Origin: Paracoccaceae bacterium
Lineage (GTDB): Bacteria; Pseudomonadota; Alphaproteobacteria; Rhodobacterales; Rhodobacteraceae
Reading direction: 5' to 3'
Assembly (NCBI GenBank): GCA_020832445.1
Contig: JAFIEO010000086.1
Span: forward strand, 1-55,490
Length of the DNA stretch: 55,490 nt
Part shown: piece by piece, positions 1 to 55,490 of the stretch
Position numbering within the stretch: position 1 is the first letter of the stretch
How the letters are laid out: the number at the start of each line of letters is the position of its first letter
Made by a program: the position numbers and the translations under genes
Notes under the pieces: generated by a model
Seen by the model: only the letters and a program-made list of their open reading frames with translations
Told to the model about the DNA's origin: nothing
Database searches by the model: none

Positions 1-22
1 CCCCCCCCCCCCCCCCCCCCCC
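1..22. repeat. 22-base C homopolymer at the window edge
   Basis: The first 22 bases are all C, followed by a short C- and A-rich stretch before the tonB stop codon. A run of this length at the very end of a contig is more likely a sequencing or assembly artefact (reverse complement of a poly-G tail) than genomic sequence. Confidence 0.9.
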
Positions 23-68
23 ACAACCCCCTTTTAAAAACAGCCCTGTCACCGCAGACGCGCGATCC

Positions 69-1142
69 TCACCGCCCGACGAATTCAAAACTGAATTGCC
101 GCTGTGCCCCTGCGGGCGGCGCGGGGAACGGTCCGGCGCGGCGGATATGGTCCAGCGCCACCTGATCCAGTGCAGCACTACCCGATGTGCGTGCAACACT
201 GGCCGACGCCAAGCTGCCATCCGCCGCAATGCCAAACGCAACGATGACGCGCCCGCGCGCAGGGCTTCGCGCCTGACGCACCCGCTGGATGCGGCGCATC
301 ACTTCACCGGGATAATTGGACGCCGCCGCATTGCCCGCCTGCGTGGTGGCCGGGCGCGCGTCGGTCGTGTGTGCCGCCTGCCCGTCCGTGCCTTGTTGCG
401 ATCCGCGTTGTGCATTTTGCTGTGCATTCCCGGGCGGACTGGCAGGTGCGGCGGCGGTCTGCTGCGGCGCGGGGCGCGGCGGCGGGGGCGGCGCGGCCAG
501 TTCAGACGGGCGCGCGGGCGGGCGGGGGCTCGTGTCTGGGCTTGTCGTATCCGGGCTTATCGCCTCGGGTGGGGGCTCGGTGGGCGCGACAGGGTCGGGG
601 CGGCTGGCCTCCATCGCATCGGCCTGCTGATGGGGCGTGGTTTCCGCCGGGGACGGGGCCATAGGCTGCTGCGGTGCAACTGGCTCGGCCATCTGCGGCA
701 AAACCGCGTCTTCGGGCGCGGGCGCATCCATCACGGGCTGCATTGCCTGCTCGGGCGGGCGCACGGTATCAGGGATTGCCGCCGCAACAGGCGGGGCCAG
801 TGCCGTTGGCTGTGCCACTTGCTGCGGGGCGGACGGCGGTTCCACAGCATCGGGGGGCTGGGCCTCGGTCATGGGCGCGGGTTGCGTGCTGCCCATGGCA
901 AAATCCTCAAAACTTGTGCCAAGCGCTGCGGGGGCCGCGTCCCCCCCGCCTTCGGTCATGACGACTGCGCCTTGCGGCGCCAGTGCCGCCACAGCACCCA
1001 GATGCAGGGCCGTTGACACAACCAGCGCCAGCGCGATGGTGCGCGCCTTCGGGCGCAGGTCCAGCGCGTGCAAATGCCGCGTGGTCACAAAAGGACAGCC
1101 ATTCACCCTTGGGCAGGCCCGGAACACGGCTGCTGCGGTCAT
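69..1142 (-). CDS. tonB: TonB-family energy transducer
   Basis: TonB links the ExbB-ExbD proton channel of the inner membrane to outer-membrane TonB-dependent receptors and delivers the energy for uptake. The 357-residue product has one hydrophobic anchor near residues 33-57. A long Pro/Ala/Gln-rich spacer (about 85-260) suited to crossing the periplasm follows, then a C-terminal TonB domain (about 275-357) with a YPGEVMRRI start and an ASVARTSGS stretch. It is the last gene of a left-running operon: its ATG overlaps the exbD stop by four bases (ATGA). The divergent haem genes suggest that it serves the haem receptor at 7083-9185. The long spacer is of low complexity, so distant homology outside the C-terminal domain is uninformative. 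The ATG at 1142 is chosen because of the overlap. Confidence 0.85.
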   Translation of the reverse strand: MTAAAVFRACPRVNGCPFVTTRHLHALDLRPKARTIALALVVSTALHLGAVAALAPQGAVVMTEGGGDAAPAALGTSFEDFAMGSTQPAPMTEAQPPDAVEPPSAPQQVAQPTALAPPVAAAIPDTVRPPEQAMQPVMDAPAPEDAVLPQMAEPVAPQQPMAPSPAETTPHQQADAMEASRPDPVAPTEPPPEAISPDTTSPDTSPRPPARPSELAAPPPPPRPAPQQTAAAPASPPGNAQQNAQRGSQQGTDGQAAHTTDARPATTQAGNAAASNYPGEVMRRIQRVRQARSPARGRVIVAFGIAADGSLASASVARTSGSAALDQVALDHIRRAGPFPAPPAGAQRQFSFEFVGR

Positions 1143-1528
1143 TTCACCCCCTCTTGTGTGACGATCACCAGTTTCTGCGCCCCGCCTGCGCGCAATGCCT
1201 GCGCGGTTTCAATCAGTCTGGCCGCAGGCGCCGCACGATCAGGCAGCAGGCGCACATCTTGTTCATCGGCAAAATGGGCCACCGCATCTGCAAGCGCCAC
1301 ATCCGCCCCGTTCAGCCGCAAGCCGCCATCTGCCAGCAGCAACAGCGCATCGCGTGGCGGCTCGGTCTCAATTTCCGACAGGTTGATAAGCGTTATGTCG
1401 GGGTCCGGGCGCGGGGCCAGACTGCCCGCGATCAGGAAAAACACCAGCATCAGAAACACGATGTTGATCAGGGCTATATTCGGTTCCGGCCGCGCGCGCG
1501 GCACAAGGGTCATCGCGCGCCGTGTCAT
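1139..1528 (-). CDS. exbD: ExbD/TolR-family proton-channel subunit (second copy)
   Basis: This 129-residue protein has the ExbD/TolR plan: a short cytoplasmic N-terminus (about 1-17), one transmembrane helix (about 18-40, INIVFLMLVFFLIAGSLA) and a periplasmic domain ending in LVIVTQEGVK. ExbD with ExbB uses the proton gradient to drive TonB. In ExbD the membrane-helix Asp is essential. The equivalent place here reads NIALINIVFLML, with Asn rather than the Asp found in the neighbouring copy (SLIDVIF). This copy may therefore be a structural partner rather than a proton-conducting one. Start and stop overlap both neighbours by four bases. Two unequal ExbD proteins per TonB system are known in other bacteria. 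Confidence 0.85.
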   Translation of the reverse strand: MTRRAMTLVPRARPEPNIALINIVFLMLVFFLIAGSLAPRPDPDITLINLSEIETEPPRDALLLLADGGLRLNGADVALADAVAHFADEQDVRLLPDRAAPAARLIETAQALRAGGAQKLVIVTQEGVK

Positions 1529-1914
1529 GATCCGCCCGCCCCGATCACCCCGATCCGCCAGCCGTTCCGCCGCTGGACCAGATGCAGGATATCCGCCAGA
1601 CCCTGCGCATCCACGCCGTCGGCCATGGCAATCAGAACCAGCCCGCCTTCGGGGTCGTCAAGGGCGGCTTGCAGGTCTTCCACCGTGGCATCAACACTGT
1701 TCAGACGCAACGCATCGGGCAGCAGCTGCAAAAACAACGGCGGGGTTTCCGGCACGCTGTCAGCCCCCCCCATCGCCAGATCAAGCGGCAATTCCCCCTG
1801 ACGCGCAAAAGTGGAGCTGAGCATGAAGAACAGCAGCAGCAGGAAGATCACGTCAATCAGCGATGTCATCGACAACCGCTTGCGACGGATCGCTATGGCG
1901 CGCCGTTCAGGCAT
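1525..1914 (-). CDS. exbD: ExbD/TolR-family proton-channel subunit (first copy)
   Basis: The 129-residue ExbD/TolR protein has a basic N-terminus (MPERRAIAIRRKRL), one transmembrane helix (about 18-38, SLIDVIFLLLLFFMLSSTF) and a periplasmic domain. The Asp in SLIDVIF matches the proton-carrying Asp of the ExbD helix, so this copy is the likely energised subunit. I start it at the ATG at 1914, where ATG overlaps the exbB stop by eight bases. An in-frame upstream extension to 2037 would lie inside exbB and has no ExbD-like sequence. It forms an energising module with exbB and the neighbouring second exbD. Confidence 0.88.
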   Translation of the reverse strand: MPERRAIAIRRKRLSMTSLIDVIFLLLLFFMLSSTFARQGELPLDLAMGGADSVPETPPLFLQLLPDALRLNSVDATVEDLQAALDDPEGGLVLIAMADGVDAQGLADILHLVQRRNGWRIGVIGAGGS

Positions 1915-2605
1915 GTTGTGCCACAGCCGCGCGGTTTGCAGGCACGCCAAGCGGGCATTCCTGTGCCAGACCCGAACACAGCGACACATCAATGATCTGC
2001 ATGGCCAGCTGTGCTTCGCGCATGACGCGCGATTCAAACCATGTCAGCACCAGCGCGGTTGGCATGGCAACGCCCAGCCCGACCGCAGTTGTCAAAAGCG
2101 CTACCCAGATCCCGCCCGCAAGGGCCGAAGGGTCCACCGCCGCGCCCGCTTCCTGCAAGGACTGAAACGCGGTGATCATACCCAGAACCGTGCCGAACAA
2201 CCCCAAAAGTGGCGCCACCTGCGCAATGCTGTCCAAAGCGCGAAACCCCGATTGCAGGCGCAATGTCGCGGCTTCGGCCAGCCCCGTCAGGCGGGCGCGC
2301 AGCGCGTCAGGGGCGGCATCCTGTGCATTTGCTGCGGTCAGCGCCAGCACTGTCAGCGGCGCAAGATGGTTGCGCCCTTGCGCCGCGCGCTGCATGGCGG
2401 GCTGCACCGCCCCCCGGTCCCACAGATCAAGCGCCGCGATGATGTCGCCATGATGGCCGACACCTGCGCGTCTGAACTGCCACAGCTTCAGCAATATCAG
2501 CGCCAGCGCAACCAGCGACATTGCCAGCAACACCGCGACCACCGGACCGCCCAGCGCCAGAAAATCCAGAATGCTGTCCATAATTTCGGCTGTGGGGAAT
2601 GTCAT
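1907..2605 (-). CDS. exbB: ExbB/TolQ/MotA-family proton channel
   Basis: ExbB forms the inner-membrane pentamer that houses ExbD and conducts protons to energise TonB. The 232-residue product has a first membrane helix near residues 19-42, a cytoplasmic loop, and two further helices near 125-150 and 165-190. The signature LDSIAQVAPLLGLFGTVLGM and the GIWVALLTTAVGLGVAMP stretch are characteristic of the MotA/TolQ/ExbB family. The start overlaps the preceding small gene by four bases and the stop overlaps the following exbD by eight, so the set is translationally coupled. Its length is typical for the family. Confidence 0.92.
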   Translation of the reverse strand: MTFPTAEIMDSILDFLALGGPVVAVLLAMSLVALALILLKLWQFRRAGVGHHGDIIAALDLWDRGAVQPAMQRAAQGRNHLAPLTVLALTAANAQDAAPDALRARLTGLAEAATLRLQSGFRALDSIAQVAPLLGLFGTVLGMITAFQSLQEAGAAVDPSALAGGIWVALLTTAVGLGVAMPTALVLTWFESRVMREAQLAMQIIDVSLCSGLAQECPLGVPANRAAVAQHA

Positions 2606-3015
2606 CTCACCACCTCGATCGCGGTTTCGCTACCCACATGCAGCGCGGCGGTGCATTCGCCCGCGTCCAAAGGCGTGCAAGGTCCAACTGCGTTAAACAG
2701 CACCCGCCCGATCTGATCACATGCAAGGCCGGAAAACTGGAAACTGCGCACCCGCAACGCGTCTTCGGGCAGGGACTGGAAATCCAGCAGGCTTAGCCGC
2801 AGGACACGGTTTTCCGCACTCAGCAGCACGGTTTCCGCCTGCAAGGCATCAATGCCCGTGCCCATGTGGTTTTCCAGCACAAACACAAGCTGGCAATCCT
2901 GCTGCAACTGGGTGGCCTGATCCAGCCGGATATGCAGCGTGGGGTCCGCCGCCTGCACAGGCAGGGCCACCACCACAGAGACAACAAACGCACGGAAAAT
3001 AGGCAGAACGCGCAT
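2602..3015 (-). CDS. Secreted protein of unknown function, first gene of the TonB operon
   Basis: I do not recognise this 137-residue protein. It begins with a signal-peptide-like segment (MRVLPIFRAFVVSVVVALPVQAA, cleavage expected after QAA). The mature part has a pattern of beta strands and cysteines at QQDCQLV, GLACDQI, GPCTPL and GECTAA, suggesting a small disulphide-bonded periplasmic domain. I start it at the ATG at 3015 because AAAGG lies seven bases upstream; the ATG at 3030 is an alternative. It overlaps exbB by ATGA. Its place at the head of the exbB-exbD-exbD-tonB operon suggests an accessory role in TonB energisation or haem handling, but that is inferred from context only. Confidence 0.7.
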   Translation of the reverse strand: MRVLPIFRAFVVSVVVALPVQAADPTLHIRLDQATQLQQDCQLVFVLENHMGTGIDALQAETVLLSAENRVLRLSLLDFQSLPEDALRVRSFQFSGLACDQIGRVLFNAVGPCTPLDAGECTAALHVGSETAIEVVR

Positions 3016-3214
3016 ATCGCGGCCTTTCATGACATAGGTGTTATCGGAAAGGGCTGGCACATTGGCTGGCGGCGCGGAATTTGCGCTTGAACTGCGCCTA
3101 ACATTATCCTAGTGAAACTGTCAAGAATGAAGCGGCGCCGCCGTTTCGCGCCATCCAGCTTGCTGCCAGACACGCGCCAAACCCAAACAAACGCGCACTG
3201 ACAGGAGCAATTCC
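3016..3214. promoter_or_regulatory. Divergent promoter region between TonB and haem-uptake operons
   Basis: This 199-base gap separates the left-running TonB operon from the right-running hmuS operon, so it must hold promoters for both. The AT-rich part is about 3095-3125, in a GC-rich surrounding, with a TTGAAC at 3087-3092 as a possible rightward -35 element. Iron control (Fur, Irr or RirA) would be expected, but I cannot point to a convincing box by eye. Confidence 0.45.
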
Positions 3215-4255
3215 ATGACGCTTGACCTTGTGTCCCGCCCCACGCCCGCCGGTTTGCGGCAGGCCCGCCTGGACCACCCCCAAACCCGCGCGCGCGATCT
3301 GGCCGACAGCCTTGGTGTGACCGAAGCCGCACTTGTCGCAGCCCATGTCGATGGCACGAATGTGGTGCGCATTGACCCCGCGCTTGACCGCCTGATGCCC
3401 GAAATCCAGCGTCTGGGCGATGTTATGGCCCTGACGCGCAACCAGTCGGTCGTGCATGAACGCAAGGGCACCTATGAGGATTATCACGCAGGCGCGCATG
3501 CATCCATGGTGCTGGGCGCGGAAATTGATCTGCGCATGTTCCCGCGCCACTGGGTGCATGGATTTGCGCTTCTGGACGGGCCGCGCCCATCGGTGCAGGT
3601 GTTCGATGCAGCGGGCGATGCGGTTCATAAGGTCTTTCTGACCGACGGGTCAGACCGCGCAGCGTTTGACACGCTGGTGGCCGATCTGCGCCTGCCTGAA
3701 CAGTCCGACAGCGTAGAGCTGACCCAGCGCACCCCGGTGGAGGGCGCGAAATCACGCCCCGACAAACTGGAAGAATTGCGCCGGGAATGGGCCGCAATGA
3801 CCGACACGCACCAGTTTTTGCGCATCACCTCCAGACTGAAAATGAACCGCCTTGGCGCCTACCACATTGTAGGCGAAGAATGGGCGCAGCCGCTTGCACC
3901 TTCTGCGGTAACTGAATTGCTGCACATGGCGGCCACGAATGCCGTGCCCTTGATGATCTTTGTGGGCAATCAGGGCTGTATCCAGATCCATGGTGGCACC
4001 ATTGAACAGGTCAAGCCGATGGGACCATGGATCAATGTTATGGACCCGCGCTTCAACCTGCATCTGCGCACCGATCATGTGGCCGAAGTCTGGCTTGTGT
4101 CCAAACCCACACGCCATGGCATGGCCCACTCGGTCGAGGCATTTGACGCAGACGGCGCGCTGATCACGCAGATATTCGGCAAACGCGACCCGGACACCAT
4201 GGCGTTTCGGGCGCTTCTGGACAAGCTGCCGCTGGCGCAAGGGGACAAGGCATGA
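3215..4255 (+). CDS. hmuS: Haem-degrading/haem-trafficking factor HmuS (HemS family)
   Basis: HemS/HmuS/ChuS proteins bind imported haem in the cytoplasm and pass it on or break it open to release iron. The 346-residue length is typical. Two similar halves are visible: residues about 40-170 (GDVMALTRNQSVVHERKG, followed by a MFPRHWVHGFAL stretch) and about 210-340 (ATNAVPLMIFVGNQGCIQIHGG, then MDPRFNLHLRTDHVAEVW). This matches the internal duplication of the family. AGGAG sits seven bases before the ATG. It is the first gene of the haem operon and its stop overlaps the hmuT start (ATGA). Confidence 0.92.
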   Translation: MTLDLVSRPTPAGLRQARLDHPQTRARDLADSLGVTEAALVAAHVDGTNVVRIDPALDRLMPEIQRLGDVMALTRNQSVVHERKGTYEDYHAGAHASMVLGAEIDLRMFPRHWVHGFALLDGPRPSVQVFDAAGDAVHKVFLTDGSDRAAFDTLVADLRLPEQSDSVELTQRTPVEGAKSRPDKLEELRREWAAMTDTHQFLRITSRLKMNRLGAYHIVGEEWAQPLAPSAVTELLHMAATNAVPLMIFVGNQGCIQIHGGTIEQVKPMGPWINVMDPRFNLHLRTDHVAEVWLVSKPTRHGMAHSVEAFDADGALITQIFGKRDPDTMAFRALLDKLPLAQGDKA

Positions 4256-5094
4256 TCCGTGCAGCCGTGCTAACCCTGATGCTGGCCACCCCGGCTGTCG
4301 CGCAAGACCGCGTGGTGGTCGTGGGCGGGGGCTTGGCCGAGATTGTCTATGCGTTGGGGCAGGAACACCGGCTTGTGGGCCGCGACACCACAGCCAGTTT
4401 TCCGCCCGCCGTCAATGACCTGCCCGATGTGGGCTATATGCGCGCCCTGTCCCCCGAAGGGCTGTTGCAGCTGGACCCCGACCTGATCCTTGCATCCGAA
4501 GGGTCGGGACCGCTGGAAACCATCCAGATCATGCAGGCCGCCGATGTGCCCTTTGTCCAGATCACCGAAACCCCCACCATGGACGCTGTGGTGGAACGTG
4601 TGGAACAGGTTGCACAGCATTTGCAGGCGCAGGACGCGGGCGCGCAACTTGTTGAAACCCTGCGCGCCGATTTCGCGGCACTGGCGGGACAAACCGCACA
4701 GGTCAGCACGCCACAGCGCGTCATGTTCGTTCTGTCGGCACAAGGGGGCCGCATCAACGCCGCAGGCCGCGACACCGGCGCAAGCGCGATGATCCAGATG
4801 GCAGGGGCCGTCAATGCCTTTGACGATTTCGCAGGCTACCGCCTGCTGACGGACGAAGCGATTGCCGCCGCCGCCCCCGATGTCATCCTGATGATGGACC
4901 GCGACGGCGACCACGCCCTGAATGATGAGCAGATCACCGGCCATCCCGCACTTGGCCTGACGCCTGCGGCGCAAAACGGGCAGGTCATCCGCATGAACGG
5001 AATTTACCTGCTGGGCTTTGGCCCGCGCACAGCGCAGGCCGCGCGCGATCTGCATAATGCGATCTATCCTGCGCTGAGGCATCAGGGGGGCTAG
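4252..5094 (+). CDS. hmuT: Haem ABC transporter periplasmic binding protein
   Basis: HmuT captures haem in the periplasm and presents it to the HmuUV importer. The 280-residue protein has a signal peptide (residues 1-17, ending ATPAVAQ) and a cluster A-2/class III binding-protein fold with RVVVVGGGLAEIVYALG. The segment VGYMRALSPEG places a Tyr at residue 62, where HmuT proteins ligate haem iron. Its start overlaps hmuS by four bases, and hmuU follows after four bases. The position between hmuS and the permease makes haem the likely substrate rather than a siderophore or cobalamin. Confidence 0.92.
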   Translation: MIRAAVLTLMLATPAVAQDRVVVVGGGLAEIVYALGQEHRLVGRDTTASFPPAVNDLPDVGYMRALSPEGLLQLDPDLILASEGSGPLETIQIMQAADVPFVQITETPTMDAVVERVEQVAQHLQAQDAGAQLVETLRADFAALAGQTAQVSTPQRVMFVLSAQGGRINAAGRDTGASAMIQMAGAVNAFDDFAGYRLLTDEAIAAAAPDVILMMDRDGDHALNDEQITGHPALGLTPAAQNGQVIRMNGIYLLGFGPRTAQAARDLHNAIYPALRHQGG

Positions 5095-5098
5095 GGGC

Positions 5099-6199
5099 AT
5101 GGTCGCGCTGCCGTTCAACAGCCGCCGCCCCCGCCGCCCTGCCCCCCCTGCAATGGCGGTCGCAGGCGACCGCGCTTTGCGCGCACGCGCCATAATGACC
5201 GCACTTGCGGTGTTTGTTGTGGCCGTGTCCATCCTGTCGCTGGGTGTGGGGGCTGCGGGTGTGTCCCTGCCGGATGTCTTGTGGCAACTGGCATCTGGCG
5301 AGGCGCTAGGTCTGCGCGACCGCGTGGTGCTGTTCGACATCCGCCTGCCACGGCTGTTGACGGGCCTTCTGGTCGGCGCATCGCTGGCCGTGTCGGGCGC
5401 TGTCATGCAAGGGCTGTTCCGCAACCCGCTGGCAGATCCCGGCATCGTGGGCGTGGGCGCAGGCGCGGGGCTTGGCGCTGTGCTGGCCATTGTGCTGGGC
5501 GCGCTTCTGCCCCCCGCGGTGCTGGCCGTTGCGGGTATGCATCTGGTGCCGCTGGCGGCATTTCTGGGCGGCTGGGCGTCAACGCTGATCCTGTACCGGG
5601 TGTCCACACGGCGCGGGCGCACATCGGTTGCAACCATGCTGCTTGCCGGCATCGCGCTGGGTGCGCTGGCAGGTGCGTTGACGGGCATTCTGGTTTATAT
5701 CGCCGATGACCAGCAATTGCGCGACCTGACCTTCTGGGGGTTGGGGTCGCTGGCGGGCGCAAGCTGGGCCAAACTGGCCGCCGCCGCGCCGATCATGGTG
5801 CTGGCGCTGATTGCTGCGCCCGTTCTGGCGCGCGCATTGAACGGGCTTGCGCTGGGCGAAGCTGCGGCATCGCATATGGGCATTTCGGTGCAGCGCATGA
5901 AGAATCTGGCCATCCTGACCGTTGCGGGTGCCACAGGCGCTGCCGTGGCCGTATCCGGCGGAATCGGGTTTATCGGCATCGTTGTGCCGCATCTGCTGCG
6001 CTTGGCGATGGGACCGGACCATCGCTACCTGTTGCCCGCCGCGGCACTGCTGGGCGCGGGGCTGTTGTTGCTGGCCGATATGATTGCGCGGCTTGTCATT
6101 GCCCCTGCCGAACTGCCGATCGGCATTGTCACCGCCGTTCTGGGAGGGCCGGTGTTTTTGTGGATATTGCTGCGCCGTCGCGGCATTGTGGATATGTGA
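5099..6199 (+). CDS. hmuU: Haem ABC transporter permease (FecCD/BtuC family)
   Basis: This 366-residue inner-membrane permease of the FecCD family is rich in hydrophobic helices (about ten, starting at residue 35). It has the family-typical RLPRLLTGLLVGASLAVSG early in the protein and GGIGFIGIVVPHLLRLAMGPDHR near residues 280-300; the latter region contacts the ATPase. It imports haem delivered by HmuT. The N-terminus carries a basic Pro/Arg stretch (NSRRPRRPAPP). The start lies four bases after the hmuT stop, and the stop overlaps the possible GTG start of hmuV. Confidence 0.93.
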   Translation: MVALPFNSRRPRRPAPPAMAVAGDRALRARAIMTALAVFVVAVSILSLGVGAAGVSLPDVLWQLASGEALGLRDRVVLFDIRLPRLLTGLLVGASLAVSGAVMQGLFRNPLADPGIVGVGAGAGLGAVLAIVLGALLPPAVLAVAGMHLVPLAAFLGGWASTLILYRVSTRRGRTSVATMLLAGIALGALAGALTGILVYIADDQQLRDLTFWGLGSLAGASWAKLAAAAPIMVLALIAAPVLARALNGLALGEAAASHMGISVQRMKNLAILTVAGATGAAVAVSGGIGFIGIVVPHLLRLAMGPDHRYLLPAAALLGAGLLLLADMIARLVIAPAELPIGIVTAVLGGPVFLWILLRRRGIVDM

Positions 6200-6204
6200 C
6201 CGCC

Positions 6205-6993
6205 ATGCTGGACGCGAAAAATATTGATGTCGCACTTGGTGGAAAGCCCGTTTTGCGCAATGCACGGCTGCACGCCAGGGCAGGCAGGCTGACCGTCATC
6301 GTAGGCCCCAACGGATCGGGGAAAACCACGCTTCTGCGCGCTGTCACCGGCGATCTGCCGCATTCCGGTTCGGTGCATCTGAACGGGCAGGACACGCGCA
6401 AGATACCGGCATGGGCGCTTGCGGAAATGCGCGCGGTGCTGCCACAGGCCAGCCAGCTTGCCTTTCCCTTCACTGTGCATGAAGTTGTCCGGCTGGGGCT
6501 GGTGGGAACCACCGCGCTGCGGCCCGACGCCGCCCAATTGCCGACCCGCGCGCTGGAACGGGTGGGGCTGGCAGGCTATGGCGGGCGGTATTTTCAGGAA
6601 CTGTCGGGCGGGGAACAGGCGCGCGCGCAACTGGCCCGCGTGTTGCTGCAAGTCTGGCAACCGGTCGTTGACGGTGTGCCGCGCTGGCTGTTTCTGGACG
6701 AACCTGTTGCGGCACTGGATATTGGCCATCAGCTACAGGTCATGACATTGGCGCGCGAATTTGCACGCGCGGGCGGCGGCGTGGTTGCTGTCATGCACGA
6801 CCTGAACCTGACGGCCATGTTTGCCGATGACATAACGCTGATGCTGGACGGGCAGGTTCTGGCGCAAGGCGGCGTGGCCGATGTGCTGACAGATGCCAAT
6901 TTATCGCGCGCCTATGGCTGCGCTTTACGCGTTTGCGCCCTGCCCCGCGCGAATGAGGCATTTATTCTGCCACAAGCTGCGGAAATCGCCTGA
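6205..6993 (+). CDS. hmuV: Haem ABC transporter ATP-binding protein
   Basis: HmuV is the ATPase that powers haem import through HmuU. The sequence has Walker A (GPNGSGKTTLLRAVTG), the ABC signature (ELSGGEQARAQLARVL) and Walker B (WLFLDEPVAALD), followed by a switch His in VAVMHDLNL. The length of 262 residues is typical. I start at ATG 6205 (MLDAKNIDVALGG); a GTG at 6196, overlapping the hmuU stop as GTGA, is an equally possible start adding three residues. The operon order hmuSTUV is complete here. Confidence 0.92.
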   Translation: MLDAKNIDVALGGKPVLRNARLHARAGRLTVIVGPNGSGKTTLLRAVTGDLPHSGSVHLNGQDTRKIPAWALAEMRAVLPQASQLAFPFTVHEVVRLGLVGTTALRPDAAQLPTRALERVGLAGYGGRYFQELSGGEQARAQLARVLLQVWQPVVDGVPRWLFLDEPVAALDIGHQLQVMTLAREFARAGGGVVAVMHDLNLTAMFADDITLMLDGQVLAQGGVADVLTDANLSRAYGCALRVCALPRANEAFILPQAAEIA

Positions 6994-7082
6994 GTAATCT
7001 TGACTCTTTTAATAAGCATTAGTAACGAGCCGGTCAGAACGCCAGCGGTATCGCCAGCCAGAAAACCACCAAGGGGATACCG
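6994..7082 (+). promoter_or_regulatory. Intergenic leader before the haem receptor
   Basis: The 89-base gap holds an AT-rich patch (about 6997-7024) including TTGACT at 7000-7005, and AAGGGG just before the receptor ATG. A separate promoter for the receptor is likely, possibly iron-controlled. No -10 element is convincing. Confidence 0.35.
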
Positions 7083-9185
7083 ATGGACAACACAAAAAGG
7101 CGCACCGCGCGCCTACTGACCGTTATTGCCATTCCGGCACTGATGGGCGCTTCACTTCCCGCGCATGCGCAAACCAGCCCGGATACGACTGCCGCGCCGG
7201 GGTCATTTCTGGGCCGCGTCATTCTGGGCTTTGGCCGCGCGCGCACAGCGATTGACACACCGCAAGCCGTCAGCACGCTGGAGCAGGAAGACATCGACCG
7301 CGAACAGGCCGCCACGCCGGGCGATCTGCTGCGCACAGTGCCAGGTGCCACCGTGCAGGGCGGCGACCGCATGACCGGCCAGCGCTACAATATTCGCGGC
7401 GTGGGCGGGGACGCATCGGACCAGAACCGCATTATCATCAGCGTGGACGGCGTCGAAAAATACGGAGAGTTGTATCAGGTGGGCCAGTTCTTTGGCGAAC
7501 CCGAACTATATCGCCGCGTCGAGGTGCTGCGTGGTCCGGCGTCATCTGCGCTTTACGGGTCTGGCGCGTTGGGCGGTGTTGTCGCGTTCGAAACCAAGGA
7601 CGCCGCCGATTTTCTGCAAATGGGCGAAACAACCGCGCTGCGTGTGAAAGCGGGTGCAAACAGCAATGGCGGCGGCACGCTTGGGTCTGTCATACTGGCC
7701 CAGCGCTTTGGCGAAAGCGTCGAAGTGCTGGCCGCCCTGACCCATCGCCGCGAAGGGGATTACAAGTCAGGCGATGGCACGCGGGTTATCGGATCGGGAA
7801 TGGCGGGAACGTCGGGGCTGCTGAAGGGCACTTACCGCTTCGGGGACGGCAACGAACAAACCCTAAGCCTGTCGCTGTCGCGCTGGCGCAGTGACGAGGA
7901 TGGCGCGAATTATTCATCCGTCGCCGATATTCCCGATTTCGGCACTGTCGACCGCAAGGCGCAGGATGATACAGCAACGCTTGTCTGGACCAACCCGGCC
8001 AGTGGCAACCCGTGGCTGGACAGCCGCGTGCAGCTGTCCTATTCGCGCACGCTGATCGATCAGGAAAATGCCATTCCCGGCAATCCGTTCCTTGCCGCGA
8101 ACCCGCTGTTCGAAGATGCGTTCTACCAATACCGCACACTGGCCTTGCGCGCGGAAAACCGCTTTACCTTTTCCGGCGAAGGCTGGGAAAACTACCTGAC
8201 TTTGGGGGTTACCGCATCGCGGCAAACACGCGCGGCGCAGCGCGAATCCGGTGCGATTTCCTTCCACCCCGAAGGGACGGACCGGCGCTATGGCATATTC
8301 CTGCAAAACGAATTCATCTGGGATGACCGACTGACCGCAGTGCTGGGCCTGCGCGCCGACAGGATCACGCTTACGCCATCGGGTGATGTGGTGGGAGGCA
8401 GGCAGCGCAGCCATACCGCACAGGTTGCCTCGCTCGCGCTGCATTACAGGTTCAACGAGGAATGGGCGGTGTTCGGGTCGCTGGCGCATACGGAACGCGC
8501 CCCCTCGATTGACGAGGTGTTTGACGTGGCAACAGGGGCGGGCAAGACCGTCTCGCTGGACCTGCGGCCAGAACGCGCGCGCACTGTGGATCTTGGCTTC
8601 TCCTATGCAGGGCGCGATGTTCTTGCAGACGGGGACAGTCTGGACCTGAAGCTGACAGTGTTTTCAAACCGCGTCCGCGACAAGATCGACCGCCTTTCCG
8701 GCCCCGGCCCGACCTATGCCAATATTGCGCGCGCCCATATTCGCGGGGTTGAACTGGAAGGGGGCTATGATGCCGGAAACTTGTTCGGCAAATTCGCCTA
8801 TTCCCGCATTCTGGGCACCGACCAGACAACAGGGCTGCAACTTACGTCTACCCCTGCGGATGAACTTGTTCTGGAACTGGGTGGACGCGCGTTTGAACAG
8901 ACGCTGGAATATGGCTGGCGCGGCACATTTGCGCGCGAATCAAAGCGCTGGAACGCCAGCCCTGCGCCCGGTGCCTATGACCATCTTCCGGGCTATGGCG
9001 TGAACGACCTGTACGCCACATGGCGCCCCGATCAGGGTGCACTTGCAGGGCTGGAAGTCCAGTTTGCTGTCAACAATGTGTTCAACAAAGAATACCGCAA
9101 CATTCTTGACGGCGGGCTGGCCACGAATGAGCCGCGCCGCGGGCGTGACCTGCGCATGTCTGTAGGACGCAATTTCAGCTGGTAA
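7083..9185 (+). CDS. hmuR: TonB-dependent haem/haemoprotein receptor
   Basis: This is an outer-membrane receptor that takes up haem with energy from TonB. The 700-residue protein has a signal peptide (residues 1-30, ending LPAHAQ). A plug domain at about 60-180 contains QRYNIRGVGGD and RRVEVLRGPASSALYGSGALGG. A 22-strand-type barrel ends in a C-terminal Trp (SVGRNFSW), as outer-membrane proteins do. In the haem-receptor family, FRAP and NPNL boxes surround a haem-binding His; the stretches HTERAPSIDEVFD and LDLRPERARTVDLGF match these loosely. It lies directly downstream of hmuSTUV and is followed by a terminator. Gene symbols for this receptor differ between species (hmuR, hutA, hemR). Confidence 0.9.
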   Translation: MDNTKRRTARLLTVIAIPALMGASLPAHAQTSPDTTAAPGSFLGRVILGFGRARTAIDTPQAVSTLEQEDIDREQAATPGDLLRTVPGATVQGGDRMTGQRYNIRGVGGDASDQNRIIISVDGVEKYGELYQVGQFFGEPELYRRVEVLRGPASSALYGSGALGGVVAFETKDAADFLQMGETTALRVKAGANSNGGGTLGSVILAQRFGESVEVLAALTHRREGDYKSGDGTRVIGSGMAGTSGLLKGTYRFGDGNEQTLSLSLSRWRSDEDGANYSSVADIPDFGTVDRKAQDDTATLVWTNPASGNPWLDSRVQLSYSRTLIDQENAIPGNPFLAANPLFEDAFYQYRTLALRAENRFTFSGEGWENYLTLGVTASRQTRAAQRESGAISFHPEGTDRRYGIFLQNEFIWDDRLTAVLGLRADRITLTPSGDVVGGRQRSHTAQVASLALHYRFNEEWAVFGSLAHTERAPSIDEVFDVATGAGKTVSLDLRPERARTVDLGFSYAGRDVLADGDSLDLKLTVFSNRVRDKIDRLSGPGPTYANIARAHIRGVELEGGYDAGNLFGKFAYSRILGTDQTTGLQLTSTPADELVLELGGRAFEQTLEYGWRGTFARESKRWNASPAPGAYDHLPGYGVNDLYATWRPDQGALAGLEVQFAVNNVFNKEYRNILDGGLATNEPRRGRDLRMSVGRNFSW

Positions 9186-9210
9186 TCGGCTACCCCCCTG
9201 TTCACAAAAC

Positions 9211-9245
9211 AAACGCCAGCGCATCCCCCCGCGCTGGCGTTTTTT
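9211..9245. terminator. Rho-independent terminator with 12-bp perfect stem
   Basis: Bases 9211-9222 and 9231-9242 are exact reverse complements around an eight-base loop, and T residues continue to 9245. It closes the haem operon. The A-run on the other side of the stem means it could also stop the left-running gene that ends at 9283. Confidence 0.9.
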
Positions 9246-9282
9246 CATTCCCCGGCGGGTGCCCGATATGCGGCCATTCACA

Positions 9283-10107
9283 TCAGCGCATTTGCCGTGC
9301 GACCCCGTGCCATGGCGCTGAAACAATGTCCTGTGCCGATGCCAGACCGCAATCGAACAAGATATCAGACCCGATATTGAACACACGCGTATCAGGGCGC
9401 GTGGCGTCAGACAGCAGCGCCACCGGATTGGGGGTATGAAACCCCTGCGGCCCGCCCCCGATCAGCAAGGGCGCGACCGCCACATGCAAACGCGTCAGCA
9501 AACCCGCCTGAAAAAACCGCGACACGGTAATACCGCCGCCTTCGATCAGCACTGTGTTCAGCCCTGTGCCGTTCAGGGCACGCAGAATATGGCGCGGTGA
9601 CATGCTGCCGTCGGCGCTCGTAGGCAGGCGAATAACCTCTACCCCTTTGGGGCGGGCCGTGTCACCATGCTGCAACACGATGCGCCGCGCGCCGTCATCT
9701 GCAAAAACCTGCGCATCGTTTGGCAGCCGCCCGCGCGGGTCGATCACAACACGCGCGGGATTGTGGCCATCGCACAGGCGCACAGTCAGGCGCGGGCTGT
9801 CATGCAACGCAGTGCGCACCCCGATGACAACCGCATCGCAAATGGCGCGCAGCCGGTGCAGGTGCTTCAACCCGTCCGGCCCCGATATGTCGCGCGCATC
9901 GCCTGCAACCGTGGCCACGCGCCCGTCCAGCGACTGGCCGATCTGGCCAATGGTGACTGGCCCCCTGTCGCGGCGCGCAAGCGGCGCATATATGGCAAGG
10001 GCCGCACGTTCTGCATCACTCCAGTCGCCGCAACAGGGGCAGCCGGTGCCGTTGCATATGCCCAGAATGCGGCGCCAGACGCGGGCGCTGACATCTGCCC
10101 TATCCAT
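9283..10107 (-). CDS. Stand-alone RibD-type reductase (RibD C-terminal/DHFR-like fold)
   Basis: This 274-residue protein matches the NADPH-dependent reductase domain of RibD: IGQSLDGRVAT near the start of the domain, CDAVVIGVRTALHDSPRLTVR, an ARVVIDPRGRLP stretch and a glycine-rich VLIEGGGITVSRFF. It lacks the zinc deaminase domain of bifunctional RibD. The N-terminus carries a small Cys cluster (CNGTGCPCCGD). I start it at ATG 10107, overlapping the previous stop by eight bases with a G-rich Shine-Dalgarno-like run before it; ATG 10125 is an alternative. It is the last gene of a five-gene chain that begins with GTP cyclohydrolase II, so a reduction of a pyrimidine or pterin intermediate is likely. 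The substrate is unknown. Confidence 0.85.
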   Translation of the reverse strand: MDRADVSARVWRRILGICNGTGCPCCGDWSDAERAALAIYAPLARRDRGPVTIGQIGQSLDGRVATVAGDARDISGPDGLKHLHRLRAICDAVVIGVRTALHDSPRLTVRLCDGHNPARVVIDPRGRLPNDAQVFADDGARRIVLQHGDTARPKGVEVIRLPTSADGSMSPRHILRALNGTGLNTVLIEGGGITVSRFFQAGLLTRLHVAVAPLLIGGGPQGFHTPNPVALLSDATRPDTRVFNIGSDILFDCGLASAQDIVSAPWHGVARQMR

Positions 10108-10918
10108 TGCGCCCCCCAACTGCATCAAACCCTTGCGCATCGGGCGGGGCCGGACGACCTGCAGGCATGGCCAGAAGGTCCAGATGGCCGATCGTGCATG
10201 TGCCTTGCGCAATCAGACCCTGACGCGCGCTGTTCCATTCAGGCGCGGCACTATGGCCCGCGCGCGCGGCGGCACCGGCAATTCCATCCAGCAACTGCAC
10301 CTGAAGGGGTGCATCGCACGCGTGCAAAACCCAAGGACTTGGGGCAAGCAAAACATGATAGCCCGCCTGTTCGAACACCGCTTTGGCGACGGCGGCGGCG
10401 TCGGGGCCAAGGGCTGGCCCGAACCCCTTGTCTGTGCATTGGTCGCGGTTGAATGCCGCCGTGATGCCCGCATCATCGGGCAGTTCGGGTTGCCAGTGCA
10501 TAACACCGTCATAAGACAGCACCGCATAAAACGGCAACTGGTGGCGGACCAGAATATCCACAAATGCGCGCAACCAGCGTTCGGATAAAAGATCCAGAAG
10601 CGCAGAGGCCGACACCAGTGTCGCCCCGTCAAGCGGCAGATCTGCAAGGTGGTTCAAGTCAAGCTGGCAGGCTTGCGCATTGGGGTGGTTCGCCACCGCC
10701 AGCGCCAGCAACGCTGCGTCATTGTCCACCAGACGCCAGCGCGCAACATCCGGCACATGCCCGCCCAGCGCACGCAGGCTGGCCCCCGTCCCCGCGCCCA
10801 GATCGACGATGACAGGCGCTGCCCCCGCAAGGCGTGCCGCGCCCGCCAGCAGCCCGTCATCGCGTGCTGCGCGATCTGCGGGTTCACGCAAGGCCAGCCA
10901 TTGCGGCGCAAACCCCAT
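10100..10918 (-). CDS. Class I SAM-dependent methyltransferase
   Basis: The 272-residue protein has a Rossmann-type SAM-binding motif (VIVDLGAGTGASLRALG, about residues 36-52), an acidic second motif (WRLVDNDAALL) and a later LVSASALLDLLSERW segment resembling motif IV of small-molecule methyltransferases. No export signal or membrane segment is seen, so it acts in the cytoplasm. It lies between the PTPS-like gene (3-base gap) and the RibD-type reductase (8-base overlap). The setting suggests methylation of the GTP-derived product of this cluster, but the acceptor cannot be read from the sequence. Confidence 0.85.
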   Translation of the reverse strand: MGFAPQWLALREPADRAARDDGLLAGAARLAGAAPVIVDLGAGTGASLRALGGHVPDVARWRLVDNDAALLALAVANHPNAQACQLDLNHLADLPLDGATLVSASALLDLLSERWLRAFVDILVRHQLPFYAVLSYDGVMHWQPELPDDAGITAAFNRDQCTDKGFGPALGPDAAAVAKAVFEQAGYHVLLAPSPWVLHACDAPLQVQLLDGIAGAAARAGHSAAPEWNSARQGLIAQGTCTIGHLDLLAMPAGRPAPPDAQGFDAVGGRNG

Positions 10919-10921
10919 GGA

Positions 10922-11317
10922 TTACACCTCTGCCTCGAACCAGGCGCGGGCCATGTGGCTTTCATGCAGCGTAATCCGCAACCGCCGCACGCGGCCTGCA
11001 TCCTTCAGCGTGCCCGCGGTGATATGGGCGCGCATCTGGTCAAAGATATGTTTGCACAGAAATTCGGTCGTCGTGAATTTCCCCGAAAATTCGGGAATTT
11101 CATCAAGGTTCTTGTAACGCAGCGGTTGCAGGGTTTCAGCCAGCGCATCAACGGCCAGCCCGATATCGACCACCAGACCATGCGCGTCCAGATCGTCGGT
11201 GAAAAACGCGGCATCCACGATGAATGTCGCGCCATGCATGCCTTGCGCTGGGCCAAACACGGCCGAGGGCAGCGAATGGGCAATCATGATATGATCTTTG
11301 ACTTCGACGGCGAACAT
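10922..11317 (-). CDS. Divergent 6-pyruvoyl-tetrahydropterin/6-carboxytetrahydropterin synthase-family protein
   Basis: QueD/PTPS enzymes rearrange dihydroneopterin triphosphate using zinc bound by three His and a catalytic Cys. This 131-residue protein has the family outline: MIAHSLP with His14, MHGATF with His28, a VVDIG stretch, TTEFLCKHIF and a late LHESHMARAW. The usual HGH pair reads HGA (Ala30 replaces the third zinc His). The residue four before His28, normally the catalytic Cys, is Ala24. It may therefore bind metal differently, catalyse another step, or act as a binding protein. Its place beside ribA-type, RibD-type and methyltransferase genes supports a pterin-like substrate. Classical queuosine synthesis is unlikely because no other que gene is here. 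Confidence 0.8.
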   Translation of the reverse strand: MFAVEVKDHIMIAHSLPSAVFGPAQGMHGATFIVDAAFFTDDLDAHGLVVDIGLAVDALAETLQPLRYKNLDEIPEFSGKFTTTEFLCKHIFDQMRAHITAGTLKDAGRVRRLRITLHESHMARAWFEAEV

Positions 11318-11332
11318 GGGCGTCCTTTCTGT

Positions 11333-12283
11333 TCAATCATAGCGAATGCGGTGACACAACGTGTCCGGCGCATTCAGAATACGGGGGTAATCATCCGGCA
11401 GGTCGTCAAAGGCACTTTCGCCTGAAATCAGCACATCCAGCCGGTCATCGCACAAAAGCGCCAGTGCCTTGTCCATACGGCGGCGAAAATTCCAGCGCGG
11501 CGCGCGCGCGGGCGGCAAGGCCCCCACCTGCGAACTGACCAACCGCAGGCGCTGGCTGTGAAATGCCGCCCCCAAGGGCAGCGCAACCATATCCTCACCG
11601 TGCCAGCTGGCCTCGACCACTGTGGCACCCATGCCTGCAATATCCAACGCCTGCACCAGCCCCTTCGCGGACGCACTGGTATTGATGACGACATCCTGCC
11701 CTTGCGGCAGATCCTGCGGCGCGGCAAAATCGCACCCCAGCGCATGCGCCAACGTGGCGCGGGCGGGGTCAATGTCGCATAAGGTCACTTCGCATCCCGG
11801 ATGACGCGCGCACAGGTAGCCCACCAGCGCACCCAGCACCCCCGCTCCGATGACGCTGACCTTGTCACCCGCCGAAAGCCCGCTGTCCCAAATGATATTC
11901 AGCGCGGTTTCCATATTTGCCGCCAGCACCGCACGCGCGGGCGGCAGGGTATCAGGCAGGGGGGAATATCCGTCTTGCGGCAGGCAAAACCATGTCTGGT
12001 GCGGAAACAACGCAAAGACCGGCTGCCCCGCTTGCGCGCCATCCGCGATTTCCGCGACCACGCAATACCCGTATTTGACCGGATAGGGAAAATCCCCTTC
12101 CTGATGGGGGGCCCGCATGCGCGTGTGTTCGCCCACGGGCACAGCCCCGCGCAAGACCAGCCGTTCGGTCCCGCGGCTGATGCCCGAATACAGGCTGCGC
12201 AGCCGGACCCCCTGCCCTGCACTGGCGGGCCTCATTTCTGCACGGTTCGGGGCCACAACCCATAAGGCGCGCGGGTCGGTCAT
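11333..12283 (-). CDS. MDR-superfamily (zinc-type alcohol dehydrogenase-like) oxidoreductase without classical zinc ligands
   Basis: This 316-residue medium-chain dehydrogenase-like protein has an N-terminal GroES-like part with SLYSGISRGTERLVLRG and VKYGYCVVAEI, and a nucleotide-binding core with DKVSVIGAGVLGALVGYLCARH (about 140-160). The Cys that normally binds catalytic zinc is absent from the SGISRGTE segment and the GHE motif is replaced, so it is probably zinc-free. The SGIS-GTE pattern recalls BchC-type dehydrogenases. Its start overlaps the GTP cyclohydrolase II stop by four bases. It probably oxidises or reduces a hydroxyl or double bond in the cluster's product. Confidence 0.82.
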   Translation of the reverse strand: MTDPRALWVVAPNRAEMRPASAGQGVRLRSLYSGISRGTERLVLRGAVPVGEHTRMRAPHQEGDFPYPVKYGYCVVAEIADGAQAGQPVFALFPHQTWFCLPQDGYSPLPDTLPPARAVLAANMETALNIIWDSGLSAGDKVSVIGAGVLGALVGYLCARHPGCEVTLCDIDPARATLAHALGCDFAAPQDLPQGQDVVINTSASAKGLVQALDIAGMGATVVEASWHGEDMVALPLGAAFHSQRLRLVSSQVGALPPARAPRWNFRRRMDKALALLCDDRLDVLISGESAFDDLPDDYPRILNAPDTLCHRIRYD

Positions 12284-13416
12284 GACAGGATATGCCCGGA
12301 TTTCAGCGCTTTGGTCGCCAGATAATGCGCGTTTTGCTGTGTCTGCCCGACCTGAAGCGGCACACGTTCCACAACATCAATCCCGTGGCTTGCCAGAATA
12401 CGCATCTTGGCGGGGTTGTTTGTCAGCAAACGCACCCGCCTGATGCCCAATGCTGACAGAACCGTGGCCCCCACTCGAAAATCACGCTCGTCATCTTCAA
12501 AGCCAAGCTGGTGGTTGGCCTGTACGGTATCAAGGCCCGCATCCTGCAAGGCATAGGCGCGCATTTTGTTGGCCAGCCCGATGCCGCGCCCTTCCTGATT
12601 AAGATAGATCAGCACGCCGCCCCCCGCCTGCCCCATCGCGGCAAGTGCGGCCTGCAACTGCGGGCCGCAATCGCATTTCAGACTGCCCAGAACGTCGCCT
12701 GTGAAACACGCCGAATGCAAGCGCGCCAGAACCGGCTGTTCGGGTGCTATGGTGCCCACTGTAATGGCATAATGTTCAGCCCCGCCATTGTCGGGGCGAA
12801 ACACATTCACACGCCCCGCAGCCGAGCACACCATCGGCAAGGCCGCCGAACTGACCGCGCCGAAACCGCGTTCGCTGGACAGTTCATCCAGCACATCACG
12901 CGCGGGCAGATACGCCAGCCCCTGACGCAACAACGTGTCGCGTGCAGCCGCTGGAATACGCCACAACAGCATCGCGGGCAAAAGCTGGGCGGCCTTGGCC
13001 AGTGCCATTGCAGCGTCAGGCAGCGGGTCGGGGCAGTCCACCTGCACTGTGCCCGCGGGCAGCAGGCTTGCCGCAACATCCGCACCGCCTGCAATCTGGC
13101 GCATCATATCCAAGGGTGTGGCGGCAGGCAGGGCCAGCGTGCACACCCGTCGCGTGGCCTGTTGCGCGTCAGGCAATAGCGCGGCGAACCGCCTGCCCGA
13201 CAAAACCAGTTGTGGCACCCCGAACGCCGCAAGCTGTGCAAACCGGCCTTGCCGCAATGTCTCGGCCGGTGCGACAATAGCCATATCAGCGCCGCGACCG
13301 ATCAGCACGGGCAGGCCAAGACGGGTATCGCAGACCAGCCGCGCGACACGTTCACCAAGGTCAACGCCAAGGCTTGGCGCCGTTATGGCCGTCGGGAGTG
13401 CAATAGGAAACGTCAC
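12280..13416 (-). CDS. ribA: GTP cyclohydrolase II with N-terminal extension
   Basis: GTP cyclohydrolase II opens the imidazole ring of GTP to give a diaminopyrimidine, releasing formate and pyrophosphate. The C-terminal half has all expected motifs: the zinc cysteines in RLHSACFTGDVLGSLKCDCG, the catalytic region YLNQEGRGIGLANKM and the end RLLTNNPAKMRILASHGI. About 170 residues precede it, beyond the roughly 200-residue single-domain enzyme; this part has no clear catalytic motif and may be a degenerate domain. The start is uncertain. Candidates are GTG 13416, GTG 13425 or ATG 13527, none with a strong ribosome site. It heads a five-gene chain, so it may feed a special product rather than riboflavin. 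Confidence 0.85.
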   Translation of the reverse strand: MTFPIALPTAITAPSLGVDLGERVARLVCDTRLGLPVLIGRGADMAIVAPAETLRQGRFAQLAAFGVPQLVLSGRRFAALLPDAQQATRRVCTLALPAATPLDMMRQIAGGADVAASLLPAGTVQVDCPDPLPDAAMALAKAAQLLPAMLLWRIPAAARDTLLRQGLAYLPARDVLDELSSERGFGAVSSAALPMVCSAAGRVNVFRPDNGGAEHYAITVGTIAPEQPVLARLHSACFTGDVLGSLKCDCGPQLQAALAAMGQAGGGVLIYLNQEGRGIGLANKMRAYALQDAGLDTVQANHQLGFEDDERDFRVGATVLSALGIRRVRLLTNNPAKMRILASHGIDVVERVPLQVGQTQQNAHYLATKALKSGHILS

Positions 13417-13612
13417 GAAACCCACCGAAAGGAATAGTTGAACATGATGATGGTCAACTAGGGCGATGGCATGAAAAACAAGTGCAACGCGGCTTTTTCC
13501 ACTGGCAGCACATCGCCCGTGCCGCATGTCACACAGGTTTTTTCCCGCCGCGCTTGGACACCCGCGCACAGGCGCTATCTTGACGTCTGGAGCTATTAAA
13601 ACAGGTATAAAT

Positions 13613-14347
13613 ATGTCTTTGCGCGTTGCATTGGGACTGTGTCGGTCGGTGTTGATTTACTTCAACCCGATGATGATGCGGCGGACCAGACAGCTTTATG
13701 ACGGAATCTTGAACAGCGGTGATCTGGTCTTTGATGTGGGCGCGCATGTCGGCACGCGCGCACGGGCCATGCGCCGCTGCGGCGCAAGGGTGGTTGCATT
13801 TGAACCGCAACCCGCATTTGCGCGCTTCTTGCGCCACACCCTGCCGCGCGATATCGTGCTTGTGGAAGCGGCCCTTGGCCCCTCAGAAATGCGCGCCGAA
13901 ATGTCTGTGTCATTGCGTCACCCGACAGTGTCATCGCTGCGCGCCAGCCTGCCGGATGAAGCCCGCACCATGCCCGGTTTCGAGCATGTGAAATGGGATG
14001 CCCGCGCAGATGTGGCCATGACATCGCTGGACCGGATGATCGCGCAGCACGGCCTGCCGCGCTACATCAAGATCGATGTCGAAGGGTTCGAGACAGAGGT
14101 TCTGTCCGGCCTGTCCCACCCCGTTCCGTTGATTTCTGTAGAATATCTGCCGGGCCTGCCGGATGTCAGCAGCCGCGCGATCAGCATGATCGCAGATCTG
14201 GGGGTGTATGAATTCAACGTGGTGCGCGGTGAAAATGCCGCTTTCGAATGGGCGGCATGGCGCGATCTGGCGGGCATGCAGGCGTGGCTGGACGCGCTGG
14301 CACCTGATGCGGGGTCGGGCGATGTATACGCGCGGCTGCGCGGTTGA
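13613..14347 (+). CDS. FkbM-family methyltransferase
   Basis: FkbM-family enzymes methylate hydroxyl groups of sugars or polyketides. The 244-residue protein shows the SAM-binding region DLVFDVGAHVGTRARAMRRCGA (about 41-62), VVAFEPQPAFARFL, and the family-typical C-terminal YIKIDVEGFETEVLSGL. I place the start at ATG 13613 (MSLRVALGLC) with an AGG about ten bases upstream; the in-frame extension to 13526 overlaps the ribA upstream region and is not conserved-looking. It is transcribed away from ribA and towards the IMPase gene. Its place near glycan genes suggests methylation of a glycan, but the target is unknown. Confidence 0.83.
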   Translation: MSLRVALGLCRSVLIYFNPMMMRRTRQLYDGILNSGDLVFDVGAHVGTRARAMRRCGARVVAFEPQPAFARFLRHTLPRDIVLVEAALGPSEMRAEMSVSLRHPTVSSLRASLPDEARTMPGFEHVKWDARADVAMTSLDRMIAQHGLPRYIKIDVEGFETEVLSGLSHPVPLISVEYLPGLPDVSSRAISMIADLGVYEFNVVRGENAAFEWAAWRDLAGMQAWLDALAPDAGSGDVYARLRG

Positions 14348-14407
14348 CATGGCGGGCGCAGGCGGCACCCGGACCGGCCGCGTCTGCTGACAGAAAAACA
14401 AGCAGCG

Positions 14408-15244
14408 CTACTTGCCAGTATTGCGCAGAACTGCTGCAAACGGGTCAAATAACGGCGTGCAGGCGGTCAGTACTGTGCCAGTGTCTTCTGGGCGCTCGGA
14501 CTTGTCCAACGCTTCAACCCGCAAACCCGCTTCGCGCAGCAACACAAGACCTGCTGCAATGTCCCATGGCTGCAACCGCCGTTCCCAGAACCCGTCCAGC
14601 CTCCCGCAGGCCACATAGGCCAGATCAAGCGCCGCAGCCCCCATCCGGCGCACGCCCGCACAATGCGGCATCAGGCGCGCTATGTCGGCTGCGTGGTCAT
14701 CAATATGGGCCATCTGCCCGAAGGGTATGCCGGTTCCGAACAGGGCATCTTGCATGCGCTGTGTCTGTGCCGCGCGAATTGCATCGCCATTCAGGTAGGC
14801 ACCGGCCCCGCGCAGCGCATAAAAGGTCTCATTGCGCACCGGATCATGCACCACCCCCAGAACGCGAACCCCGTCTACCTGCAAGGCAACCGAAATCGCC
14901 CAATGGCCGATCCCGCGCAGGAAATTCGTGGTCCCGTCCAGCGGATCGACAATCCATTGGCGCGACGCGGGCGCGCGGGTGTGCTCGGTGCTGCGCGTCT
15001 CCTCTCCCAACCAGTCATCGGTGGGCTTGCACAACGCGTCGCGCAACATGGCTTCGGTGCGCAGATCTGCCGCGCTGACAAAATCGCCCGCACGCTTTTC
15101 TTCGACGTTCAATGTGTCACGCGCCGACCAGAATTCCAGCAGACCCTTGCCAGCGCGGATAACTTCTGACACGACATCCGCAAGGGTGTCCCCGTGGGGA
15201 CAGTCATGCAGATGCGGTGGCATAAATGCAGGTTTCTGTGTCAT
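14408..15244 (-). CDS. Inositol monophosphatase-family phosphatase
   Basis: Members hydrolyse inositol phosphate, histidinol phosphate or 3',5'-bisphosphonucleotides with Mg2+ or Li+-sensitive metal sites. The 278-residue protein has motif 1 (WIVDPLDGTTNFLRGIGHW, with the metal-binding DxxDGT) and motif 2 (LQPWDIAAGLVLLREAG), plus GEETRS as the first metal ligand region. It is the last gene of a chain with CDP-alcohol phosphatidyltransferase, sulfatase-fold and flippase-like genes, each overlapping by ATGA or GTGA. This suggests work on an inositol- or sugar-phosphate headgroup, but the family is too broad to fix the substrate. Confidence 0.88.
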   Translation of the reverse strand: MTQKPAFMPPHLHDCPHGDTLADVVSEVIRAGKGLLEFWSARDTLNVEEKRAGDFVSAADLRTEAMLRDALCKPTDDWLGEETRSTEHTRAPASRQWIVDPLDGTTNFLRGIGHWAISVALQVDGVRVLGVVHDPVRNETFYALRGAGAYLNGDAIRAAQTQRMQDALFGTGIPFGQMAHIDDHAADIARLMPHCAGVRRMGAAALDLAYVACGRLDGFWERRLQPWDIAAGLVLLREAGLRVEALDKSERPEDTGTVLTACTPLFDPFAAVLRNTGK

Positions 15245-16143
15245 TTCCTGTCGCTTTCAGTCGCGTGGGCGGGCCGATGCCCCAGACCAAGCTGCACCGC
15301 CCAGGGCAGAATGGCAAGCAGCGCAGCCCCAAGGGCGGCCAGACCAAAGCTGATGCTGGCGGCCACGGCCTGCGGTCCGGCCACCCCCACAAGGGGCCAA
15401 AGCAGCAGCGCCGCCCCTTCGCGCAAACCCCACCCGTTGACAGAAACAGGCAGCAACATCGCAAGCAAAGTCAGCGGAATGACGAACAACGCCGCCCCAA
15501 GACCAAGCTGCACGCCCACCGCCTGCGCCGCCGCCCACACACCGCCAAGATTGCAGCAAAGGATCACCGCAGTATAGCCCAGTTGCCACAGCGCGAACTG
15601 CGGCGCAAACCACGCCGCCGCAACCGCACGGCGCACCGCATCCGGCAGAAAGCGCACCCCGCCCCATATCAGCGCGACTGTCACAGCCACACCCAATGAA
15701 ATGACCGGCACCGCCGCAGCGCCCAGCTGTGTCAGCGCCCACCACCCCACGCCCAACATGGCGGCACATGCCAGCGCCACCTGCCCCGCAAGCCGTTCGA
15801 TAACAACCGATCCGACGGCCAGCCGCCAGCCGCCATGGGCGCGCATCCGCGCCACGCGCCCCACATCACCCAGAACGCCGCCGGGCAAAACTGTGTTGCC
15901 CAACACCGACAAATGATATTCGCATATGGCCCAAAGGGTGGGCAGGCGCACGCCAAGGGCCTGCGCGGTCACCTGCCAGCGCAGCGCCGACACCACCACC
16001 TGCACACCCAGAACCGCCACGGCCAGCGCCATCCATCGCATGTCGGCGCCGCGCAGATGCGGGCCAAGGGTCGCGGGGTCCACAAGCCAGATTACCGCGC
16101 CCAATGCCGCCAGCGACGCCAGCAGCCGCAAAACCCATGTCAT
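15241..16143 (-). CDS. Flippase-like integral membrane protein (YbhN/AglD/LPG-synthase TM family)
   Basis: The 300-residue protein is almost wholly hydrophobic, with about eight predicted membrane helices. It follows the UPF0104/lysylphosphatidylglycerol-synthase transmembrane-domain pattern: LSVLGNTVLPGGVLGDVGRVARM near residues 95-115 and VNGWGLREGAALLLW near 255-270. There is no soluble aminoacyl-transferase domain, so it is not a full MprF. Such proteins are thought to move lipid-linked intermediates or to serve in glycolipid synthesis. It overlaps the sulfatase-fold gene and the IMPase gene by four bases each. Confidence 0.8.
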   Translation of the reverse strand: MTWVLRLLASLAALGAVIWLVDPATLGPHLRGADMRWMALAVAVLGVQVVVSALRWQVTAQALGVRLPTLWAICEYHLSVLGNTVLPGGVLGDVGRVARMRAHGGWRLAVGSVVIERLAGQVALACAAMLGVGWWALTQLGAAAVPVISLGVAVTVALIWGGVRFLPDAVRRAVAAAWFAPQFALWQLGYTAVILCCNLGGVWAAAQAVGVQLGLGAALFVIPLTLLAMLLPVSVNGWGLREGAALLLWPLVGVAGPQAVAASISFGLAALGAALLAILPWAVQLGLGHRPAHATESDRK

Positions 16144-17762
16144 GGGGTGGCCCCGCTGCCAAGGCGCGAAAGCAGGGCATCGCGCATGCCGTCCATGCGT
16201 ATGGACGGCGTCGCGGGCGAGGGGATCATGCCTTCGGTCCAGTCCAGATCGGCGAAGCGGTCCACCAGATCGGCGGGGCCGATCACATGGACAGGCACGT
16301 CAAACCCATCCACCCCTGACACGAAACGCGCGGGTTCGTGGTCCCCAAGCACAACCATCAGCGGCGGGTCACCCGCATGGCGTGCAGCCCATGCCCCCAC
16401 CGATTGCAGGCTGTAATCCACCGCCTGCCGGAATTGGTCGCGCACACGGTTATGGTCGCGCCAGACCACTTCTGGCGGGTCGCCGGACAATGCCCATTGG
16501 TCAAATATCGTGCCGGTGCCAATGTCGTCCCAATCCACCAGTTCGGGAATGGGCACCCAGGGTGCGTGCGACGACACCAGCGCCACCTGCACCACAAGCG
16601 GCGTGCGGTCGGGATCATCGCGCTCCAGCCGGTCGAGTGCGTGCAGGGTGAACTGGTCGGGCATGGTCGCCCAGTTGAACGGTTGCCCCTCATAGCCCAG
16701 ATCGGCGGCATTATAGATCGCGTCAAATCCGAAATAATCCCCTTCCGGCCATGGAAAGACATGCGCGGGCTTAATGGCGACCGTGCGACGGCCTGCATCC
16801 TGCGCATAGTGAAACAGTGTCCGGCGCGGGCTGGCAATCAGCGCACGGTAGCGCGCCTGCGTGTCCAGCCACATGCCCGATGCGACACTGCCATGCGCAA
16901 GCCAGCTTTGGCCACCAACCATAGGGGCACGCGCCCAGCCCGACCGCATGGCCAGACCACGCGCGGCCAGATCCCCCTCAATAGTTTGCAGGGTCGCGGT
17001 ATGTGTCGGAATATAAAGCGGGTTTTCAAAACTGGACCGGCCATAGCTTTCGACATAGACCAGAACAAAATCACGCGTGCCCAACCTGTCGAACAAAGGC
17101 GCTACATCGCGCATACTGTCTTGTTGCGCGGCGGTCCTGAACCTTGCCAGATCCGCGCGCGTGGTGCGAATTTGTTCCACACGTTCCAGTCCGACGCGCG
17201 CGGTAAAGGCCGCCCCCGGAATTGCGTTTGACACAGCAGGCGGCAGGAACCATGCCCGCCGCGCCTGACCAATTTCCGCCACCGCGATTGCGGTTGCCGG
17301 AACCAACAGCAGCGCGGCTATCGCGCGCGGGCGCGCAGCAGACGTCAGGCTGGAAAACACCCCTGTTGCCCACCACAGCGCAAGCGCCAGCAGGGCCACC
17401 AGCACCACGGCCCCGCCCAGCGCGAGTGCAGCCATCGCCAGCCCGATACTGCCGCGCGCCAAGTCCCACGCCGCAGGCAAAAGGTTGTAATCAGCAACAA
17501 GGTTGAAGCCACGGTTAAACGCGATGAACGTGCCGAAATCCGCCAGTTTCAACAGCGCAATCACCACCATCGCCACGACCAGCACAACCCGCAACACAAG
17601 CCCGCCCCTGCCCGCGCCCATCGCAACAAGTGCCGCGACAATCACCGGCAATTCTAACGGAAACAGGCCAAGCGCGCCCCATGTCATGGCAGCGGGGTGG
17701 TTTGGCTGGATCAACACCAGATACAGAAGGCCAAGCGCCAGAGCTGTGCGCAGGTAATTCAC
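16140..17762 (-). CDS. Sulfatase-fold membrane enzyme (LTA synthase/OpgB-like headgroup transferase)
   Basis: This 540-residue protein has about four to five N-terminal membrane helices (to about residue 165) followed by a periplasmic alkaline-phosphatase/sulfatase-fold domain. Likely metal and catalytic residues are Glu238 (VLVYVESYGRSS), Ser286 as nucleophile (APMVGGQSWLAHG), His399 (LVSSHAPW) and Asp474-His475 (MVVLGDHEPARF). Relatives include lipoteichoic acid synthase and OpgB, which move phosphoglycerol from phosphatidylglycerol to an acceptor. The start is a GTG (17762) overlapping the previous stop as GTGA; the upstream in-frame extension lies inside the other gene. The nearby opgG/opgH genes make periplasmic glucan a good candidate acceptor. 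That is inference. Confidence 0.8.
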   Translation of the reverse strand: MNYLRTALALGLLYLVLIQPNHPAAMTWGALGLFPLELPVIVAALVAMGAGRGGLVLRVVLVVAMVVIALLKLADFGTFIAFNRGFNLVADYNLLPAAWDLARGSIGLAMAALALGGAVVLVALLALALWWATGVFSSLTSAARPRAIAALLLVPATAIAVAEIGQARRAWFLPPAVSNAIPGAAFTARVGLERVEQIRTTRADLARFRTAAQQDSMRDVAPLFDRLGTRDFVLVYVESYGRSSFENPLYIPTHTATLQTIEGDLAARGLAMRSGWARAPMVGGQSWLAHGSVASGMWLDTQARYRALIASPRRTLFHYAQDAGRRTVAIKPAHVFPWPEGDYFGFDAIYNAADLGYEGQPFNWATMPDQFTLHALDRLERDDPDRTPLVVQVALVSSHAPWVPIPELVDWDDIGTGTIFDQWALSGDPPEVVWRDHNRVRDQFRQAVDYSLQSVGAWAARHAGDPPLMVVLGDHEPARFVSGVDGFDVPVHVIGPADLVDRFADLDWTEGMIPSPATPSIRMDGMRDALLSRLGSGATP

Positions 17763-18556
17763 GCTGTTTGTCCACGACGCGCCAGCAGCGCGCGAATATC
17801 TGTTGTGAAGGACCACAGCACCACCATCAACACAACACCGCCCAGCACCGCCGAGGCAGGGGGCACCAGCACCGGCGCCAGTAATGCGACCTGCGCACCC
17901 ATCTGCGCGCCCGCGACAATGCGGCGCCGTTGTGCGGGGGGCAGCGGCGCGCGCAAAACAGGCCAGATAAAAGTCGCCGCCAGAAAGGCAGGGCGCAACA
18001 GCCCAAGCACCAGAAACCAGATGCCAACCTTGCCTGCGGCCACAGCAAGCGCCGCTGTCACGAGTGCGAACGCCACATCCGTTTCCACATCCAGCCGCGC
18101 GCCAAACCTTGACATCAGACCTGTGCGCCGCGCGGCCCACCCATCAACCGCATCCAGCGCAAGAACAACGCCCGCCACCGCGACCAGCGCCCAGCCCATG
18201 CCCTGCGCCAGTTCGTTGGGTGCCGCCAGCAGCCCCGCCATTGCCGCGATTCCGGCGGCTCGCAGTATTGTGATGACATTTGCCCCACCCAGCCGGTCAT
18301 GCGGGAAATAATCCGCCGTTAGACCTGCCATGATGGCAATCGCGCCAGCGGCCCAGATAATACCGGTCAGCGCCGCGCAAAGCAACGCCACGCCCGTGCC
18401 GAACCCCGCATAAATCCCTAACAAATAAGCCCCTGCGACCGCAAATGCGCCCGCGCACATCAAAAGCGCAAGCGCATGCAGTCGCACGCGCGTTATCGGG
18501 CTGGCGGGTTTGGCATAGGATAATTCGACCATACCCGCCGATTTAGCGTTGGACAC
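17759..18556 (-). CDS. CDP-alcohol phosphatidyltransferase
   Basis: These membrane enzymes join a CDP-linked lipid or alcohol to a second alcohol to make a phospholipid. The 265-residue protein has about six to seven hydrophobic helices and the diagnostic motif DxxDGxxAR-x8-GxxxDxxxD, seen as ALDAVDGWAARR and then FGARLDVETD (about residues 134-162). The N-terminus extends about 90 residues with extra membrane helices compared with minimal family members. It is first in a chain with the headgroup-transferase-like, flippase-like and IMPase-like genes, so it may make the donor lipid. The second substrate (glycerol phosphate, inositol phosphate or other) cannot be told from the motif. Confidence 0.88.
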   Translation of the reverse strand: MSNAKSAGMVELSYAKPASPITRVRLHALALLMCAGAFAVAGAYLLGIYAGFGTGVALLCAALTGIIWAAGAIAIMAGLTADYFPHDRLGGANVITILRAAGIAAMAGLLAAPNELAQGMGWALVAVAGVVLALDAVDGWAARRTGLMSRFGARLDVETDVAFALVTAALAVAAGKVGIWFLVLGLLRPAFLAATFIWPVLRAPLPPAQRRRIVAGAQMGAQVALLAPVLVPPASAVLGGVVLMVVLWSFTTDIRALLARRGQTA

Positions 18557-18668
18557 GCCAAGTCAAATCATTTCTGAATAACAGGATATTCCTTGACGAT
18601 CCGATACTTGCCTTTTTCTGGATCGCACTAAGCTACATTCTAACACATTTCGCGCATTCGAAAGTCTA

Positions 18669-19235
18669 GTGATGATCGCCAGCCAGAAACACCTGCCCCG
18701 TTATGCGCCAATGACACGCTTTTTGCATTGGATCGTCGCGCTGATGGTGATTGCCACATTCCCCATAGGCGTCGTCATGCTGCAAGACGGGCTTACCCGT
18801 CCGACGCAGGATTTGCTGTTTATACTGCACAAGAATGGCGGCGTGATTATCCTGTTGCTGGTTGTCCTGCGGCTGGTCTGGCGCTTGCGCATGGCCGCAC
18901 CGCCGATGCCTGAGCGTGTGTCTGCGCTGCAAGCCCGACTGGCGCGCGCCGCGCATTGGGCGCTTTATGTGTTGCTGCTGGTCATGACTGTCAGCGGCTA
19001 TGTCCGCGTGCGTGCAGGCGGCTTTCCCATCGAGATGCTGGATGCGCTGGGCATCCCGACTCTGGTGCCCCGATCAGACAGTCTGGCGGAATATGCGCAG
19101 TTTGTGCATGGCAATGCGCGTTTTGCGCTGGCGTTGCTGATCGTGGGGCATGCGGGCGCGGGGCTGGTTCATCTGATACGCCGTGACGGGGTGTTCAAGC
19201 GCATCTGGCCGCCACTAGGCCAAGGGCCGCAATGA
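18669..19235 (+). CDS. Cytochrome b561-family diheme membrane protein
   Basis: The 188-residue protein has four membrane helices and His residues placed as in bacterial cytochrome b561: FLHWIVALMV (helix 1), FILHKNGGVIILLLVV (helix 2), AAHWALYVLLLV (helix 3) and NARFALALLIVGHAGAGLVHL (helix 4). These would bind two b-type haems and pass electrons from quinol or to a periplasmic acceptor such as superoxide. It overlaps opgH by four bases (ATGA), so it is probably the first gene of the glucan operon, an unusual partner. A second start codon (ATG 18672) lies directly after the first. Confidence 0.88.
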   Translation: MMIASQKHLPRYAPMTRFLHWIVALMVIATFPIGVVMLQDGLTRPTQDLLFILHKNGGVIILLLVVLRLVWRLRMAAPPMPERVSALQARLARAAHWALYVLLLVMTVSGYVRVRAGGFPIEMLDALGIPTLVPRSDSLAEYAQFVHGNARFALALLIVGHAGAGLVHLIRRDGVFKRIWPPLGQGPQ

Positions 19236-21691
19236 TGCTGACACCTGCGCGGCGATTGCATGTGCTGGCCAGCCTTGGCCTTGCGGGTGCGCTTGTCGCA
19301 ATGCTATGGCACGGGCTGGACATGGCTGCCACACATCCCGCACTGGCAGCGGTGGTTCTTGTGCTGTTTGCGGCCAATGCCCTGTGGCTGTCGGCTGCAG
19401 CGGTCGCGGCCCTTATTGGCCTGTGGACCATGCAGTCCCCCCCTGCGCGCCGCGAATTGCCCCGACCACCCGCACCCATGCAACGCTGCGCGATTTTGTG
19501 GCTGGTCTGTGGCGAGCCGCCCGAACCTATGGCCCAGCGGATCAAGGCCCTGCTGGACGGGTTGGACCGCAGCGGGCAATCACAGTCCTGCACGGTTTTT
19601 GTGCTGTCAGACACCCAGGGCGCGCAAGCGCTGGCGCGCGAAGCCGCCGCACTCGCCCCGCTGAAAAACCGCATCATCTGGCGCAACCGCACCGCCCCCG
19701 AAGGCCGCAAACCCGGAAACCTGCATGACTGGCTGATAGATCACGGCGATGCGTTCGACACGATGCTGGTTCTGGATGCAGACAGCAGCTTTGACGCCGC
19801 GCGACTGGCAGACATGCGGTCCATGATGGCGCAAGATGCGCAGTTGGGGCTTGTGCAGGCGGCAATCCGGCTGCGACCGGGCGACAGCCGGATTGCTGCC
19901 ATGCAGCGGCTGTCCGCGCGCCTGTGCGGGCCGGTTTTTGTGCATGCTCTCGCCCGGCTAAGTGGCGATGCGGGCAATTACTGGGGCCATAACGCACTGT
20001 TGCGTGTTGCGGCCTTCGCGCAGGTGTCACAACTGGCACCCCTTAGCGGCCCTGCGCCCTTTGGTGGCCCCGTCCTAAGCCATGATTTCATCGAGGCTGC
20101 ACTTATGCGTGCCGCCGGATGGCGGGTGCGCATTGCGCCCGATGCGCGCGGCTCGCTCGAGGATGCGCCCGAAACGGTGTCCGGCCATCTGCGTCGCGAC
20201 CGGCGCTGGGCACAGGGCAATTTGCAACACCTGCGCCTGATTGGCAGGCGGGGCCTGCACCCTGCCAGCCGCCTGCATTTGCTGGCGGGTATTCATTCCT
20301 ACCTGTCCGCGCCAATCTGGCTGGCACTGGTTTTGCTGATGGGGTCAGGGGCGGTGCATGCCAGCGCGCAGGCAATTTGGTCGCTGCTGGGCGCATTGGT
20401 GCTGTTGGTGGTGCCAAAATTCGCGGGGGTGGCCGCACATCGCAGAACCATGCGCCACGCCGCCAGCCGCAGGATTTTATGGCGTGCGCTGGTGGCAGAA
20501 CTGTGGCTGACAACACTGTTTGCACCCATCGGGATGATACGGCGCAGCGGTTTCGTGCTGTCCGTGCTGGCAGGCAAGGATGCAGGCTGGAACCCGTCTG
20601 GGCAGGTGGTCCGGCGCGCGGGTTTCACGGGCCGCGGGGAACAGATTTCAGCGGTTGGCATCCTGATAGCCGTGATCACGCCGCAAATGTTGATCGGCAC
20701 CAGCGCAACGGCACTGCTGTCGGCGGCCATGGTCATGCCGGTCGTGGCCCCGCTGCTGGCGGCACACTGGCTGATACGCTGGCTTGATGACAGCACGACC
20801 CACGACCCCGTCGCGCGCTATTACGACGCCAGCACAACGCGCTTTCTGGCCGTGGGCGGCAGTGGCGCGGCACTGGCCATTCACCGCCCGCTATGGGCAG
20901 ACGGGATCACCAGCACCGAAGCCGCCGCCGCACATGCCAATGATCTAATTGCCAACGCCGCCCTGTCCGCGCTGGGGCGCACGCCCGAACGCGTCTGCGA
21001 TCTGGGCTGCGGGGTGGGTGGCAGCCTGTTTCATCTGGCACGGCTCTGGCCGAACGCCCAGATGGCCGGCATCACCCTAAGCGCCACACAGGTGCAACTG
21101 GCGCGCATGCATGCCCGCGCGCGCGGGCTTTCGCAGCAATGCACCTTTGTGCAATCCGATTTCACGCTGCCCACAACCCTGCCGCGCGCCGATCTGGTGC
21201 TGGCAATTGAAAGCCATGTCCACACTGACAGTGCCAGCCGGTTTCTGGAAGCGGCGCGCGCGCATCTGGCCCCCGGCGGTATTCTGGTGGTGGTTGATGA
21301 TATGCTGGCGCGCACCGATGATCACCTGTCGCCGCGTGAACGCGCCTTGGTGCGCACCTTCGCGCGGGGCTGGCGTTTGGGCCATGTAACGCCCCGCCGC
21401 ACATTTGTTACGCGCGCGCAGGCGCTGGGGTATGATGCGCTGGCCGAGCATGACCTGAACCCCATGTTGCGGCTGGACCGCAAGCGCGACCATGCGCTGC
21501 GGCTGGCGGGGCCGGTTGCAGACTGGCTGGGCCTGACACGCTTTGCGGTTTTTGCCAATATGGTGGGCGGTAATGCCCTGACCCAGGCCTACCGCGCGGG
21601 CATCATGAGCTACAGCATGGTCGTCTTGCGCGCCCCTGATGCTGCACAAACCGGACCGGACCGCCAGACGCGGCGACAGGTGGCCGCATGA
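19232..21691 (+). CDS. opgH: OpgH-type glucan glucosyltransferase fused to a C-terminal SAM methyltransferase
   Basis: OpgH (MdoH) is the inner-membrane GT2 enzyme that makes the beta-glucan backbone of osmoregulated periplasmic glucans from UDP-glucose. Residues 1-520 show two N-terminal helices (about 10-65), a catalytic domain with VLDADSSF (DxD at 182-184), a HDFIEAALMRAAGW acid motif (284-297), RRDRRWAQGN (321-330), and further helices (about 350-515). Residues about 525-805 form a separate class I methyltransferase: RYYDAS entry, VCDLGCGVGGSLF (588-600), QSDFTLP and LAPGGILVVVDD. The reading frame is open throughout, with no stop or frameshift at the join. Total length is 819 residues. 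The methyltransferase target is unknown. It overlaps cytochrome b561 and opgG genes by four bases each. Confidence 0.85.
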   Translation: MMLTPARRLHVLASLGLAGALVAMLWHGLDMAATHPALAAVVLVLFAANALWLSAAAVAALIGLWTMQSPPARRELPRPPAPMQRCAILWLVCGEPPEPMAQRIKALLDGLDRSGQSQSCTVFVLSDTQGAQALAREAAALAPLKNRIIWRNRTAPEGRKPGNLHDWLIDHGDAFDTMLVLDADSSFDAARLADMRSMMAQDAQLGLVQAAIRLRPGDSRIAAMQRLSARLCGPVFVHALARLSGDAGNYWGHNALLRVAAFAQVSQLAPLSGPAPFGGPVLSHDFIEAALMRAAGWRVRIAPDARGSLEDAPETVSGHLRRDRRWAQGNLQHLRLIGRRGLHPASRLHLLAGIHSYLSAPIWLALVLLMGSGAVHASAQAIWSLLGALVLLVVPKFAGVAAHRRTMRHAASRRILWRALVAELWLTTLFAPIGMIRRSGFVLSVLAGKDAGWNPSGQVVRRAGFTGRGEQISAVGILIAVITPQMLIGTSATALLSAAMVMPVVAPLLAAHWLIRWLDDSTTHDPVARYYDASTTRFLAVGGSGAALAIHRPLWADGITSTEAAAAHANDLIANAALSALGRTPERVCDLGCGVGGSLFHLARLWPNAQMAGITLSATQVQLARMHARARGLSQQCTFVQSDFTLPTTLPRADLVLAIESHVHTDSASRFLEAARAHLAPGGILVVVDDMLARTDDHLSPRERALVRTFARGWRLGHVTPRRTFVTRAQALGYDALAEHDLNPMLRLDRKRDHALRLAGPVADWLGLTRFAVFANMVGGNALTQAYRAGIMSYSMVVLRAPDAAQTGPDRQTRRQVAA

Positions 21692-23241
21692 ACAGACGCC
21701 ACTTTCTGAACGGGGCTTGCGCGGCAGCACTGGCGCCGATGTGGCGGCCCCGCCGCGCGCAGGCAGACACCGCCCTGCACAGCCCGCAGGCCATGATTGA
21801 TGCCGCCCGCCACCTTGCCGCGCGGCCCTATGCCCCGCGCCCGCAAGTGCTGAACGCACCGTTTGACGGGCTGAGTTATGACAGCTATCGCGGCATTCGC
21901 CCCCGCACGGGTTCCACGGCAGATCTGGGGCTTGGGCCGCATTTCATGGCAGACCTGCTGCCGCCGGGCTGGCTGTTTCGCGATCCCGTCAGCATTACCC
22001 TGGCAGCGCATGACACCGAATTTTCGGCGCAGCTTTTCGACTATGATCCGCGCTATTTCACCCCGCACCCTACGGCGGGCAAACTGCCGGATATGGGGTT
22101 TTCCGGCCTGCGCCTGCGCCATCAGCTAAACCGCAAGGGCAGTTGGGATGAAGTTATCGTCTTGCAAGGGGCCAGCTATTTCCGCGCATTGGCCAAGGGC
22201 ACGGTTTATGGCCTGTCAGCGCGCGCGCTGTCCCTTGGCACCGGTGGCCCCACACCAGAGGAATTTCCCGTCACGCGCCATATCACAGTGTTTGACAGTG
22301 ACGCGCGCCTGCACTTCGGCTGCCTTATTGACAGCCCGCGCTGTGCAGGCGCGCTGATCGCCACGCTGGACCCCGGCGAAACCACGACGATGGACTGCAC
22401 ATTGCATCTGTTTGCCCGCACCCCCATCGAGGATGCGGGCATCGCCCCGCTGACATCAATGTTCCAGCACAATGATCTTGGCCCCGCAGCGATTGATGAT
22501 TTTCGTCCCGCGGTGCATGACAGCGACGTGCTGGTGATTGACAATGGCGCGGGCGAACGGCTGTGGCGGCCATTGGCAAACCCTGCACAGGTGCAGGTAT
22601 CCGCTTTCACAGACAAATCGCCGCGCGGGTTCGGATTGGTGCAAATGCCAACAGCGTTCAGCGATTTCCGTGATCAGGAAGGGGCGTATCACCGCCGCCC
22701 TTCAGCATGGGTGACACCGCAGGGCGATTGGGGCGCGGGGGCCGTCATGCTGCTGGAAATCCCCACCCCGAACGAATTTGCCGACAATATCGTTGCGTTC
22801 TGGCGCCCTGCTGCGGCGCTGGGTGCGGGCGCGCATCGCTTTTCCTACAGGCTGGACTGGGGTGCCCCCGGCCCTGCATCCCTGCCCGTGCGGGAGTATC
22901 CGCTTTTGCCCTTGCGCAATGCATCGGGGATTGAACCCAATCTGGCCAAGGGGCGGTTGTTCGTGATTGATTTCACACCTGCCCGCGACGGGGCACAGCC
23001 GGTCGATGCCGCGCAGGTCCAGCTTGATTTCGGGGCAGATGATGCAGCAAACCATGTGACAGGGGCTGCATTTTACCGCTTGCGCGATGATGCGGGCGCT
23101 TGGCGGGCAAGTTTTGTCTTTACGCCCCCGCCCGATCTGGACGTGGCCGAATTGCGCCTGCGCCTGCGCCTGCCATCCGGCGCGCTGCTGGCCCCTGTCT
23201 GGCTATACCGCTGGACCCGCAGCCGCGAGGGGGGGGTATGA
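21688..23241 (+). CDS. opgG: Periplasmic glucan biosynthesis protein OpgG/OpgD (MdoG family)
   Basis: OpgG-family proteins act in the periplasm on the nascent glucan chain to give its branched or cyclic final form. The 517-residue length is typical. The N-terminus MNRRHFLNGACAAAL has a twin-Arg motif, so export by Tat is likely, as for OpgD. Family features include the FDGLSYDSYRGIR segment near residue 55, GSWDEVIVLQGASYFRALAKG, YGLSARALSLGTG and AWVTPQGDWGAGAVMLLEIPT. It is translationally coupled to opgH upstream and to a GT4 gene downstream (ATGA overlaps). Whether to call it opgG or opgD depends on phylogeny. Confidence 0.92.
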   Translation: MNRRHFLNGACAAALAPMWRPRRAQADTALHSPQAMIDAARHLAARPYAPRPQVLNAPFDGLSYDSYRGIRPRTGSTADLGLGPHFMADLLPPGWLFRDPVSITLAAHDTEFSAQLFDYDPRYFTPHPTAGKLPDMGFSGLRLRHQLNRKGSWDEVIVLQGASYFRALAKGTVYGLSARALSLGTGGPTPEEFPVTRHITVFDSDARLHFGCLIDSPRCAGALIATLDPGETTTMDCTLHLFARTPIEDAGIAPLTSMFQHNDLGPAAIDDFRPAVHDSDVLVIDNGAGERLWRPLANPAQVQVSAFTDKSPRGFGLVQMPTAFSDFRDQEGAYHRRPSAWVTPQGDWGAGAVMLLEIPTPNEFADNIVAFWRPAAALGAGAHRFSYRLDWGAPGPASLPVREYPLLPLRNASGIEPNLAKGRLFVIDFTPARDGAQPVDAAQVQLDFGADDAANHVTGAAFYRLRDDAGAWRASFVFTPPPDLDVAELRLRLRLPSGALLAPVWLYRWTRSREGGV

Positions 23242-24305
23242 CCGGCACAGGCATATATCCGGAAATCGCCTTTGCGGTGCCCGGCGACATCATGATGCGA
23301 AGTGGTGGCACATATTACGACCGCCGCGTGATTGAGGCCTTGCGCGCGCTTGGCCATCCGGTGCGTCATGTGGCCCTGCCTGCCGGTTGGCCTGCGCCAG
23401 ATGCCGCGTGCAAAGGCGCGACACTTGCACAGCTGCATGACCTGCCAGACATGATGCCAGTGATCATTGACGGGCTGACATTTGGCGCAATGGCCACCCG
23501 CGACGCTGCCCGCCTGAACCGGCCCGTGATTGTGATGTTGCATCACCCGCTTGGGCTGGAAACCGGACTGACCGCAGATCGCGCCGCAGAATTGATCGCG
23601 CGCGAAGCCGCGAACCTGCGCCATGCCAATCATGTCATTGTGCCATCGTCGCATGTAGCCACGCTGTTGCAAGACCGGTTCAAGGTATCACGCACGCGCA
23701 TCACTGTAGCGCCCCCCGGTTTCGACCGCACGGAACAGGCCCCACCCCTGCCGCGCATGGTCCCGCCACTTATCCTGAGTGTCGGTCTGATCTGCACGCG
23801 CAAAGGGCATGATGTGCTGCTGCGCGCACTTGGCCAGATCGCGGATATGGACTGGCAATCTGTCATCGTGGGCATGGCGCAGGACCCCGCGTATCTGCAA
23901 CAGCTTGAAGGGATACGCCGCGATCTGAAACTACAAGACCGCGTTCTGCTGGCGGGAGAGTTGTCTTCAGCGGCGCTGTCACAATACTATCGGTCGGCCC
24001 ATATCTTTGCACTGGCCACACGGTATGAAGGCTATGGCATGGTGCTGGGTGAAGCCCAGCTTCATGGCCTGCCCAGCGTAAGCTGCGCGACCGGCGCCGT
24101 TACAGAAACGATGCGCGGCGCGGGTCTGCTGGTCGCACCCGACAGTCATGATGATTTTGCGCAGGCGTTGCGCAAACTGTTGTCAGACAGCGCGCTTTAT
24201 GACGCGCTGTCGCGCAAAAGCCAACTGGCGGGGGCATCCTTGCCAGGCTGGCAGGACACGGCACACATATTCCGGCAGGTCATTGCCAGATGCGTGACAC
24301 ACTGA
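23238..24305 (+). CDS. GT4-type glycosyltransferase
   Basis: The 355-residue protein has a GT-B fold layout. The N-terminal half shows AFAVPGDIMMRSGGTYYDRRVIEALRALGH. The C-terminal donor-binding half has LSVGLICTRKGHDVLLRAL, FALATRYEGYGMVLGEAQLHGLPSV (the EGYG-x3-E catalytic/donor motif) and a GLLVAPDS end. It probably transfers a sugar in the cytoplasm from a nucleotide sugar. It follows opgG with an ATGA overlap and ends the operon, so it may add a sugar to the glucan, to its lipid donor, or to a related envelope glycan. I start it at ATG 23238, since the longer frame lies within opgG. Confidence 0.88.
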   Translation: MTGTGIYPEIAFAVPGDIMMRSGGTYYDRRVIEALRALGHPVRHVALPAGWPAPDAACKGATLAQLHDLPDMMPVIIDGLTFGAMATRDAARLNRPVIVMLHHPLGLETGLTADRAAELIAREAANLRHANHVIVPSSHVATLLQDRFKVSRTRITVAPPGFDRTEQAPPLPRMVPPLILSVGLICTRKGHDVLLRALGQIADMDWQSVIVGMAQDPAYLQQLEGIRRDLKLQDRVLLAGELSSAALSQYYRSAHIFALATRYEGYGMVLGEAQLHGLPSVSCATGAVTETMRGAGLLVAPDSHDDFAQALRKLLSDSALYDALSRKSQLAGASLPGWQDTAHIFRQVIARCVTH

Positions 24306-24335
24306 TCAGGCTATATGGTCCCGAACCCGCAGCCG

Positions 24336-25865
24336 CTACAGGCGCGGGTCATGCCATGCCTGCCTGCGCCCGTCGCGGCATTGCACAACACCCGCCAGCC
24401 CCGCCATCGGGCTTTGCGCCGCGATCATGCTGATTTCATGCCCGCGCGCACCAAGCGCTGCGCGGGTTGGCGCATCGACATCGGCTTCCAGCTTCAGGCT
24501 GTCGCGGCTGTCTGAAAACGTGCGTCCCAGCAGAAAGCGCGGGCCAGCCAGTGCATCGGGGGGGGATTGGCCGAAATCAATCATCCGCGTCAGGACCATG
24601 GCCAGCGTTTGCGGCTGCCCGTCGGCACCTTGCGTGCCATAGACGAATTTGGGCTTGCCCCCCTGAAGCGCGATGCCGGGATTAAGGGTGTAAAATGGCA
24701 GCTTGCCCGGTGCGAACGCGTTGACATGGGCAGGGTCCGCGCTGAACGCCGCCCCACGGTTTTGCCAGATAATCCCCGTGTCACCCGCGACAACACCGCT
24801 GCCCCAGTCGAAATATGTGCTTTGCAAGACGCTTGCCGCATTGCCCATCTCATCAATCGCGCCCAGAAACACAGTGTCGCCATGCGCCCAGACATGCGGC
24901 CATGGCAGGGCCGTGGACATGGAGATGTCCTGCGCCCACCCGTTTAGCCGCGATTGATCAAGCTGGTGTTGCATGTCCATGGGGTGAAATGCAGGGTCGG
25001 CGATCTGGCCGCGCTGCAAGAAGGCGCGTTTCACCGCCTCGACACATAGATGGATATGATCGGCGCTGCCTGCGTGCACATTGCTGAAATCCAGCGCCGC
25101 CAGTTGGCCCATGATTTGCAGGGTTGTCAGCCCCTGGGTGGGCGGGGGCGGGGCCAGAAGGGTCAGGCCCCGATAAGGCAGGGACAGGGGCTGCCCCTCC
25201 CGGCAGGTGGTGCGGGCCAGATCCGCGTGCGAGATGTGAACCCCTGCGGCGCGCAACCCGTCAACAATCCTGTGCGACAGCGCACCGCGATAGAAAGCCT
25301 GCGCGCCATCTTGTGCGATGCTGCGCAACGATTGGCCCAGTTCGCGCTGGTGCAGGATATGGCCTGCCTTTGGGGGTTGGCCGTCTTGCAGAAAAACCGG
25401 CGCAAAACCGGGCCATGCTGGCAGGTCAGCCGCCCGAAAATGCGTCCAGAATTCCTGTGACGCGGTAACCGGAAAGCCCGCTTCCGCGTGGCGTATCGCA
25501 GGTGCAAGCAAATCACCCCATCTGGACCGGCCACCCAGTTCGGCGCGCGCAAAGTCCAGCGCATGCGCCCAGCCCGCGACCACGGCCGCGCTGGTCATAA
25601 TGGACCCCGCCCCGCGCAAAGGTATAGGACCGGTGGGAAAGGGGCGGTCCAGCCCCTGCCCGATTGCCATGAAGCTGCGCGGCCCACCTTTGGGCGTTGT
25701 CACCAGCCAGACCGCATCGCCTCCCAAGCCGCAAAAATGCGGCATGACCACCGTCAGCACCGCCCCTGCGGCGATCAATGCCTCTGGCGCTGTGCCGCCT
25801 GCGCGCAATACGTTCATGCCCGCCGCTGTCGCCAGCGGGTGCGGCGTGGTCAGTGCGCCTGTCAT
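24336..25865 (-). CDS. ggt: Gamma-glutamyltransferase-family Ntn hydrolase
   Basis: Gamma-glutamyltransferases cleave or transfer gamma-glutamyl groups, for example from glutathione. They self-cleave before a Thr that becomes the nucleophile. The 509-residue protein has an ATAAGMNVLRAGGTAPEALIAA start and a MPHFCGLGGDAVWLV segment. A likely cleavage and nucleophile site lies in AHGDTVFLGAIDEMGNAASVLQ, where Thr follows Asp. It ends with a glycine-rich VYGTQGADGQPQTLAMVL region. No signal peptide is visible, so it may act in the cytoplasm. It overlaps the TetR regulator gene by ATGA and faces a peptide-type ABC importer. Import and hydrolysis of gamma-glutamyl peptides such as glutathione is the simplest reading, though related acylases share the fold. 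Confidence 0.85.
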   Translation of the reverse strand: MTGALTTPHPLATAAGMNVLRAGGTAPEALIAAGAVLTVVMPHFCGLGGDAVWLVTTPKGGPRSFMAIGQGLDRPFPTGPIPLRGAGSIMTSAAVVAGWAHALDFARAELGGRSRWGDLLAPAIRHAEAGFPVTASQEFWTHFRAADLPAWPGFAPVFLQDGQPPKAGHILHQRELGQSLRSIAQDGAQAFYRGALSHRIVDGLRAAGVHISHADLARTTCREGQPLSLPYRGLTLLAPPPPTQGLTTLQIMGQLAALDFSNVHAGSADHIHLCVEAVKRAFLQRGQIADPAFHPMDMQHQLDQSRLNGWAQDISMSTALPWPHVWAHGDTVFLGAIDEMGNAASVLQSTYFDWGSGVVAGDTGIIWQNRGAAFSADPAHVNAFAPGKLPFYTLNPGIALQGGKPKFVYGTQGADGQPQTLAMVLTRMIDFGQSPPDALAGPRFLLGRTFSDSRDSLKLEADVDAPTRAALGARGHEISMIAAQSPMAGLAGVVQCRDGRRQAWHDPRL

Positions 25866-26509
25866 GCGCGGTCCTGCTGCAAAGATGCCAGAATAATGCC
25901 CACAATTTCTTCGCGGCGCGCAGTCAGGAATTCAGGACTGGCCAGATCACGGCCCATGACAACCTGCATTGTGTGTCGGTTGGCAATATGAATCGTGCAT
26001 AGCCCCAGAATGGACAGATACAGCGCGCCCGCATCCGGCCGCTGGTTGAAATCGCCAGTGTGCACCCCCTGATCCAGCACCGTATTCATACGCCCGAACA
26101 AGCTGGATGCGCGGTCATTCACGTCGGATACCTCGCGCACATGCTGGCCATCGGCCATGTTTTCCACACGCATCATGCCCTGAAATTCAGGATGCTCCAG
26201 CATATAGTCGAAAGTAAAGCGCACCAGTTCGGCAATCGCGTCGCGCGGGGGGGCATTCCAGAATTCCGCCTGCGCCTCGGCGTCGCGCAAATGCTGATAC
26301 ACACGCGCAATACAGGCGCGATACAAACCCAGTTTATTGCCAAAGTAGTGATACACCATGCGCACATTACACCGCGCGGCACTTACGATTGTTGAAATGC
26401 TTGCCCCCTGAAACCCGTGGCGGACAAATTCCGCAGTGCCGGCCACCAACAGCCGTTCCTGAACGCCAAGGGCCGAATCGATTTCCCTGTCTATTGTCGT
26501 GCTTTCCAC
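25862..26509 (-). CDS. TetR/AcrR-family transcriptional regulator
   Basis: The 215-residue protein has an N-terminal helix-turn-helix (LLVAGTAEFVRHGFQGASISTIVSAARCNVRMVYHYFGNKLGLYRA, about 20-66, split here only to show its extent) typical of TetR. Its all-helical C-terminal half resembles the TetR_C family with long WHTH-free ligand domains. The start is a GTG at 26509 with AGGA four bases upstream. It is co-transcribed with ggt and divergent from the ABC importer. A palindrome at 26623-26640 lies between them, so it probably represses one or both transcripts until a substrate binds. Confidence 0.88.
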   Translation of the reverse strand: MESTTIDREIDSALGVQERLLVAGTAEFVRHGFQGASISTIVSAARCNVRMVYHYFGNKLGLYRACIARVYQHLRDAEAQAEFWNAPPRDAIAELVRFTFDYMLEHPEFQGMMRVENMADGQHVREVSDVNDRASSLFGRMNTVLDQGVHTGDFNQRPDAGALYLSILGLCTIHIANRHTMQVVMGRDLASPEFLTARREEIVGIILASLQQDRA

Positions 26510-26622
26510 AATTCCTGTCCCAGTTTTGCGCAGAAGTAAGGCGCTTTGTCTAAATCATGATCACCCGTGCCGTGACCACACCCGTCTTCAAGATGAAACC
26601 AGTTTAATCGCTTCCCATTAGG

Positions 26623-26640
26623 TAAGTAAACGTTCACTTA
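26623..26640. promoter_or_regulatory. Candidate TetR operator palindrome
   Basis: The 18 bases TAAGTAAACGTTCACTTA are palindromic at 16 of 18 positions, a size and form usual for TetR operators. A similar stretch (GAACGGTCACT) follows at about 26665-26675 and may be a second half-site. They lie in the 208-base gap between the TetR gene and the importer. Confidence 0.6.
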
Positions 26641-26717
26641 TTAATTGACCCCGCTAAAAGTAGCGAACGGTCACTGAATAAGCAAACGCCTTGTCTGAAC
26701 GACTGGCCCCAAACGGG

Positions 26718-28232
26718 ATGACCAAGATGAGAAAAGCAACTTTATCCAGCTTGAGCGTGGCTGCCCTTGCCGCGACGGCCATACCTCTGGCTGCGCAGGA
26801 CTATACAGATGCGCGCGTCGCAGTCGCCACAACCGAGACCATTTCGGGCTACAACCCCTATGCCGACCCCGTCGTGTTGATGGGCAGTGTGTGGTGTCAG
26901 GTCTATGGCTGTGTCACGCGCTATGATTTTGATGCAGGGGAATTCGTCCCCTATCTGGCCGAGTCGGTCGAGGCGATTGACGAGCTGACATGGGAAATAA
27001 CCCTGCCCGAAGGACTGACACGCCATAACGGCGAACCGGTGCTGGCAGCAGACATCGTGCATTCAATCGACTATATGGGCAATAACCCCGGATCGGGGAA
27101 ATCCTTCCTTGTCAGTGACTGGGCCAGTGTCGAGGCGATTGATGATCTGACAGTTCACATTACCACGCATACCCCTGACGCCACCGTGCCCGACAATCTG
27201 GCCGGTGTGCAGGTCACATCCAAGGCGCTGTTTGATGAACTTGGCGATGATATGTTCCGTCAGGCACCCTACGGCGCTGGTCCCTATAAGATGGTCGAGG
27301 TCAGCATCGGCCAGCACATGATCATCGAACGCGATGACACCCACCCGATGACTACGCCAAATAACCCCGCGCAGATCATGTATCGCCTGATGCCCGAACC
27401 CGAACAGCGTGTGACGGCCCTTGCGAATGGCGAAGTGCAGATTGCCCAAGGCGTGCCCCCGCAACTGATGCAGCGCGTGCGCGACCTGCCGAATGCCGAT
27501 ATTGCCACGACCAATTCGGTCGAGATGATGTTTCTGGCCATGTCCCCCAACACTCACCCGTGGGATGTGCTGGAAGCGCGGCAGGCCGTTGTTCACGCCA
27601 TCAACCGCGAAGCGATTGCCCGCGCCATTTTGCAAGATCAGGCAACCATTCTGCATGGCCCTGTAAGCGAAGGGCAGATCGGCTTTGACCCTGATTTCAC
27701 CACGCCCTTGGACTATGACCCCGCGAAAGCACGCGCGCTGTTGCAGTCGGTGGATCTGGAAGGGGTTGAAGTGACCCTGTCAACACCTGTGGGGCGCTAT
27801 ACCGCCGACCGCCAGATTGCCGAAGCCATGGTTCCCATGCTGGAAGAAGCGGGCTTCACTGTTACGCTGGACACGCCTGAATGGGCGACCCTATGGGCCA
27901 ATGTGCAGCAAGGCAATGTGCCCTTCTACTACATGGGCCGCGGGTCCATGATCGACCCGTCGCGCGCGCTGCACCAGTATTTTGCCACTGGCGGGTCACC
28001 CCGCATCGGCTTTTCGGACCCCGAGCTTGATGAATTGCTGGCGGCTGAACGGTCAGAATTCGACGGCGAGGAACGCGCGCTGAAGATGCAGGCCGCAATC
28101 CGCAGACTGGTAGATCAGGCGCCTGCCGCGTTCATGTGGCAGCACCAGATGGGCTGGGGCGTGTCCAAGGACATCTCTTTCCAGCCGCGCCCGGCTGACC
28201 GTGCGGATGGTTGGGAAATCTTCGTTAACTAA
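26718..28232 (+). CDS. Peptide/opine-type ABC transporter substrate-binding protein
   Basis: This periplasmic SBP_bac_5 (cluster C) protein of about 504 residues captures peptides or similar ligands for the importer. A signal peptide precedes AAQDYTDARV (ending at about residue 26). Family features are WEITLPEGLTRHNGEPVLAADIVHSIDYM, the WDVLEARQAVVHAINREAIA region and PAAFMWQHQMGWG near the end. I use ATG 26718; ATG 26727 and an upstream TTG at 26691 are alternatives and none has a clear ribosome site. It is the first gene of a six-gene transport operon divergent from tetR-ggt, so a gamma-glutamyl compound is a possible ligand. Confidence 0.9.
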   Translation: MTKMRKATLSSLSVAALAATAIPLAAQDYTDARVAVATTETISGYNPYADPVVLMGSVWCQVYGCVTRYDFDAGEFVPYLAESVEAIDELTWEITLPEGLTRHNGEPVLAADIVHSIDYMGNNPGSGKSFLVSDWASVEAIDDLTVHITTHTPDATVPDNLAGVQVTSKALFDELGDDMFRQAPYGAGPYKMVEVSIGQHMIIERDDTHPMTTPNNPAQIMYRLMPEPEQRVTALANGEVQIAQGVPPQLMQRVRDLPNADIATTNSVEMMFLAMSPNTHPWDVLEARQAVVHAINREAIARAILQDQATILHGPVSEGQIGFDPDFTTPLDYDPAKARALLQSVDLEGVEVTLSTPVGRYTADRQIAEAMVPMLEEAGFTVTLDTPEWATLWANVQQGNVPFYYMGRGSMIDPSRALHQYFATGGSPRIGFSDPELDELLAAERSEFDGEERALKMQAAIRRLVDQAPAAFMWQHQMGWGVSKDISFQPRPADRADGWEIFVN

Positions 28233-28288
28233 GCGACGGATCACAGGCCCGAACCTGTTTCGGGCCTGATTTCGAAAGGAAGGCGCGT

Positions 28289-29293
28289 ATGCTGCTGTAT
28301 TTCATCAAACGCCTTGCAGGCGCGGTGCCGGTTCTGATTGTCGTGTCCGGTATCATCTTCGCCCTGATGCAGCTGGCACCGGGGGATGCGGTGACAATGC
28401 TGATCTCGGACGAGGCATCAGAGGCCGACAAGGCGCGCATCCGCGAAGCATGGGGGCTGGACCGCCCGCCATTCATCCAGTTTCTGAACTTTCTGGGCAA
28501 TGCCCTGACCGGCGATTTCGGCATGTCCTTTCGCTACAAAATGCCTGTGATCGAGATTGTCATGGAACGCCTGCCCGCCACCATAGAACTGGCCGTTGCC
28601 GCCACGCTGATTGCAGTGGGCGTGGGTGTGCCGCTTGGCGTTCTGGCCGCCGCCCGCCCCGGAACCGCATGGGACGCGATCGCATCTGCCTTCAGTTTTG
28701 CGGGCATATCCATGCCGAATTTCTGGCTGGGCATCCTGCTGATCTTGCTGTTCGCGGGCTATTTCAACATCCTGCCCTCTGGCGGGCGCGAACCCTGGGG
28801 GCTGGGGGTTGAGCATGTCACAGGGTTTTTGATCATCGATTCCATTCTGGCAGGGCGCTGGGATGCATTGGGCGCGGCCCTGAAATACCTAGCATTGCCC
28901 GCAATCGTGCTGGGCACGAATATGACGGGCATCATCACGCAAATGACCCGCGCACAGGTTCTGGACGCGCTGCGCGAAGATTTCGTCATGACCGCACGGT
29001 CCAAAGGTGTAAGCGAAGCCCGCGTTTTATGGCGCCACGCATTTCGCAACGCCATGGTAGGCGTTGTCACCATCATCGGGCTGGAATTCGGCATGCTTTT
29101 GTCGGGCGCAATGATTGTTGAAACCGTCTTTGCATGGCCGGGCATTGGCAGCTTGCTGATTACCGGCATTTCGTCGCGGGATTTCCCGCTGATTATCGGG
29201 CTGGTGCTGGTTTATACCGGCATGTTCATTGTGATGAACCTGCTGATTGACCTGATCTACACCCTTATTGACCCGCGCATACGGATGAATTGA
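28289..29293 (+). CDS. ABC transporter permease (DppB family)
   Basis: This is a 334-residue inner-membrane permease with six predicted helices: FIKRLAGAVPVLIVVSGIIFALMQL at the N-terminus, then the binding-protein-dependent transport domain from about residue 95. The EAA loop reads LREDFVMTARSKGVSEARVLWRHAFRNA (about 230-257), which docks the ATPase. The typical N-terminal PGD (MQLAPGDA) of DppB-type permeases is present. AAGGAAGG precedes the ATG. It forms a heterodimer with the next gene. Confidence 0.92.
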   Translation: MLLYFIKRLAGAVPVLIVVSGIIFALMQLAPGDAVTMLISDEASEADKARIREAWGLDRPPFIQFLNFLGNALTGDFGMSFRYKMPVIEIVMERLPATIELAVAATLIAVGVGVPLGVLAAARPGTAWDAIASAFSFAGISMPNFWLGILLILLFAGYFNILPSGGREPWGLGVEHVTGFLIIDSILAGRWDALGAALKYLALPAIVLGTNMTGIITQMTRAQVLDALREDFVMTARSKGVSEARVLWRHAFRNAMVGVVTIIGLEFGMLLSGAMIVETVFAWPGIGSLLITGISSRDFPLIIGLVLVYTGMFIVMNLLIDLIYTLIDPRIRMN

Positions 29294-29294
29294 T

Positions 29295-30182
29295 ATGGAC
29301 AATGCTTCCCAAACAACGCTGTCCCTGCGCGACCGCTGGCACAAGCTGCGCGAGGATTACCGCCACCTGACAGGGTTCAAGGGCATATACGGGGTTCTGA
29401 CGATTGTGTTGCTGGTGGTGTTTGGCCTGTTCGCCGAACTGATTGCCCCGCACGCCCCAAACCGTCAGGATCTGATGCTGGCGCTGACGCCGCCTGACTG
29501 GCGCGGCCCGCATGTTCTGGGCACCGACCATGTCGGGCGCGACATCCTTAGCCGGATTATCCACGGCGCGCGGGTGTCGCTGATCATTGCCACCGCCGTG
29601 GCATTGTTTGCCAGTGTGGCCGGGGTGTTTCTGGGCATTGTGTCGGGCTATTTTCGCGGGCGCATTGACAGTGCCATCCAGAAAGTTGCCGAAATCTTCT
29701 GGTCCTTTCCGCCCCTGATGCTGGCGATTGCCATCGTGGCGTTTATCGGACAGGGGCTGACCATTGTGATTGTCGCGCTGACCGCGCAACGCTGGATTCC
29801 CTATTGCCGCGTGACCCGCGCGGAAACCATGGCCCTGCGCGAACGTGAATTCATACTGGCGGCGCAGTCCCTTGGGGCCGGGCATTGGTTCATTCTGCGC
29901 CAGCATATCCTGCCCAATGTCATGCTGTCGGTCATTGTCATGACCAGTTTTGCCATGGCAAACGCCATCATCTCGGAATCATCCCTTAGTTTTCTGGGCC
30001 TTGGGGTGCCACCAAGTATTCCAACCTGGGGCGGCATGTTGTCAGATGCACGTTCCTACATCTCCAGTGCGTGGTGGATGGCGCTGTTTCCGGGACTGGC
30101 CATTTTCCTGACTGTGCTGGGGCTGAACCTGCTGGGGGACGCATTGCGCAACCAGTTCGACCCTAAACTGAAATCCCACTAA
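29295..30182 (+). CDS. ABC transporter permease (DppC family)
   Basis: This 295-residue permease partner has DppC features: a first helix (about 28-52), then PPDWRGPHVLGTDHVGRDILSRIIHGARVSL, the conserved GTDxxGRD box that follows the first periplasmic region. The EAA loop reads LREREFILAAQSLGAGHWFILRQHILPN, and ESSLSFLGLGVPPSIPTWG comes near the end. It begins one base after the previous stop. With the DppB-type protein it forms the membrane channel for the substrate bound by the upstream binding protein. Confidence 0.93.
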   Translation: MDNASQTTLSLRDRWHKLREDYRHLTGFKGIYGVLTIVLLVVFGLFAELIAPHAPNRQDLMLALTPPDWRGPHVLGTDHVGRDILSRIIHGARVSLIIATAVALFASVAGVFLGIVSGYFRGRIDSAIQKVAEIFWSFPPLMLAIAIVAFIGQGLTIVIVALTAQRWIPYCRVTRAETMALREREFILAAQSLGAGHWFILRQHILPNVMLSVIVMTSFAMANAIISESSLSFLGLGVPPSIPTWGGMLSDARSYISSAWWMALFPGLAIFLTVLGLNLLGDALRNQFDPKLKSH

Positions 30183-30197
30183 CCAAAGGACATATCC

Positions 30198-30563
30198 ATG
30201 ATCACACGCAGCCACACCGAAACCATGGACGGCGCACATCGCGCGCTTTTGTGCCAAAGCGGCAACTGGGTCCATATGACAGGCATCCAGCCGCGCAATC
30301 TTGACGGTGACATCAAGGCGCAGGCGCAAGATGCGATAGACAAGCTGGACGAATTGCTGCGCGAGGCGGGCCTGACGCAGGCCGATCTGTTCACTGTCAC
30401 CATCTGGCTGAAGGACATGCGCTACTTTTCCGGCCTGAATTCCGTCTGGAACCAGTGGGTGGACGCCGCCAACCCACCCGCGCGCACCTGTGTGTCCGGC
30501 GAATTGTATCGCCCCGACCTGCTGCTGGAAATCGTGGCCGTCGCCTACCGGAGTGAGGTATGA
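30198..30563 (+). CDS. RidA-family protein with conserved catalytic Arg
   Basis: RidA-family proteins hydrolyse reactive enamines and imines, such as those released by PLP enzymes, to keto acids. The 121-residue protein has the YjgF fold pattern: WVHMTGIQPRN, AQAQDAIDKLDELLREAGLTQADLFTVTIWL, and the active-site stretch PPARTCVSGELYRPDLLLEI. That stretch carries the Arg required for imine deamination and a following Glu. AAAGGA precedes the ATG. It lies inside the transport operon and overlaps a second RidA-family gene by ATGA. It likely acts on a breakdown product of the imported compound. Confidence 0.88.
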   Translation: MITRSHTETMDGAHRALLCQSGNWVHMTGIQPRNLDGDIKAQAQDAIDKLDELLREAGLTQADLFTVTIWLKDMRYFSGLNSVWNQWVDAANPPARTCVSGELYRPDLLLEIVAVAYRSEV

Positions 30564-30937
30564 GCATGAGCATTCAGAAAACAGGACGCATCGACAGTTG
30601 GGGGCCTAAAATCTTCCTTGGGTCTGCGGCGGGTGACATTGCATCGGTCTGTCTGACCGCGCCGGACAAGGCTGCGGATTTCGCCGCGCAAAGCCGCGAT
30701 ATTCTGGGCGTCATCGATGATTTGCTGGACCAGATGGGCAGCGGGCGCGACCAGATTGTGCAGGTTCAGGTCTGGCTGGCCGATATGGGCGACTGGCCTG
30801 CATTCGTGCCGGTCTGGAACGAATGGGTTGATCCAAACGCCCCCCCCGGCCTGTCGGTTGTGCGTATGGACGCATCGCGCCGCGATTCCCTGCTGGAAAT
30901 CCGCGCATGGGCCATGCGCACGCCCGTTCCGGCCTGA
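30560..30937 (+). CDS. Second RidA-family protein lacking the catalytic Arg
   Basis: This 125-residue YjgF/RidA-family protein has the helix-strand order RDILGVIDDLLDQMGSGRDQIVQVQVWLADM and WNEWVDPNAPPGLSVVRMDASRRDSLLEIRAW. At the position of the conserved Arg (PPARTCV in its neighbour) it reads PPGLSVV, so the Arg is replaced by Gly; the later Glu is kept. It may form mixed trimers with the preceding RidA, have another activity, or act as a sensor. It overlaps the first RidA gene by four bases and is followed after 23 bases by the transporter ATPase. Confidence 0.85.
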   Translation: MSMSIQKTGRIDSWGPKIFLGSAAGDIASVCLTAPDKAADFAAQSRDILGVIDDLLDQMGSGRDQIVQVQVWLADMGDWPAFVPVWNEWVDPNAPPGLSVVRMDASRRDSLLEIRAWAMRTPVPA

Positions 30938-30960
30938 AACCACCGATGAAAGGAACCGTC

Positions 30961-32748
30961 ATGCCCGCTGCAAACCCGCTGCTGACGCTTGAAAACCTGA
31001 ATGTCCATTTCGGCAATGCAGCCGCACCCGCCGTCAAGGATGTGTCGCTGACCTTGTTCGAGGGCGAGGTTCTGGCACTGGTGGGCGAATCCGGTTCGGG
31101 CAAGTCGGTGACAGTCAAATCCATCACGCGGCTGATCGACCATCAGGGCGGGCATATCAGCGCGGGCCGTATCCTGTTGCATCAGCAAAACGGGGCGGCC
31201 CCGCTTGATCTGGCGCAACTGTCACAGTCACGCATGCGTGCCTTGCGCGGGGCGCGCATTGCGATGATCTTTCAAGACCCGATGACGTCGCTGAACCCGG
31301 TCATGACCATCGGCGCGCAACTGCTGGAAGCCATCCACCAGCACCAGCCGGACACGACCGACACGGCCCGTGCCACGGCTGTTGCAATGCTGGAAAAAGT
31401 GCGCCTGACCGACCCCGCAGGGCGCATGCGGCAATATCCGCATGAATTGTCGGGCGGCATGCGCCAGCGTGTCATGATCGCCATGGCACTGGTCTGCCGC
31501 CCGCGTATTCTGATCGCGGATGAACCGACCACCGCGCTGGATGTGACAGTTCAGGCCGAAATTCTGGGGCTGATCCGCAGCTTGCAGCAAGAAACCGGCA
31601 TGTCGGTTCTGTTCATCACGCATGATATGGGGGTTGTCGCTGAAATTGCCGACCGCGTTGCGGTTATGCTGAACGGCCGCATTGTGGAGCAAGGGCGCGT
31701 GCTGGATGTGTTTGATGCGCCTGCGCATGATTATACGCGAAAATTGCTGGATTCAGCGCCCAAGTTCAGACAGGAACAGGCGCAGATCAAGGCAGCAGTG
31801 CCGAACGCGCAGGGAACCGCGCCCATCCTGTCGGTGCGTCACCTAAGCACACAGTTTCCCGTGCATTCGTCGTTCTTGCGCAGGCATATCGCCAACCTGC
31901 ACGCGGTCGAAGATATTTCCTTCGATCTGCATCCGCGCGAAACCGTGGCCATTATCGGCGAAAGCGGGTGCGGCAAATCCACGCTTGCGAAATCGCTGCT
32001 GCGGCTGGTGCCCAGCAAGGAAGGGCGCGCATTTCTGGACGGGCAGGACCTGTTCACCCTGACGGGCGAAGAACTGCGCCATGCGCGGCGCAATATCCAG
32101 ATGATCTTTCAAGACCCCTATGCTGCGCTGGACCCGCGCATGTCGGTGCGCCAGATCCTGACCGAACCCTTGCGCATTCGCGGGCTGGGCCGGACCGCAC
32201 AGGGCAGTGATGCGGCGTTGCAGGAACTGGTCGCCAAGGTCGGCCTGCCCAAGGGCACGCTTGACCGCTATCCGCACCAGTTTTCCGGCGGGCAACGCCA
32301 ACGCATATGTATTGCCCGCGCGCTGGTGCTAAGCCCGAAAGTGCTGATCGCGGATGAACCTGTGTCCGCACTGGATGTGGCCATTCAGGGCCAGATCCTT
32401 GACCTGCTGGAAGGGTTGAAACATTCCGAAGATATGGCGCTTTTGTTCATCTCGCATGATATGGCGGTGGTCGAACGGGTCGCGGACCATATTCTGGTGA
32501 TGTATCGCGGCAGCGTGGTCGAGCAAGGCCCCGCGCGCAGCGTTCTGTCAAACCCTGCCCACCCCTATACCAAACGCCTGCTGGAAGCTGTGCCCGTGTC
32601 CCATCCGGGCCAGCGGTTCACACGCAATGCCGCAGCAGCCGTCACTGCCGCGCCGGTCTACCCGCTGGGGATGGAGCGCCCACTTGCGCAATGGCAGGAT
32701 CTGGGCGCGGGTCACAAAATGCGGCTGGATGCCGGTCTGGTGTCGTGA
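30961..32748 (+). CDS. ABC transporter ATP-binding protein with two fused ATPase domains (DppD-DppF type)
   Basis: The 595-residue protein powers the importer with both nucleotide-binding domains in one chain. Domain 1 (about 5-270) has [31 protein letters not shown] and [12 protein letters not shown]. Domain 2 (about 300-555) has [31 protein letters not shown] and [12 protein letters not shown]. Each is followed by the oligopeptide/dipeptide C-terminal extension ([16 protein letters not shown] and [15 protein letters not shown]). I start it at ATG 30961 with AAAGGA upstream. The arrangement is like GsiA, the glutathione importer ATPase, which fits a gamma-glutamyl substrate but is shared by other peptide importers. 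Confidence 0.93.
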
Positions 32749-32799
32749 TCCGCAACGGTGGCGGGACGCTGGCCGCGCAAGGCGCGACCAGTCCGCAGT

Positions 32800-35226
32800 T
32801 TATGCACGCAATGTGCCGCCTGTGGCTTTTTGCACCTTCTCGACAATCTTGCGGCTGACCTGTTCAATCTCGTCCTCGGTCAGGGTCTTGTCGCTGGGCT
32901 GCATGCGCACCGTAATCGCCAGCGATTTCAGGCCCGCGCCCAGTTGCGCGTCGGCCTTTGGGCCGGTGAATTCGTCAAACACCTGCACGCCCGCAATCAG
33001 GGCCTTGTCCGCCCCGAGTGCGGCATTGACCACATTCAGCGCCTCGACATCTGCGGCCACGACAAAGGCAAAATCGCGGTCAACCGGCTGCAAGGTGCTG
33101 ATATTCAGCGCCTGACGCGATGTTTTGCGCGCTTTGGCCTTGGGCAAAGGCGGGTTTTCGACCAGAACGGTGAACCCCACGACTGGCCCCTTGATGTCAA
33201 ACGCCTTGATCACGCGGGGGTGCAATTCGCCAAACACCGCAAGCGGCAATTTCGGCCCAAGCGAGATGACACCCGCACGACCGGGGTGGAACCAGTCCGG
33301 CAGTTTGCGGTGTATCTGGAATTTCAACGGTGCACCAATGGCCGACAGCACCGCTTCGGCATCGGCCTTGGCGTCATACAGGTCCACCGCGCGGCGGGTG
33401 CCGAACGGATCACGCGGCGCGGTCGCACCGACCAGAATGCCCGCAGCCTGAATATGCTGCTCGCCCGGTTCGCCCCCCGAAAAGGCAGGCCCCACTTCAA
33501 ACAAGGCCAGATCCTGCGCGCCGCGCGCCTGATTGCGGCTGGCGGCCAGCAACAGACCGGGCAGCAGGTCAGGGCGCATATGCGTCATTTCTGATGAAAT
33601 CGGGTTTTCAAGGCGCACATCATCGCCCCCGCCGCCAAACAGGGCAGCGGCTGTACCATCGATGAAACTGTAGGTCACACATTCATTATACCCCAACCCC
33701 GCCAGCATGCGCCGTGCAGCGCGTTCGCGTGTCTGCAACGGCGTCAGAATGGGGCGCGGCACGCCCGACTGCATGCGCGGCAAGGGCTTGCCTTGCAGCT
33801 TGGTCAAGGACGCGATGCGGGCGATTTCTTCGACCAGATCGGCCTCGCCATGAATGTCGGGGCGCCAGCTTGGAACAAACGCCTGATCCCCCTCCAGCCG
33901 GAAGCCCAGCGCGGTCAGTGTTGCGCGCTGGACATCCTCGGGGATGTCCATGCCGACCAGTGACCCCACGCGCGCCGCATCAAAGCGGTAGGCACGGTTT
34001 GTGTCGGGCACATCGCCATCGACCGCCAGTTCGGACGGGGTGCCGCCGCACAGGTCCAGCACCATTTTCGTGGCCAGTTCCAGCCCGTCCAGCGTAAAGG
34101 CAGGATCAACCCCGCGTTCAAACCTGTAGCGCGCATCCGAATTGATTTTCAGCGCGCGGCCCGTTGCCGCAATGGTGATGGGCGTCCAATAGGCCGATTC
34201 CACAAACACATTAACTGTGTCTTCGGTGCAGCCGGAATGTTCCCCCCCCATGATGCCTGCAATGCTTTCAACGCCCTGATCATCCGATATCAGCATCTGG
34301 CCTGCCGCAAGTTTGTAGGTCTTCTCATCCAGCGCCAGCATTTCTTCATCCCCGGTGGCGGGATGAATGCGCAGGCCGCCTTGCACCTTGTCCGCATCGA
34401 ACACATGCAAGGGACGGTTCAGGTCGAAAGTGAAGAAATTGGTAATATCCACCAGCGCAGAGATGGGGCGCAGGCCAATCGCGCGTAGCCGCTTTTGCAG
34501 CCAGGCGGGCGATGGGCCATTGCGGACCCCGCGGATGACGCGACCGGCAAACAGCGGGCAGCCTTTTTCCTTCAGCTCTGGTGCGATGGTCACGCTGACG
34601 GGGCTGGGAAACTGCCCTTTCACTGGCGCAATGGCCAGTGGTTTCAGCGTGCCCAGACCACGCGCCGCCAGATCACGCGCGATACCGCGCACGCCCAGCG
34701 CATCGGGGCGGTTGGGGGTGATTGCAATGTCGATCACGGGATCATTCAGACCCGCATAATCAATGTAGCGCTGACCAAGGGGCGCATCATCGGGCAAATC
34801 AATAATGCCGTCATGTTCGTCAGACAGCATCAGTTCGCGTTCGGAACACAGCATGCCATTGCTGGCCTGCCCCCGGATGACACCGGGCTTCAGGTCAACG
34901 CCTGTGCCGGGAACATGGGTGCCAACGGGCGCGAACACACCGCGCATGCCGGTGCGGGCATTGGGCGCGCCGCACACAACCTGCACTTCCTGCGATGGAC
35001 CATCCGGCCCGTCGGGCCATGTTTCCACACGGCACAAACGCAGCCTGTCCGCATCGGGGTGCGGCGCCGCTTCGATCACACGCGCGATGCGAAATGCGCC
35101 AAGCGTTGCGGCGGGGTCGGATACGTCTTCGACTTCCAGCCCCAGATCCGTCAGCGCATCGGTGATCTGATCCAGCGTGGCATCAGTTTCCAGATGGTCC
35201 GCCAGCCATGACAACGTGAATTTCAT
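32800..35226 (-). CDS. pheT: Phenylalanine-tRNA ligase beta subunit
   Basis: PheT pairs with PheS to charge tRNA-Phe. The 808-residue length is typical. Domains in order are the tRNA-binding EMAP-like domain (about 40-150, with VVCGAPNARTGMRGVFAPVGT), the B3/4 editing domain (about 215-385, RVIRGVRNGPSPAWLQKRL), B5 (about 405-480), a pseudo-catalytic core (about 490-690) and a C-terminal anticodon-binding FDX-ACB domain (about 715-808, DRDFAFVVAADVEALNVVN). The partner pheS is not in the window; the preceding gene is trcR, 51 bases upstream. It is convergent with the transport operon. Confidence 0.96.
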   Translation of the reverse strand: MKFTLSWLADHLETDATLDQITDALTDLGLEVEDVSDPAATLGAFRIARVIEAAPHPDADRLRLCRVETWPDGPDGPSQEVQVVCGAPNARTGMRGVFAPVGTHVPGTGVDLKPGVIRGQASNGMLCSERELMLSDEHDGIIDLPDDAPLGQRYIDYAGLNDPVIDIAITPNRPDALGVRGIARDLAARGLGTLKPLAIAPVKGQFPSPVSVTIAPELKEKGCPLFAGRVIRGVRNGPSPAWLQKRLRAIGLRPISALVDITNFFTFDLNRPLHVFDADKVQGGLRIHPATGDEEMLALDEKTYKLAAGQMLISDDQGVESIAGIMGGEHSGCTEDTVNVFVESAYWTPITIAATGRALKINSDARYRFERGVDPAFTLDGLELATKMVLDLCGGTPSELAVDGDVPDTNRAYRFDAARVGSLVGMDIPEDVQRATLTALGFRLEGDQAFVPSWRPDIHGEADLVEEIARIASLTKLQGKPLPRMQSGVPRPILTPLQTRERAARRMLAGLGYNECVTYSFIDGTAAALFGGGGDDVRLENPISSEMTHMRPDLLPGLLLAASRNQARGAQDLALFEVGPAFSGGEPGEQHIQAAGILVGATAPRDPFGTRRAVDLYDAKADAEAVLSAIGAPLKFQIHRKLPDWFHPGRAGVISLGPKLPLAVFGELHPRVIKAFDIKGPVVGFTVLVENPPLPKAKARKTSRQALNISTLQPVDRDFAFVVAADVEALNVVNAALGADKALIAGVQVFDEFTGPKADAQLGAGLKSLAITVRMQPSDKTLTEDEIEQVSRKIVEKVQKATGGTLRA

Positions 35227-35277
35227 GAGTGTTTCCCAATTTTGCGTCCCACGAGGGCAGAGTAGTGCCTTAAGCTA

Positions 35278-36072
35278 TCAGCGATCCCGCGGATCGGTGC
35301 TGTCACCGTTTGCATCATCTTCATCATCTGCGTCATCTTCATCATCGGGCAGGTTAAAGAAACTTTCGGCATCGCTGTAATCAGCGGGGCGCGACGATTC
35401 TTCTTCTTCCGATTTCAGATCGCTCATGGTGAAATTTTCCAGACCGGCAATGCCTGCGGGCATTTTGGGTTCGGGGTCCATATCAAGCGACTGTTCGGTC
35501 GAGACCAGTTTGCGGCGCTCATCATCAGACATGATGCCACCTTCGGCGGCGCGTTTGGCCGCAGATTTCTGAACTTCCTTGTCCAGTTCGGATTGACGAC
35601 ACAGGCCCAGTGCAACCGGATCGATGGGTTGCAGGTTGCTTATGTTCCAATGCGTGCGTTCACGAATGGCCTGAATCGTGCTGTTGGTGGTCCCCACCAG
35701 TCGCCGGATCTGGGCATCTGCCAGTTCAGGGTGAAACTTGACCAGCCACAGGATCGATGCTGGACGATCCTGCCGTTTGGACAGCGGGGTATAACGCGGC
35801 CCGCGGCGTTTTTCTTCACCTTCGGCGGCAGGGTTGTATTTCAGCTTCAGTTTGTAGCGGGTGTCGTTTTCACCACGATCGATTTCAATCTGGTCAAGCT
35901 GGTTATTGGCAACAGGGTCAAAGCCCTTGACGCCACCTGCGACATCACCATCGGCAATGCCCTGCACTTCAAGTTCATGCAGACCACAGAAATCTGCGAT
36001 CTGTTTGAAGCTTAGGGTCGTATGGTCCACCAGCCAGACGGCGGTTGCCTTGGGCATCAGCGGTTTCGACAT
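35278..36072 (-). CDS. trcR: Cell-cycle transcriptional regulator TrcR family (DUF1013)
   Basis: This 264-residue protein starts MSKPLMPKATAVWLVDHTTLSFKQIADFCGLH. It continues with the DUF1013 conserved regions RRGPRYTPLSKRQDRPASILWLVKFHPELADAQIRRLVGTT (described by extent, about 85-125) and a helix-turn-helix-like TIQAIRERTHWN. The C-terminus is highly acidic (DDEDDADDEDDANGD), which is common in alphaproteobacterial members. I start it at ATG 36072, since AGGAG lies ten bases before it. The family is linked to control of gene expression in the cell cycle. It lies just upstream of pheT and may share its transcript. Confidence 0.85.
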   Translation of the reverse strand: MSKPLMPKATAVWLVDHTTLSFKQIADFCGLHELEVQGIADGDVAGGVKGFDPVANNQLDQIEIDRGENDTRYKLKLKYNPAAEGEEKRRGPRYTPLSKRQDRPASILWLVKFHPELADAQIRRLVGTTNSTIQAIRERTHWNISNLQPIDPVALGLCRQSELDKEVQKSAAKRAAEGGIMSDDERRKLVSTEQSLDMDPEPKMPAGIAGLENFTMSDLKSEEEESSRPADYSDAESFFNLPDDEDDADDEDDANGDSTDPRDR

Positions 36073-36217
36073 GACATGCACTCCTGTCATTTGGCGCATC
36101 CGTCATGCGCACATAAATTCTTCCCGCCGGAGAATCGGCTGCAGGGCGAACCTGCTTATCCTCGATTTCGGGGAATGGCTGGGTTATAGCGACACTTGGC
36201 TGCAAGGGAAAGTGAAA

Positions 36218-36865
36218 ATGCGGGCTGTGTTCGGGGTCGTAATGCTGGGGCTGGTGCTGGCGGTCTATGCCATGCTGTCCCGTCCGCCTGTGGCTGATGC
36301 GGATGACGGATATTTTATTCTGGCGGTCAGCTGGACACCCAGCTGGTGCGCGCGCGAAGGGGACGCGCGCGATGATGACAGATGCGCGCGCGGATCGGGC
36401 GCGGGGTGGCTTGTTCATGGTCTGTGGCCGCAAAACCCCGATGGCACATGGCCCGAATTCTGCGACACAGCGCACGCCGCGCCCAGCCGCGCGCAGACTG
36501 CGGGCATGGTCGACATTATGGGGTCATCGGGCCTTGCATGGCACCAATGGCGCAAACATGGCACATGCAGCGGGCTGAATGCTGATGCGTATTTCGACGC
36601 CACGCGACGCGCATTCAACAGGTTTCAGTTCCCCCGGCAGGCAGCACAGGCAGACCAGCGCGTCCAATCTGCCGATCTGATAGGCACGCTGCAACAGGCC
36701 AACCCATCCCTGCAAGATGACATGATGTTCGCGACCTGCCATTCGGGCAACTTGCAGGAGTTGCGTATCTGCCTGACCCGCGATCTGGGGCCAAGCCGCT
36801 GTGACGCGCGCACATTGCAACGGGCTTGCCGTACTGCAACACTGACCCTGCCCGCCATCCGCTAG
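36218..36865 (+). CDS. RNase T2-family secreted ribonuclease
   Basis: RNase T2 enzymes cut single-stranded RNA in the periplasm or outside the cell. The 215-residue protein has an N-terminal signal or anchor helix (about 3-21) and both active-site segments: CAS I (WLVHGLWPQ, His67) and CAS II (WHQWRKHGTCSG, His109, Lys113, His114). Cysteines at WCAREGDARDDDRCARG and later positions could form disulphides. In the classic CAS II segment a Glu precedes Trp, but here it is Gln110, which could lower the cleavage rate. A ribosome site (AGGGAA) lies seven bases before ATG 36218. Confidence 0.88.
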   Translation: MRAVFGVVMLGLVLAVYAMLSRPPVADADDGYFILAVSWTPSWCAREGDARDDDRCARGSGAGWLVHGLWPQNPDGTWPEFCDTAHAAPSRAQTAGMVDIMGSSGLAWHQWRKHGTCSGLNADAYFDATRRAFNRFQFPRQAAQADQRVQSADLIGTLQQANPSLQDDMMFATCHSGNLQELRICLTRDLGPSRCDARTLQRACRTATLTLPAIR

Positions 36866-36886
36866 GGGCGCGCACGCCAGAGGGGG

Positions 36887-39079
36887 TCAGTTGACAAGCC
36901 GTGACAGGGCCAAAACCAGATCTTCGCGTCTGAGCGGTTTTGTCAGGCAGTCATCAAAACCTGCGGCGCGGTAAGCCGCCACCTGATGGGACATTGCATT
37001 CGCGGTGAATGCCAGCGCGGGCGTGCGGGGCAGGCCCAGCAAGCTTTCTTCGGTGCGGATGGCATTCAATAGTGTGACACCATCCATACCCGGCATGGAA
37101 ATATCCAGAACCAGAACATCAAACTTGCCCTGTTTGTAAATTTCCAGCGCCGACAGACCGTCATCTGCCATTGTGGCTTGCGCACCGATCTGGCCCAGCA
37201 TGATGCCAAGGATCATCTGGTTTGTGCGGTTGTCATCTGCAACAAGAATTGACAGGGGCGGCAGGGTGATTTTTTCAATTCCTTCCCCGTCTTTGGGGGG
37301 CTGGGGTTTTCCGGTCGCATCTTCTGCGGCGTAAACGGGCAGTGGCAGTTTGATGGTAATTCTGGTGCCCTGCCCTTCTGTGCTGTCCAACTCGATTGTG
37401 CCATCCATCATCTCGACCAGACGTTTGACGATGGACATGCCCAGACCTGTGCCCCCGAACCGCCGCGAGATAGAACTGTCGGCCTGCGAAAACGGCGCGA
37501 AAACGCGCTCCAATTGCGCGGGTGTCATGCCGATGCCGCTGTCCTCGACGCAGATCTGTATCATCCCGCAATCAAGGGACGACAGCCATACATTGACATA
37601 GCCCTGCTGCGTGAACTTTACCGCATTGCTGATCAGGTTATGCAAAATCTGCGTCAGGCGCTGCGGGTCCCCAAGGCGTGGCGCATCAATCGGGTCTTCG
37701 ATGCGAACACTGAAGGACAATCCCTTTTCCGCAGCACGCAGGGTGTGCACTTCTTCGGTACGACGCGCCAGATCCGACAACAGAAAAGGGACGGCCTCCA
37801 GCTCCAGTGCGTCGGCTTCGATCTTGCTCATATCCAGAAGGTCGTTGATGATGCCCATCAGCAATGTGCCGGAATTGCGCAGCACATTGATCATTTGCAG
37901 GCTGGTCTTGTCCTCAATGGTTTCTGCCAGAATATCGGAAATACCCAAGATGCCGTTCAGCGGGGTTCGTATTTCATGGCTCATCTTCGCCAGAAAGTTC
38001 GATTTCGCCACATTTGCGCGCCGCGCGTCATCCAGCGCCACAGCGCGCGCCTGTTCTGCGGTGACAAGGGCTGTCACATCCGTGACCGCATAGACAACGC
38101 GTGCATCTTGCCCGTCCGCAGCCGCAATGGGTGCTGCGTTGAACGATGAATACCGCAGCCCGCCATTGCAATGCAGCGCAACACGATGGTTCTGAACCAT
38201 GCGCCCTGTTTTCTGGACAATTACAAAGGGTTCATCTTCTTCCTTGATGGGGTTGCCATCAATATCGGTCATTTCCCATTTCGAGCTGTTATACATCTCG
38301 CCCATCATGAAGTCGCGGGACACACCCAGAACGGATTCTGCGGCGTCATTGGCGTAAATGATGCGCCCTTCGCTGGACAGAACGACAAAACCCGTGGCGC
38401 TGGTGCTGACAATTCCCTGAAGGAAGGCGCGTTCGCGGGCCAGTTCTTCCTGGGCTGCGCGAACGGCCAGAACCGAATCACGGCGCAACAGAACGGATGT
38501 CACCACATCGGCAAATGACCGCAGCAGGTAAATCTCGCTTGGGGAAAAGAACCCGACACCCGACACACTGTCGAACCCGACCACACCGAACAATTCGCCA
38601 TCGGGCACCATCGGCACCAACAGCATGGAACGGATTCCCTGCGCATCCAGAAACTGCCGCGTATCAGATGTTTCGGGGTAATCCCGCACATCCGAGATAT
38701 TCGCCGCCTCCCCCTTGTCCAGCAGGTCGCGCACAGGGTGGAATTCCTGCATCGAAATGCCCTGCAGGGCTTCTTTCATGGGGTCGACCCCTGCGGCACA
38801 CCATTCATGTGTATTGTCGGCAGTGTCTTCGTGGCGCACGAATACATAGGCACGGTCGCGCCCTGTAAAGGTGCCAATCTTGGCCAGCGCATCATCAATC
38901 GCGTGGTCAATTTCGTCGATATTGGTGCTAAGCAGGCGGTTTATCAATTCCACCACCAGGCCCTGAATGTCGGTCAGGCGCGCTTCATTATTGTTGGATT
39001 TGCTGTCGCCGGTCATTTCGTCCTGTTTCGCGCCGAGCCCAGGCCATCTTGCCTGTTCTACATTAACAAACTCTTTCAT
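36887..39079 (-). CDS. Hybrid sensor histidine kinase/response regulator (GAF-PAS-HisKA-HATPase-REC)
   Basis: The 730-residue protein is cytoplasmic with no membrane helix. Domains are a GAF domain (about 55-200), PAS (about 215-330, GFVVLSSEGRIIYANDAAESVLG), HisKA with His368 (KMSHEIRTPLNGILG), HATPase with N box (LHNLISNAVKFTQQG) and G box (GGTGLGMSIVKRLVEMM), and a receiver domain with Asp659 (DVLVLDISMPGMDG). The GAF domain could bind a small ligand or haem. No output regulator gene lies next to it, so it probably signals through a separate phosphotransferase. ATG 39079 is the start in frame with the GAF region; ATG 39013 (MTGDSKSNNN) is an alternative. Confidence 0.9.
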   Translation of the reverse strand: MKEFVNVEQARWPGLGAKQDEMTGDSKSNNNEARLTDIQGLVVELINRLLSTNIDEIDHAIDDALAKIGTFTGRDRAYVFVRHEDTADNTHEWCAAGVDPMKEALQGISMQEFHPVRDLLDKGEAANISDVRDYPETSDTRQFLDAQGIRSMLLVPMVPDGELFGVVGFDSVSGVGFFSPSEIYLLRSFADVVTSVLLRRDSVLAVRAAQEELARERAFLQGIVSTSATGFVVLSSEGRIIYANDAAESVLGVSRDFMMGEMYNSSKWEMTDIDGNPIKEEDEPFVIVQKTGRMVQNHRVALHCNGGLRYSSFNAAPIAAADGQDARVVYAVTDVTALVTAEQARAVALDDARRANVAKSNFLAKMSHEIRTPLNGILGISDILAETIEDKTSLQMINVLRNSGTLLMGIINDLLDMSKIEADALELEAVPFLLSDLARRTEEVHTLRAAEKGLSFSVRIEDPIDAPRLGDPQRLTQILHNLISNAVKFTQQGYVNVWLSSLDCGMIQICVEDSGIGMTPAQLERVFAPFSQADSSISRRFGGTGLGMSIVKRLVEMMDGTIELDSTEGQGTRITIKLPLPVYAAEDATGKPQPPKDGEGIEKITLPPLSILVADDNRTNQMILGIMLGQIGAQATMADDGLSALEIYKQGKFDVLVLDISMPGMDGVTLLNAIRTEESLLGLPRTPALAFTANAMSHQVAAYRAAGFDDCLTKPLRREDLVLALSRLVN

Positions 39080-39312
39080 CTACGCACCAACACAATGCAT
39101 TTAAGTATAATCGTCTTAAACATAATCTGGCCTTTTGCATACCACACTGATTTTTTGATTTAAATCCCACAGTACAAACCTGCGTTGGGAACAACGCTGA
39201 TCAGGTGCGAACAGGGGTTGCGCCGCCGCATGCCTTGGATATAACGCGCGCAATTTACACGGTGCAATAATGCGCTGTGTTATTTGCTGCGCGCGCCATT
39301 CAGGGGTCCATC
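39080..39312. other. Divergent promoter region between the hybrid kinase and carB
   Basis: This 233-base gap must hold the promoters of both genes. It contains an AT-rich segment (about 39095-39165). I see no clear structured leader for carB, only an AGGGG about six bases before its ATG. Confidence 0.4.
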
Positions 39313-42300
39313 ATGCCGAAAAGAACCGATATCAAATCCATCATGATCATTGGTGCGGGGCCTATCGTCATCGGACAGGCCTGTGAATTTGACTATTCAG
39401 GTGCACAAGCCTGCAAGGCCCTGCGCGAAGAAGGGTATCGGGTGATTCTGGTCAACTCCAACCCGGCGACGATCATGACCGACCCCGGCCTGGCCGATGC
39501 AACATATATCGAACCGATTACCCCCGAAATTGTTGCCAAGATCATCGAAAAGGAACGCCCCGACGCGCTGTTGCCCACAATGGGCGGGCAGACCGGCCTG
39601 AACACGTCGCTGGCGCTGGCAGATATGGGCGTTCTGGAAAAATTCGGCGTTGAAATGATCGGCGCCAAGCGTGAAGCCATTGAAATGGCCGAAGACCGCA
39701 AGCTGTTTCGCGAAGCCATGGACCGGCTGGGCATTGAAAACCCGCGCGCGACCATCGTTGCCGCACCCAAGCTGCCCAACGGGAAATATGACATCAATGC
39801 AGGCGTTGCCGAAGCCATGGCCGCCATTGAATATGTCGGCCTGCCCGCGATTATCCGCCCCGCCTTCACGCTTGGCGGCACTGGCGGCGGTGTGGCCTAT
39901 AACCGCGATGATTACGAACGCATCTGCCGGTCCGGCCTTGATGCATCGCCCATGGCGCAGATTCTGGTCGATGAATCCCTTCTGGGCTGGAAAGAATTCG
40001 AAATGGAAGTCGTGCGCGACCGCGCGGACAACGCCATAATCGTATGTTCCATTGAAAATGTGGACCCGATGGGCGTGCATACGGGCGATTCAATCACCGT
40101 CGCCCCCGCGCTGACGCTGACTGACAAGGAATACCAGATCATGCGCAACGGCTCTATCGCGGTGCTGCGCGAAATCGGGGTCGAAACCGGCGGGTCGAAC
40201 GTTCAATGGGCGATCAACCCCGAAGACGGGCGCATGGTGGTGATCGAAATGAACCCCCGCGTGTCGCGGTCATCCGCGCTGGCATCCAAGGCCACAGGCT
40301 TTCCCATCGCCAAGATCGCGGCCAAGCTGGCAGTGGGCTACACACTGGACGAGCTGGACAACGACATCACAAAAGTGACACCTGCATCGTTTGAACCGAC
40401 CATAGATTATGTGGTCACCAAGATCCCAAGGTTCGCTTTTGAAAAGTTCCCCGGCTCCAAGGCAGAGTTGACCACCGCCATGAAATCAGTGGGCGAGGCG
40501 ATGGCGATTGGCCGCACCTTCCACGAATCCATGCAAAAGGCGCTGGCCAGCATGGAAACCGGACTAAGCGGGTTTGACGAAATCGCCATTCCCGGCGCGC
40601 CCGACAAAGCATCCGTCATCAAGGCCATTTCCGCACAGACCCCCGACCGCATCCGGCTGATCGCACAGGCCATGCGCGAAGGGTTATCAGATGACGAAAT
40701 TCAGGCAGCCACATCGTTTGATCCTTGGTTTCTGGCCCGTATCCGCGAAATCATGGATGCCGAAGCACAAATACGCGCCAGTGGCCTGCCCGTCACCGCC
40801 GAAGGCTTGCGCGATCTGAAGATGATGGGTTTCACCGATGCGCGCCTTGCAACGCTGACCGGCCGGGACGAGGCGCAAGTGCGCCGCGCGCGCCGCAATC
40901 TGGGCGTGACAGCAGTGTTCAAACGCATCGACACCTGCGCCGCCGAATTCGAGGCCCAGACCCCGTATATGTATTCGACCTATGAAACCCCTGTGATGGG
41001 TGACGTGGAATGCGAAGCGCGCCCGTCTGACCGTAAGAAGGTGGTTATTCTGGGGGGTGGTCCCAACCGGATCGGGCAAGGGATCGAATTCGATTACTGC
41101 TGCTGCCATGCCTGTTTCGCGCTAACGGATGTTGGCTATGAAACCATCATGATCAACTGCAACCCCGAAACAGTGTCGACCGATTATGACACATCGGACC
41201 GGCTGTATTTTGAACCGCTGACACTGGAGCATGTGCTGGAAATCCTGCGGGTAGAGCAGGAAAACGGCACGCTGCACGGTGTGATCGTCCAGTTTGGCGG
41301 GCAGACCCCGCTGAAGCTGGCCAATGCGCTGCAAGAAGAAGGGATTCCCATCCTTGGCACCAGCCCCGACGCCATTGATCTGGCCGAGGATCGCGAGCGT
41401 TTTCAGGCGCTTCTGAACAAGCTGGGGCTGAAACAGCCGGTCAACGGCATTGCATCCAGTCGCGATCAGGCATTTGAGATTGCGCAGAAGGTGGGCTACC
41501 CGCTGGTGATCCGCCCGTCCTATGTTCTGGGCGGGCGCGCCATGGAAATCGTGCGCGACGATGCGCATCTGGAACGCTACATCCGTGATGCGGTGCAGGT
41601 GTCGGGCAAGAACCCCGTTTTGCTGGACAGCTATCTTATTGGCGCGGTCGAGGTGGATGTGGACGCGCTGTGCGACGGTCAGGCCGTGCATGTTGCGGGC
41701 ATCATGCAGCATATCGAGGAAGCGGGCGTGCATTCCGGCGACAGCGCCTGTTCGCTTCCCCCTTATTCCTTGTCGCAGGACATCATCGCTGAATTGCACA
41801 AACAGACCGAAGCGATGGCGCGCGGGCTGAATGTCGTGGGCCTGATGAATGTGCAATTCGCCATCAAGGACGATGTGATCTATGTGCTGGAAGTGAACCC
41901 GCGCGCCAGCCGCACAGTTCCCTTCGTCGCCAAATCCACCGACAGCGCAATCGCATCGATTGCCGCGCGCCTTATGGCGGGGGAACCGTTGTCGAACTTT
42001 CCGCTGCGCGCGCCGCTGGATGGCGATGTCAAACCCACAGAACCGCTGCCCATGGGGGACCCCCTGACACTGGCAGACCCGCAGACGCCATGGTTTTCGG
42101 TCAAGGAAGCGGTGCTGCCCTTCGCCCGTTTTCCGGGCGTCGATACCCTGCTTGGCCCTGAAATGCGTTCAACCGGCGAGGTGATGGGCTGGGCACGCAA
42201 TTTTGCCCGCGCCTTCTACAAGGCGCAGCTGGGCGCTGGCGTGACATTGCCCGAAAGCGGCAAGGTCTTTGTGTCGATCAAGGATTACGACAAGGGGCCA

Positions 42301-42645
42301 ATGATACTGGAAACCGCGCAATCGCTGATTGAACTGGGTTTCCAGATTGTTGCAACACGCGGCACCGCCGACTGGTTGCGCGAACACGGTGTTACCTGTG
42401 ACATTGTCAACAAAGTCTATGAAGGGCGGCCCAATATCGTTGATCTGCTGAAAAGTGGCGAAATCGTCATGCTGCTGAACACCACCGAGGGCGCGCAAGC
42501 AGTCGAGGACAGCCGCGAAATCCGGTCTGTGGCGCTTTATAACAAGATCCCGTATTTCACGACAGCAGCCGGCAGCCATGCAGCCGTTCTGGCCATCAGG
42601 GCGCGTGAAGAAGGCGAAATTGGTGTGCGCGCGCTACAGCACTGA
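39313..42645 (+). CDS. carB: Carbamoyl-phosphate synthase large subunit
   Basis: CarB makes carbamoyl phosphate from bicarbonate, ammonia (from CarA) and two ATP, for arginine and pyrimidine synthesis. The 1110-residue length is typical of alphaproteobacteria. Two ATP-grasp halves are visible: the first starts [22 protein letters not shown], and the second starts [21 protein letters not shown] at about residue 575. The C-terminal MGS-like allosteric domain begins at about residue 975 ([14 protein letters not shown]) and ends [22 protein letters not shown] use ATG 39313 (MPKRTDIKS). carA is not in this window. Confidence 0.97.
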
Positions 42646-42656
42646 CATCAGGCATT

Positions 42657-42679
42657 GGGGGGCGTGCTGTCTGCCCCCC
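42657..42679 (+). terminator. Possible terminator hairpin after carB
   Basis: A GGGGGGC stem (42657-42663) pairs with GCCCCCC (42673-42679) around a nine-base loop twelve bases after the carB stop. No T run follows, so termination would be weak or Rho-assisted. Confidence 0.45.
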
Positions 42680-42872
42680 CTAACGCCCTACACGGCCTTG
42701 CATTTCGTAAAATCGCGCATCTTTAATCAAAATATAGCCACAGTTCTGGTGTGAACTGCACGCTGGTCAACACTGGCGCAATATATCCTTTTGGGGCGTG
42801 CGTCGGGGCGGGGACGGATGCATTATCTGGATGGTCGGGCCTGCGCGCCGAACCCACAGAGACGGGAAACGC

Positions 42873-43637
42873 ATGATATTTGCGATAGGTCAGGAAAAAA
42901 TCCACGTCACAGGCGACACGCGCGCGGAATTTCTGGCGCGCTTTGGCCAGATGCTGCGCAACCGGTCCGGCGTGGCGGTGGCGACCATTAATCTGGACCA
43001 CCTTGTGAAACTTCACGAAGACGCGCAATTCCGCGCGGCCTATGGCGCGCATGATATCATCGTGGCGGACGGCAACCCCATTGTGTGGCTGTCCCGCCTT
43101 GCCGGTCGCCCCGTGACGCTTATGCCGGGCTCAGACCTGATAGAGCCGGTTTGCGCGTTGGCTGCTGATCTTGGGGTTGCGGTTGCCTTTATCGGGTCCA
43201 CGCAATCTGTGCTGGACAAGGCCACTGAAAATTTGAAATCACGCCACCCGAATTTGACGATTGCGGCCAGACTGGCCCCGCCCATGGGGTTTGACCCCGA
43301 CAGTGCGCAGGCCATACAGGTGCTTCAGCAGGCGCAGGACAGTGGCGCGCAACTGTGCCTGTTGGCTTTGGGTGCGCCCAAACAGGAACGTCTTGCGCAG
43401 GTCGGGCGCAGGGTTTGCCCGCAAATGGGCTTTTTGTCGATCGGTGCGGGATTGGATTTTCTGGCAGGTGCGCAGATGCGCGCGCCATATATTGTGCGCC
43501 TGTTCGCCATGGAATGGCTGTGGCGCATGCTGGGCAACCCAAGGCGACTGGCAGGGCGATATCTGAAATGTGCAATCATTCTGCCCCGCCATGCCCTGAA
43601 TGCGCTGCGTATACGGCGCGCGGGTGGCAAAACGTAA
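42873..43637 (+). CDS. WecG/TagA/CpsF-family glycosyltransferase
   Basis: WecG/TagA enzymes transfer an N-acetylated sugar (such as ManNAc or ManNAcA) to a lipid-linked acceptor. The 254-residue protein has the GT26 pattern: VATINLDHLVKLHEDAQFRAAY, the catalytic-site stretch IIVADGNPIVWLSRLAGRP, FIGSTQSVLDKATENLK, LCLLALGAPKQERLAQVGR and a C-terminal basic membrane-binding region APYIVRLFAMEWLWRMLGNPRRL. I start it at ATG 42873 with GGGAAA upstream. It begins a small glycan cluster with an SGNH-like gene and a GT2 gene. Confidence 0.88.
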   Translation: MIFAIGQEKIHVTGDTRAEFLARFGQMLRNRSGVAVATINLDHLVKLHEDAQFRAAYGAHDIIVADGNPIVWLSRLAGRPVTLMPGSDLIEPVCALAADLGVAVAFIGSTQSVLDKATENLKSRHPNLTIAARLAPPMGFDPDSAQAIQVLQQAQDSGAQLCLLALGAPKQERLAQVGRRVCPQMGFLSIGAGLDFLAGAQMRAPYIVRLFAMEWLWRMLGNPRRLAGRYLKCAIILPRHALNALRIRRAGGKT

Positions 43638-43729
43638 ACCGTAACCCTGCGTGATCTTGCCAAGCCCCGCATGATACGTGCATCATGTGCTGGCATTTCA
43701 CCAACCGATGAGAGAAGCAAAACAGTCCA

Positions 43730-44731
43730 ATGATGCCAGCTTACAAATACGCCATCATCCTGGCTGTGGCACTTGTGGCCCTGCTGGGGCTGGCACTTTG
43801 GCATATGTTCAGTGGCCCGCGCCCGCTATCGGCGAACGATCGTGCAGCGCTTTACACAACACCCCTTTCCGCACCGCAGTCCGGCCAGACCGTTTATCAC
43901 CTTGGCCATAGTCTGGTGGGCCATGATATTCCGGCATTCATCACGCAACTGGCGGAAAGCGCGGGGTTTGGGGGCCATGGTTTCAACAGCCAGCTTGGTT
44001 GGGGCACCAGCCTGCGCGAGCACTGGGACCCCGCCCATCCGGTCAACGGGTTTGACGACATGAACGCCACACAAGTCTGGCGCGACCCGCATGAGGCGCT
44101 GGACTCGGGCGAGTATGACATCTTCATCATGACCGAGATGGTAGAGTTGAACGACGCCATTCGCTGGCACGATTCCGCGCGCTATGCCCGCCTATGGGCG
44201 ACCAAGGCCCGCGCGGGCAGGCCCGACATACGCATCTACATGTATGAATCATGGCCGCATCTGACCACGTTGGATGAGTGGTTGCACCGGCTGGACACCG
44301 ACCCAGACGCATTATGGGAAGGCACCATTCTGGCGCAGGCCATGGCGCAACCTGATACTGGCGTCATCCATGTCATCCCCGTGGGCCGCGTCATGGCGGC
44401 ACTGACGCGCGCTGTCGCAGCCCAAGGCGGGGTTGCGGGCATGGCTGACCACACAGATTTATTTGCCCGCACCCCGACTGGCGATCTGGATCCTATCCAT
44501 CTGAATGATGTGGGGAATTATCTGGTCGCGCTTACACATTTTGCGGTGTTGTATCATCATGACCCGCGTGAAATGCCGCATGAGTTGCGGCGCGCAGATG
44601 GCAGCATGGCACAAGCCCCGCCCTCTGAGTTGGCAGAACTGATGCAGGAAACCGTGTGGTCGGTCACACGCGCCTTGCCAGTCACGGGGCTGGGCATATC
44701 GCCATCATATTCAGGCGCGCCCTTGCAATGA
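43730..44731 (+). CDS. Membrane-anchored or secreted SGNH-like hydrolase of unknown substrate
   Basis: The 333-residue protein has an N-terminal hydrophobic segment (about residues 6-26, KYAIILAVALVALLGLALWHM). A candidate SGNH nucleophile block follows (VYHLGHSLVGHDI, about 56-68, Ser after GH), then MTEMVELNDAIRWHDS, and a late D-x-x-H block (LDPIHLNDVGNYLVALTHF). This spacing fits esterase/lipase or O-acetyl hydrolase enzymes, but the match is weak and I would not fix a family. It lies between two glycosyltransferase genes and overlaps the GT2 gene by ATGA, so it may remove or move acyl groups on the glycan. Confidence 0.65.
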   Translation: MMPAYKYAIILAVALVALLGLALWHMFSGPRPLSANDRAALYTTPLSAPQSGQTVYHLGHSLVGHDIPAFITQLAESAGFGGHGFNSQLGWGTSLREHWDPAHPVNGFDDMNATQVWRDPHEALDSGEYDIFIMTEMVELNDAIRWHDSARYARLWATKARAGRPDIRIYMYESWPHLTTLDEWLHRLDTDPDALWEGTILAQAMAQPDTGVIHVIPVGRVMAALTRAVAAQGGVAGMADHTDLFARTPTGDLDPIHLNDVGNYLVALTHFAVLYHHDPREMPHELRRADGSMAQAPPSELAELMQETVWSVTRALPVTGLGISPSYSGAPLQ

Positions 44732-45561
44732 CGCAGGTTGTTTCAGTGATCATTCCAGCCAGCAATGAAGGGCAGTATATCGGGGCCTGCCTGAAGGCTG
44801 TTCTGGCGTCCAGCCCGCTGCCGCGCCACACAATGGAAGTGCTGGTTGTGGCGAATGGCTGCAACGATGACACTGTTGCGGTGGCCCATCGGTTCACAGA
44901 CGCGGCTGAACAACGCGGCTGGTCTTTGCATGTTCTGGACCTGCCTGCGGGAAACAAGATCAAGGCACTGAACGCGGGCGACCACTGCGCAACGGGGTAT
45001 ATCCGCGTCTATCTGGATGCCGATGTGATCGTCAGCCCGGATGTGCTGGCAGACCTGACTGATGCGCTCGCGTCCGGCAAGCCGCTATATGGTTCTGGCA
45101 CACCGCGCATTCCAGCCCCTGCCAGTTGGGTGACCGCACAATATGCCCGCTTTTGGCAACGCCTGCCATTTGCCAGGTCCAACGCTGCGGGGTTTGGCCT
45201 TTTTGCAGTCAACGCGGCGGGGCGGCAGCGCTGGGACCAGTTTCCCGACATTATTTCAGACGACACCTTTGTGCGGTTGCAGTTTGCACCGCACGAACGT
45301 GTGCAAGTGGGCGCGACCTATGACTGGCCCATGGTAGAAGGACTGGCGCGGCTGGTCCGCGTGCGGCGCAGGCAGGATCAGGGACTTGCGCAGCTTGCCG
45401 CGCTGTTCCCTGATCTGATGCAGAACGACGACAAGCCGCGCCCGGACGTCCGGGCCTTGCTGAAGGCCGACCCTGTCGGGTTTGGCGTCTATGCCGTCAT
45501 TTCAGCACTTGTGCGGCTGACCCGCAGGCGCAACCACACCGGTTGGGCGCGCGGGCGCTGA
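44728..45561 (+). CDS. GT2-type glycosyltransferase
   Basis: This 277-residue family-2 glycosyltransferase has the nucleotide-sugar site VSVIIPASNEGQYIGACLKAVLAS, a VVANGCNDDT stretch and the metal-binding YLDADVIVSPDVLADL (DxD). A later SDDTFVRLQF provides the acid-base region. A C-terminal hydrophobic stretch (VGFGVYAVISALVRLTRR) may associate with the membrane. I start it at ATG 44728, overlapping the previous stop as ATGA; an in-frame extension to 44656 lies within the SGNH-like gene. It probably builds a lipid-linked or exported polysaccharide. Confidence 0.88.
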   Translation: MTQVVSVIIPASNEGQYIGACLKAVLASSPLPRHTMEVLVVANGCNDDTVAVAHRFTDAAEQRGWSLHVLDLPAGNKIKALNAGDHCATGYIRVYLDADVIVSPDVLADLTDALASGKPLYGSGTPRIPAPASWVTAQYARFWQRLPFARSNAAGFGLFAVNAAGRQRWDQFPDIISDDTFVRLQFAPHERVQVGATYDWPMVEGLARLVRVRRRQDQGLAQLAALFPDLMQNDDKPRPDVRALLKADPVGFGVYAVISALVRLTRRRNHTGWARGR

Positions 45562-45828
45562 AGGTGGGTTGGGGCTGCATGGCAGGGCAAATAGTGGCCT
45601 TTTGCGGACATTCGCAGTTGGACTAAGCCCGCGCTATCGGTGGGCCGGGGTCTGTCGATCCGACATTATAAGAATGCAGTTTATGCGGGCTGCATATCCT
45701 TACTTCAAAGGCTTGGCCCGCCATCAGCCAAATCGGCAGGCCGCGGGACGCCCCACCGTTGGCGCGGCGGGCTGCGCCCTTGATTCCGCGCCTTGGGGTG
45801 TCAGCTTCAGGCCAAACACATCTGCACC
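45562..45828. other. Intergenic region without a supported gene
   Basis: The 267 bases between the GT2 stop and the thiX stop are flanked by convergent genes. A 91-codon open frame (45569-45844) exists but has no ribosome site, no recognisable family and high Arg/Pro content. I see no clear terminator with a T tract. It may be the decayed remains of an older gene or repeat. Confidence 0.4.
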
Positions 45829-46587
45829 CTATTTTTCACCCTGATCCGGTCGCGTTAGTCTTCGAATAACAGCCTCGAAGATGAAAAACAGCGTCAGGCT
45901 TAACCCTGCCAGCACCAGCAGGGACGCGAACATCAGGTCAGTCTGCCCGCGACCATTGGCCATCAGCATCAGGTAGCCCAATCCGCGCGAAGACCCCACC
46001 CATTCACCGATCACAACCGCGAAAGGCGCATAGACCACCGCAAGCCGCAATCCCGATGCAAGCGATGGCAGCGCGTGCGGCACCTGCAACCAGATCAGAC
46101 GGCGCAAGGGGGTCGCGCGCATAAGCTGCGCCATATCTGTAAGGGGCGCAGGAAGGCGCATCAACCCGTCGAAAAAGGCCGATGTGACAGGGAAATAAAT
46201 CACCAGCATGACCATCACGATTTTGGACGGGGCACCATAGCCCAGCCATAACGTGATAACGGGGGCCAGTGCGAAAACCGGAACCGCCTGCGCGAAAATC
46301 AGCAAGGGACGCAGCAGCAAGCGCGCACCGGGCGACAGGGCAAGGTTCAGGGCTGTTGCCACCCCAAGCGCCACACCTGCGGCAAGGCCCGTCAGCAAAT
46401 TTACCACTGTAAAGCGCGCATTCTGCGCAAGCATGCCCGCATTGTTCCACAGGCTTTCGGCCACGCGCGCAGGACCGGGCAAAATGAACGCGGGCACACC
46501 ACTGGCCCAGACCACGCCCTGCCACAATGCCAGTCCGAAGCCCAGCGCCAGCAGACCGCGCACAATCCCCCCCACACTACCATTCAT
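45829..46587 (-). CDS. thiX: Pyrimidine ABC transporter permease ThiX (SsuC family)
   Basis: The 252-residue permease has six predicted helices and the EAA loop LMRATPLRRLIWLQVPHALPSL (about 150-171) of the SsuC/TauC/ThiX family. Together with ThiY (binding protein) and ThiZ (ATPase) it imports the thiamin pyrimidine precursor N-formyl-4-amino-5-aminomethyl-2-methylpyrimidine in the characterised system. It is the last gene of the thiamin operon and its start overlaps thiZ by four bases. The substrate call rests on the operon, since the permease family also carries sulfonates and taurine. Confidence 0.88.
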   Translation of the reverse strand: MNGSVGGIVRGLLALGFGLALWQGVVWASGVPAFILPGPARVAESLWNNAGMLAQNARFTVVNLLTGLAAGVALGVATALNLALSPGARLLLRPLLIFAQAVPVFALAPVITLWLGYGAPSKIVMVMLVIYFPVTSAFFDGLMRLPAPLTDMAQLMRATPLRRLIWLQVPHALPSLASGLRLAVVYAPFAVVIGEWVGSSRGLGYLMLMANGRGQTDLMFASLLVLAGLSLTLFFIFEAVIRRLTRPDQGEK

Positions 46588-47312
46588 GCCGCGTGCATCC
46601 CGTGTAGCCGTGCCAGCAAACGCCCCTGCATGGCCAGCGTTGCCTTATCGTTGTAACTGCGCGGGGGGGGCGTTTCGGGCAGATCCAGCGCGCAGGCCCC
46701 GTCGGGCGACAGCAGCCATGCTTTGTCTGCCAGCCGCACGGCTTCCAGCGGGTCATGCGTGATGAGCACCACTGTGCGCGTGGCAAGCATGCGCGCGGCC
46801 AGATCCTGCATGGCCAGTCGTGTCGCGGCATCCAGCGCGGAAAACGGTTCATCCAGCACCACGACAGGGCAATCCTCGATCAGGGTGCGGGCCAGTGCCA
46901 CGCGCTGGCGTTGCCCCCCCGACAAGGTGGCAGGGCGGCGATGTATCAATCCGCCCAGCCCCAATTCTGCCAGCAGCGCCCGCGCGCGCGCCGTGTCAGG
47001 CGCCTGCCCGCGCAGGCGTGCGCCAATGGTGACATTATGCAGCACGCTCGCCCATGGCAAAAGCTGCCCGTCCTGCGCCATCATGGCCACCCGCCCGCTC
47101 AACGGAACCGCATCACTGGCGCGGCACTCCCCTTGCAAGTGAAACGGTCCTGCCAGCCCCGCGACCAGCCGCCCCAGCGTGGATTTGCCCACACCGGACG
47201 GCCCCAGCAGGCACGACCACTGACCGGCGGGGAAATCCAGCCCAAGGTTGCGGATCAGCGCAACCTGCCCCAGCCACAGGTCGCCACTGATATGCAGGGC
47301 GGGCGCATTCAT
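46584..47312 (-). CDS. thiZ: Pyrimidine ABC transporter ATP-binding protein ThiZ
   Basis: The 242-residue ATPase has Walker A (LLGPSGVGKSTLGRLVAG), the signature LSGGQRQRVALARTL and Walker B (VVVLDEPFSALD), with the switch region VLITHDPLEA. I start it at ATG 47312 (MNAPALHISG), where it overlaps the tenA stop as ATGA; the longer frame reads inside tenA. It powers import by ThiX with ThiY. Its length and place between tenA and thiX are typical of thiamin-salvage operons. Confidence 0.9.
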   Translation of the reverse strand: MNAPALHISGDLWLGQVALIRNLGLDFPAGQWSCLLGPSGVGKSTLGRLVAGLAGPFHLQGECRASDAVPLSGRVAMMAQDGQLLPWASVLHNVTIGARLRGQAPDTARARALLAELGLGGLIHRRPATLSGGQRQRVALARTLIEDCPVVVLDEPFSALDAATRLAMQDLAARMLATRTVVLITHDPLEAVRLADKAWLLSPDGACALDLPETPPPRSYNDKATLAMQGRLLARLHGMHAA

Positions 47313-47983
47313 GGCCCTGCAAGCCCCATGTCCCAAAAGCCTACTTCCAGCGCCGTGGCGGTGGCAAACCGTTGTGCCAGATGCGCAGCACAGGGCAGGC
47401 TGTGCCATTGCGCTCCCAGCCGGTAGACCAGCGCATCATCAATCAGCGCACCAACATCACGGCACAGGCCCTGATATTCCGCCCCGCCATAGGTTTCGAT
47501 CCACTCCGAATACGGCCCGCCACTGCCCGCCAGCCGCGCGCCAATTTCGCCATATCCCAGCACACAGGGCGCAAGCGCGGCCATCAGGTCCAGAAAATCA
47601 CCCGAGTAGCCCGCTTCCAGAACATAGCGGGTATAGGCCAGATTGGCGGGCGCTTCGACTGTCGCTTCCAATGCGGCGGCGTCAATCCCCTCGCGCGCGC
47701 AGATGTCCAGATGCAGCGGCATTTCATGATGCACCAGCGCGTGAACGGTGCCTGATGCTGCACGCATTTCCGACAAATTGCCCGCCTTGACAGCCGCCAA
47801 CGCCCATGCGCGGGAAAAATGGATCAGGAACACATAATCCTGTCGCAGGTAGTGCAGGAAATTATCCTTCGGCAAGGTGCCCTGACGCAGCCCTTCGACA
47901 AAATCGTGATGGGTATAGGCCCGCCATTGCGGCGCGTGATCGCGCCACAGGGCGAAGGCATGGCCATAATCAGGCGCACTCAT
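47309..47983 (-). CDS. tenA: TenA-family aminopyrimidine aminohydrolase
   Basis: TenA hydrolyses 4-amino-5-aminomethyl-2-methylpyrimidine to HMP, letting the cell recycle thiamin breakdown products. The 224-residue protein has FLHYLRQDYVFLIHFSRAWALAA near residue 40 and the catalytic Cys in AALAPCVLGYGEIG (about residue 139). A Glu-rich ending, ATALEVGFWDMGL, is also family-like. It lies between the binding-protein gene and the ATPase gene, matching import of a pyrimidine breakdown product. The deformylase that makes its substrate (YlmB-like) is not in the window. Confidence 0.9.
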   Translation of the reverse strand: MSAPDYGHAFALWRDHAPQWRAYTHHDFVEGLRQGTLPKDNFLHYLRQDYVFLIHFSRAWALAAVKAGNLSEMRAASGTVHALVHHEMPLHLDICAREGIDAAALEATVEAPANLAYTRYVLEAGYSGDFLDLMAALAPCVLGYGEIGARLAGSGGPYSEWIETYGGAEYQGLCRDVGALIDDALVYRLGAQWHSLPCAAHLAQRFATATALEVGFWDMGLAGP

Positions 47984-48930
47984 TGCCCGCCGCCTGCTGT
48001 GACATCAACGGCCAGATCACTGACAGACAACCCGCCCGCTGTTGCGCCGCGCTGCGCAAGGAACGCTTCAAAGCGCGCATAGCGGCCTGCATCAAGGGCG
48101 GCGGGGCGGGTGGCAAAACGCGGCCATGTGTCGCCCCATGCGCGGATGTTCAGTTCGGTCTGCAATTCGCTGGCTGTCGCCGCAAAAATATCCCACGCCT
48201 GTTCGGGGTGGTTCAGGATGAACCCTGTCGCGCGTTCGGTCGCATCCAGAAAACGTGCGATGACCTGCGCATCCATGCGGTCGGGATTGGCAACATAGAT
48301 CAGTTCGTCATAGGCGGGCACACCTTCGGCTTCGGGGTAGAAGCAGCGCCCCTCGGTCCCTTCGATCTGAAGCTGGTTCAACTCGAAATTGCGGAATGCG
48401 CCGATCACGCCATCCACCTGCCCCGACATCAGCGCGGGCGAGATGGACCAGCCTATATTGATCTGCTCTACATCACCGGGTTCCATGCCGTGATGAGCCA
48501 GCATTGCGTCCAGCATCACTTCCTGCACGCCCGCCACGGCAAACCCCACCTTGCCGCCCTTCAGGTCGGCCATATCCTGCACCGGCCCGTCTGCCAGCAC
48601 CACAAGACAGGTCAGCGGTGTGGAAATCAGCGTGCCCACGCGGCGCAGGGGCAGATCATTGTGACGGCTAAGGTGCAGTTGCGGCTGATAGGAAATCGCC
48701 AGATCTACACGGCCCGCTGCCACCATGCGCGGCGGGTCGTTGGGGTCGGACGGGGTGACAGTTTCCACCTCCAGCCCCGCATCGGCGAAATAGCCCAGTT
48801 CCTGCGCAAGGATAATCGGTGCGTGGTCGGGGTTCACAAACCAGTCCAGCATCACGCTAAGGCGGTCTTGGGCCGCAGCAGGCAGGGCAGTGGTGGCAAC
48901 AAGGGCCAGCGCGGCCAAGGGGTATTTCAT
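47980..48930 (-). CDS. thiY: Pyrimidine ABC transporter substrate-binding protein ThiY (NMT1/THI5-like)
   Basis: ThiY captures formylaminopyrimidine in the periplasm. The 316-residue protein has a signal peptide (MKYPLAALALVATTALPAAAQ). The NMT1/THI5-like domain follows: LDWFVNPDHAPIILAQELGYF, VDLAISYQPQLHLSRHNDL, GKVGFAVAGVQEVMLDAML. I start it at ATG 48930, because AAAGGA lies six bases before it; an ATG at 48945 overlaps the thiF stop but has no ribosome site. The WFVNPDHAPI segment matches the pyrimidine-binding family, which supports the substrate call. Confidence 0.9.
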   Translation of the reverse strand: MKYPLAALALVATTALPAAAQDRLSVMLDWFVNPDHAPIILAQELGYFADAGLEVETVTPSDPNDPPRMVAAGRVDLAISYQPQLHLSRHNDLPLRRVGTLISTPLTCLVVLADGPVQDMADLKGGKVGFAVAGVQEVMLDAMLAHHGMEPGDVEQINIGWSISPALMSGQVDGVIGAFRNFELNQLQIEGTEGRCFYPEAEGVPAYDELIYVANPDRMDAQVIARFLDATERATGFILNHPEQAWDIFAATASELQTELNIRAWGDTWPRFATRPAALDAGRYARFEAFLAQRGATAGGLSVSDLAVDVTAGGGQ

Positions 48931-48941
48931 GAAATATCCTT

Positions 48942-49898
48942 TCATTCGTCGGTCAGGGCCAGCAGGGCAATTTGCCCCGACCAGCAGGTTTGCAGCGCCT
49001 GCCCCGCATTATGCGCGCGCAAGCCTGTGGCGCAGGCCAGCACCACGCGGCAGCCCGCAGGCGGGGCAAGGGTGGTAATGCTTTCGGGCAGGATATGGCG
49101 GGCATCAGGGCTGAAGGGCGCGGATTCCGCGCGCAGATCAATCAGCAGGTCATCCGCACGGGTCTGGCTGCGCGCGATGAAGGGCAAGGGCGCATCAGGT
49201 TCAGGCGCGCGGTCAAACCGGAAGCCCCCCATACGCCAGCGCGCCGCATCAAGGCTTATAAGCTGGCCCAAGGGGCTGGGCGTCAGGCCCAATAGCACAG
49301 ACAGCGCCATTTGCGCCTGCATCGCGCCAATCGCGCCCACAACCGGCCCCATGACGCCCGCTGTGGCGCAGGTGGCACCGCGTTCGGGCAGGTCGGGAAA
49401 GATGGCGCGCAGGCTGGGCGCACCACCGCAACACCCCGCCACATAGCCCGACCGCGCCAGCGCGCTGGCCGTGATCAGCGGTTTGCCCATGTCGCGGCAG
49501 ATGTCGGACAATGTCAGGCTGGCGGCGAATGTATCGGCGCAATCCAGCACCAGATCAGCGCCCGCCACCCATTCGGGCGCAGTCGCGGGGTCCAGCCATG
49601 CGACATGCGCACTCAGCGCCACATCGGGGTTCAGCATTGATATGGCAGCGGCTGCGGCCTGCGCTTTGGGCTGGCCCAACTGGTCCATGCGATACAGGGG
49701 CTGGCGGTGCAGATTGCCAATCTCGACATGGTCGCCATCAACCAGCGTGATGTGCCCCACGCCCGCACCCGCCAGATATTGCAGCACCGGCACGCCCAAG
49801 CCCCCTGCGCCCACGACCAGCACATGCGACCGCGCCAGTCGTTCCTGCCCATCCGCGCCAATTTCGGGCAGCACCATCTGGCGGGCATAGCGGGTCAT
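48942..49898 (-). CDS. thiF: ThiF adenylyltransferase fused to a C-terminal rhodanese-like domain
   Basis: ThiF adenylates the ThiS C-terminus so it can take up sulfur. The 318-residue protein has an E1-type domain with SHVLVVGAGGLGVPVLQYLAGAG (about 27-50), VEIGNLHRQPLYRM and the catalytic Cys region ATCATAGVMGPVVG. The last 75 residues form a rhodanese-like domain with LLIDLRAESAPF and CATGLRAHNAG, whose Cys could carry the persulfide. The paired CxxC zinc sites of MoeB/ThiF proteins are missing. I start it at ATG 49898, overlapping thiE by ATGA; the longer frame reads inside thiE. Confidence 0.9.
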   Translation of the reverse strand: MTRYARQMVLPEIGADGQERLARSHVLVVGAGGLGVPVLQYLAGAGVGHITLVDGDHVEIGNLHRQPLYRMDQLGQPKAQAAAAAISMLNPDVALSAHVAWLDPATAPEWVAGADLVLDCADTFAASLTLSDICRDMGKPLITASALARSGYVAGCCGGAPSLRAIFPDLPERGATCATAGVMGPVVGAIGAMQAQMALSVLLGLTPSPLGQLISLDAARWRMGGFRFDRAPEPDAPLPFIARSQTRADDLLIDLRAESAPFSPDARHILPESITTLAPPAGCRVVLACATGLRAHNAGQALQTCWSGQIALLALTDE

Positions 49899-50491
49899 GC
49901 GCACACCGCCAGCCAGTCGCGCATGCGCCCTTCGGGGTCTGGGTTCAGCGTGATGTCGGTGACAGCCGCGACAGTATCCGCGCCCGCCGCAAACGCCCCC
50001 GCCGCGCGTTCCACGGACATACCGCCAATGGCGCAAAGCGGTATGTCGCCCACCAGCCGCTTCCATTCAGTGACGCGCTCCAACCCTTGCTGGTGCCATT
50101 TCATCTGTTTCAATATCGTCGGATAGACCGGCCCAAGCGCGATATAATCGGGCGCAAGCGCCAATGCGCGGTCAAGTTCGGCATGGTCATGGGTGGAAAT
50201 GCCCACACGCAGACCTGCGCGCCGGATCGCGGCCATGTCGGCGCTGTCCAGATCTTCCTGCCCCAGATGCAGCCAGTCCGCGCCTTCGTCTATCGCCAGT
50301 TGCCAGTAGTCATTCACCACCATCGCGGCACCATGCTGGCGCGCAAGGGCCAGCCCTGCGCGAATGTCCAGCCGCAGCGCATCGGGGTCGCGTTCCTTGA
50401 TACGCAGCTGCACCAGTTTCACGCCCAGTGGCAGGGCGCGGGCCATCCAGTCCACAGTGTCGAATACAGGATAAAAACGCGGCAATGTCAT
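49895..50491 (-). CDS. thiE: Thiamine-phosphate synthase
   Basis: ThiE joins HMP pyrophosphate and thiazole phosphate to make thiamin phosphate. The 198-residue TIM-barrel protein has [18 protein letters not shown], the [25 protein letters not shown] segment with phosphate- and Mg-binding residues, and [10 protein letters not shown] and [12 protein letters not shown] start it at ATG 50491, which overlaps the thiG stop as ATGA with GGAAAGG seven bases before it; an ATG two codons upstream (50497) is possible. It precedes thiF in the operon. Confidence 0.93.
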
Positions 50492-51252
50492 AGCCATGCC
50501 TTTCCGATCAGCGGGGTTGACGGGGTGGCCATGTCGCGCGGTTCCATCGGGTCGGCGGTGCGGGCCAGGGCACCTGCGCTGGCCGCCATACCAAACGCGC
50601 GCGCCATGGCAACCGGATCACCGGCCTGCGCCACGGCGGTGTTCAGCAAGACCGCATCAAACCCTAATTCCATCGCGGCGGCTGCATGGCTGGGCAGGCC
50701 AAGGCCCGCGTCAATAACCATGGGAATGTCAGGAAAGGCCGCGCGCAGGGTTTTCAGCCCGTAGCGATTGTTCAGCCCCAGACCGGACCCGATGGGCGCA
50801 CCCCATGGCATAAGCACCTTGCAGCCCGCATCAACCAGACGCTGCGCCAGAACCTGATCTTCGGTCATATAGGGAAACACGTTGAACCCGTCAGCGGCAA
50901 GGGTTTCGGCCGCATTCAGCAATCCGAACGGGTCGGGCTGTAACGTGTCAGCATTGCCGATGACTTCCAGTTTGATCCAGTTTGTCTCAAACACCTCGCG
51001 CGCCATTTGGGCGGTGGTGACGGCTTCGCGCGCGCTGTGGCAGCCTGCGGTATTGGGCAGCACATGCACCCCCAGCCCGCGGATGATGTCCCAAAACGCC
51101 TGCCCCTGCCCGCTTTCGCGGCGCAGCGACACAGTGGCGACCGATGCGCCGGACGCGCGGAACGCGGCTTCCATCACGGCGGGCGACGGGTATTGCGCCG
51201 TGCCCAGCATCAAGGGGCTGTTCAGTGTTACGCCATAGAAATCACCCATCAT
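50488..51252 (-). CDS. thiG: Thiazole synthase
   Basis: ThiG condenses 1-deoxy-xylulose 5-phosphate, dehydroglycine and the sulfur of ThiS thiocarboxylate into thiazole phosphate. The 254-residue protein begins [20 protein letters not shown] and has [12 protein letters not shown]. The Schiff-base Lys is in [10 protein letters not shown] (about residue 95), with [21 protein letters not shown] and [19 protein letters not shown] later. A GAAGGA ribosome site lies five bases upstream of the ATG. It follows thiS after 41 bases, the only real gap in the operon. Confidence 0.95.
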
Positions 51253-51293
51253 CGCAGTCCTTCAAACAGTGCATCTGTGTCTGCGCCATACGC

Positions 51294-51491
51294 CTAGCCG
51301 CCTTGCATGGGGGCCAGCACTTCCAGCCGGTCACCGTCAGACAGGTCTGTTGTGGCGCGGGCTGCTTTTGGCAGGAATTCCCCGTTCAGGGCGGTGGCCA
51401 CGCGCGCGCCCTGCCAGCCCAGTTCGCGCAAGGCGTCCTCGACATTTCTGGCCAGCACATTCTGTGCGTCGCCGTTCACTTCAATCTTCAT
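51294..51491 (-). CDS. thiS: Sulfur carrier protein ThiS
   Basis: This 65-residue beta-grasp protein ends in Gly-Gly (LAPMQGG), the site that is adenylated by ThiF and turned into a thiocarboxylate. The N-terminal MKIEVNGDAQ and the VATALNGEFLPKAA stretch fit the family. Its ATG (51491) overlaps the thiO stop by eleven bases and a GGGGGA ribosome site lies eight bases upstream. It supplies sulfur to ThiG. Confidence 0.93.
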   Translation of the reverse strand: MKIEVNGDAQNVLARNVEDALRELGWQGARVATALNGEFLPKAARATTDLSDGDRLEVLAPMQGG

Positions 51492-52449
51492 GGAACAAAT
51501 CCCCCTTGATGCCGTGGGTCAGGAAATCCGCCGCCTGTTGCGCCAATGCAGGTGCCATCAGATAGCCGTGCCGGAACAAGCCGTTCAGGTGCAAAACCCG
51601 CCCCTGCCGGACCACGCGCGGCACATTATCGGCAAAGGCTGGGCGCAAGTCCGCGCCGGTTTCCAGCACCTCGGATTCAGCAAAACGCGGGTCCAGCGCA
51701 TAGGCCGCAGACAGCAGTTCAAGCGTGGATCGCGCCGAAATTCCGCGCCGGTCCGTGCTTTCGATCTGGGTTGCGCCCAGCATATAGACGCCATTCGCGC
51801 GCGGCACGATATACAGCGGATGGCGCGGGTGCAGCAGGCGCACAGGGCGGGTCAGTGCAATATCGGGCGCGCGCAAAACCACCATTTCGCCCCGCACACC
51901 GCGCAACCCCGGCACAGGGCTTGCCATGCCGCGCGCATCGATGACAGCGCCGGTAATGTCATCAGGCGTGACATCCCCGTGTTCAATGCTGACGCCCCGC
52001 CCCTTCAGCGCGGCCACCAGATCAGCAAGCGCATCACGCGGGTCCAGATGGGCCTCAGCGCCAAAGAACAGCGCCTGCGCGGGGCCGGTCAGGTCAGGCT
52101 CCAGATCGGCCAGCCCCTCGCTGACCAAATCATGCCCGCTGGTGCGGCGGGCAAAGCGCGCCAGTTCGGCCCGATCGCGTTCCAGTGCCACGACAAGCGA
52201 TCCTCGATAGATCACAGTCGTCACCTCTGCCCAGGCGGCGGCAGCCTGCTGGCCATGTGCAACAACGGGGGCTTCGGCGACCGCCCCTTCGCAAAACGGG
52301 GCCAGCATGCCCCCTGCCCACCATGAACACCCATGCGGGCCGGGCGCGCCGTTGCGGTCAATCAGGCGCACACCCGCACCGGCCTTGCACAATGCCCAAG
52401 CGGCCCAAAGCCCTGCTACACCGGCCCCGATGATGGTAACATCAGCCAT
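51481..52449 (-). CDS. thiO: Glycine oxidase ThiO
   Basis: ThiO is an FAD oxidase that makes dehydroglycine from glycine, an input for ThiG. The 322-residue protein has the FAD dinucleotide fold (DVTIIGAGVAGLWAAWALCKAGAGVRLID), a WWAGGMLAPF stretch and a C-terminal VVRQGRVLHLNGLFRHGYLMAP that closes the flavin site. I start it at ATG 52449, overlapping the thiD stop by eight bases; the longer frame reads inside thiD. Use of ThiO rather than ThiH implies aerobic thiazole synthesis. Confidence 0.92.
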   Translation of the reverse strand: MADVTIIGAGVAGLWAAWALCKAGAGVRLIDRNGAPGPHGCSWWAGGMLAPFCEGAVAEAPVVAHGQQAAAAWAEVTTVIYRGSLVVALERDRAELARFARRTSGHDLVSEGLADLEPDLTGPAQALFFGAEAHLDPRDALADLVAALKGRGVSIEHGDVTPDDITGAVIDARGMASPVPGLRGVRGEMVVLRAPDIALTRPVRLLHPRHPLYIVPRANGVYMLGATQIESTDRRGISARSTLELLSAAYALDPRFAESEVLETGADLRPAFADNVPRVVRQGRVLHLNGLFRHGYLMAPALAQQAADFLTHGIKGDLFHED

Positions 52450-53245
52450 TGGGCCAGACCCCGTGAAAATGATGCACCGGTCCATGCCCTGACCCCACGC
52501 CCAGCCCGTCTGCATGGGCAATCGCGCCTTGCAGGTAGGTATGCGCGCGCGTCACGGCCACTGTCAGATCCATGCCCTGCGCCAGCCCCGCCGCAATCGC
52601 GGCAGACAGCGTGCAGCCGGTGCCATGGGTGTTTTGCGTTGCGCGGCGCGGCGCGGTCAGGCGGGTCACACCTTGCGCGTCAATCAACAGGTCCACACAG
52701 TCCGGCCCGTCCCCATGCCCGCCTTTCATCAGCACCGCCTGCGCACCCAACGCGCGCAAGGCCTGCCCCTGTTCCAGCATTTCAGCCTCGCTGCGCGCAG
52801 GCACAGTGCCCAGCAAATCCGCAGCTTCCGGCAGGTTCGGCGTGAGCACTGTGGCGCGCGGCACCAAGTCACGGCGCAACGCCACCAGCGCATCGGATGG
52901 CAGCAACCTGTCCCCGGATTTTGCAACCATCACGGGGTCCAGCACCACCGGCATATCATGCCCGCGCAGCCCTGCCGCCACAGTCGCGATTGCCACCCCG
53001 TCACCCAACATACCCAGTTTGACCGCGCGCACGTCCAGATCGTCGAAAACCGCATGCATTTGTGCGGCAATCATCGCAGGGCTTGCGGGTTCGACCATGG
53101 TGACTGCGCGCGTGTTCTGCGCCGTCAATGCCGTGATGACCGATGCGCCATAGACACCCAGCGCGGAAAATGCCTTCAGATCGGCCTGAATACCGGCACC
53201 ACCACCGGAATCCGATCCGGCTATGGTCAGGGCTATAGGGATCAA
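52442..53245 (-). CDS. thiD: Hydroxymethylpyrimidine/phosphomethylpyrimidine kinase
   Basis: ThiD phosphorylates HMP twice to give the pyrophosphate used by ThiE. The 267-residue ribokinase-fold protein has ALTIAGSDSGGGAGIQADLKAF at the N-terminus, VVLDPVMVAKSGDRLL, VLTPNLPEA and the anion-hole segment THGTGCTLSAAIAAGLAQG. I start it at TTG 53245, because GGAGG lies five bases upstream; an ATG at 53257 is in frame but has no ribosome site. It is the first gene after the TPP riboswitch, so it and the genes that follow are repressed by thiamin pyrophosphate. Confidence 0.93.
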   Translation of the reverse strand: MIPIALTIAGSDSGGGAGIQADLKAFSALGVYGASVITALTAQNTRAVTMVEPASPAMIAAQMHAVFDDLDVRAVKLGMLGDGVAIATVAAGLRGHDMPVVLDPVMVAKSGDRLLPSDALVALRRDLVPRATVLTPNLPEAADLLGTVPARSEAEMLEQGQALRALGAQAVLMKGGHGDGPDCVDLLIDAQGVTRLTAPRRATQNTHGTGCTLSAAIAAGLAQGMDLTVAVTRAHTYLQGAIAHADGLGVGSGHGPVHHFHGVWPNG

Positions 53246-53319
53246 GCGCGCCTCCATTCGTTGTGGATACCAACGTCAGAGGACGGAATGCGGACCGGTC
53301 ATGGCCCATATGCGCACCG

Positions 53320-53398
53320 TTCCCTACGCCGGTATAATCCGGATCAGGTTCGATGGGTTGGCAAGAAGCCTCTCAGCCCTCGGAACAGGGCACCCCAA
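53320..53398 (-). ncRNA. TPP riboswitch (THI element)
   Basis: Read on the minus strand the region has the THI-box order: GGGGTGCCC, then GGGCTGAGAGG, then GAACCTGATCCGGATTATACC and a closing GCGTAGGGAA. These are the conserved parts of the thiamin pyrophosphate riboswitch. It ends about 75 bases before the thiD start. Binding of TPP is expected to stop translation or transcription of the whole thi operon. No separate terminator hairpin with a T tract is obvious, so control of ribosome access is more likely. Confidence 0.95.
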
Positions 53399-53413
53399 CG
53401 GTTGTTATGCGGA

Positions 53414-53442
53414 AAGCTAGTTCAAAACATCAAACGCGACAA
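53414..53442 (-). promoter_or_regulatory. Candidate promoter of the thiamin operon
   Basis: On the minus strand TTGTCG and TAGCTT are spaced by 17 bases, just upstream of the riboswitch. This is the right position and spacing for a housekeeping promoter, but both boxes match the consensus only partly. Confidence 0.4.
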
Positions 53443-53498
53443 GGTCTGAAAGGGTGAAAACACGCGCCGCCGGTTGTGTCAGCCGCAAGTGGCGCGGG

Positions 53499-54443
53499 TC
53501 AGACCGCATTTTGGCGCGCCAGAATGTCTTGTGCAATGGCTTGACCACTTTGCCAGGCATCCTGTGCTTGCGCGCCAAGGCACCAGTCGCCGCCCACATA
53601 CAGCGCGCCATCCGCATCGCACAAAAACGGCTGGCCCAGCGGTTGCGACGTTTGCGCATAGCGCCAGCGATGCGCGCGCGCATAAAGCGCCCCTTCCCCC
53701 TTGGCCCCGATTACGTCGCACAGAAGCGGGCGCATTATGGTTTCGATCTCTTCAGCGGTCCTCTCCAGATGTGTGGCTGAAAATTCCGGTGCGGCCTGCG
53801 CAACCCATGTCACTGCCGCCGCGCTACGGCCCGGCTTACTGCTGTCCTGTGCAATCCATGCCAACGGATGATCGGGTGCCAAACGGTGTGAAAACGGGCG
53901 CGGGCTGTCGGGCGGGAAGGCTGCCATCAGGGTCAGGCATGGCGCCATCCGGACATCTGCAAGCGCGGCTGCCAGTGGATGGGCACGGCCCAAAAGGGCC
54001 AAGGCCTGCGGCGCAGGAATGGTCAACACAACGCGGCGCGCCTGAAGTTGCCCCGCCGGACCGGCCAGATGCCATAACCCGCCGTCTTGCGTTATAGCGT
54101 TGATTTCCACCTGTTGCGAGATTGGCAGTTCACCTGCCAGGTTCCGCGCCAGGCGCGACATCCCGGGCATACCAACAAGCGCAGTGTCGCTTTCCCAGCC
54201 GCGCGCGCCCGCATGGTGCAGCACTTGCGCGAAATCATCCCGGGTCGGGCGCAGGTATTGCGCGCCATGGTCGAAGGTCAGATCACAGCCATCCAGCGTC
54301 ACGCGGCGCGTGGCCATCCGCCCGCCTATACCGCGGCCCTTGTCCACGAGTTGCACCGATACGCCCGCCTGAACAAGCGTGCGCGCACAGCTTATACCGG
54401 CCATCCCCGCACCGATGATTGCAACACCCGGAATATTTGTCAT
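53499..54443 (-). CDS. FAD-dependent amine-oxidase/renalase-like oxidoreductase
   Basis: The 314-residue flavoprotein starts with an FAD dinucleotide fold (VAIIGAGMAGISCARTLVQAGVSVQLVDKG), then a GRMATRR segment and DLTFDHGAQYLRPT, as in renalase-like enzymes. The C-terminal FAD motif reads ALYVGGDWCLGAQAQDAWQSG. Renalases oxidise aberrant dihydro-NAD(P) forms, but the wider family is diverse. No signal peptide is seen. It is transcribed toward the thi operon but separated from it by the riboswitch and its promoter region, so it is not part of that operon. Confidence 0.8.
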   Translation of the reverse strand: MTNIPGVAIIGAGMAGISCARTLVQAGVSVQLVDKGRGIGGRMATRRVTLDGCDLTFDHGAQYLRPTRDDFAQVLHHAGARGWESDTALVGMPGMSRLARNLAGELPISQQVEINAITQDGGLWHLAGPAGQLQARRVVLTIPAPQALALLGRAHPLAAALADVRMAPCLTLMAAFPPDSPRPFSHRLAPDHPLAWIAQDSSKPGRSAAAVTWVAQAAPEFSATHLERTAEEIETIMRPLLCDVIGAKGEGALYARAHRWRYAQTSQPLGQPFLCDADGALYVGGDWCLGAQAQDAWQSGQAIAQDILARQNAV

Positions 54444-54555
54444 GATGTTAGTGTCCTGTCATAATATGTTATAGCTATGTCGCGCCGCAGTATGGTCAAT
54501 TGACTTTCGGCAGTGGAACAACAGATTGGCGCATATCGCAACTTTCTGGACCGCC

Positions 54556-54768
54556 ATGCCAAAACACAAGCTACCCCCCGAAACGATCAGCGCCATAATT
54601 GAAATGGCCCTGAGCGATCATATAAGTTTCGGGGCGATCCGCACAGAGCACGGGCTAAGTCCCGATGATGTGAAGGCACTGATGCGGCGCGAATTGCGAT
54701 ACGGCAGCTATCAGGCATGGCGCAAACGGGTGCGCAAGTTCGCCGACCAACGCGAGGTGTATAAGTGA
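54556..54768 (+). CDS. DUF2805/TIGR03643-type small protein
   Basis: The 70-residue protein fits the small DUF2805 family: PPETISAIIEMALSDHISFGAIRTEHGLSPDDVKALMRRELRYGSYQAWRKRV (extent about residues 6-58). It looks like a helix-turn-helix-sized domain, but the function is unknown. I start it at ATG 54556 (MPKHKLPPE), since the earlier in-frame start at 54526 has no family-like sequence. It is divergent from the flavoprotein gene. Confidence 0.78.
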   Translation: MPKHKLPPETISAIIEMALSDHISFGAIRTEHGLSPDDVKALMRRELRYGSYQAWRKRVRKFADQREVYK

Positions 54769-54987
54769 CCGCGGACCAAAACGCAGGGGCGCGAACGCTG
54801 GTACGTGTGTGGATGCCCCCTGTTTGGAAAGCGTTGTCTTCGATTATCGGCGGGGTCTTCGATCGGATGTGTGTCAGGCCTCTGAGAGTGGCCTTCTATG
54901 ACGCCACGGGTGTGTCATGCTGTTCGGCAGGCTCGGTTCACATCGGTTCACAGAGCGTGCCAGGCGCTCGTGCTCCGGCTCTGAATT
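54769..54987. other. Non-coding stretch left of the IS remnant
   Basis: I see no supported gene. An open frame of 105 codons from 54765 runs on into the IS remnant and has no family-like sequence. The region holds a short tandem repeat (54933-54952). Confidence 0.5.
54933..54952. repeat. Two tandem copies of a 10-base unit
   Basis: The unit TCGGTTCACA occurs twice without a gap. It lies just left of the IS remnant and may be a chance or decayed IS-linked repeat. Confidence 0.7.
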
Positions 54988-55038
54988 TGAACCGCCCCGG
55001 GTTTACCGGAGGGCAAAGCTCTCGGAGAATTGCCCACT

Positions 55039-55350
55039 ATGGAACAGAATCGAAAGAAGACCTCGAAGCCGTATTCACCTGACTAAGGAGGATCAGAAAA
55101 CAGTCCGGGGGACTGTTTTCCCGACGAAGCGCGAGCGCGCGGTGCGGCTTGTTGCGGAGCACCGCGACGAATATCGAAGCGACGCAGCAGCGCATGCTGC
55201 GATTGCAAGCAAATTGGGCTGTTCGCCAGACAGTCTTCGCGAGTGGGTTCGTCAGGGCCAACGTGATGGTGGCGAGCGGCCAGGCCAAACCAGTGCCGAG
55301 AAGGCCCGGATCAAAGAGCTTGAACGCGAGAACCGTGAACTTCGTCAAGA
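55039..55350 (+). pseudogene. Broken IS3-family transposase orfA
   Basis: The start MEQNRKKTSKPYSP (55039-55080) is followed by Asp and a TAA stop at 55084-55086. The remainder of an IS3/IS911-type OrfA continues in another frame from about 55126: RERAVRLVAEHRDEYRSD, SKLGCSPDSLREWVRQGQ and a coiled-coil KARIKELERENRELRQ. Between the two lies a short palindromic insert that shifts the frame. After ELRQ the sequence stops matching OrfA because a second IS begins at 55351. No functional protein can be made. Confidence 0.85.
55096..55120. repeat. 25-base palindrome inside orfA
   Basis: Two 11-base arms (55096-55106 and 55110-55120) are exact reverse complements with a three-base GGG loop. They lie in a segment of about 45 bases absent from intact OrfA genes. 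It would form a strong hairpin in DNA or RNA. Confidence 0.9.
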
Positions 55351-55490
55351 TGAGCTGCTGCCGGTTTCGTGGACAGCTGGTTAAGCTAGCATAGCGCGTG
55401 CCTCGAATTCCATAGGGCTTAGATAGCCCAGTTTCGAGTGCCGTCTGCGCGGGTTGTAGAAGCGCTCGATGTAGTCGAACACATCTGCGC
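55351..55490 (-). mobile_element. Second IS3-family element, end only (runs off the window)
   Basis: The sequence from 55351 starts TGAGCTGCTGCCGG and continues into the end of a transposase gene on the minus strand. TG at the outer end is usual for IS3-family elements. It has inserted into the orfA of the first element. The rest lies beyond the window. Confidence 0.8.
55381..55490 (-). CDS. IS3-family transposase OrfB, C-terminal 35 residues (partial)
   Basis: Read from the window edge the frame gives ADVFDYIERFYNPRRRHSKL, then GYLSPMEFEARAMLA and a TAA stop. The YIERFYNPRRRHS-LGYLSP sequence is the typical C-terminal end of the IS3-family integrase-type transposase (DDE fold). The N-terminal part, including the catalytic residues, lies outside the window. 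Confidence 0.92.
   Translation of the reverse strand, partial: ADVFDYIERFYNPRRRHSKLGYLSPMEFEARAMLA

Follow-up and report, generated by a model that had tools for sequence, protein, structure and literature searches.

A conserved gene cluster around a PTPS-IV protein that may make a methylated, glycosylated compound from GTP

We found that five adjacent genes in the window (the whole analysed stretch of 55,490 nucleotides) form the core of a larger conserved cluster that reaches position 24305 and is likely to make a GTP-derived, methylated and glycosylated compound. Our preferred reading, which we hold tentatively, is that the cluster may encode a dedicated pathway leading from GTP through a ribitylaminopyrimidine to a remodelled pterin-like head that would be methylated, glycosylated and probably lipid-linked. 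Consistent with the preliminary description, the sequence and domain searches placed five left-running genes at 9283–13416 (Table 1). They form the compact chain described there, and the junctions, read directly from the sequence, are a 4-base overlap between GTP cyclohydrolase II (GCH II) and the MDR dehydrogenase, a 15-base gap between MDR and the PTPS-like protein, a 3-base gap between PTPS and the methyltransferase (MT) and, given an ATG start at 10107 for RibD_C, an 8-base overlap between MT and RibD_C. The same description had ended the unit with these five genes; that boundary is too narrow, because the cluster extends past it to include a GT4 glycosyltransferase and often also genes for a CDP-alcohol phosphatidyltransferase, a flippase-like protein, a sulfatase-like protein and a phosphatase. 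Past one opposite-strand FkbM gene, the minus-strand run resumes with the last four of these families, linked from phosphatase to CDP-alcohol phosphatidyltransferase by 4-base overlaps. A divergent group beyond them comprises cytochrome b561, an OpgH-type synthase that carries an additional methyltransferase domain (Methyltransf_25 match at 588-683), OpgG and GT4.

Table 1. Genes of the cluster in the window, with the number of sampled loci in which each family lies near the core.
Feature	Position	Strand	Basis of assignment	PTPS-picked loci (of 80)	MDR-picked loci (of 26)
RibD_C reductase, stand-alone	9283..10107	-	PF01872 124 bits	76	22
Class I SAM methyltransferase (MT)	10100..10918	-	weak Methyltransf_25; AlphaFold and Foldseek	79	24
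PTPS-IV protein (FGPAQ), QueD catalytic residues replaced	10922..11317	-	PF01242 73 bits (cut-off 22.4)	80	26
MDR dehydrogenase	11333..12283	-	weak ADH_zinc_N; profile against solved chains	77	
GTP cyclohydrolase II with N-terminal extension	12280..13416	-	PF00925 200.1 bits; TIGR00505 225.6 bits (cut-off 205.85)	37	11
FkbM-family methyltransferase, accessory	13613..14347	+	PF05050 52.8 bits	51	8
Inositol-monophosphatase-family phosphatase, accessory	14408..15244	-	PF00459 184.8 bits	59	1
Flippase-like membrane protein (LPG_synthase_TM)	15241..16143	-	PF03706 108.7 bits	37	11
Sulfatase/alkaline-phosphatase-superfamily membrane enzyme	16140..17762	-	PF00884 29.6 bits (cut-off 25); proposed start GTG 17762	38	3
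CDP-alcohol phosphatidyltransferase	17759..18532	-	tblastn with homologues; profile 213 bits; motif DxxDGxxARx8GxxxDxxxD	43	12
Cytochrome b561	18669..19235	+	PF01292 90.4 bits	26	7
OpgH/MdoH-type glucan synthase, C-terminal methyltransferase domain; possible cluster member	19232..21691	+	NF003962 420.8 bits (cut-off 328)	24	10
OpgG/MdoG; possible cluster member	21688..23241	+	PF04349 442.4 bits	6	5
GT4 glycosyltransferase, cluster family	23238..24305	+	PF13692 91.4 bits; 410 bits to cluster profile	48	25

The gene order, on which the proposal of a common pathway depended, is conserved in other genomes. We compared 80 loci kept from 224 matches to PTPS peptides in genome_contigs, 26 of which are below full length, so that absences in this sample partly reflect contig ends. 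An MDR profile (E <= 1e-60) matched 27 genomes of an evenly drawn set of 398 Pseudomonadota, including the one that carries the window, and the remaining 26 loci were opened. MDR matches also occurred in 75 plasmid records; many of the unopened ones have less than 30% identity to MDR and may be other MDR enzymes. Eight among the 40 plasmid records listed were opened, from Streptomyces, Microbacterium, Thiodictyon, Agrobacterium, Methylosinus, Palleronia and Haloarcula (two). PTPS has MDR immediately upstream on its own strand in 26/26 MDR-picked, 8/8 plasmid and 62/80 PTPS-picked loci, which argues that the grouping is not due to chance, and among the loci opened this MDR family was found solely with the PTPS cluster. 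GCH II is often not part of the cluster (present in 37/80, 11/26 and 3/8 PTPS-picked, MDR-picked and plasmid loci, respectively), RibD_C is missing from 4/80, 4/26 and 3/8, and the CDP-alcohol phosphatidyltransferase is present in about half (43/80, 12/26 and 6/8). GT4 and MT are fused into one protein in 6 of the 26 MDR-picked loci, in two genera, suggesting that both enzymes act on one molecule.

Among 40 relatives, 11 had a PTPS-like match: 10 of the 24 that belong to the genus, plus one outside it. Phototrophy did not discriminate between genus genomes: Photo_RC occurs in 20 of the 24, in 9/10 with the cluster versus 11/14 without. Mirror-distance correlations of five core proteins were 0.59–0.77 (44–55 loci), part of which could come from shared species history. 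The cluster may move as a unit, as exemplified by the gammaproteobacterial Pseudohaliea, whose MDR, PTPS and MT are nearest to the copies of the alphaproteobacterial Palleronia. Loci on three contigs assigned to Aquiluna or Micrococcales look like those of Rhodobacteraceae, through either transfer or mis-binning.

Reading the PTPS-like protein as an ordinary PTPS is not supported: in alignment with E. coli QueD chains it has Gln where we take the catalytic Cys to be, the second histidine of HGH is replaced by Ala, and the presumed Asp-His pair by Arg-Tyr. Thus, the window protein lacks the QueD/PTPS-I marks CxxxHGH and the Asp-His pair; HGH occurred in 0 of the 115 cluster loci checked, and ExxHGH was not seen in the cluster PTPS. 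The best solved relative is SCO6650 of Streptomyces coelicolor (3d7j; 208 bits to the PTPS profile), the nearest solved chain, which the PDB labels uncharacterized and which differs from the window protein in species and context. SCO6650 reportedly has no zinc, no triad and no PTPS activity. The window protein carries FGPAQ, the signature of PTPS-IV, which is present in 26/26 MDR-picked loci, in 6/8 plasmid loci (it is absent from both Haloarcula loci) and in 80/80 PTPS-picked loci, a sample biased by having been picked with PTPS peptides. PTPS-IV is described, in the available parts of PMC5445326, as a subfamily of COG0720 with 561 sequences and with PF00925 and PF01872 as neighbours. Both families lie near PTPS-IV in the window, and they do so in 11/26 and 22/26 MDR-picked loci, respectively. 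The literature searched yielded no established function for PTPS-IV. Many cluster proteins are recorded under the wrong name 6-carboxytetrahydropterin synthase (queuosine).

Domain search of the RibD_C protein reported no deaminase domain. The best solved relatives of its profile, 6p8c and 2azn, are 2,5-diamino-6-ribosylaminopyrimidinone 5'-phosphate reductase types, and the protein resembles the archaeal-type reductase that works on the GCH II product. The genome has a second GCH II (contig C83), with which the cluster enzyme shares 50% identity across 364 columns. The domain match of MDR was weak (ADH_zinc_N 24.1 bits versus a cut-off of 31.8), and the nearest solved chains to its profile, in the best 60 of 130 matches, are alcohol and polyol dehydrogenases. 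MT also matched weakly (Methyltransf_25 23.7 bits versus a cut-off of 27). Its confident AlphaFold model (pLDDT 94.1) gave 3mgg as the best Foldseek match (E 7.2e-12), and Foldseek returned general class I methyltransferases only, a fold too general for naming the substrate. The CDP-alcohol phosphatidyltransferase motif, which we take to be DxxDGxxARx8GxxxDxxxD, is intact in the window gene and in all 61 cluster copies (43/43, 12/12 and 6/6), and one homologue (L105) matched PF01066 with 62.4 bits. PDB sequence searches with this protein and the sulfatase-like protein gave no match; with GT4, a single sugar-transferase chain was matched.

The best indication of GTP as the starting material is found in Haloarcula pelagica, where the CDP-alcohol phosphatidyltransferase gene is followed by those for GTP cyclohydrolase IIa (GCH IIa), MDR, PTPS and MT; the presence of GCH IIa in the GCH II slot points to ring-opened GTP as the precursor. 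Of 6 Haloarcula records, 3 name GCH IIa at the matched position. In Haloarcula marismortui, GCH IIa was not seen in the stretch opened, and a creatininase-family gene lies about 6 kb away. Genes of this family, which according to the available text of PMC9478397 includes FAPy formamidases, are near 6/26 and 2/8 loci and 0 of the 80 PTPS-picked loci. The cluster creatininases fall below every NCBIfam cut-off and are nearer to MftE than to ArfB. Counting against our model, fewer than half of the loci contain GCH II.

From these families we infer the following reactions and product. GCH II, or GCH IIa in Haloarcula pelagica, would open GTP, and the stand-alone RibD_C would reduce the ribosyl to a ribityl chain, similar to archaeal ArfC. 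MDR probably oxidises the side chain. PTPS-IV, with its T-fold pocket kept and the QueD chemistry lost, probably binds the ring and helps its closure or remodelling into a pterin-like head. MT would then methylate the head and GT4 would add a sugar. In about half of loci, the CDP-alcohol phosphatidyltransferase would join the head to a lipid; movement and trimming of the product at the outer face may fall to the flippase-like and sulfatase-like proteins. The head group is fairly supported; a reduced, methylated pterin or pyrimidine, as in the preliminary description, is a putative product, and lipid anchoring is a reasoned guess. The CDP-alcohol phosphatidyltransferase lies outside the opened stretch in 37/80 and 14/26 loci and the flippase-like gene in 43/80 and 15/26, some of these loci ending at contig ends, and lipid linkage may therefore hold for only part of them. 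It is conceivable, although we think it unlikely, that the product is a lipid-anchored, glycosylated, GTP-derived pterin-like envelope head shared by bacteria and haloarchaea, perhaps redox-active and coupled to quinones through cytochrome b561, the gene from which alone we speculate on a redox function. The pathway spans Pseudomonadota (27 of 398 sampled genomes), Actinomycetota and haloarchaea; identifying its product would show what PTPS-IV, the cluster MDR family and many misnamed queuosine-labelled proteins do. If lipid-linked, the product would be a new kind of envelope molecule, and a redox-active lipid-anchored head, if true, a new class of membrane cofactor.

The family names could suggest spare or alternative genes for riboflavin, queuosine, folate or F420, as could a statement from unpublished work that PTPS-IV serves F420 (PMC5041015, in the part available). 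We regard this as very improbable. The genome carries separate GCH II and RibD copies and two RibH copies, making a riboflavin role unlikely, and QueC had 0 matches there in a search that matched 12 of 14 controls, making a queuosine role unlikely. Neither condition that the preliminary description set for its refutation, sole copies of the genes needed for the product or an order that is not conserved, holds for riboflavin or queuosine, and the earlier proposal of a GTP-derived pathway that is neither riboflavin nor queuosine synthesis is supported. The replaced PTPS catalytic residues also argue against spare vitamin genes. An F420 role is unlikely as well: cofG was above the cut-off in 0 of 35 cluster genomes searched (of 37 known to bear the cluster), with sub-threshold matches in 15, one of them (G238) fragmentary at 166 bits; Streptomyces and Haloarcula lie outside this check.

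Two further alternatives concern the form of the product. Cyanobacterial pterin glucosides are glycosylated pterins, and a comparable glycosylated pterin or pyrimidine in soluble or secreted form, the lipid-type genes then belonging to adjacent envelope functions, seems to us somewhat unlikely: GT4 and MT are indeed near the core in 25 and 24 of the 26 MDR-picked loci versus 12 for the CDP-alcohol phosphatidyltransferase, but the latter recurs in Streptomyces, Microbacterium, Thiodictyon, Agrobacterium and Haloarcula, which are too distant for idle synteny. Quite improbable, in our judgement, is a product that serves as a substituent of osmoregulated periplasmic glucan. This would account for the opgH–opgG pair adjoining the cluster in the window and for OpgH near the core in 10/26 loci (divergent beside MDR in 8 of those 10) and in Methylosinus too. 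However, the presence of OpgG within the genus does not follow that of the cluster (8/10 genomes with the cluster have it versus 9/14 without), which argues against the glucan as a strict partner; a 99% complete cluster genome (G007) has no OpgG, and Opg genes were not seen in the opened Streptomyces or Haloarcula loci.

Our preferred reading, a dedicated GTP-derived pathway, shares features with several known systems. Phosphatidylinositol mannoside synthesis follows the same logic, with a CDP-alcohol phosphatidyltransferase, a phosphatase and a GT4 enzyme, whereas the cluster has GTP-derived enzymes and no inositol. Toxoflavin-type clusters likewise contain GCH II, RibD-type and SAM methyltransferase genes; to our knowledge, they have no PTPS-IV, MDR, GT4 or CDP-alcohol phosphatidyltransferase. 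PTPS-IV beside GCH II and RibD, the head of our cluster, is already published as a neighbourhood network in the available part of PMC5445326. The PTPS-IV papers (PMC5445326 and PMC5041015) share the FGPAQ signature and the PF00925 and PF01872 neighbourhood with our cluster, but their available parts do not mention a GT4, methyltransferase, MDR or CDP-alcohol phosphatidyltransferase, or any product beyond the unpublished F420 link, to which our cofG search gives no support. The literature searched, which does not cover most subscription papers, did not describe the wider cluster; nor did what was available of it (including PMC9478397 and PMC8305020) describe the glycosyl/lipid-type extension, the GCH IIa replacement or the F420 test. 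The archaeal ArfA–ArfB–ArfC entry route to riboflavin and F420 shares the opening of GTP, a stand-alone RibD_C and sometimes a creatininase-family gene; by contrast, our cluster has no deaminase, RibH or RibE and ends in methyl, glycosyl and lipid-type enzymes.

Pfam family PF00925 matched the GCH II half of the RibBA-like protein on contig C79 of the same genome in two pieces only, and by eye this half looks degenerate. The GCH II copy on contig C83 is therefore probably the working enzyme.

Among the haem uptake genes adjoining the chain, one encodes a HemS/ChuX-type protein; others were assigned by eye to an ABC transporter and to a TonB receptor.

Features within and outside the window
Feature	Location	Remark
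Haem uptake genes	window 3215-9185	adjoin the chain
OpgH-type glucan synthase	window 19232-21691	SAM methyltransferase domain at C-terminal end, single frame
Gamma-glutamyltranspeptidase	window 24336-25865	adjoins the GT4 glycosyltransferase gene
RibBA-like protein	L004 (own genome, C79) 829-1956	
PTPS homologue	L109 (Haloarcula) 13055-13429	

A Rhodobacteraceae-like cluster was also found on three contigs labelled Aquiluna or Micrococcales (L073, L078 and L081), reflecting either transfer or mis-binning.

The Haloarcula PTPS homologue retains an HxH pair but lacks FGPAQ, the PTPS-IV signature; it is possibly an intermediate form.
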